From IMG/VR virus record IMGVR_UViG_3300030328_000666, positions 1-30,173 of that record: a stretch of 30,173 nucleotides of DNA, one strand, 5' to 3'. A model generated the notes under the pieces. That model was given only the letters and a program-made list of their open reading frames with translations. It had not been told where the DNA came from and did not search any database. This stretch comes from a virus. Position numbers and translations under genes: made by a program. Of the stretch, positions 1-30,173 are shown one piece after another (positions within the stretch are counted from its first letter, which is position 1; each line of letters opens with the position of its first letter).

Positions 1-2
1 CG

Positions 3-80
3 TTACAACAAGCAATAGAAGAAGGAGTGTTGAATATAATACAAATTGGACTCAACAGGGGGTACTGGAAACATGAATAG
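3..80 (+). other. 3' end of an upstream gene, frame unresolved
   Basis: The window opens inside an upstream gene. Two frames are open to the left edge. One ends at TGA 74-76, giving an ATGA overlap with the next start. The other ends at TAG 78-80 and reads IIQIGLN, which loosely recalls a curlin repeat. Too little is present to choose between them. Either way the upstream gene overlaps or abuts the curlin-like gene at 73, so they are probably co-transcribed. Confidence 0.3.
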
Positions 81-804
81 ACTATCAACATTTTTTGTAA
101 TTGCATTGAGTATGTTGGTAACAAATCAACTAAAAGCACAAGACAATGAGATCTTTGTATCACAGGTCGGTGCGACAGCTAACATAGACTTAGAACAAAT
201 GGGAAGCTCCAACATGATTGGTGGATTAAACTCTAGTGCAGGTTCGATGACAGACTTAGATCTTGACGGTGCTACTATGACATTGGATGTCAATCAAATC
301 GGAGACAGTAACAAGTTTCTTGGTGACATATTAGCAGATAGTTTTACAGGGGTTTTTGAGTTTGACGGTGACTCTAACGATATGACTATACAAGTAGATC
401 CTACGAATACTTATGGTGCAGACAGTTCAAATTTGGATGTGGACATAACAGGGAGTCAGAACGACCTCACTATTGATCTAGCTACAGCAGCTATAGCCAG
501 TAATACTGATTTAGATTGGATTGTTATGGGAGACAGCAACACTATTGATGCTGATATTGATATAGACCAATCAACAAACTATATGGATATAGATGGTGAC
601 AGCAATACAGTAAATTATAACGGTGATGGAGCAACGGCTTCAGCAGGAGGATATTTTTATCTTGAACACGATGGTAACTCGCGTAGCTTCGATGTTGACC
701 AGCAGTCTCAATTGGATGCAGATTGGGTTAAGATCACTTCTTCTGGGAATAACGGTAGCTTGTGCGTACAGCAAAATGACTCTGGGACAAGTCTCTCATG
801 TTGA
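73..804 (+). CDS. Secreted curlin-like repeat protein
   Basis: A 243-residue protein with an N-terminal signal peptide (MNR, then a hydrophobic stretch, likely cleavage after KA before QDN). The mature part is a low-complexity, Asp/Asn/Ser/Gly-rich array of degenerate repeats such as LDVNQIGDSNKF, FEFDGDSNDMTI and IVMGDSNTID. The pattern of alternating hydrophobics followed by G-x-S-N resembles curlin (CsgA/CsgB) beta-strand-turn repeats and suggests a secreted beta-solenoid or amyloid subunit. Two Cys lie near the C terminus. ATG 73 is chosen because it starts the signal peptide and overlaps the upstream stop; a TTG at 46 is also in frame but would put extra residues before the signal. The gene is followed by a FecR-domain gene and a holin, and lies near attP, the usual place for lysogenic-conversion cargo. 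The curlin assignment is by pattern only. Confidence 0.6.
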   Translation: MNRLSTFFVIALSMLVTNQLKAQDNEIFVSQVGATANIDLEQMGSSNMIGGLNSSAGSMTDLDLDGATMTLDVNQIGDSNKFLGDILADSFTGVFEFDGDSNDMTIQVDPTNTYGADSSNLDVDITGSQNDLTIDLATAAIASNTDLDWIVMGDSNTIDADIDIDQSTNYMDIDGDSNTVNYNGDGATASAGGYFYLEHDGNSRSFDVDQQSQLDADWVKITSSGNNGSLCVQQNDSGTSLSC

Positions 805-1825
805 AAATATAGGAAGTATTACAGAACTAAACGGAAACACCAGAGTAGTACGAGACAAAGTATATGAGAGTGCTATAGATTTCTCTCTTAACTCTATGGA
901 TAAACTAGAGACTGCAAAAGGCAGAATGGGTGTTACGTTTAGGGATGACACTACAATACGTTTAACAGAACACAGTAATGTTGTTATTGACGAGTTTGTG
1001 TTTGATCCAAATCCCAGCAAATCTACAATGGCTCTTAGTTTTATTAAAGGAACTGGTAGGTTTATCAGTAGTAAAAAACCTCGGATACCTAAAGATAACA
1101 TTACTATAAGAACCAATGCAGCAACCATTGGAATAAGAGGTACAGACTTTACAATCACAGTAAAAGAAACTGGTGAAAGTCTTGTAATACTATTGCCTGA
1201 TGAAACAGGTAAAGCCAGTGGTGAAATTGTTGTCTACACAGCTTTAGGTGATGTACTACTCAATGAACCTTACCAAAGTACAACAGTTTATAATTTTGAA
1301 ACAGCTCCTACACCAGCCGTAATATTGGATTTAACTTTAGACATGATTGACAACATGTTAATAGTAAATCCTCCTGAGACTATCCAAGAAGAAACAGATG
1401 AATCTACTGCTGTTGCAGACAATATTCTTGATGTAAATTTCTTAGAGTTTAGTGAGTTAGAAGAAGATAAATTGGCCGAAGATGAACTTGAGTTCACTGA
1501 GTTGGATATTGATTATTTAGCAGGTAATTTCTTAGAGGATCTCTTGGATACCATTCAAGAAGTAGATCAACTATCGAAGGCTGATAGTGCATTGTCGGCT
1601 GACGGTGTTAAAGGTACAGCCATTGGGTACGACAGTGACACACAGATAAATACATTTGTAAACGACAGTCACGTTAAGTTCATTAGGCAAATAGAAAACA
1701 ATTTACAAATGCAAGTAACAAAAGATGGATCATACAACATCCGTATAGATCAGGGTGGAAAAGTAAATCAATTAACAACTAATGGTGGTTCTTCTTCTTC
1801 TATAACAATCAAACAAGGTAGCTAA
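716..1825 (+). CDS. Secreted FecR-domain protein
   Basis: A 369-residue protein if started at ATG 716. That start gives a signal peptide (MQIGLR, hydrophobic LLLGITVACA, cleavage near LGQ). The same frame is open further upstream to 623, and an internal ATG lies at 776. Residues about 35-170 match the FecR domain pattern, including TIRLTEHSNVVIDEFVF, a KGTGRFIS segment and TIRTNAATIGIRGTDF. The middle third is very acidic. The last 60 residues (NIRIDQGGKVNQ, SSSITIKQGS) look like curlin-type strands again. FecR domains usually sense or bind at the cell surface; the role here is unknown. The start overlaps the curlin-like gene by 89 nt in another frame, so those bases would encode both proteins. 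No convincing Shine-Dalgarno precedes 716, so translational coupling is likely. Confidence 0.65.
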   Translation: MQIGLRSLLLGITVACAYSKMTLGQVSHVENIGSITELNGNTRVVRDKVYESAIDFSLNSMDKLETAKGRMGVTFRDDTTIRLTEHSNVVIDEFVFDPNPSKSTMALSFIKGTGRFISSKKPRIPKDNITIRTNAATIGIRGTDFTITVKETGESLVILLPDETGKASGEIVVYTALGDVLLNEPYQSTTVYNFETAPTPAVILDLTLDMIDNMLIVNPPETIQEETDESTAVADNILDVNFLEFSELEEDKLAEDELEFTELDIDYLAGNFLEDLLDTIQEVDQLSKADSALSADGVKGTAIGYDSDTQINTFVNDSHVKFIRQIENNLQMQVTKDGSYNIRIDQGGKVNQLTTNGGSSSSITIKQGS

Positions 1826-1827
1826 CA

Positions 1828-2313
1828 ATGAAACTAAAATTTGCAAAGATAAAAAACCTAATAGGAGCTGTCGCACCAACAATCGGTACAGCATTAGGTG
1901 GGAGCATGGGTGGTACAGCAGCTAAAATGGTAGCTGAAGTTTTAGGCTGTGAACCAGAGCCAAAGAAACTTGAAGCAGCCGTTCAAAATGCAACACCAGA
2001 ACAACTGGCAGAACTCAAGAAAATAGATAAAGACTTTGAAGTAAAGATGAAAGAATTAGATGTCGATTTGTATGCTTTAGAGACTGCTGATATTCAAGAT
2101 GCTAGAGATTCATTTAGAGAAGATTGGACTCCAAAATTATTCGGAATGGTTTCACTATTGGCCTTTGTTGGTTATATTTTTACAGTAACTATTATGCCCC
2201 CAGATCAGAACTCAGACACTATAGTTAGTCTTGTTTTAGGTTACCTTGGAGGCCTAGTGTCAGGAATATCTAGCTTCTATTTTGGGGCTTCCAATAAAGA
2301 AGAAAAACAATAA
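1828..2313 (+). CDS. Holin, GTA-type three-TM family
   Basis: A 161-residue membrane protein. It has a Gly/Ala-rich N-terminal hydrophobic segment (about 12-40), a charged linker predicted helical (about 48-105, KKLEAAVQNATPEQLAELKK), and two C-terminal transmembrane segments (about 110-125 and 132-155, ending GLVSGISSFYFGAS). This layout and C-terminal signature match the family of three-TM holins named for gene-transfer-agent release, common in Alphaproteobacteria. A holin would permeabilise the inner membrane at lysis. No endolysin is visible in the window; it may lie upstream. ATG 1828 follows the preceding stop directly, with AAGG upstream. A terminator follows the gene. Confidence 0.7.
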   Translation: MKLKFAKIKNLIGAVAPTIGTALGGSMGGTAAKMVAEVLGCEPEPKKLEAAVQNATPEQLAELKKIDKDFEVKMKELDVDLYALETADIQDARDSFREDWTPKLFGMVSLLAFVGYIFTVTIMPPDQNSDTIVSLVLGYLGGLVSGISSFYFGASNKEEKQ

Positions 2314-2368
2314 AATCAATAACTTAAATATAAAAACATAATCTGTTCACCTTAGTTTTTACACTCAA

Positions 2369-2440
2369 AACACCGTACTCTACAGACTAAATAAAACGTA
2401 TAACCGTCAAGTTTAGACTTTTTGTATCGGTGTTTTTTTT
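2369..2440 (+). terminator. Late-operon terminator
   Basis: AACACCG (2369-2375) pairs perfectly with CGGTGTT (2428-2434), followed by a run of eight Ts. The loop between is long and holds an inner imperfect hairpin. The position after the holin and before the integration module fits the end of the late transcript. Confidence 0.6.
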
Positions 2441-2444
2441 ATTT

Positions 2445-2467
2445 ATTTATGGTTACCCTTAATAGAA
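2445..2467 (+). promoter_or_regulatory. Promoter/operator-like motif copy 1 (degenerate)
   Basis: ATTTATGGTTACCCTTAA followed by TAGAA. It resembles the stronger copies at 2698, 5793 and 15153 (consensus ATTTAGGGTSACCYT, then an A/G-rich tail). It sits directly after the late terminator and before attP and the integrase. It may be a promoter for the phage RNA polymerase or an operator for the HTH regulator. Confidence 0.35.
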
Positions 2468-2494
2468 AAGTTGTACTTTTGTCATATTTTAGTT

Positions 2495-2649
2495 AATCTG
2501 TTCACTTAGGCATCAAGAAAGCGTCCTTGCTTTTACCTAAAAAAGAGTACCTCAGATTCCTAATCTTGGGGTCAGAGGTTCGAATCCTCTTCGGGGCACT
2601 CTTAATTTAGGTGTAAAAAAGGGAACAGATTAGTTTCATCGCTTTCTTG
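2495..2649 (+). other. attP: attP: tRNA-Arg(CCU) 3' part flanked by nested inverted repeats
   Basis: Bases 2554-2599 read as the 3' part of a tRNA in standard numbering. Anticodon loop TTCCTAA (anticodon CCT), stem TCTTG, five-base variable loop GGGTC, T stem AGAGG / CCTCT with loop TTCGAAT, acceptor strand TCGGGGC, then A and C. The 5' half of the tRNA is absent and the first two anticodon-stem pairs do not form, so this is not a tRNA gene. It is the classic core of an attachment site for an integrase that targets a host tRNA. The core is flanked on both sides by three pairs of inverted repeats, which are candidate arm-type integrase sites, and the integrase gene follows at once. Confidence 0.85.
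2514..2649. repeat. Nested inverted repeats around attP core
   Basis: Outer pair: CAAGAAAGCG (2514-2523) and CGCTTTCTTG (2640-2649), perfect. Middle pair: TAATCTGTTC (about 2495-2504, just left of this span) and GAACAGATTA (2623-2632). Inner pair: TTTTACCTAA plus AAAAGAGT (2531-2548) against ACTCTTAATTTAGGTGTAAA (2598-2617), imperfect. The pairs are nested symmetrically around the tRNA-derived core. A further TAATCTGTTC copy lies at 2339-2348 and an inverted one at 15533-15542. Confidence 0.75.
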
Positions 2650-2697
2650 GTTTTTGATAAGAAAGGGAGAGACTATGAGTTACACGAACACAGATCC

Positions 2698-2720
2698 ATT
2701 TAGGGTCACCCTTAAGGAAA
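2698..2720 (+). promoter_or_regulatory. Promoter/operator-like motif copy 2
   Basis: ATTTAGGGTCACCCTTAAGG followed by AAA. It shares the dyad AGGGTCACCCT exactly with the copy at 5793 and the directional flanks (ATTTA upstream, TTAAGG downstream) with the copy at 15153. It lies 24 nt before the integrase start chosen here (ATG 2744). If the integrase started at ATG 2675 the motif would lie inside the gene, which is one reason to prefer 2744. Confidence 0.5.
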
Positions 2721-2743
2721 ACATAACCAAAGGGGAGTCCCAA

Positions 2744-3616
2744 ATGAGTGAAATTACACTTGCAGATTTTGCAAACAACAATGAAGAACTAATATGGAAT
2801 CAAGCATGTCATCAACACAAAGTTGAATCCATTAGAAGACTAAACCGTTTCTTTAAGTTCCAAGACTACGGTAAACGTCCAATCAGATCATTTAATTTGA
2901 TGGATGTTGATATCTTTACTTCACATCTAAAACAAAAAGGTCTAAGCGAATCCACATGCAATAGATATCGCGCAGCAATCTCAAAGATATTCACAACTGC
3001 TTATAAGTACGAAAAAATAGATAGGCAGATCAAAATACCACTTGAGAGTGAGAAGCATAAGTCCAGACCTAATTTCTTCAGTCCAGAACAAATAGAACAA
3101 TGTAATGAGTTCTTAAGTCAATGTAAGCACCCATACGTTTTGCATTTCTTCCATCTTGGTCTAGAGACTGGTATGAGAAGGGGCGAAATATTATCTATTG
3201 GTGAAGAGCCAGATCCTAAAGGTAGGAAACCTTATGGTGTTATCTCTAGAGATAGAAAGAAGGTAATGCTTTACAACACCAAGAGTAAACACCCAAGAGA
3301 AGTACCATTGAATAAGTTTGCTGAGGCTGCACTTGCAGCATTGGACGATAGACCAAGCAAACACTATTCGAAGAAAACTTTTTATAACACATGGAAGAAA
3401 CTACGAGATCACGTTGCTTATGGTGATGTTAATTTCGTCTTCCATACCACTCGGCACACCTGTGCCACGTTATTAGCTAACGAGCACCGTGTTCCTACGG
3501 CAATCGTTAGTGAAATCCTAGGACATCAATCTGCTGACACAACACGCAAATATGTCCATGTAACTTTAAAAACTAAGTCAGATGTAATGAACCAACTAGG
3601 GGGAATATCCAGATGA
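2744..3616 (+). CDS. int: Tyrosine recombinase / phage integrase
   Basis: A 290-residue site-specific recombinase that would integrate the phage at a host tRNA-Arg gene. The N-terminal part (about 1-95) looks like the SAM-like core-binding domain. The catalytic domain shows the expected residues: Arg145 in TGMRRGEI, His234 and Arg237 in HTTRH, His261 in LGHQ, and the nucleophile Tyr270 in TRKYVHV. The frame is open to 2654, and ATG 2675 also has a good ribosome site (GGGAG). ATG 2744 has GGGGAG seven bases upstream and keeps the promoter-like motif at 2698 outside the gene. The stop overlaps the start of the next small gene. The adjacent tRNA-derived attP supports the role. Confidence 0.93.
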   Translation: MSEITLADFANNNEELIWNQACHQHKVESIRRLNRFFKFQDYGKRPIRSFNLMDVDIFTSHLKQKGLSESTCNRYRAAISKIFTTAYKYEKIDRQIKIPLESEKHKSRPNFFSPEQIEQCNEFLSQCKHPYVLHFFHLGLETGMRRGEILSIGEEPDPKGRKPYGVISRDRKKVMLYNTKSKHPREVPLNKFAEAALAALDDRPSKHYSKKTFYNTWKKLRDHVAYGDVNFVFHTTRHTCATLLANEHRVPTAIVSEILGHQSADTTRKYVHVTLKTKSDVMNQLGGISR

Positions 3617-3780
3617 ACCATGAATATCAACAATTAGTAATTAACTTTTATGAAGACTATTGGACTAACTGTAGGACTATCCAAGAACTCTGTGAAAGAC
3701 ACAATGTCAGTCCTGAGAAGGCTAATCAGTACATAAACGAAGGTAGAGAATTAACTAATATAGAAAGGAGAGTAATGTGA
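3613..3780 (+). CDS. Small HTH protein, possible excisionase
   Basis: A 55-residue protein that starts in an ATGA overlap with the integrase stop and ends in a GTGA overlap with the next gene. Residues about 21-46 (TIQELCERHNVSPEKANQYI) look like a helix-turn-helix. A small HTH protein translated directly after an integrase is a common arrangement for a recombination directionality factor, but no family is recognised and the role is inferred from position. Confidence 0.55.
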   Translation: MNHEYQQLVINFYEDYWTNCRTIQELCERHNVSPEKANQYINEGRELTNIERRVM

Positions 3781-4004
3781 AGGAGTATATAACCATTGAA
3801 TTAGAAGATGATGAACTATCAGAAGTATGGCATCTAGCATATAAAAAATACACTGAATATCAAAGTAGAATAGATAGGGGTGAATTCGCTTCCGTTGCTC
3901 CATACCAATTAAGGGACGCTAAAACTCAATGTCAATTTTATAAAGGAATAGTCAGTAAGTTACGAAAGTCAATGGCAGATCCAGAGAAAAGGAGGGCATC
4001 GTGA
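3777..4004 (+). CDS. Small protein of unknown function
   Basis: 75 residues, GTG start with AAAGGAG upstream and a GTGA overlap with the preceding stop. The protein is charged and predicted helical, with no recognised domain. Its N terminus (MKEYITIELEDDE) resembles that of the next gene (MKTNISIELNDEQ), and both end in RRAS. The two genes may therefore be diverged copies, or may share duplicated end segments. Confidence 0.6.
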   Translation: MKEYITIELEDDELSEVWHLAYKKYTEYQSRIDRGEFASVAPYQLRDAKTQCQFYKGIVSKLRKSMADPEKRRAS

Positions 4005-4300
4005 AGACTAATATATCTATTGAACTGAATGACGAGCAAAGAAATATTCTTAGTAACATTCTCACAAAGAAACAAACAAAAAAATTAGCCACAAGAAAAG
4101 ATGTAAATATGATAGCTAAACTTATGTTTGGTTCATTGTTGTCTCAAGATAAATCAAACGATGGATGTGAATTTTGTAAAGTGATTGATGATTTACCTTG
4201 GACTGTAATACACAAAGATGAAGTTATGGAAGTGTATGGGTGGGAAGAAGACGGTAAAAAAGGTATTGAAATTTGGAAACAAGAAAGGAGGGCATCGTGA
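3988..4300 (+). repeat. 17-bp direct repeat at two gene junctions
   Basis: AAAGGAGGGCATCGTGA occurs at 3988-4004 and again at 4284-4300. Each copy supplies the last codons of one gene (RRAS, stop), the ribosome site and the GTG start of the next gene. A related but diverged version (AAAGGAGAGTAATGTGA) lies at the preceding junction, 3764-3780. Confidence 0.85.
4001..4300 (+). CDS. Small protein of unknown function, CxxC
   Basis: 99 residues, GTG start preceded by AAAGGAGGG and overlapping the previous stop by GTGA. It contains GCEFCKVIDDLPW, a single CxxC. The first 13 residues and the last four (RRAS) resemble the preceding protein, and the junction DNA at the end is an exact copy of the junction at its start. 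No function recognised. Confidence 0.6.
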   Translation: MKTNISIELNDEQRNILSNILTKKQTKKLATRKDVNMIAKLMFGSLLSQDKSNDGCEFCKVIDDLPWTVIHKDEVMEVYGWEEDGKKGIEIWKQERRAS

Positions 4301-4512
4301 GTTGTAATAACGAAGTAAACTGGACGGTACAACACGGTTATAACTTTAGTAAAGTTACGACTAAATGTGGGAACGTAGACCCTTATGGTGATAGGACTAT
4401 CTGTGAGAAATGCAGAAATGACTATCAGAAAATGAGGGAAATAAGAGAACAACAGGCCAACAACAATGCAGATAACGCATGGTTAAAAAGTGCAGGTTGG
4501 GGTGAAATGTGA
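4297..4512 (+). CDS. Small zinc-ribbon-like protein
   Basis: 71 residues from GTG 4297, which lies in a GTGA overlap with the previous stop behind a strong AAAGGAGGG. The frame is open to an ATG at 4273 that lacks a ribosome site. The sequence has Cys in TTKCGNVDPYG and CEKC, a plausible three- or four-ligand zinc ribbon of a type seen in small phage proteins. A strong terminator follows the stop immediately, so this is the last gene of the integration transcript. Function unknown. Confidence 0.6.
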   Translation: MSCNNEVNWTVQHGYNFSKVTTKCGNVDPYGDRTICEKCRNDYQKMREIREQQANNNADNAWLKSAGWGEM

Positions 4513-4538
4513 GGGGTCAAAAGACCCCTTTCTTTTTT
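4513..4538 (+). terminator. Rho-independent terminator after integration operon
   Basis: GGGGTC (4513-4518), loop AAAA, GACCCC (4523-4528), then a T-rich tract. The stem is perfect and starts right after the stop codon. Confidence 0.93.
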
Positions 4539-4638
4539 GTATTAATTTTTATATATTTGGTAGTGGACTAAATTGATATTAAGGTGACAATTATGATTCC
4601 ACTTACCTACGGTGAGTATTTGAAAGAAGGAGAGAGAA

Positions 4639-5025
4639 ATGCAATATAAACACAACTTACATAAGAGGCTGTCGATGCTCAGAGAGAGACAGCAGATAAC
4701 ATGTGAGCAATTAGCCGAGAGACTCGGTGTTGGTAAATCGATAGTAGCTAAATGGTGTAAAGGGACTAGAGTTCCTTCACGGAAAAACTTAAAGCTATTG
4801 TGTGATTATTTTAAAGTTGAACCAGCTTGGTTAATCTATGGCATCGACAGTGATGCGCCAGTTTTGAAGGAAGGCTCTGGTGTATCGGAGACACTAGCTG
4901 TTGATGCTGAGTTGGCATTTAATGAGCTTACTATTGAAAATCAAAAAGCAGTATTAGCCTTCACTAAAGTTTTGCTTGCGAAACAAAAGCAAGACACAAA
5001 TGGAGGATGTGTCAATGGAGATTAA
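4639..5025 (+). CDS. Cro/CI-type HTH regulator without protease domain
   Basis: 128-residue DNA-binding regulator. Residues about 8-65 form an XRE-family helix-turn-helix (LSMLRERQQITCEQLAERLG, then VGKSIVAKWCKGTRVPS and LKLLCDYFKVEPAWLIYG). The C-terminal 60 residues are short and helical. There is no S24 autoprotease domain, so RecA-driven self-cleavage is not expected. It could be the lysogeny repressor or a Cro-like switch protein. It has a good GGAG ribosome site and is read in the same direction as all other genes rather than divergently, which is unusual for a lambda-style switch. The dyad motifs at 2698, 5793 and 15153 are candidate operators. Confidence 0.8.
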   Translation: MQYKHNLHKRLSMLRERQQITCEQLAERLGVGKSIVAKWCKGTRVPSRKNLKLLCDYFKVEPAWLIYGIDSDAPVLKEGSGVSETLAVDAELAFNELTIENQKAVLAFTKVLLAKQKQDTNGGCVNGD

Positions 5026-5689
5026 AAACAAAAAACACGTTGCTGATGCAATGGCTTATTTTGATGAATTGGTAGCTGAGTTTGTAGCATTAAATGGTGA
5101 TCCTTTACTTGTAAACCGAGGTAGATGCATCTACATGACACCGAGGGCAATACAGAGAGTTAAAGTAGCCTACCAATCTGAACCGAAACCTTACTTGGAA
5201 AAGATGTGTCGCAGCGACTTAACTGTTGCAGTAATGGAGTGGATGAAAACCAGAGTCTCTTATGACGAATCTCAAGAATACCCAGCACTTGAAATAATCA
5301 ATTGGTTCGTTTGGCAAGAAGTTGGTACTGTTCACGTCTATCTAATATTACAAGAAGATGCACTTTATGATGTCGTGCCAGCAGATATAAACAAGGCAGT
5401 GATACATTGGGCAAAATGTGCAGGACGTTTTATGGATGCTACTCGTTATCCAAAAATCAGGTGCTATTTCGATACGAAGACTGAAGAGAATGTCTACTTT
5501 TCTTCAGACAGTGCTGTATTAAATACTATAAGTGATCGTGTTACTGAGTTATTTGGCGACATACAAGTCCAACAAAACAGCATTGAATACAAAGTTTACA
5601 ATGGTGAACAGGAATACGGTAAATATAACAAAATTACTCTAGAAGACCATCAAGAAAGCATTTTAGACACTGTAAACAAAAAGATATAG
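5015..5689 (+). CDS. Protein of unknown function next to the regulator
   Basis: 224 residues from ATG 5015, chosen for the GGAGG eight bases upstream; ATG 4976 and ATG 5000 are in frame but less well placed. The start overlaps the end of the HTH gene by 11 nt, so the two are translationally coupled. The sequence is mixed alpha/beta with several Trp and Cys and no recognised motif or membrane segment. Position suggests a partner in the lysogeny switch or an early takeover protein. A terminator follows. Confidence 0.6.
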   Translation: MEIKNKKHVADAMAYFDELVAEFVALNGDPLLVNRGRCIYMTPRAIQRVKVAYQSEPKPYLEKMCRSDLTVAVMEWMKTRVSYDESQEYPALEIINWFVWQEVGTVHVYLILQEDALYDVVPADINKAVIHWAKCAGRFMDATRYPKIRCYFDTKTEENVYFSSDSAVLNTISDRVTELFGDIQVQQNSIEYKVYNGEQEYGKYNKITLEDHQESILDTVNKKI

Positions 5690-5701
5690 AACACTAGAAA
5701 A

Positions 5702-5739
5702 CCTGACACTTAGTAACATTAGGTGTTAGGTATTTCTTT
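5702..5739 (+). terminator. Terminator after the regulator operon
   Basis: CCTGACACTTA (5702-5712) pairs with TAGGTGTTAGG (5720-5730) over 11 pairs, two of them G-U, with a seven-base loop. TATTTCTTT follows. It separates the lysogeny genes from the RNA polymerase operon. Confidence 0.75.
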
Positions 5740-5792
5740 GGGTATTGAGTGGACAAAAAAGACACATGTGGACACATTTAATACAAATAATT

Positions 5793-5815
5793 ATTTAGGG
5801 TCACCCTCTAGAGAT
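5793..5815 (+). promoter_or_regulatory. Promoter/operator-like motif copy 3, upstream of RNA polymerase
   Basis: ATTTAGGGTCACCCTCTAGA followed by GAT. It lies between a terminator and the RNA polymerase gene, 20 nt before the start codon. The 11-base dyad AGGGTCACCCT is identical to copy 2. If it is a phage promoter, the polymerase would activate its own gene; if it is an operator, the HTH regulator would silence the polymerase and so the lytic cycle. Confidence 0.55.
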
Positions 5816-5835
5816 CGAAGACATAGGAGCAGCGT

Positions 5836-8325
5836 ATGGAAAGGATAGACATTACTAAAGAAATTGATCGTGAAAAAAGGATGTTAGAGAAAGGTAACGA
5901 AAGATTCCTTGATAGACAAGAGAGTAACAAGAGACTAACGACACAAGAGAACCCACATAACCTAGTAAAAGAATCCCTACCTAGAGTATCTAAAGAAATA
6001 CTATTACTTATAAATACAGAGAAAGAAAAAGGTAAAGGAAGAAAATGTAAATGGATAGATGACTTAGACACTATAGACCCAGATATCTTAAGTTACATTG
6101 GTTTAAATACATTTTTCGAATGTGTATCACAAGGTTTAACTAGAACATCTTGTCTAACTAGGATAGGTAAAAGAATAGAACTAGAGTCTTACTCTATAGA
6201 ATTAACTAAGTTTGATAGTAAATTAGCTAAGAGAATAGAAAGACAAGTGATGAAAGAACACTCTAGCGAAATCTATAGAATAGATGCTTTAAAAAACATA
6301 GCAGGTAAAGAAGGCTTCAAACCTGAAAGATGGTCTAAAGATAGAAAGACTAGAGCAGCAACACCCATATATGATGCTGTCTTAAATGCCAGTCATGTCT
6401 TCGAAGAATGGGATGAATCAGAGCCAAGGAAAACAAAAAAGAAAGTAGGACTTACAACAGAGGCATCAGCTTTATTGGCTAAGTTAGATTTTGAATCAAG
6501 TTGGAATGAACCAATGCTTGCTCCAATGATTGTCAAGCCTAGGCCTTGGAAAGATATAAACACAGGTTGTTATCGACATCCTAAGTTAGCAGCTCACGTT
6601 CCATTGGTCAGAGCAGCAACCCCAGAGCAGAGACAAGCAATAAGAAATCAAATAAGAACATCTAAAGAATTACCACTATACATTCAGGCACTAAACGCAT
6701 TACAGGAAACACCCTTAGAGATAAATAAGGATATGCTGCATGTTGTCAAATGGTGTTGGGAAAATGGTAAAGCACCAGCTAAGTTTCCATTGAAAGATTA
6801 TATTGAATATCCTGACAAACATGATAATTGGGATGAACTTACTGATGAACAAAAGAAAGGCATCAGATTAGACATAAAGAGTATTCGCATCAAGAACAGA
6901 GAAATAGATGGTGCTAGAGCTGTGATGCAACAAGATTTAGCCACAGCAGATGAATTGTCTAATTTCGAAGAATTCTATCTTGGTTGGAACATGGATTTTA
7001 GATCAAGAGTTTATCCTGTAAGTTTCTTTAATTACCACAGGGATGACCATGTAAAGAGTTTATTCCTGTTAAAAGAAAAATCTAAGATAACCAAAGACAA
7101 TGTTGCATGGTTAGCAATACACTTAGCTAATACTGGTGATTTTGATCGTATCAGTAAAGGCACATTAGAAGAGAGAATTGAGTGGGTAAATCAAAACCAT
7201 ATAATGATTTATTCTTGTGGTGTCGATTATGAAGGCTCTTATGAAATATGGAGCAAAGCAGATAAACCATTTCAATTCCTCAGTGCATGTATCTGTTATG
7301 CCAATTGGTGCGATAATCCTGATAACTGTTGGACTGGGTTACCCATAGCAATCGATGGTACTAACAGTGGAGTGCAGCATTATTCAGCATCATCTTTGTC
7401 TAGATCAGAAGGTAAACTTGTAAATCTAACTGCTGACGTAAAGAAGCCACAAGATGTCTATCAGAAAGTAGCTGACAATGTTGTAAAGAAACTAGAGCAA
7501 AACAAAGAAAAAGATGAACTAGCGAAACTCTGGTTAGACTTTGGGATCAACAGAAGTATATGCAAAAGAAATACAATGTGTTTTGGCTATAGTTCCAAAA
7601 GATATGGTTTTGCAGATCAAATCTATGAAGATCTAATGAAACCTATCGAAGATAAAGTTCTGAGAGGCCTTATAAAAGAACACCCTTTTGGTAATAAAAA
7701 CGAACAGAAACAAGCAGCCAGATATCTAGCCAACATAAACTACGATGTCATTAGGAATCTTCTTAAATCAGTTACACAGGGTATGGAATTTTTCCAACAG
7801 TGCTGTGATGTCTTATCAAAAGAAGGCAAACCAATGAGGTTTAGAACACCTACTGATTTTCCAGTAATACAAAGATACAACAAATGGAACAAGAAGAGGG
7901 TAAGAATTTTCCTACATGATCGAGTAGCAGGTATAAAGAAAAGATCTCTGGTTACCTTAAGAGAAAGAAACAAAAGCAAGATTGACAGTAAGAAAGCTAG
8001 AAGTGCTGTCAGTCCTAATGTAATACATAGTTTAGATGCCAGTCATTTATTGATGACAATATTACACTGTAGATCCTATGGGGTTCAATCATTCTTTGTT
8101 GTCCACGACAGTTTTGCAACAGTGATTGACCACACTTGGACTATGTTTCATTGTGTCAGATCTACATTTGTAGATATGTATAAAGATTGGTGTCTATATG
8201 AAGATATGAAAGATCAAGTGGCACAGCAATTGAATGACCCTATGAAAATTACAACAATCAAAATCCCTGAAAAGGGCACTTTGAATTTGGAGGAAGTTAG
8301 AAATTCTGACTACTGTTTTTCTTAA
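5836..8325 (+). CDS. Single-subunit (T7-like) DNA-directed RNA polymerase
   Basis: An 829-residue polymerase (T7 RNAP is 883) that would transcribe phage genes from its own promoters. Visible landmarks are MDFRSRVYPV (about 386-395), catalytic Asp507 in AIDGTNSGVQH, the motif-B region with Lys577 and Tyr585 in KRNTMCFGY (same eight-residue spacing as T7 Lys631 and Tyr639), and catalytic Asp758 in VVHDSF. ATG 5836 has AGGAG upstream. The first 100 residues are unusually rich in Lys, Arg and Glu. A motif that could be its own promoter lies just ahead. It heads the replication operon, as in T7-like phages. Confidence 0.95.
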   Translation: MERIDITKEIDREKRMLEKGNERFLDRQESNKRLTTQENPHNLVKESLPRVSKEILLLINTEKEKGKGRKCKWIDDLDTIDPDILSYIGLNTFFECVSQGLTRTSCLTRIGKRIELESYSIELTKFDSKLAKRIERQVMKEHSSEIYRIDALKNIAGKEGFKPERWSKDRKTRAATPIYDAVLNASHVFEEWDESEPRKTKKKVGLTTEASALLAKLDFESSWNEPMLAPMIVKPRPWKDINTGCYRHPKLAAHVPLVRAATPEQRQAIRNQIRTSKELPLYIQALNALQETPLEINKDMLHVVKWCWENGKAPAKFPLKDYIEYPDKHDNWDELTDEQKKGIRLDIKSIRIKNREIDGARAVMQQDLATADELSNFEEFYLGWNMDFRSRVYPVSFFNYHRDDHVKSLFLLKEKSKITKDNVAWLAIHLANTGDFDRISKGTLEERIEWVNQNHIMIYSCGVDYEGSYEIWSKADKPFQFLSACICYANWCDNPDNCWTGLPIAIDGTNSGVQHYSASSLSRSEGKLVNLTADVKKPQDVYQKVADNVVKKLEQNKEKDELAKLWLDFGINRSICKRNTMCFGYSSKRYGFADQIYEDLMKPIEDKVLRGLIKEHPFGNKNEQKQAARYLANINYDVIRNLLKSVTQGMEFFQQCCDVLSKEGKPMRFRTPTDFPVIQRYNKWNKKRVRIFLHDRVAGIKKRSLVTLRERNKSKIDSKKARSAVSPNVIHSLDASHLLMTILHCRSYGVQSFFVVHDSFATVIDHTWTMFHCVRSTFVDMYKDWCLYEDMKDQVAQQLNDPMKITTIKIPEKGTLNLEEVRNSDYCFS

Positions 8326-8333
8326 CCTATAGA

Positions 8334-8350
8334 GTGGACAAATAGTCCAC
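8334..8350 (+). promoter_or_regulatory. Intercistronic hairpin after RNA polymerase gene
   Basis: GTGGAC, loop AAATA, GTCCAC: a perfect six-pair stem between the RNA polymerase stop and the next ribosome site, with no T tract. It could be an mRNA stability or processing element. GTGGACA also occurs twice upstream of the polymerase gene (about 5750-5775). Confidence 0.4.
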
Positions 8351-8362
8351 AGAGGAATAATT

Positions 8363-8539
8363 ATGCACCCCAGAGAACGTGTTTTGGAACTTGCAGAATT
8401 ACTTTTATCTAAAGGTGAAAAGCTGCCCCCTAGATTGTTAGCAGAGGCAAAAAAGTTAGGAATAACACTTCCAGATAACAATGAATCTTTAAACGTAAAA
8501 CAAGAGGTAAAAAAAGATGGCTCAGACAAAAAGAGTTAA
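8363..8539 (+). CDS. Small protein of unknown function
   Basis: 58 residues starting MHPRERVLELAELLLSKGEK, with AGAGGA upstream of ATG 8363. It is helical and charged, with no recognised family. It ends 23 nt inside the SSB gene, so it is probably translationally coupled to it. It sits between RNA polymerase and SSB, where T7-like phages often carry small host-takeover genes. Confidence 0.6.
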   Translation: MHPRERVLELAELLLSKGEKLPPRLLAEAKKLGITLPDNNESLNVKQEVKKDGSDKKS

Positions 8540-9074
8540 ATTTGTCACTAATGTAGGTAGATGTCGTTATCCGTATCTACATAAACCAGACAAACAATTC
8601 AACCCAGAGGGTACATACCAATGTAGTTTGTTGGTAGACGACATCAAAGAACTTCAAAAACAATGCAAACAACTTGCAAAAGATGAATTTGGTGCAAAAG
8701 CTAAAGTTAGGATGCCGTTTAGTAAAGATGATGAAACTGGCGAAAACATAGTTAAGGTCAAATCTAAATTTAAACCCCGATTCTTCGATAGTGAAGGTGC
8801 TGTAATAAATGATGACCAAATTCCAGTCCTTTGGGGTGGTTCTGTAGTTCGCTTGGGTGGATTCATAAATCCTTATGCAGTCAGTGGTAGTAAAGGCATT
8901 ACATTGCAGCTATCAAAAGTTCAGGTGATAGAGCCTGTCTCTGGTAACGCTGATACTGATGGTTTTGACAAAGTAGAAGGCGGTTATGTCGCCCCTGAAA
9001 TTGCAGAGGACAAGTTCGATGACACCGAAGAACAAGAAGAATCTCAAGAAGAACAAACGGCAGATCGCTTCTAG
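8517..9074 (+). CDS. Single-stranded DNA-binding protein, T7 gp2.5-like
   Basis: 185 residues, predicted to coat ssDNA at the phage fork and contact the helicase and polymerase. The N-terminal 140 residues fit an OB-fold protein of the gp2.5/DUF2815 type (KRVKFVTNVGRCRYPYL, PVLWGGSVVRLGGFINPYA). The C-terminal tail is strongly acidic (EDKFDDTEEQEESQEEQ) and ends in an aromatic residue (Phe), as T7 gp2.5 does. It lies between RNA polymerase and endonuclease I as in T7. Confidence 0.8.
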   Translation: MAQTKRVKFVTNVGRCRYPYLHKPDKQFNPEGTYQCSLLVDDIKELQKQCKQLAKDEFGAKAKVRMPFSKDDETGENIVKVKSKFKPRFFDSEGAVINDDQIPVLWGGSVVRLGGFINPYAVSGSKGITLQLSKVQVIEPVSGNADTDGFDKVEGGYVAPEIAEDKFDDTEEQEESQEEQTADRF

Positions 9075-9468
9075 AATTAGAGGTATCCGCTATGGCTATC
9101 GTTCTGGTTTAGAAGAAAAGATAGCTAAACAAATTGCTGATGCAGGCCATAAAGTAATCTATGAGCAAGATAAGATTCGTTATGTCGTACCAGCAAGAAA
9201 CGCTAAATACTGCCCAGATTTCAAGTTACCTAAGAAAGATGGATTCTTTTTCGTAGAGAGCAAAGGAATATGGCGAGTGGCAGACCGACAAAAACACCTT
9301 TTTATTAAAGAGCAGTTTCCAGATGTCGATATTCGTTTTGTATTTAGCAATTCAAGAAACAAGTTATACAAGGGTTCAAAAACTACTTATGCACAATACT
9401 GTCAAAAACATGGATGGCAGTATGCCGACAAACTAATACCTATTAGTTGGTTAAATGAACATAAGTAA
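9019..9468 (+). CDS. Endonuclease I (Holliday junction resolvase), T7 gp3-like
   Basis: 149 residues from ATG 9019, the same length as T7 gp3; ATG 8986 is an in-frame alternative with AAGG upstream. It would resolve branched DNA and help break down host DNA. The catalytic set of T7 endonuclease I is present: Glu32 in RSGLEEK, Asp67 in YCPDFKLP, and Glu80 and Lys82 in FVESKG. RFVFSNSRNKLYKGSKTTY and ADKLIPISWL also match T7. The start overlaps the acidic tail of the SSB gene by 56 nt. A strong hairpin terminator follows. Confidence 0.93.
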   Translation: MTPKNKKNLKKNKRQIASRIRGIRYGYRSGLEEKIAKQIADAGHKVIYEQDKIRYVVPARNAKYCPDFKLPKKDGFFFVESKGIWRVADRQKHLFIKEQFPDVDIRFVFSNSRNKLYKGSKTTYAQYCQKHGWQYADKLIPISWLNEHK

Positions 9469-9481
9469 TCTTTTGGAGAGC

Positions 9482-9541
9482 GTGGTGGCTTCTCAGATCT
9501 CCTTATCAGCCTTTCATTCTCTGAGAGGTCACCACATTTTT
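9482..9541 (+). terminator. Long-stem hairpin with T tract inside the replication operon
   Basis: GTGGTGGCTTCTCAGA (9482-9497) pairs with TCTGAGAGGTCACCAC (9520-9535) at about 14 of 16 positions, then ATTTTT. It looks like an intrinsic terminator, yet the helicase, polymerase and exonuclease genes follow on the same strand, so it may be a partial terminator or a processing site that sets early/late ratios. Confidence 0.7.
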
Positions 9542-9558
9542 AAACACAAGGGGGCAAC

Positions 9559-11172
9559 ATGAAACAGTTTGATGATGGTAGTGAGTCTACATTTATTAGG
9601 CATGTACCTTGTCCTCATTGTGGTTCAAAAGATAACGCTGCACTGTATGACGATGGGCATACATTTTGTTTTGGATGCCAGAAGCATACACCTACAAACG
9701 ACAGCAATGCTTCAATAGATATTGTTGCTGTAGTGAATACAAATAAAGATTTACTCGATGGTTACTACAACTCACTAAAGAAGCGTGGAATAACTGAAGA
9801 GTCCTGTCGTAAATTCAATTACATGCTGATTGATGATTATAAAGGCAAGCCAGCTCAGATTGCTTGTTACAGAAACACTGATTCACAAATAGTTGCACAG
9901 AAGGTCAGAGATCCCCAAAAGAACTTCTCATGGCTTGGGAATGTTAAAGAGGCCACTTTGTTTGGTAGTCATCTATTTAATAACGGTAAAAAACTTGTAA
10001 TCACAGAAGGTGAGATCGATTGCATCAGTGTGTCTCAAGTGCAGCAACATAAATTCCCTACAGTCTCTATTAAGAATGGAGCACAGTCAGCTAAAAAAGA
10101 ACTACTGTCTCATTGGGAGTATCTACAGAACTTCGAAGAAATCATATTGATGTTTGACCAAGATGAAGCAGGGATTGAGGCAGCTAAAGAATGTGCCCAG
10201 TTTCTACCAGTAGGTAAGACTAAGATTGCAACATTGCCATACAAAGATGCCAATGAAGCACTGTTGAAAGAACCTAAGTCAATCATTACGGCAATATGGC
10301 AAGCCAAAGTGTATAAACCTGATGGCATCATAAGCAGCCATGAGTTAAGGGACGTTGTTGGTGAATCGGATGTAGCATCATCCATTTCTTACCCTTATGA
10401 AAAGTTAAACCAAATAACAAGAGGAATAAGAACCTCAGAGTTAGTTTCTATTTGTGCTGGATCAGGAGTGGGCAAGAGCACATTTGTAAGAGAATTGATT
10501 TACCACTTACACACACAAGGCAACACTTGTGGTGCAATTATGCTCGAAGAATCATCAAAGAGAACAGTCCAAGGCCTCACAGGAATCAAATTAAATAAGA
10601 ATATTTGTATAGATCCTGAAGCTGCAACAAAGAAACAAATAGAAAAAGCATTTGATGAACTATTTGGTGAGCAACCTATTTATCTCTTTGACCACTTTGG
10701 TAGCACTCAAGTAGATACTATCCTAAATAGAATCGAATATATGGCTAAAGGTTTCGGATGTAAGTATCTGATTTTAGACCATTTATCTATCTTAGTTAGT
10801 GGCTTAACTGGATCACTTGGAAACATATCCGAAAGACAACTTATTGATTCAGCCATGACTTCATTAAGAACATTAGTACAAAACTTAGACATTTGTTTAT
10901 TCGTTGTTTCACATTTAAGAAGACCAAGTAACGGTGGCAGTCATGAGAGTGGTTCTAAAGCAAAACTTAGTGAACTTAGAGGCAGCCACGCAATCGCACA
11001 ACTCAGTGATTTTTGTCTATCTCTCAATGTAGATAAAGATAACCCAAGTGACTACAGATCAATAGAAGTCTTAAAGAATCGGTTTACAGGGCAAGTAGGA
11101 GAAGCAGATTTACTCGTCTACTCAAGAGAGTCTGGTCGATTGCTGGGTGTAGATTCAAACAATCAATTTTAA
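9559..11172 (+). CDS. Bifunctional primase-helicase, T7 gp4-like
   Basis: 537 residues (T7 gp4 is 566). It synthesises primers and unwinds the fork. The N-terminal zinc-binding domain has Cys18, Cys21, Cys37 and Cys40, with the same spacing as T7. The TOPRIM primase shows Glu150 in ITEGEID and Asp200/Asp202 in FDQDEAG. The C-terminal RecA-like helicase has Walker A with Lys306 (GSGVGKST) and Walker B Asp407 (LILDHLS), followed by SHLRRP and the RGSHAIAQLSD segment typical of DnaB/gp4 helicases. The ribosome site is AAGGGGG before ATG 9559. Confidence 0.95.
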   Translation: MKQFDDGSESTFIRHVPCPHCGSKDNAALYDDGHTFCFGCQKHTPTNDSNASIDIVAVVNTNKDLLDGYYNSLKKRGITEESCRKFNYMLIDDYKGKPAQIACYRNTDSQIVAQKVRDPQKNFSWLGNVKEATLFGSHLFNNGKKLVITEGEIDCISVSQVQQHKFPTVSIKNGAQSAKKELLSHWEYLQNFEEIILMFDQDEAGIEAAKECAQFLPVGKTKIATLPYKDANEALLKEPKSIITAIWQAKVYKPDGIISSHELRDVVGESDVASSISYPYEKLNQITRGIRTSELVSICAGSGVGKSTFVRELIYHLHTQGNTCGAIMLEESSKRTVQGLTGIKLNKNICIDPEAATKKQIEKAFDELFGEQPIYLFDHFGSTQVDTILNRIEYMAKGFGCKYLILDHLSILVSGLTGSLGNISERQLIDSAMTSLRTLVQNLDICLFVVSHLRRPSNGGSHESGSKAKLSELRGSHAIAQLSDFCLSLNVDKDNPSDYRSIEVLKNRFTGQVGEADLLVYSRESGRLLGVDSNNQF

Positions 11173-11187
11173 ACACAGGAGACAAAC

Positions 11188-11361
11188 ATGGGTAAAGGAG
11201 ACAACTATAGGCCTGTAGATAAAAAGAAATACGATGAAGAATGGGATCGTATCTTTGGTGATAAAAAGAAAGAACGAAAAGTTGGATGGGATGCTAACGG
11301 TTCACCTGTCGATTACAAAGATGATGACGATGATAAGACAGCTATCAAGAGTAACAACTGA
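11188..11361 (+). CDS. Small conserved-looking phage protein with FLAG-like acidic stretch
   Basis: 57 residues starting MGKGDNYRPVDKKKYDEEWD, a beginning I recognise from small uncharacterised phage proteins. It has a CAGGAGA ribosome site, and its TGA stop overlaps the DNA polymerase ATG. Residues 42-50 read DYKDDDDDK (bases 11311-11337), almost the FLAG epitope with one extra Asp. Function unknown. Confidence 0.7.
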   Translation: MGKGDNYRPVDKKKYDEEWDRIFGDKKKERKVGWDANGSPVDYKDDDDDKTAIKSNN

Positions 11362-13142
11362 TGGCTAAAATAATATTCGACATTGAAACAAACGGTCTAT
11401 TAGAAGAATTAAATAAAATTCATTGTATTGGTTACGTTGATATATCTCTTGATGTTTCTGACCAAGAGATAAAAGTAGCAGTAACAGATGGAGAAATACA
11501 AGAAGCAATAGATGTACTCCAAGATGCTGATGAAATCATTGGACACAATGCCGTTAGGTTCGATGTTCCAGCAATACAAAAAATACATAAAGAATTCAAG
11601 CCAAAGAAAGTCACAGACACATTGGTTCTGTCGCACCTAATAAAAGCTAACTTATTAGATGATGACTTCACTAACACATCATTGCCAGAAGATTTCTTAA
11701 AGAGAATGTATGGCAGCCACAGTTTAAAAGCATGGGGCATGAGAATAGGCATATTAAAAGATGATTACGATGGTGGTTGGGAAGAGGGCAACCAAGAAAT
11801 GTATGACTATTGTGCTCAGGATGTTGAGGTTACTAAAGCACTCTACTACTTATTAATGGCTGAAGGTTTCACTGAAGAGTCAATAGAGTTTGAACATGAA
11901 CTCAATGAGATATGCTACAGAATAGGTAACAACGGTTGGAACTTTGATGTAGAGAAAGCAGCAGAGTTATACGGTGAGTTAGCTGACAGAAGAATACAAC
12001 TAGAGAAGCAACTACAAGAGTGTTTCCCTCCTTGGATCGTAGAGACACCATTTATACCAAAAGTAAACAATGCAAAACTTGGTTATAAGAAAGGTGAAAC
12101 ATTTATAAAGAAGAAGGAAGTACAGTTTAATCCTAATTCTAGAAAACACATACATAAGTGTCTCAAAGATAAATACCCAGACATAAAGTTTACTAAATGG
12201 ACTCCATCAGGAGATCCAAAACTAGATGAATCAGTATTGGTTAAGATGCCATACCCAGAAGCTAAACTATTGGCTGAAATGTTCTTATTGCAAAAGAGAA
12301 TAGGCCAACTGGCAGAAGGTAAAAATGCTTGGCTTAAGCTAGTAGACAAAGACGGTAAGCTAAGACATACCATCATAAGTAACTCAACTGTGAGCGCAAG
12401 ATGCAGCCATCGTAGTCCAAATATTGCCCAAGTCCCAAGCACTAGAGCTGTTTATGGTAAACAATGCAGAGAGTTATTTACTGTGCCTAAAGGCTGGTAT
12501 TTATGTGGCTCTGATTTACAGGCATTAGAACTAAGATGTCTAGCAGGTTTTCTTGATGATGGCGGTGAGTACGGTAGACAAATTATTGAAGAAGACATCC
12601 ATACCTACAATCAAAAGGCTGCTGGTTTAAAAACTAGGGATGAATCAAAGCAATTTATTTATTCACTTATTTTTGGCGGTGGTGATCTTTTAATTGGAAA
12701 GATTGTCGGTGGCAATGCCAAAGATGGTAAGAGACTAAAAGAAGAGTTCTATCGTTCTATCCCAGCATTTAAAAGATTAAAAGATGAACTGCACAGAGCA
12801 TACAAGGCCAGAGGTTTCATTAGAGGCATCGATGGAAGACGGCTCTATGTTCGCTCTGAGCATAGGTTATTGAGTCAGCTACTACAAAGCACAGGATCAA
12901 TAGTCTCAAAGAATTGGCTGAGGTTAATAGATAAGGAAATAAAGAAACAAAAACTTAAATCAACTATCTTGGCTTACATCCACGATGAAGTGCAGATAAG
13001 TTGCCCTACAGAAGAGGAAGCACATCATGTCGGAAGTAATATCGCTGGACGAATGGCGGAAAAAGCAAAAGATCCTTTCAGATTGCAAATCGGCTTCGAG
13101 GCCTCATATTCCATTTCAAGAGATTGGTCTGGGTCACATTGA
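11361..13142 (+). CDS. Family A DNA polymerase with 3'-5' exonuclease, T7 gp5-like
   Basis: 593 residues (T7 gp5 is 704). The exonuclease domain has Asp7 and Glu9 (FDIETNG), an HNAVRFDVPA motif near 62-71, and YDYCAQDVEVTKAL near 148-161. The polymerase domain has motif A Asp385 (DLQALELRCLAGF), motif B Lys430 and Tyr434 (KQFIYSLIFGGG), and motif C His541-Asp542-Glu543 (YIHDEVQ). Tyr434 aligns with E. coli Pol I Phe762 and T7 Tyr526. The residue aligned with Pol I Tyr766 is Phe438. The thioredoxin-binding insertion of T7 appears shortened, which accounts for much of the length difference. The 3' end overlaps the next gene by 116 nt. Confidence 0.95.
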   Translation: MAKIIFDIETNGLLEELNKIHCIGYVDISLDVSDQEIKVAVTDGEIQEAIDVLQDADEIIGHNAVRFDVPAIQKIHKEFKPKKVTDTLVLSHLIKANLLDDDFTNTSLPEDFLKRMYGSHSLKAWGMRIGILKDDYDGGWEEGNQEMYDYCAQDVEVTKALYYLLMAEGFTEESIEFEHELNEICYRIGNNGWNFDVEKAAELYGELADRRIQLEKQLQECFPPWIVETPFIPKVNNAKLGYKKGETFIKKKEVQFNPNSRKHIHKCLKDKYPDIKFTKWTPSGDPKLDESVLVKMPYPEAKLLAEMFLLQKRIGQLAEGKNAWLKLVDKDGKLRHTIISNSTVSARCSHRSPNIAQVPSTRAVYGKQCRELFTVPKGWYLCGSDLQALELRCLAGFLDDGGEYGRQIIEEDIHTYNQKAAGLKTRDESKQFIYSLIFGGGDLLIGKIVGGNAKDGKRLKEEFYRSIPAFKRLKDELHRAYKARGFIRGIDGRRLYVRSEHRLLSQLLQSTGSIVSKNWLRLIDKEIKKQKLKSTILAYIHDEVQISCPTEEEAHHVGSNIAGRMAEKAKDPFRLQIGFEASYSISRDWSGSH

Positions 13143-13431
13143 AGGCTCAGGTTTACCTATCGAAGACCACATTGCCTATCTATTAGGATTCTACATTACC
13201 TTAGATAGATGTTGGAGAAACCCCCCAACACTAAAATCCACATTCTCAAGACTGAGTGCATTTCCTGTCGCTGTGATGGCAAGCCTTGGGTACATATCCA
13301 ATTGTATTGATATGGAAACAGAAACTTATGCTTTCAATTGGCACATAACTGAAAACGGTATGAAATTTAAAGGAGATCTAGATGAAATGCTTAAGCAAAT
13401 TATCAAAGACGAAAACAACTCTCTTAATTGA
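13027..13431 (+). CDS. Protein of unknown function overlapping the polymerase gene
   Basis: 134 residues starting MSEVISLDEWRKKQK, a typical small phage-protein N terminus. AGGAAG lies upstream of ATG 13027. The first 116 nt overlap the DNA polymerase 3' end in another frame, and the last 50 nt overlap the exonuclease start. A hydrophobic stretch (FPVAVMASLGYISNC) is too polar around it to call a membrane segment. No family recognised. Confidence 0.6.
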   Translation: MSEVISLDEWRKKQKILSDCKSASRPHIPFQEIGLGHIEGSGLPIEDHIAYLLGFYITLDRCWRNPPTLKSTFSRLSAFPVAVMASLGYISNCIDMETETYAFNWHITENGMKFKGDLDEMLKQIIKDENNSLN

Positions 13432-14149
13432 TGCTGACTTATTATTGTATAGATCATGTGCAGTAGCAGAAGAGGAAGTCTGCTGGTCAGAAGAAGAAGA
13501 TATCTGGTCTCTCTACTGTGATCTAAAGGTAGCCAAAGAAACATTCACTAAAACTATAGATGACCTATGTGAAAAGTTCAAAACCAAAGAACTCCTTATG
13601 TGTATCTCTGATGGTAAAAACTTTAGAAAAGATATCTATCCTGATTATAAATCACATAGAAAAGGAACAAGAAAACCACTGGGTTACAGATCATTTGTCC
13701 AATGGTGTAAGGACACTTACCCATCACATGTAGAACCATTATTAGAGGCCGATGATGTACTGGGAATCTGTGGTAGTGCCCCTAACATCAAAACCATAAT
13801 TGTATCGGATGATAAAGACTTAAGAACCATCCCTAATTGCACTCTGTATCGCCCTACAAACGATGAATTACTAAAGATAACCCAAGACCAAGCAGACTAT
13901 CATTTCTACACCATGTGCCTCACTGGTGACCCTGTAGACGGCTTTAAAGGTGTAAAAGGAATAGGAGAGAAGACAGCCATAAAAGTATTAGGCAATCATC
14001 CTACTTGGGAACAAGTTGCTAAAGCATACATCAAAAGTGGAGAAACCAGAGAAGAAGCCTTAGCACAATCCAGATGTGCAAGAATCCTGAGATACACAGA
14101 CTGGGATCACAAGAAGAACAAGATGATTCTATGGAATCCATCACCATGA
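13382..14149 (+). CDS. 5'-3' exonuclease, T7 gp6 / flap-nuclease-like
   Basis: 255 residues, expected to remove RNA primers and degrade host DNA. It has the PIN/flap-nuclease layout: LLIDADLLLYRS with Asp17 and Asp19, YPDYKSHRKGTRKP, LEADDVLGI near 120, VSDDKDLRTIP near 140, then a helix-hairpin-helix-type segment GVKGIGEKTAIKVLG near 185-200. AAAGGAG precedes ATG 13382. It follows the polymerase as in T7-like phages and ends in an ATGA overlap with the next gene. Confidence 0.9.
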   Translation: MKCLSKLSKTKTTLLIDADLLLYRSCAVAEEEVCWSEEEDIWSLYCDLKVAKETFTKTIDDLCEKFKTKELLMCISDGKNFRKDIYPDYKSHRKGTRKPLGYRSFVQWCKDTYPSHVEPLLEADDVLGICGSAPNIKTIIVSDDKDLRTIPNCTLYRPTNDELLKITQDQADYHFYTMCLTGDPVDGFKGVKGIGEKTAIKVLGNHPTWEQVAKAYIKSGETREEALAQSRCARILRYTDWDHKKNKMILWNPSP

Positions 14150-14391
14150 GAAGAGAAAGACAATGCACTGTCACAGGACAGAAGATAACTCCTGATAACA
14201 AATGGATATCTATAGACATGTTCACTGGGTCTATCGTTGAGTGTGAGGATTACATAGCAACACAAGAGTGGCATCTACAGGGATACAAAGATATCAAAGT
14301 AGTATCCGCAGAACCTATAACTAAACCGAGGGTTAAACATGAGCTACAACAAGAGCAGCCAAGAGTCCACTGTGAAATCTGTGAAGACTAA
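14146..14391 (+). CDS. Small protein of unknown function
   Basis: 81 residues from ATG 14146, which lies in an ATGA overlap with the exonuclease stop; ATG 14131 (86 residues) is an alternative. It has CTVTGQ near the start and HCEICED at the end, so a metal site is possible but unproven. The centre (KWISIDMFTG, EWHLQGYKDIKV) matches nothing I recognise. It overlaps the DUF3310 gene by 53 nt. Confidence 0.5.
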   Translation: MRRERQCTVTGQKITPDNKWISIDMFTGSIVECEDYIATQEWHLQGYKDIKVVSAEPITKPRVKHELQQEQPRVHCEICED

Positions 14392-14728
14392 AGAAGCAGA
14401 AGAAAACAAGTGGATTAAACTACAGAAAGAACACCCAGCATTACCTAAAGGTGATTGGAATGAGGAACAGAAAACCAAACAACCTTTGATTACTAAAGAC
14501 AACATCAATCCAGATCACTACAAGTCCAATGGAATAGAATGTATCGATGCTATGGTTGCTGCTTTTGGCCGAGCACAAGTAGTCAAGTGGGCAGAAGTCA
14601 ATGCTTTCAAATATATCTTTAGACTCAAACGTAAAGGATATAGACAAGATAACATTAAGAAAGCTATATGGATGCTTGAATTTGCTTTAGGTAAAGATCC
14701 AAGGAATAAAGGTAACGATGATGCCTAA
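14339..14728 (+). CDS. DUF3310 protein (T7 gp1.7-like nucleotide kinase family)
   Basis: 129 residues. The C-terminal 75 match the DUF3310 pattern: INPDHYKSNGIECIDAM, then FKYIFRLKRKGYRQDNIKKA and IWMLEFALG. This family is linked to the T7 gp1.7 nucleotide kinase, which affects dTMP metabolism and dideoxythymidine sensitivity. The N-terminal 45 residues are charged linker. It sits at the end of the replication operon, consistent with nucleotide supply. Confidence 0.75.
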   Translation: MSYNKSSQESTVKSVKTKEAEENKWIKLQKEHPALPKGDWNEEQKTKQPLITKDNINPDHYKSNGIECIDAMVAAFGRAQVVKWAEVNAFKYIFRLKRKGYRQDNIKKAIWMLEFALGKDPRNKGNDDA

Positions 14729-14897
14729 TTATATATTTAAACTAAAACAAAAAAACCCAACAACACTTAAGGCAAGAGCAGACAACATAAAGGAAGCCAA
14801 AGATAAAATAGTAAATAGATGCTTCAAGTCTTTCAATGGTCTTAGTGAGGAAGATTTTAGTCTTGAGTTGGATCGTGTCTTAAAGAACAAGAGGTGA
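14718..14897 (+). CDS. Small basic protein of unknown function
   Basis: 59 residues (MMPNYIFKLKQKNPTTLKAR...) starting inside the end of the DUF3310 gene; ATG 14721 is an equal alternative. It is basic, with a helical middle, and ends LDRVLKNKR. It continues the overlapping operon, which supports it being real. No family recognised. Confidence 0.5.
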   Translation: MMPNYIFKLKQKNPTTLKARADNIKEAKDKIVNRCFKSFNGLSEEDFSLELDRVLKNKR

Positions 14898-14902
14898 AGC
14901 AC

Positions 14903-15019
14903 ATGTGTTCTCAAGTAAAGAAGATACATAAAAACAAATACCGAATAACTACTGGCAAAACATTCCCAAGTAGAAACCTTGCACTGAAGTACATCCAATA
15001 TAAAACTAAAAGAAATTAG
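14903..15019 (+). CDS. Very small basic protein
   Basis: 38 residues (MCSQVKKIHKNKYRITTGKT...) with AGAGGTGAAG upstream of ATG 14903, just after the preceding stop. It is Lys-rich, reading like a compact beta unit (KYRITTGKTFPSRNLALKYI). It is the last gene before the large non-coding region. No family recognised. Confidence 0.45.
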   Translation: MCSQVKKIHKNKYRITTGKTFPSRNLALKYIQYKTKRN

Positions 15020-15030
15020 TAGATAACTTT

Positions 15031-15105
15031 GGGTAACAATGGATGACTATAGGCTTTAAACGACTCCTTAGAAATCTGTTGTTGCCCTTAGTTTTCTCTT
15101 TATTT
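15031..15105 (+). terminator. Possible terminator of the replication operon
   Basis: GGGTAACAA (15031-15039) can pair with TTGTTGCCC (15079-15087) over nine pairs, one G-U, followed by a T-rich stretch to 15105. The loop is long (39 nt). It sits where an operon end is expected, just before the promoter-like element at 15153. Confidence 0.4.
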
Positions 15106-15152
15106 GTCACTACGGTGAATCAATGGTTTACGCTAGATATCTAAGGTAGTTT

Positions 15153-15175
15153 ATTTAGGGTGACCTTAAGAGGAA
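15153..15175 (+). promoter_or_regulatory. Promoter/operator-like motif copy 4, before the late genes
   Basis: ATTTAGGGTGACCTTAAGAG followed by GAA. It matches copies 2 and 3 on both sides of the dyad and is the only strong copy ahead of the 15 kb late region. It is a candidate late promoter for the phage RNA polymerase. Confidence 0.55.
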
Positions 15176-15735
15176 CTGATAGTGATAGTTCTTATACTTA
15201 AGATGACTAAAGGTTTATTACTTTAATATTATAATTATTAAGTAAAACACTATAAAAACACCTTAGCCTTTAGTTATCTATAGTTCCCCCTAGATCCTTT
15301 GTAGATAGTTATAACTTTGACTCTCTCTTTCGTTATGATTGTCTACTAAGGATCTTCCCTTACTATTGTTTGTCTATTAATTGTATGTCTTCTTAAGAGT
15401 CCAAGACTTTGAGATCATTCCCTTTTTTTTCTTTAATTTAATGCCCTCAAAGCCAAAAAATTTCTGTTCGTCATCAAATGTCAAATGTCTGACGAATCAA
15501 AAGTAAAAATCAAACAAAAGGGGAACAGATTAGCTATCTGATTCACCTAAGATTGGCTTAAACACTGGCTTACAGGACTTCTGCTAGAAAAAAAGGATTG
15601 TTTAGCTAGAAATTGACCCCATTGGGATGAATGAAAATGGACTTCAAAAACTAAGGTAAAGGGTCGCGCTTGTTGTTGTTGTTGGACGTTGTTAAGAAGA
15701 GTCCAAATTTTGAAAACACTTAATATGAGAACATT
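15176..15735 (+). other. Non-coding region: AT-rich stretch and inverted repeats (candidate origin or structured RNA)
   Basis: I see no credible gene here. It begins just after the promoter-like motif. ACTAAAGG (about 15205) and CCTTTAGT (about 15266) are perfect inverted repeats that enclose a very AT-rich stretch. AGATCCTTTGTAGA (15292-15305) pairs with TCTACTAAGGATCT (15342-15355) at 13 of 14 positions. TTCGTCA (15477-15483) pairs with TGACGAA (15500-15506). A T8 run lies near 15423. GGGAACAGATTAG (15531-15543) exactly repeats an attP flank. Promoter followed by AT-rich DNA is the layout of the T7 primary origin, so an origin is plausible; a structured RNA is the alternative. Confidence 0.45.
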
Positions 15736-15903
15736 ATGAAAATAACATTTGAAGAAGAACTCATGAATAACGGTTTCTTCCATGTGCTTCCAGAGATTGA
15801 AATACAGATCTCAAGATTTGAAACACAAAAAAGAAAAAAGAATAGACTTATAGCCGTCCGTATAGGCTGGTTAGCATGGTCTCTATGGTTTGAATTTAAT
15901 TAA
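15736..15903 (+). CDS. Small protein of unknown function
   Basis: 55 residues (MKITFEEELMNNGFFHVLPE...). The second half is basic (RKKNRLIAVRIG) and ends in an aromatic-rich stretch, WLAWSLWFEFN. It is the first gene after the non-coding region and lies 17 nt before the tail-fibre gene. No clear ribosome site. Possibly membrane-associated, but the hydrophobic stretch is too short to call a TM segment. Confidence 0.45.
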   Translation: MKITFEEELMNNGFFHVLPEIEIQISRFETQKRKKNRLIAVRIGWLAWSLWFEFN

Positions 15904-15920
15904 TAAACGAGGTTACACAC

Positions 15921-16514
15921 ATGGCTCTTGAAAGCTCAACATACATCGATGGTCTAAATGCTTCTAATCCAGCAGCTACAGACTCCCTAAGTCAAGCTGA
16001 CGACCACTTACGTCTAATCAAGAGTACAGTAAAAGCCACGTTTCCTAATGTAAGTGGGGCAGTCACAGCTACTCACACCGAGTTAAATCTATTGGATGGC
16101 GTTACGTCTACTACAGCAGAACTCAATATCCTAGACGGTGTTACGTCTACTGCTGCTGAACTCAATATACTCGATGGAGTCACCAGTACAGCTGCGGAAC
16201 TCAATTTACTGGATGGTAGTACAGCAGGTACAGTAGTTGCCTCAAAAGCCATCGTAGCCGATAGCAACAAAGATATTACTGGTGGTCGTAACATAACATT
16301 GACTGGTGAAATCCAAGCTACAGTATTGGATATTAATGGTAATGGTGATGTCTCAGGAACATTAGATGTGGGTGTCCTAGATTTAGGTAACTGGACTATA
16401 GACCAAGTAGGAACTGACCTAAGATTTTTATACGATGGTACAGCCAAATTCAAAATTACCTCAGCAGGAGTTATTACAGCAACGGGTGATATTACAGCAT
16501 CAGGCAGTATCTAA
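15921..16514 (+). CDS. Tail fibre-like protein with 13-residue repeats
   Basis: 197 residues. The N terminus (YIDGLNASNPAATDSLSQAD, DHLRLIKSTVKATFPN) is a common start of marine podovirus fibre proteins. Residues 48-99 are four tandem 13-residue repeats of the type VTSTAAELNILDG. The rest is beta-rich and repetitive (GDVSGTLDVGVLDLG, GVITATGDITASGSI), with no receptor-binding tip recognised. It is short for a full fibre, so it may be an adaptor or the base of a multi-part fibre. An ACGAGG ribosome site precedes ATG 15921. Confidence 0.7.
   Translation: MALESSTYIDGLNASNPAATDSLSQADDHLRLIKSTVKATFPNVSGAVTATHTELNLLDGVTSTTAELNILDGVTSTAAELNILDGVTSTAAELNLLDGSTAGTVVASKAIVADSNKDITGGRNITLTGEIQATVLDINGNGDVSGTLDVGVLDLGNWTIDQVGTDLRFLYDGTAKFKITSAGVITATGDITASGSI
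16062..16217 (+). repeat. Four tandem 39-bp repeats in fibre gene
   Basis: Four copies encode V-T-x-T-x-x-E-L-N-[LI]-L-D-G. The DNA differs at many third positions, so the array is old or under protein-level selection rather than a fresh expansion. Confidence 0.85.
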
Positions 16515-16516
16515 TC

Positions 16517-18130
16517 ATGGGACAAATAATACCAATCAGAGGAATGTCTGAATCAGGAGTTATCACAGATGTTGATCCTGCTAGTCTACCTCTATCGGCT
16601 TTTACTAGAGCCAAGAATGTAAGATTTGATGAAGGTGCAGTCTTACGTTCCCCTGTCTTTAGAACAGTTAAAGCCAGCTTAGGTTTCAACCCAAGATACG
16701 TCTATGGTGTCAACCCCATCACAGGTTACTCTACTGTAGTCATAGCGACAGACACCTACGGCATACAAGAGTACGCTAACGGTTCACTCACAGACAGATC
16801 AGGATCTATAAGTGCGACATCGGCCAATGATTTAGTATGGACTGGCACTACCTTAGCCAACATAGTCTATCTCAACAGATCCGATAAAGTTCCTTCGTAT
16901 AAATTGATAGGGGGTACTAACTTTGCTGCCCTAACAAATTGGGACTCCAATTGGAGATGTGAGGCATTAAGATCTTATGGGGATTTCCTGATTGGTTTAA
17001 ACATGACGGAATCCTCTACTAACTACGGTACTAGAGTACGGTGGTCTAACATAGCGACTGCCAATGCTATCCCTGATTCATGGGATGCCTCTGATACCAC
17101 AAAGAGTGCTGGGTTTAATGATCTAGTACAAATGCAGTCTCCTATCATTGATGGAGCAACTCTAGGTACTAACTTTATTGTCTATTCCAAGAGTGACGTA
17201 TGGTTAATGGAATTTGTAGGTGGTACGTTTATATTTAACTTCCGTAAAGTATTTAGTGACATCGGTATAATCAATCAGAACTGTGCTATTGAAGTAGATA
17301 GCCGTCACTATGTATTTTCTGATAATGATATTTATGTCCACGATGGTAACACCAGAGAATCCATAGTAGACCAAAGAGTTAAGAACTACATTTTCCAAAG
17401 TTTAGACTCATCGAAGACCGATGTATGTTTTGTATCCAGACATCCAGAGTTAGAAGAAATCTATTTCTGTTATAACTCAGGGGATGATATGGCTGAGTTT
17501 ACGTCTTCCAATAGATGCAACAGAGCAGCCGTATACAACTATAAGAATGGCACTTGGTCATTCTTAGATTTACCTAATGTAGCATCAGCGAGTATAGCCA
17601 ACGTAAATTCAAGTAGTACCTATGCTAACTCTACAGCTTCTTATGAAACCATAGGTGGCTCATATTGGTCTCAACAGGCTAACTTTGATACCCATTGTAT
17701 TTTTGTAGGACAAGACAACAGCACTGATGGTATTACTTCAGATAAATTGTATGGATTAGACTTAAGTGATACTGGGTCACTTTCATTTGCTTTAGACAGT
17801 GAAGCTACTAAAGCTCCATTATTAGAAAGAAAAGGTATTGATTTAGATGAAATGGTAAAACTTTCGGGATACAAAGTTATTAGTAAAGTGTATCCACAGG
17901 TAACAACAAGCAATACAAGTAAGACTTTTTCATTTAACTTTGGTGCTGCCAATTTAATCAATGGTACTCCAAATTATGAAACGACTGTTACTTACGATAT
18001 CTCTACGGATCACAAGATAGACTCAAGAGCAGCAGGTAGATATTTATCTTATAAATTGTCTTTGCCTGATAACAAAGATTTCTCTTTTATTGGATTCGAT
18101 ATGGATGTATTAGTTACTGGTAGGAGATAG
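16517..18130 (+). CDS. Tail hub / DNA stabilisation protein, P22 gp10-like
   Basis: 537 residues. The opening (PLSAFTRAKNVRFDEGAVLR) and central segments (SYGDFLIGLNM, SDVWLMEFVGG, HYVFSDNDIYVHDG, RHPELEEIYFCYN) form repeated beta-blade-like units. This fits the propeller-type tail protein family that includes P22 gp10. Such proteins plug the portal and attach the tail needle or fibres. No signal peptide or TM segment. It starts two bases after the fibre gene stop. The family call rests on pattern and position rather than a decisive motif. Confidence 0.6.
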   Translation: MGQIIPIRGMSESGVITDVDPASLPLSAFTRAKNVRFDEGAVLRSPVFRTVKASLGFNPRYVYGVNPITGYSTVVIATDTYGIQEYANGSLTDRSGSISATSANDLVWTGTTLANIVYLNRSDKVPSYKLIGGTNFAALTNWDSNWRCEALRSYGDFLIGLNMTESSTNYGTRVRWSNIATANAIPDSWDASDTTKSAGFNDLVQMQSPIIDGATLGTNFIVYSKSDVWLMEFVGGTFIFNFRKVFSDIGIINQNCAIEVDSRHYVFSDNDIYVHDGNTRESIVDQRVKNYIFQSLDSSKTDVCFVSRHPELEEIYFCYNSGDDMAEFTSSNRCNRAAVYNYKNGTWSFLDLPNVASASIANVNSSSTYANSTASYETIGGSYWSQQANFDTHCIFVGQDNSTDGITSDKLYGLDLSDTGSLSFALDSEATKAPLLERKGIDLDEMVKLSGYKVISKVYPQVTTSNTSKTFSFNFGAANLINGTPNYETTVTYDISTDHKIDSRAAGRYLSYKLSLPDNKDFSFIGFDMDVLVTGRR

Positions 18131-18132
18131 AC

Positions 18133-18411
18133 ATGGCTATTAATGAGAAAACTGATGTAGTAACTGCTCGTTATAGTCGTAAAAACTACCCATCTATTGA
18201 CCGTAATGTAAAACAATATCTTATTGATGAATTTCAAAGGATAGAAAATACCTTGTTGTCAATGGCTGATGCCGACATACAAACTGTAGATAAAGCACCA
18301 AGCAACCCCAGAAGAGGCATGGTTAGATTTAATGTCTTGCCTTGGAATCCACTTGGCAACAACAGCCAAGGGTTAGTTGTCTACAATGGCACTGCTTGGG
18401 TAGCAGTATGA
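18133..18411 (+). CDS. Small virion-associated protein
   Basis: 92 residues with GGAGA before ATG 18133. The N-terminal half is helical (RNVKQYLIDEFQRIENTLLS). The C-terminal half ends GLVVYNGTAWVAV, a terminus common in phage fibre-related proteins (a G-x-x-x-Y-N-G-T-x-W beta strand). It may link fibre subunits to the tail. It overlaps the cupin gene by ATGA. Confidence 0.6.
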   Translation: MAINEKTDVVTARYSRKNYPSIDRNVKQYLIDEFQRIENTLLSMADADIQTVDKAPSNPRRGMVRFNVLPWNPLGNNSQGLVVYNGTAWVAV

Positions 18412-18902
18412 GTTCTTTATCAACAAGATTAAAAGCATCAGTCAGTCATCTACAGAATAAAATAGAAGAAGGTATCGATGAAGGTAAATTTGTAGATGCA
18501 ATACCAGATACCAGTCTACAGCATTATTTTTCACCAGTTATCGAAGAGTTTGGCTGTGGTCAATACGCTAGAGAATTAACTGTACCGAAAGGTATGACTT
18601 TTGTTGGGAAAATACATAAACATCCACACATCAGTATTTTATTAAAAGGCGAGCTAGTTGTTGTCTCTGAATCGGGACGCATACACATGAAAGCACCCCA
18701 TACTTGGGTTTCACCAATAGGTGCGAAAAGAGCTTTCTATGCTGTCGAAGATTCTGTTATGACAACAGTACATATAACTAAGCAAGAACCTAATTTAGAT
18801 CATCTAGATGCAATAGAAGATGAACTAATTACAGATTCTTATTCATCCATAGGGTTACCCGAACCCAATATAGAAAAGTATTTCCAATTAGGAAAAAAGT
18901 AA
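18408..18902 (+). CDS. Cupin-fold protein
   Basis: 164 residues from ATG 18408 (ATGA overlap); the frame is open to 18342 but the overlap start is more natural. Residues about 60-125 form a single cupin barrel: GKIHKHPHISILLKGELVVV holds the first His motif, and HTWVSPIGAKRAFYAVEDSV the second. Similar short cupin proteins occur beside tail genes in marine podoviruses. Whether it binds metal, sugar or is purely structural cannot be told from sequence. Confidence 0.7.
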   Translation: MSSLSTRLKASVSHLQNKIEEGIDEGKFVDAIPDTSLQHYFSPVIEEFGCGQYARELTVPKGMTFVGKIHKHPHISILLKGELVVVSESGRIHMKAPHTWVSPIGAKRAFYAVEDSVMTTVHITKQEPNLDHLDAIEDELITDSYSSIGLPEPNIEKYFQLGKK

Positions 18903-18915
18903 GAGGTATAACAAC

Positions 18916-19899
18916 ATGACATTCGTAGCAGCAGCTATCATAGGCTCGTCAGTAGTTGGTGGCATTGCTTCCAGTAGAGCAGCTAGTAAACAAGCTAGAG
19001 CACAGAGGGACGTTGCAGACACACAAGCAGAAGCCTTTAGATTTTCAAAGCCATACATAAAAGAAACTTATGAAGGCGGTCAAGCAGCATTGGCTGATGT
19101 ACTCAACAGAGGAGCTTATGGTGGTCAAACTTATGCAGCACCAGATCCATTTCAGCTATCAGGTAATATATATGCTGGAAATGTAGGACGGAATGTCGGA
19201 CAAGGTGCTCTTGATGCAGCATTGGCATCACAAGATTATGCCAGCAACTTTGGAGATCTTTATGGAAGAGCTATGGGTGACGACAGAATGGCTATAGCAC
19301 AACAGTATGCTATAGATAATGCTAATCCACTCGTTAATGCTGCAATGAGGGATGATTTCCGTAATCTAACTGAAAATACTTTAAGAAATACAGCAATGGG
19401 AGCTCAGGGTACAGGAAATACTAATGCCTCTACTAAAGCTGTTGCCGATGCAATAGCCAACAGAGGTTTCCAAGATAGACTAACGGATACTACAGCAAGA
19501 ATACAAGATAACTTAATTGATAGGTCTATAGCACAACAAGGCAGACAATTTGATGATGCCTTAGAAGCAACTCAGGGTATGGGTAGAAGCTATCTAGATT
19601 CTCTTAATGCCTCACAAAAGGCTGCTGAATTGATGACTGGTGCTGGTAGAAATCTTAGAGGTTTCGACCAAGGTTATCTCAATGACCTTAGAGCTGCCTA
19701 TGAACGTGACAGAGATTTTGCATTAGATAATCAAATCAAATACAGACAAGGCATCTTAGGTGATGCTGTGTATCAATCACCACAGAGTCCACAAGGTGTA
19801 TATGCAGATCCTACTGCTGCTGGCTTTGGTGGTGCTATACAGGGTGCAGGTATCGGCATGGATCTTGCTAAATTCTTTAAAGATATGAAGGAGGGGTAA
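18916..19899 (+). CDS. DNA ejection / internal virion protein (P22 gp7-like type)
   Basis: 327 residues. It starts with a Gly/Ala/Ser-rich hydrophobic segment (VAAAIIGSSVVGGIASSRAA) followed by a long Ala/Gln/Asp-rich helical body and ends in a Gly-rich hydrophobic stretch (GFGGAIQGAGIGMDLAKFFK). This layout is typical of podovirus proteins carried in the head and ejected with DNA to cross the envelope. Ribosome site AAGAGG. Two further ejection-type genes follow. Confidence 0.65.
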   Translation: MTFVAAAIIGSSVVGGIASSRAASKQARAQRDVADTQAEAFRFSKPYIKETYEGGQAALADVLNRGAYGGQTYAAPDPFQLSGNIYAGNVGRNVGQGALDAALASQDYASNFGDLYGRAMGDDRMAIAQQYAIDNANPLVNAAMRDDFRNLTENTLRNTAMGAQGTGNTNASTKAVADAIANRGFQDRLTDTTARIQDNLIDRSIAQQGRQFDDALEATQGMGRSYLDSLNASQKAAELMTGAGRNLRGFDQGYLNDLRAAYERDRDFALDNQIKYRQGILGDAVYQSPQSPQGVYADPTAAGFGGAIQGAGIGMDLAKFFKDMKEG

Positions 19900-19904
19900 A
19901 TAAA

Positions 19905-21224
19905 ATGGCAACAAACTTCAATTTAGGCAACCCTTATAGTTTTCCTTCGTTATCTAATGTTGCTAATCAGAATACTTTTAGACAACGTAATCCTAATGTA
20001 AAAACAGCAAGACAATTAGCCGAAGAAAGGCAAGCTGAAGAAGCAGCTAGACAAGCACTTATTTTAAATAGTGCTGGTGGTTTTGCCCCAATAAATACAA
20101 ATAATTTTAGGGGATCAACAGAACCCAGTGCATTTGCTAATGCTGTTCGTGGTATTGAATTTAAACCTAATGCTGTTGCTTTGGGCAACAAGATTGCAAG
20201 TCTTTACGATAGAAGAACACCAGAAGAAATTGCTGCTGAAAATGCAGCCGTTATGAATAACAACAATGTTACATCAGGTGGTGGTGGGGGATTAATAAGC
20301 AGTGCAAATGCAGCAGAATATGTACCAACACCATTTGACCCAAGTACAACCAATGATTTACTGCCTGATTATCTTCGTGTAGATAATTCAATGCCCCTAA
20401 GTGCTAAAGATATGATATTACAAGGAGCTGCTAGTGCTGCTTCTAATATTGAACAAACACCTAAGACAAGAAGAGGTTTTATGCAACGTCTAGGTGACAA
20501 AATTATGCAGGATGACCCGAATCAAATTGGTCTTAGTGAGACATTAAGAAGAGTGGGTGGAGCTATGGTCGGTGCATCAGGTCAGGGTGGTCTTGCAGCC
20601 TATCAAGCTGCTTCAGATGCCTATGGTGGCATCCAAGATGAAAACAGAAAATTAGCTCAGGCTGAACAAGCTAGATTAGATGCTATTAATGAAGCTGAAT
20701 TAGATAGACTAGCTACACAACAAGCAGCAGCAGCAGAGTTAATACAAGAAACTGCACCATTAATCCAAGACGCACAGGCTCAACAAACAGAGTTCAGTGA
20801 TCTTATAAACATAATAAGTGGAAATGACCCTGAGTTTGGCGATATCAATGCTGTTGGCATGACTAAAGGCAGTGAAACAGCACAATCAATAGGTGAAATG
20901 TTTGGTACTAAAGGTGCTATTGTGAGAAAACGACTGCAAAAATTAGTTATTGACTCTACATTGACTAAAACTGCTCGAACTAAAGGTGCTGTATCTGATA
21001 GAGAAATGGCACTATTCCAGTCTGATATTCCTTCTATGTATGCAGATGAATCAGTTTGGATCGATTGGCTTAATAGAGGCCTAAAACTTCACCAAGAAGC
21101 TGAAAGAAACCTCAGAAATAATGTGTTCCCTTATGCGAATGAAAATTCTATGCCTTCTGATGCACCCTTAGCTGGTTTCAGTAAAGAAGACGCTGATGTA
21201 CTTTCACAATATATTATGGACTAA
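19905..21224 (+). CDS. Probable internal virion / ejection protein
   Basis: 439 residues with a GGAGGGG ribosome site. It has an Asn-rich start, a helical Ala/Glu/Gln-rich middle (about 10-50 and 240-300) and a poly-Gly spot near 126-130 (SGGGGG). No enzyme motif is visible. Its place between two ejection-type genes suggests an internal virion protein. Confidence 0.5.
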   Translation: MATNFNLGNPYSFPSLSNVANQNTFRQRNPNVKTARQLAEERQAEEAARQALILNSAGGFAPINTNNFRGSTEPSAFANAVRGIEFKPNAVALGNKIASLYDRRTPEEIAAENAAVMNNNNVTSGGGGGLISSANAAEYVPTPFDPSTTNDLLPDYLRVDNSMPLSAKDMILQGAASAASNIEQTPKTRRGFMQRLGDKIMQDDPNQIGLSETLRRVGGAMVGASGQGGLAAYQAASDAYGGIQDENRKLAQAEQARLDAINEAELDRLATQQAAAAELIQETAPLIQDAQAQQTEFSDLINIISGNDPEFGDINAVGMTKGSETAQSIGEMFGTKGAIVRKRLQKLVIDSTLTKTARTKGAVSDREMALFQSDIPSMYADESVWIDWLNRGLKLHQEAERNLRNNVFPYANENSMPSDAPLAGFSKEDADVLSQYIMD

Positions 21225-21230
21225 CTCTTA

Positions 21231-23678
21231 ATGACACAATTTGCACTTCAAGATATACAAAAAGGAATCCTTAAAGCGCACAACAACGGAGATACAGAGG
21301 GAGCAAAAAGATTAGCAGCCATTTATAAGAGACAACAAGCCAACACAAGGACAACAGGAGGTCTTCCCCCTCCATTAGAAAACCAAGTAGTACAACAAAG
21401 AACAGCACCAAGAGACAGTGCCTTCGAATATGGTATTGATACAGCTCAAAGATCTCTTGGTAAAGGTGTTGAAGCTCTAGGAAGAACTGTAGGTCTTTCT
21501 GGTCTTGAAAGATATGGACAAGATGTTGTCCAACAGCAAGATAGAGACATTGCTAGAGGTGGTTTTGTACCAAAATATAACCAAAGTTTCAGCGATACCC
21601 TTTCACAAGGTGGTATTGGAGCTGGTCTGGGATGGATAGGCGAAGGTTTAGCTAAAAATGTCCCAAGTGCAGGAGCAGCTATCGCTGGTACTGGTCTTGC
21701 TGCCTTAACTGCACCTGTATCAGCCCCAGCAGCAGCCGTACTTACTGGTGGGACAATACTTGCGTCAGGTTTAATGGGTGCTGGTGAAGCTGCCTTTGAG
21801 CAAGAAGAAAAAACTGGTGATTATGATGCCTCTGTACTTGGTGTTGGTGTCGTAACAGCAATACTTGAAAGAATTGGTGCTAAAGGTGTTATTTCACCTA
21901 ATAAATTAGCCAAGATGTCTACTGATGAAATTACATCAGAGCTGCAAAAGAAAGGATTTGGTCAAGCAGCTAAGAATTTTGCTATTGCTTCTGGTAAAGA
22001 GGGTATTACAGAAGGTGGACAAGAGTTATCTAACATTGCAGCTACCGAAATGAAAGGCGGTGTATACACAGACAAAGAAAAAGCTGATCGTATTGCCGAT
22101 GCTATGATTCTTGGTACTTCATTTGGTGCTGGTGGTAAAGCTGTAGCTGATACTACTAGAGCTACTGGCAGAGGATTAAAGAAAGCTAAAGAGGCAGTCA
22201 AAACTAAAACTACTGAAGTTATTAAAGGTAAAGATGCTGTAGAAAAATCTAATCCAGAAGCTAAAGCTGCTTTTGCACAGCGATTAAACACTATTGCTAC
22301 AGAAGGTGATATAGATGGTAATACATTCGACCCTACAGATATTGATGTAAAAAATCCTTATGGAGCAAGACAATTAGTTGATACTGCACACGATGAAATT
22401 AGTGCTGGTATAGATAAATTAGCTAAAAGAAAAGAATTAAGAAAATACACTGAAGGGTTTGGTGAAAAACTACAACCAACCAGCGAACAAACTCTCAATG
22501 ACCGTGCTTTAGTTAAATCTGCTATTAAAGCAGCCAAGAGTAAAGTTAAATCTGTTGTAACTAAGCCTCAGATGCAAGCACTCGAAAAATTAGCTGGTAA
22601 AACGAAACAAGGCAAACAATTAATCAACTTAGTCAAAGAATCACAAGAATTAACTAAATTAAAAAACAGAGGATTACGAACTGGTATAACTAAATATACT
22701 GAAATCTTCAACCCACTTAGTGACTCTGGGTCTTATAACGATAGAGCTCTGTTAAACACTACTATTGGCGCATTTGGTGGTGGTGCTCTTGCTTCAGTTA
22801 CAGGTGGTTCTAGTATATTAGGTCAAGCTGGTATTGTCGGACTCGGTAGAGCATTAAGTCCAAAAGGCAGCAGATCTACTGTTAATAAATTTATACAAGA
22901 TAATATAAATAAATCTAAAGGTTTTGCTGAACCTACTGGTCTTGATCTCATTGCTGAATCCAATAGAAAACTAGAAGAAGATAAAGCAAAACAAAAACAA
23001 AAAGCAGAACAAAAAGCACAAAAACTTATAGAAGATAGAGAAACTAACATTAGTAGAGTTAGGCAAAATTCTCCTGCTACACCTAATTCACCTCAATTTA
23101 TTGTAGAAACAGCCGTTGGTCTACCTAGAAATACCATTGCTGAAATATTGCGAGTAATGAAAAAAGACCCAAGAACTACTAAAGGACAAATGAGAAGTAT
23201 CAATGAATATCAAAATTCTGTTGCTTTAGGACAAGCTGGAAGTAACAGAGGTCTAGTTACAGATTTGAATGGTTTGATTAGAGATCTCAAAAACACAAGA
23301 AACACTAATAGCGAATGGGCAGCACAAGCTAAACCAGATCCAAAAATAGAAGGTTTAGCAGTAGAGTATGACAACAGAACACAGCGACAAAAGAATTATG
23401 AAAATGCTGTTAAAGCTAATCAACTTGAAGCTGATCGATTAATCAATGCTGTTGATGAAGACACAAAACTATCGGCAGAAGAAAAAGCCGTACTCACTGA
23501 CAACTTAGAAAAAGTAAAAGAAAGCCTAGGCAGTGATCCAGTGGGTCAACTACAAATAATGGAACAGAGAATGACTGACACTGGTGTTTCACCTGAAGCT
23601 ATTGAAACTTACTTTCAACCTTATGTTATGAGGGTAATAGATCAACAGAAAGCGAGAGAATCTATAGAAATGCAATAG
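21231..23678 (+). CDS. Large internal virion / DNA ejection protein
   Basis: 815 residues. Residues about 120-220 are Gly/Ala-rich and hydrophobic (GIGAGLGWIGEGLA, APAAAVLTGGTILASGLMGAG), a possible membrane-inserting region. A second such stretch lies near 505-545. The rest is Lys/Glu-rich helix with coiled-coil potential (about 580-605). No lytic transglycosylase or peptidase motif is visible. Size, composition and place after two similar proteins fit the largest of a three-protein ejection set. Confidence 0.55.
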   Translation: MTQFALQDIQKGILKAHNNGDTEGAKRLAAIYKRQQANTRTTGGLPPPLENQVVQQRTAPRDSAFEYGIDTAQRSLGKGVEALGRTVGLSGLERYGQDVVQQQDRDIARGGFVPKYNQSFSDTLSQGGIGAGLGWIGEGLAKNVPSAGAAIAGTGLAALTAPVSAPAAAVLTGGTILASGLMGAGEAAFEQEEKTGDYDASVLGVGVVTAILERIGAKGVISPNKLAKMSTDEITSELQKKGFGQAAKNFAIASGKEGITEGGQELSNIAATEMKGGVYTDKEKADRIADAMILGTSFGAGGKAVADTTRATGRGLKKAKEAVKTKTTEVIKGKDAVEKSNPEAKAAFAQRLNTIATEGDIDGNTFDPTDIDVKNPYGARQLVDTAHDEISAGIDKLAKRKELRKYTEGFGEKLQPTSEQTLNDRALVKSAIKAAKSKVKSVVTKPQMQALEKLAGKTKQGKQLINLVKESQELTKLKNRGLRTGITKYTEIFNPLSDSGSYNDRALLNTTIGAFGGGALASVTGGSSILGQAGIVGLGRALSPKGSRSTVNKFIQDNINKSKGFAEPTGLDLIAESNRKLEEDKAKQKQKAEQKAQKLIEDRETNISRVRQNSPATPNSPQFIVETAVGLPRNTIAEILRVMKKDPRTTKGQMRSINEYQNSVALGQAGSNRGLVTDLNGLIRDLKNTRNTNSEWAAQAKPDPKIEGLAVEYDNRTQRQKNYENAVKANQLEADRLINAVDEDTKLSAEEKAVLTDNLEKVKESLGSDPVGQLQIMEQRMTDTGVSPEAIETYFQPYVMRVIDQQKARESIEMQ

Positions 23679-23686
23679 GAGTTTTT

Positions 23687-24178
23687 ATGCGAAAAGCTAG
23701 AGCAAAAGCACCTCCAAAATCAAATGCATGTCCTCAAAGAGCACCAAAAAATAATTACTTTAGCACTCTTATGAGTACACCCGAAGGCAGAGCCAAAAGA
23801 AAAGAATGGAGCAACAAGCCTAGGAAAAATGCAGGTAGACCAAAAGGTGTTCCTGATGGGCATCGTAAAGAAACAATCGAACCATTAAGAAAAAAAGCTA
23901 GAGAAGAAGCAAAAAAGGTAACTCAAATTATGAGCAAGAAATACAACATTGAAGACGACTATGCAAAAGAAGCATTGTCAACAGCCGTTGAAATTATGCG
24001 ACTCGATGGAGAAGTTAGATCACGACTTGCAGCAGCAAGACTTGTCTTAGACTTTAGTAAAAGTAAGCCAGCAACAAAAAGTGATGTCTCTATCAGTAAA
24101 GCTGAAGATTTCTTAACTTCGTTATTAAAAGAGGAAGAGCATGGACAAGAAACTAAAGGAGATACGCAAGAGACTTAG
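23687..24178 (+). CDS. Terminase small subunit (probable)
   Basis: 163 residues with an AGGAG ribosome site. The N-terminal 80 residues are very basic (RKEWSNKPRKNAGRPKGVP), suited to DNA binding, followed by helices (ALSTAVEIMRLDGEVRSRLA) and an acidic tail. The call rests mainly on position: its end overlaps the large terminase gene by 38 nt. It would recognise the packaging site. Confidence 0.65.
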   Translation: MRKARAKAPPKSNACPQRAPKNNYFSTLMSTPEGRAKRKEWSNKPRKNAGRPKGVPDGHRKETIEPLRKKAREEAKKVTQIMSKKYNIEDDYAKEALSTAVEIMRLDGEVRSRLAAARLVLDFSKSKPATKSDVSISKAEDFLTSLLKEEEHGQETKGDTQET

Positions 24179-25712
24179 GGATGACTTCGAATACTATAGT
24201 AAGTCTGCCCTAAAAATCAGAACCAAAGAAGGAAAGATCTCACCCTTAGTTTTAAATCCAGCTCAAAAAATAATTAATGACATAGTTAAAAAACAATTAG
24301 AAACCACAGGCAAAGTCAGAGTCATTATATTAAAAGCTAGACAACAAGGACTATCGACATACACAGGCGGTTATTTTTATCATTGTGTGAGTCAAAATCC
24401 TGCTAAGAAAGCAATGGTGATAACACATCATGCAGACTCAACAAGGGCACTTTTTGATTTAACTAAAAGATTTCATGAGCATTGTCCTGAAATATTAAAA
24501 CCACATACTAAGTATTCATCTAGAAGAGAAATTAACTTTGATATCTTAGATTCTGGCTATGTCGTAGCAACAGCAGGTGGTGAAAGTATTGGTAGAGGTG
24601 AAACTCTAACTCATGTTCACTGCTCAGAATTGGCTTTCTGGCAAAAATCAACAGCAGCAGACAATTTTAACGGCCTATTACAAGCTGTCCCAAATGCTAA
24701 AAACACTGCAATCTTTATAGAATCAACAGCAAATGGTATTGCTAATCTATTTTATAAATTATGGACTGGGGCAGTACAAGGTGAGAATGAGTTTGTACCT
24801 TGTTTTATACCTTGGTTTACTGACCCAACATATCGTTTGCCTGTTAAAAAAGATTTTGAAAGAACACCAGAGGAAAATGATCTAGCCAAAGAGTTTGATT
24901 TAGACAATGAACAATTAAACTTTAGAAGAACAAAAATAGCTCAGAATGGCATTGATCTTTTTAACCAAGAATACCCAAGTACACCAGAGATAGCTTTTCT
25001 TGTCTCAGGTAGACCAGTTTTTAATCCAGAACAATTACAAGAAAGATTAAAAGAAACAACAGACGTTAAGGGTAGATTTGCATTAGAGAATAAAGAATTT
25101 GTAGAAAACCCAAGAGGTGAACTCACTACATATAGACATCATCAAGAAGACGAAAGGTACATATTGGGATGTGATGTAGCAATGGGAGTAAGAGGAGGAG
25201 ATTACTCTGTAATACAAGTCTTAGACTCTAAGAAAAATCAAGTGGCAATATGGAGAGGCCATGTTCATCCAGATTACTTTTCAGAAGTTATTTATGCCTT
25301 AGCACATTACTACAACGAGGCTTTTGTTATTGTCGAAAATAACTCACATGGGATATTGACTTGCACTCGTCTTGCTAAAGACATGAATTACCCAAACTTT
25401 TACACAGAGGTTCAAGTGGACAAGCTCACCGACAGGGAGACTGTGAAACTTGGCTTCACTACTACAACAAAAACTAAACCACTAATTATTGATGAACTAA
25501 GAGCAGCAGTCCGTGACAGTGAACTAATACTTGAAGATAAAACAACAATAAGAGAAATGATGTCTTATATCGTCACTGAATCAGGAAGTATGCAAGCGGA
25601 AGCAGGTGCGTATGATGACACAATAATCGCTCTTGCTCTGGCGAACCATGCCCATGAGGGTAGTTGGAAACCTGTTAAATTTAATGACGACTTTTACATA
25701 GAGATGATCTAA
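24141..25712 (+). CDS. Terminase large subunit
   Basis: 523-residue packaging motor. The ATPase domain has a Walker A-like KARQQGLST (65-73) and Walker B with Glu163 (HVHCSELAF). The RNase H-type nuclease domain has Asp345 (GCDVAMG), Glu399 (VIVENNSHG) and Asp492/Asp493 (GAYDDTI). This matches headful-type terminases of podoviruses. The start lies 38 nt inside the small-subunit gene; the portal gene follows two bases after the stop. Confidence 0.93.
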   Translation: MDKKLKEIRKRLRDDFEYYSKSALKIRTKEGKISPLVLNPAQKIINDIVKKQLETTGKVRVIILKARQQGLSTYTGGYFYHCVSQNPAKKAMVITHHADSTRALFDLTKRFHEHCPEILKPHTKYSSRREINFDILDSGYVVATAGGESIGRGETLTHVHCSELAFWQKSTAADNFNGLLQAVPNAKNTAIFIESTANGIANLFYKLWTGAVQGENEFVPCFIPWFTDPTYRLPVKKDFERTPEENDLAKEFDLDNEQLNFRRTKIAQNGIDLFNQEYPSTPEIAFLVSGRPVFNPEQLQERLKETTDVKGRFALENKEFVENPRGELTTYRHHQEDERYILGCDVAMGVRGGDYSVIQVLDSKKNQVAIWRGHVHPDYFSEVIYALAHYYNEAFVIVENNSHGILTCTRLAKDMNYPNFYTEVQVDKLTDRETVKLGFTTTTKTKPLIIDELRAAVRDSELILEDKTTIREMMSYIVTESGSMQAEAGAYDDTIIALALANHAHEGSWKPVKFNDDFYIEMI

Positions 25713-25714
25713 AA

Positions 25715-27757
25715 ATGGCAAAAAAACAATATAAGAAATTAGACGATACAAATATAGCAGCACTTATAGATGACAATGTTAGACAAAGTGTCGGCTATTA
25801 CGATAGTGAGATCTCCACAGAGAGAACTCGTGTTGTCGATTTTTACAATGCAACTTTACCTAAGCCTTTTCATGAGGGTAATAGCAAATACACCTCACAA
25901 GACGTATACGATGCTATCGAATCTGTGAAAGCAACTTTACTTGAGACATTTGGAAATGGCGGTGGCATGAACACTGTAAGATTTGATGCCATAAATGCTG
26001 ATGACGTAAAGCAAGCTGAAGTATGCACAAACTATGTTAATTATGTTTGTCACCGTCAAAACAATTTATTTGGTGTAATGAATAGTGTAATACATGACGC
26101 TCTGACATCTAGAAACGGTATTGCAAAAGTGTATTGGCAGGAACAAGAAGAAACAATATTTGAAGAATTCGAAGATTTAACTCAAGACGAATTCGATATG
26201 CTTATTGCACAGCCTAATGTAGAGCTGTTAGACAGTGAATACGATGAATTAGGTACTGTCACAGGTAAGATTGGTGTTACAAGAGATACTTCACAAGTTG
26301 TAATTGAAAGCATACCTCCTGAAGAATTCTTAATCGAAAGCCAAGCAAAAAGTTTAGACGATGTTAATTTTGCTGCTCATAGAACTACAAAAACATTGTC
26401 AGAGTTAAGAGAAGAAGGTTACTCAGAAGACCTTCTAGATAAAATCGGATCAAGTGAAGATGCTGACCATTTAACTGATCCAGAAATGTTAGCCAGATTT
26501 GATGATATAGGGGCGACACAATCCTTTTCAAAAGATGGTTATCAAGATCAAGTTCGTTCTGTTCAAGTTGTCGAAGCGTACATATACCTAGACATCGAAG
26601 GAACTGGCACTGCAACATTACATAGAATATTGAAAGCTGGTAACGCTATCCTTGAAAAGCAAGAGCAGCCCAGAAGAAAACTACCGTTTATTAGTTTTGC
26701 AGCTCTACCAATTCCTCATTCGTTCTTTGGTTCTAACTTTGGTAAAAAGATAGAAGCTACGCAGATAGCAAGAACAGTTCTAACTAGATCTATATTAGAC
26801 CACTCGGTTATGACTAATAACCCACGTTACATGGTCACAAAAGGTTCACTTCCGAACCCTAGAGAGTTACTCAATTCTAGGGTCGGAGGTATCCTTAATG
26901 TTACAAGACCTGATGCTGTAACACCTATGCCTCAGCCTCCACTTAACCCATTTATCTACAACACTATAGATATGTTAGATAAACAAGCTGAGAACATATC
27001 GGGTGTTTCTGACTTGTCACAAGGTTTAAATAAAGATGCCATTTCAAAACAGAACTCACAGGCATTGATTGAACAAGTGACTTCGATGGCGCAGCAGAGA
27101 CAAAAGATTATGGCTCGTCATTTCGCTAATCAATTCCTTAAGCCTTTATACCAAGAAGTATATCAACTTTGTATTGAGAACGAGGATCAAGAAAAGATCA
27201 TTGAGATTGGCGGTGAATATGTACCAATCAATCCTGCACAATGGGCAGATAAGAGGGATGTAACTATAGCTCTGACACTAGGCTACGGTGAGAACAAGAA
27301 AGAAAGTGAAAAATACATGGCAATGCACCAAGTTATTAGCCAAGACCCTAATCTCAGTAAAATGTATCAGCAAGAAAATCAATATGCTGTCATTAAAAAG
27401 GTTATGGAGTTATCTGGTATCAAAGATACTGCCAGTTACATTACACCTCCCGATAGATTGCCAGAAGAACAACCTGATCCAGCACAACAAATGCAAATGC
27501 AAATGGCAGCTAAACAAATTGAAATACAAGAACGTCAAACTAAAATTGCAGAGCTCAAATTACAATTACAAGCTGAAAATGACAAGTTGAAACATCAGTT
27601 AGATGTAATGAAAGCTGAACATCAATTCAGTATACAAAGTGATTCTTTAGACATTAAAGAAGACGCTCTTACACACAAGAAAATTATAGATTCTGCAGAA
27701 TTGGCATTGGCTTCTACAGCAGATGAAATAACTGCCATCGCAAGTCCAAATGGCTAA
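25715..27757 (+). CDS. Portal protein, P22-like
   Basis: 680 residues, similar in size to P22 gp1 (725). It would form the dodecameric head vertex through which DNA passes. The wing and crown regions are typical (EVCTNYVNYVCHRQNN-like N-terminal helix region, RKLPFISFAALPIPHSFFG, then ENISGVSDLSQGLNKDAISK). Residues about 585-650 form a long Gln/Lys-rich coiled coil (MQMQMAAKQIEIQERQTKIA). It lies directly after the large terminase. Confidence 0.88.
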   Translation: MAKKQYKKLDDTNIAALIDDNVRQSVGYYDSEISTERTRVVDFYNATLPKPFHEGNSKYTSQDVYDAIESVKATLLETFGNGGGMNTVRFDAINADDVKQAEVCTNYVNYVCHRQNNLFGVMNSVIHDALTSRNGIAKVYWQEQEETIFEEFEDLTQDEFDMLIAQPNVELLDSEYDELGTVTGKIGVTRDTSQVVIESIPPEEFLIESQAKSLDDVNFAAHRTTKTLSELREEGYSEDLLDKIGSSEDADHLTDPEMLARFDDIGATQSFSKDGYQDQVRSVQVVEAYIYLDIEGTGTATLHRILKAGNAILEKQEQPRRKLPFISFAALPIPHSFFGSNFGKKIEATQIARTVLTRSILDHSVMTNNPRYMVTKGSLPNPRELLNSRVGGILNVTRPDAVTPMPQPPLNPFIYNTIDMLDKQAENISGVSDLSQGLNKDAISKQNSQALIEQVTSMAQQRQKIMARHFANQFLKPLYQEVYQLCIENEDQEKIIEIGGEYVPINPAQWADKRDVTIALTLGYGENKKESEKYMAMHQVISQDPNLSKMYQQENQYAVIKKVMELSGIKDTASYITPPDRLPEEQPDPAQQMQMQMAAKQIEIQERQTKIAELKLQLQAENDKLKHQLDVMKAEHQFSIQSDSLDIKEDALTHKKIIDSAELALASTADEITAIASPNG

Positions 27758-27781
27758 CAACAACAAACAAGAGGAAAAGTT

Positions 27782-27847
27782 ATGCCAAGAGGTAAAGGTA
27801 CATACGGCTCGAAGGTTGGTCGGCCAAAAAAGAAAAAAAAGAAATAA
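27782..27847 (+). CDS. Tiny basic protein
   Basis: 21 residues, MPRGKGTYGSKVGRPKKKKK plus a final Lys, with AAGAGGAAAAG upstream of ATG 27782. I recognise this start (MPRGKGTYGSKVGRP) as recurring in small phage proteins next to portal genes. The GRPKKK end resembles an AT-hook and would bind DNA or RNA. Function unknown. Confidence 0.65.
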   Translation: MPRGKGTYGSKVGRPKKKKKK

Positions 27848-27914
27848 CAACCAATCACCAATACGACTTTTTATAGAGTCATTTACAAATTATTAACAAC
27901 AAAAAGGAAAGCAA

Positions 27915-28205
27915 ATGGATAAACAAGTAAACGAGCAACAGCTCATAGACCTTGGTGCTGAAAGTGAAACGCTTCTACAGACCCCAGTATTTAACTCAAC
28001 TATTAATGGTTTAGTTGAAGCATGTTTCCAAGCATTTATAAACACAAAACCAGAACAAGAGGCTGAACGTGAGAAAACATATCACCATTACAGAGCCTTA
28101 GTTGACATTATTTCTACACTTAAACAAAGAGTAGAGGTAAAGAACAACATAGAAAAAGAAAGAGAAGAAAACCAAAGCGACAAACGCAAAAAAAACGAGG
28201 AGTAA
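27915..28205 (+). CDS. Small helical protein between portal and scaffold
   Basis: 96 residues with AAAGGAAAG before ATG 27915. Helical throughout (LVEACFQAFINTKPEQEAER, YHHYRALVDIISTLKQR) with a charged Lys/Glu tail. Similar short proteins sit before the scaffold gene in podoviruses. Role unknown; a head-assembly factor is plausible from position. Confidence 0.6.
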   Translation: MDKQVNEQQLIDLGAESETLLQTPVFNSTINGLVEACFQAFINTKPEQEAEREKTYHHYRALVDIISTLKQRVEVKNNIEKEREENQSDKRKKNEE

Positions 28206-28211
28206 AGGATC

Positions 28212-29273
28212 ATGTCAATTGATAACGTCCAAAGTAATACCCCCGAAAAACCAGTAGCTCTAGATTTAGATGAAGCTGCTGAAGCTATACTAAAAAACTG
28301 GGAAGACGCTGAAAAGCCATCTGAAGGTAATTTAGAGGCAAACGATAAGTCAGTAGAGACTGATGACGAATCGTCAAATGAGAATACTGAGTCTGAAGTA
28401 GAGGTTGAAGAGAATGATGACCTTCAAGAAGAAGACCCAGAAACCGAAGAAAGTGACGAAAGTGAAGTTGAGGATGAAACTTCTGAAGAACAGGAAGAAG
28501 AACCTGTTGAAGAAGAAGTAGCAATCTTAGAAGACGATGCTGTCGTACAAGTTAAGGTTGATGGTAAAACTGAAGAAGTATCAGTCAAGTCACTAAAACG
28601 TCTGCACGGACAAGAAAGTAGTCTTACTAAAAAGTCTCAAGAGGTTTCAAACCAACGCAAAGAGGCAGAAGAGGCTTTGAATGAAGCCAATTTTGTTATG
28701 CAAAATATGTTAAAAAGAGCTGAAGAACGCTTTAAGCCGTATTCAGAAGTGGATTATCTTCTAGCTTCCAAAACAATGGAAGCCGATGATTTTGCATTAC
28801 TGAGACAAGAGGCAACTCAAGCTGAAAGTGATCTGAAATTCTTAAGACAAGAAGCTGACACTCTCTATAACAAATTCAAAGAAAAGAATGTTGCCCAGCA
28901 ACGTGAAAATGCTAAGAAATGTATAGAGGTCTTAGAACGAGATATACCTGATTGGTCTCCTGATTTGTACGATGAAATTAGGAAGTTCAGCATAGATTTT
29001 GGCCTACCTGAAGAACAGGTGAACAACTATGCAGATCCAGTAGTTATTAAACTGCTGCACCAAAGTATGCTCTATTCGAAGATGAAAGAGAAAGCGACTG
29101 TGGTTAAGAAGAAAGCAGTTAAATCTAAAGTTCTTAGATCTAAAAAAGCTCCTCCCAAACCTGTAAGTAACAATGTAGCTCGTAAAAAGGCTGCATATCA
29201 GAAACTTGCAAAAAGTGGTGGTACAGATTTAGATGATATTAGTGCAGCTATCTTGGCAGGTTGGGAATCTTAA
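28212..29273 (+). CDS. Scaffolding protein with matching N- and C-terminal motifs
   Basis: 353 residues, directly upstream of the capsid gene. Residues about 32-105 are extremely acidic (Glu/Asp/Ser), about 135-215 are coiled coil, and about 290-325 are basic (VVKKKAVKSKVLRSKKAPPK). This layout is typical of phage scaffolds. The protein carries the same motif at both ends: DLDEAAEAILKNWE at 18-31 and DLDDISAAILAGWE at 339-352, the last residues. These may be capsid-binding helices. Ribosome site CGAGG before ATG 28212. Confidence 0.75.
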   Translation: MSIDNVQSNTPEKPVALDLDEAAEAILKNWEDAEKPSEGNLEANDKSVETDDESSNENTESEVEVEENDDLQEEDPETEESDESEVEDETSEEQEEEPVEEEVAILEDDAVVQVKVDGKTEEVSVKSLKRLHGQESSLTKKSQEVSNQRKEAEEALNEANFVMQNMLKRAEERFKPYSEVDYLLASKTMEADDFALLRQEATQAESDLKFLRQEADTLYNKFKEKNVAQQRENAKKCIEVLERDIPDWSPDLYDEIRKFSIDFGLPEEQVNNYADPVVIKLLHQSMLYSKMKEKATVVKKKAVKSKVLRSKKAPPKPVSNNVARKKAAYQKLAKSGGTDLDDISAAILAGWES

Positions 29274-29312
29274 ATAAATTATCTTTAAACCTAACCAAAG
29301 AGGAAAATATCA

Positions 29313-30173
29313 ATGGCTACCTATACTACCTTACTGTGTAGGGCGGTCTATTAGTAATAATGGATGCAGTATTCCGTGAATTGCTGGGAAATCTTAACAT
29401 GTAATGATGAAGACAATCAGCAGCGAAGCTAGTGAATTAGAATAAAAGTAACTAGAACGTTCAACGACTAGAGAATGAGAATCTTAATCAATACTTTCTC
29501 CACGAGCGCGGAAGATCCTTAAGGGATCATAAGATAGTCTGGACTTATAAGAAATTATAAGAAGTAGAGTTTAAATGGCTCTACGGTAACAAACGACACT
29601 TCTGTAGGACAAGCCGAAGATGTTAGTTCTCTGATCGCAATGATTAGTCCAACAGCTACTCCATTTATGAGCATGTGTAAGAATGAAAAAGTTTCTGCTC
29701 GTAACTTTGAGTGGATGGAGGACGCATTAAGATCGAGTGCTTTTATATGTTATTGGCACTTAATCGGGTGAATTGTCTGGGAAGCCTAAACATATTAATT
29801 ATGTTCAAGACCAATAGTTAATGATGTAGGTAATCAGCAGCCTAGCTTGAAAACGACAGTTTTAAATGTATCAAGAAGGTTCAACGCGTAGGAATATGAA
29901 TATTGTCAATTAATAATTATTCCCAAGAGCGCCCGAATGTTTAACAACATAAGATGTACGCTAAACTGTATGGAAACATACAGAAGTATAGTTTAAACGG
30001 CTATACGGTAATAAAAAGAATAACGCGAAAGTTGAAGGGGCAGATGCTTCAACAATTACAATTTCGCCAACAACTCTCCGTAGTAACCAGTGTCAGATTA
30101 TTTCTGAAGCCTTCGCGGTTTCGGGAACGGCTGATGCGGTCAAGACGCACGGAAGAGCCACTGAAACTGCCTA
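29313..30173 (+). CDS. Major capsid protein (DUF5309/SU10-like), split by two group I introns; 3' end outside window
   Basis: The gene starts at ATG 29313 with AGAGG upstream. Unspliced, it stops at TAG 29352. Predicted exons are 29313-29337 (25 nt), 29596-29741 (146 nt) and 30019 to beyond the window. Joined, they read MATYTTLLYTSVGQAEDVSS, then LIAMISPTATPFMSMCKNEK, VSARNFEWMEDALRSSANNA, KVEGADASTITISPTTLRSN and QCQIISEAFAVSGTADAVKT. TYxxVGxxEDxS, ISPTxTPF and the VSGTADAV segment match DUF5309-type major capsid proteins. Intron 1 interrupts codon 9 after its first base (T|AC, Tyr). Intron 2 falls between codons GCT and AAT. Position after the scaffold supports the identity. Confidence 0.88.
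29338..29595 (+). ncRNA. Group I intron 1 in capsid gene (self-splicing, no endonuclease)
   Basis: About 258 nt. Core elements: P AATTGCTGGGAAA (29379-29391), Q AATCAGCAGC (29415-29424), R GTTCAACGACTAGA (29459-29472), S AAGATAGTCT (29531-29540). P7 pairs GACTA with TAGTC; P3 pairs CCGTG with CGCGG; P8 is GATCC/GGATC; P9 is CTTATAA with a GAAA loop and TTATAAG; P9.1 is GTAGAG/CTCTAC. P1 pairs exon TACTGT with guide GCAGTA and has the required U-G pair at the splice site. The terminal G is 29595. The hairpin between R and the P3 3' strand suggests subgroup IA. No convincing P10 is seen. There is no open frame for a homing endonuclease. Confidence 0.92.
29742..30018 (+). ncRNA. Group I intron 2 in capsid gene (self-splicing, no endonuclease)
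   Basis: About 277 nt. Core elements: P AATTGTCTGGGAA (29771-29783), Q AATCAGCAGCC (29832-29842), R GTTCAACGCGTA (29879-29890), S AAGATGTACGC (29951-29961). P7 pairs GCGTA with TACGC; P3 pairs GGGTG with CGCCC; P8 is ATGTT/AACAT; P9 is CTGTATG with a GAAA loop and CATACAG; P9.1 is GTATAG/CTATAC. P1 pairs exon AGTGCT with guide GGCACT, with U29741 opposite G29755 at the splice site. P10 pairs exon-3 AATAAC with GTTATT (29749-29754). The terminal G is 30018. No endonuclease frame is present. Confidence 0.94.

Follow-up and report, generated by a model that had tools for sequence, protein, structure and literature searches.

An integrase-bearing, T7-like phage carries, at the end of what looks like its late lysis operon, a curli (type VIII) secretion module with which it would build a fiber on the surface of its host, a reading to which we assign a probability of roughly 0.6. 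The stretch of DNA analyzed here (the window) is the whole of an IMG/VR record, a linear sequence of 30,173 bp that is probably a fragment. Phage-encoded curli is itself known; what is new is the carrier, which encodes its own RNA polymerase, an integrase and a Cro/CI-type helix-turn-helix (HTH) protein and has a tRNA-Arg(CCT) attP. No report of a curli module in an integrase-bearing T7-like phage was found in the open-access literature, of which coverage was incomplete. The module keeps its order and composition in sister contigs, is under purifying selection, is independent of its flanks, and resides after a lysozyme gene and before a hairpin and attP (Table 1).

Table 1. Features of the window that bear on the curli module and its carrier
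Feature	Position	Strand	Evidence
csgG 3′ end, last 25 residues and stop (curli outer-membrane secretion pore)	3-80	+	Translation; C-terminus matches
Curlin (CsgA/B-type) fiber subunit, 243 aa	73-804	+	Homology, signal segment, GxxN turns, all-beta model
Exported FecR-domain protein, 369 aa; putative fiber nucleator, anchor or adaptor	716-1825	+	PF04773, E = 1.4e-10; PHROG 37870, E = 3e-65
Holin candidate, a small membrane protein whose gene closes the rightward operon	1828-2313	+	PHROG 1544, E = 9e-28
Terminator-like hairpin and U run, between operon and attP	2363-2440	+	RNA fold -18.5 kcal/mol, z = -3.7
attP core, tRNA-Arg(CCT) 3′ half	2554-2599	+	Shares 46 nt without mismatch with the tRNA-Arg(CCT) gene of Woeseiaceae MAG L085
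Tyrosine integrase	2675-3616	+	PF00589, E = 5e-18
Cro/CI-type HTH protein, putative repressor	4639-5025	+	PF01381, E = 7e-12
T7-like single-subunit phage RNA polymerase	5836-8325	+	PF00940, E = 4e-86

Composition and setting of the curli module

The two adjacent genes singled out by the original prediction, which saw in them a free-standing curlin-like and FecR-domain pair, are real and were correctly delimited. They are not free-standing, however. Bases 3-80, a frame missing from that first account, translate to LQQAIEEGVLNIIQIGLNRGYWKHE followed by a stop codon, which resembles the CsgG C-termini of two sister contigs, L003 and L004 (LQQAIEEGVLNII.IGLNRGYWK), and of about 60 other phage contigs. 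Because these bases encode the end of CsgG, the pair evidently forms the 3′ half of a module of four genes, CsgF-CsgG-curlin-FecR, that has been severed by the contig end, with the remainder of csgG and the whole of csgF lying beyond it. The end of csgG and the ATG of the curlin gene share 8 nt, an overlap that is typical for the curli module.

In sister contig L004, Pfam identifies CsgG (PF03783, E = 1.9e-44), CsgF (PF10614, E = 3e-18) and a phage lysozyme (E = 4e-12), and a CsgF gene is likewise present in L003, L059 and L073. L003 and L004 both display the order lysozyme, transmembrane (TM)/coiled-coil protein, CsgF, CsgG, curlin, FecR, holin candidate, attP and integrase, which L059 follows up to its partial integrase, and in these three contigs the entire block is situated between the lysozyme gene and attP. 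Among the features that define type VIII secretion, the CsgG pore gene is present, CsgF neighbors csgG (in the sister contigs, outside the window), and a CsgA/B-type substrate is recognizable by homology to phage CsgB and bacterial curlins, with the Pfam Curlin_rpt match being marginal. CsgE, CsgC and CsgD were not recognized among the neighboring genes examined, and the unseen CsgE is a point against fiber formation; all three are reported to be absent from phage modules (PMC9599517). Directly 5′ to csgF is a membrane/coiled-coil protein of 116-117 aa (L004:1416-1769, L020:5855-6205, L006:5855-6205), which is kept across unrelated phage backbones and is replaced elsewhere by an 85-aa version. 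This conserved protein appears to be the fifth component of the module.

The search for the pair in other phages that had been proposed was fruitful. When IMG/VR was queried with the FecR protein, 327 relatives emerged, and every locus with enough upstream sequence among the 80 that were retrieved shows the CsgF-CsgG-curlin-FecR order, with 59 CsgF ORFs and 65 CsgG ORFs in the set. In 71 of the 80, similarity to the window DNA stops at about the FecR stop codon, and for this reason the curli block can be said to move as a unit, independent of the flanking genes. Similarity extends beyond this point, into the holin candidate or attP, in only a handful of loci, T7-like ones included, and most of the 71 neighborhoods contain no match to the integrase of the window. 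Also, the same module is found in both podovirus- and myovirus-type phages, the structural genes of which are unrelated. The curlin is closest to that of L002 (87%), a contig that has no downstream similarity, and the FecR protein is equally near to those of L003 and L004 (82% and 81%) and of L002, which suggests recombination between phages inside the module.

Immediately downstream of the FecR gene is the small membrane protein that the original prediction took for a holin. It is a holin candidate: the PHROG family that it matches is one of unknown function, and neither Pfam nor NCBIfam supplies a name. Many other phages that carry curli genes have a homologue 5′ to csgF. From lysozyme through FecR the genes overlap head to tail, a promoter scan before the curlin and FecR genes found promoter-like sites no more often than expected by chance, and the terminator-like hairpin after the last gene is present in L003, L004 and L059 too. 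Based on these overlaps, the lack of a promoter excess and the conserved hairpin, the block looks like part of a late lysis operon that ends before attP, with gene order as the sole guide to its timing. A search for repeated motifs resembling promoters of the phage RNA polymerase turned up nothing except repeats around attP that look like operators or arm sites. The idea that the pair occupies the usual cargo site, as a moron, was given up in view of the overlaps with the late block, the absence of a promoter excess and the hairpin before attP.

The main alternative to a fiber is that the pore has been repurposed for envelope disruption, such that the CsgG/CsgF outer-membrane pore aids lysis and the curlin and FecR protein act as substrates, plugs or timers. 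The position of the block in this phage type, directly 3′ to the lysozyme and TM/coiled-coil genes and 5′ to the holin candidate, is in keeping with such a role, as is the fact that many other types of phage have a homologue of the holin candidate in the vicinity of the block. In addition, the curli-bearing phage Melnitz infects its host without visible clumping, and a lysis pore has been proposed there (PMC9004378). A bare pore, however, needs neither the curlin nor the FecR protein, and both are constant companions of the pore genes and are under purifying selection (pN/pS of 0.11-0.37 and 0.15-0.21, respectively). Some carriers also possess, near the block, spanin-like gene pairs of their own (L030:9136-9931, by eye). 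We therefore consider a pore without a fiber to be unlikely, though worth keeping in view.

Carrier phage, attachment site and probable host

The carrier is T7-like (Autographiviridae-type) in that the record encodes a single-subunit RNA polymerase together with other T7-type replication genes, namely a gp2.5-like SSB, primase/helicase, PolA and exonuclease. It is not closely akin to HTVC019P-type pelagiphages or other isolates, since its RNA polymerase is only about 28% identical to those of the listed isolate phages and its terminase is 37.5% identical to the nearest one, from Roseobacter phage CRP-7. Only about six contigs with the RNA polymerase of the carrier were found in IMG/VR; those of sister contigs L003 and L004 are about 55% identical to that of the window, and the integrase and gene order are shared. 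The integrase itself is 53% identical to that of L003 and 97% identical to that of L091. Because the structural genes (16517-30173) are not T7-like, as the affinity of the terminase indicates, the phage is evidently a hybrid in which a T7-type replication module is joined to a different head/tail module.

Directly 3′ to the scaffold gene are two group I introns (Rfam RF00028), at 29322-29561 (E = 5e-23) and 29718-29983 (E = 6e-9, under the gathering cut-off), which apparently split a major capsid gene starting at 29313. A long homing-endonuclease ORF is seemingly absent from both intron stretches.

With an integrase, a repressor candidate and an attP that matches a host tRNA, the phage has the attributes of a temperate phage. 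The attP that the original prediction placed next to the pair is real and corresponds to the 3′ half of tRNA-Arg(CCT). Across 84,980 species genomes, an exact 39-mer of this site has a single occurrence, which lies in a Woeseiaceae MAG; there the identity reaches 46 nt and the GC content of the locus (37.4%) is close to that of the phage (37.5%). When up to two mismatches are allowed, the site is present in 5 of 61 genomes of the family Woeseiaceae and, among 398 genomes of the phylum, in the same MAG only. Based on these matches, the host is probably not SAR11 but a Woeseiaceae-like gammaproteobacterium with a small genome. CsgG was found neither in this MAG nor in four relatives with near-matching sites, and thus the phage would bring the curli system into such a host.

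Two repeated sequences occur in and around this region. The first, GGNGAACAGATTA, is present four times (0.23 expected); three copies flank attP (2339-2351, 2494-2506 and 2620-2632) and are likely to be integrase arm sites, and the fourth (15520-15532) falls where genes are sparse, at 15 kb. The second, the palindromic AGGGTNACCCT, is present five times (0.45 expected), at 2449, 2702, 5797, 15157 and 18851, with sites around attP and the integrase gene and 5′ to the RNA polymerase gene. These palindromes are likely repressor operators.

The attP and integrase adjoin the pair, and the Cro/CI-type HTH protein suggests lysogeny, so it could be that the prophage expresses the pair and thereby alters the surface of the lysogen, as the original prediction also envisaged. 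Despite these three elements, expression in lysogens is not supported, because the block resides in an apparent late lysis operon, overlapping with its genes and lacking any promoter excess of its own, and a terminator hairpin separates it from attP. Furthermore, the module alone is what 71 of 80 relatives have in common with the window, and a search of 107 genomes from the family of the candidate host revealed no prophage that carries this integrase. Conversion of the lysogen surface is quite improbable on these grounds.

The curlin and its FecR-domain partner

The curlin is very acidic and has a clear N-terminal signal segment, FFVIALSMLVT, with a mean hydropathy of 2.57, as well as two C-terminal cysteines, C231 and C243, that are invariant across the family. 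It is 33% identical (E = 2e-24) to a protein of phage HTVC008M annotated as “CsgB” (AGE60350), and the family profile retrieves the curlins of bacterial CsgF-CsgG operons (L139, E = 2e-10; L138, 2e-6; L130, 2e-6). GxxN turns are regularly spaced along the protein, numbering 7 as against 1.7 in shuffled sequences (2 of 5000 shuffles reach 7), and a position-specific matrix built from bacterial curlin repeats favors the curlin at p of about 0.03. Pfam Curlin_rpt matches 7 of 34 curlin relatives, with a best E of 0.008, as the repeats are degenerate. The curlin-like repeats of the original prediction are therefore upheld by homology and by the GxxN turns but find weak backing in Pfam. An AlphaFold2 model (pLDDT 75.8) is all-beta except for the signal segment, with 18 strands, and the curlin is likely a beta-solenoid. 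The structural comparison, by which this fold was to be checked, is less telling: a Foldseek search with the model returned no significant neighbor, solved curlins included, and the weak neighbors are mostly beta-helices. Searches of PDB sequences with the curlin and FecR profiles returned nothing relevant.

In the second gene, the predicted FecR domain is confirmed by Pfam and opens the mature protein, straight after a short hydrophobic segment (mean hydropathy 2.21); signal peptides had been predicted on both proteins, and both indeed have such N-termini. The curlin and FecR ORFs overlap by 89 nt (716-804) in different frames, and it is within this stretch, at the 3′ end of the curlin gene, that the FecR signal segment is encoded, so that the signal peptide was apparently made by overprinting. 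Since this segment varies in hydrophobicity and is weak in some relatives, export of the FecR protein is likely but not certain in all of them. A frameshift fusion of the two proteins across the overlap was also considered and rejected, as no slip site was seen by eye and the genes are separate in HTVC008M.

Within the last 45 residues of the FecR protein is a motif with curlin-like spacing, I.I.Q.GK.N..NGG..I.I[KR]QG, which was found in all 81 relatives whose sequence extends to the C-terminus. The curlin-repeat matrix scores this tail at p of about 0.014 relative to shuffles, but one internal segment of the protein scores equally. The curlin-like tail of the original prediction thus persists as a conserved motif that is no more than suggestive of a curlin repeat. 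Weak NCBIfam matches of the FecR protein are to the surface proteins Lsa33 and LipL45, and its predicted structure (pLDDT 39.6) is too poor for use.

In the published interpretation, FecR acts with an upstream “histidine kinase”, said always to precede csgF, and with an adenylate cyclase to control phage curli (PMC9599517), and a CHASE2-adenylate cyclase does adjoin FecR in some relatives (L075, L045). However, the FecR domain is the only feature of a FecR-type anti-sigma protein that is present here. Pfam finds no anti-sigma N-terminal family in the protein, an N-terminal cytoplasmic anti-sigma region and a nearby ECF sigma factor are lacking, and Sigma70 region 2 occurs nowhere in the record, which is a fragment. 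Moreover, in the loci inspected, the place of the “histidine kinase” directly 5′ to csgF is taken by the membrane/coiled-coil protein of 85-117 aa, without a kinase domain in the scanned examples, and the FecR gene of the window has no cyclase gene after it. Given the missing anti-sigma N-terminus and sigma partner and the resemblance to surface proteins, a structural role as nucleator, anchor or adaptor is more likely than the regulatory one (PMC9599517), which we regard as highly improbable. That the curlin and FecR protein are instead structural parts of the virion, as their beta-rich repeats and late position might imply, is the least credible reading and was set aside, given their Sec-type signal segments, their co-occurrence with CsgF and CsgG, and the spread of the module over phages of podovirus and myovirus type, whose structural genes are unrelated.

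Relation to known curli systems and proposed role

Curli modules have been published in pelagiphages (PMC9599517, PMC7029224) and methylophages (PMC9004378), and transcripts of homologous pelagiphage modules are reported from ocean metatranscriptomes (PMC9599517). The original prediction was right in kind, although the site and the lysogeny that it assumed are unsupported and the secretion pore was missed. HTVC023P-type podophages carry a complete module that includes FecR, with the same CsgF-CsgG-curlin-FecR order, module-like transfer and sometimes an adenylate cyclase (PMC9599517). In contrast to these, the carrier described here is T7-like with its own RNA polymerase and integrase, its window contains neither a second curlin nor a cyclase, and its host is probably the Woeseiaceae-like gammaproteobacterium. 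The SAR11 myophage HTVC008M (KC465899, 7562-13807) and its relatives possess a partial curli cluster, for which “sibling capture” has been put forward (PMC7029224). HTVC008M shares with the window's module CsgF, CsgG, the “CsgB” and FecR (36%), arranged alike and with csgG overlapping the curlin gene, but these are followed by an adenylate cyclase and a second protein that matches Curlin_rpt strongly, and its FecR signal peptide is its own rather than overprinted. The Methylophilales phage Melnitz (MZ577097) is arranged similarly, as CsgF-CsgG-curlin-FecR (38%)-curlin-cyclase, but is a myophage, and it is the one for which the lysis pore without clumping was described (PMC9004378).

Bacterial curli operons (CsgF-CsgG-curlin) encode CsgG proteins to which the phage CsgG is 34-45% identical, and their curlins are matched by the curlin profile. 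They differ in that none of 10 bacterial curli loci has a FecR gene within about 5 kb of csgG, and in that bacterial curlins display many clean QxGxxN repeats.

Returning to the fiber, CsgG would form an outer-membrane pore late in infection, with CsgF as its cap, and the curlin would be secreted and fold into a beta-solenoid fiber on the host surface. The exported FecR protein, the last 40 residues of which are curlin-repeat-like, could nucleate or anchor this fiber, thereby performing a CsgB-like job without any gene regulation. The likely benefit would come before lysis, by keeping neighboring cells or released virions close or by blocking competing phages. Given CsgG and CsgF, a surface amyloid on infected cells becomes more plausible, and the phage probably uses the curli block late in infection to coat or perforate the dying host. 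More tentatively, and with considerable doubt, it is possible that the FecR protein with its curlin-like tail serves phages specifically to nucleate the amyloid or anchor it to the surface, standing in for CsgB with a FecR domain as its scaffold, a protein which phages added to a captured bacterial curli operon and which an integrating phage uses to coat its hosts late in infection.

Phage-encoded curli is widespread in the ocean, with a role that is unproven, and the present case adds to its carriers a type of phage that has an integrase and probably infects a different host lineage. The same block enters unrelated phage backbones as a unit, repeatedly near lysis genes. Overall, the published labels “FecR regulator” and “histidine kinase” are called into question, and a nucleator-type role for the FecR protein is directly testable.
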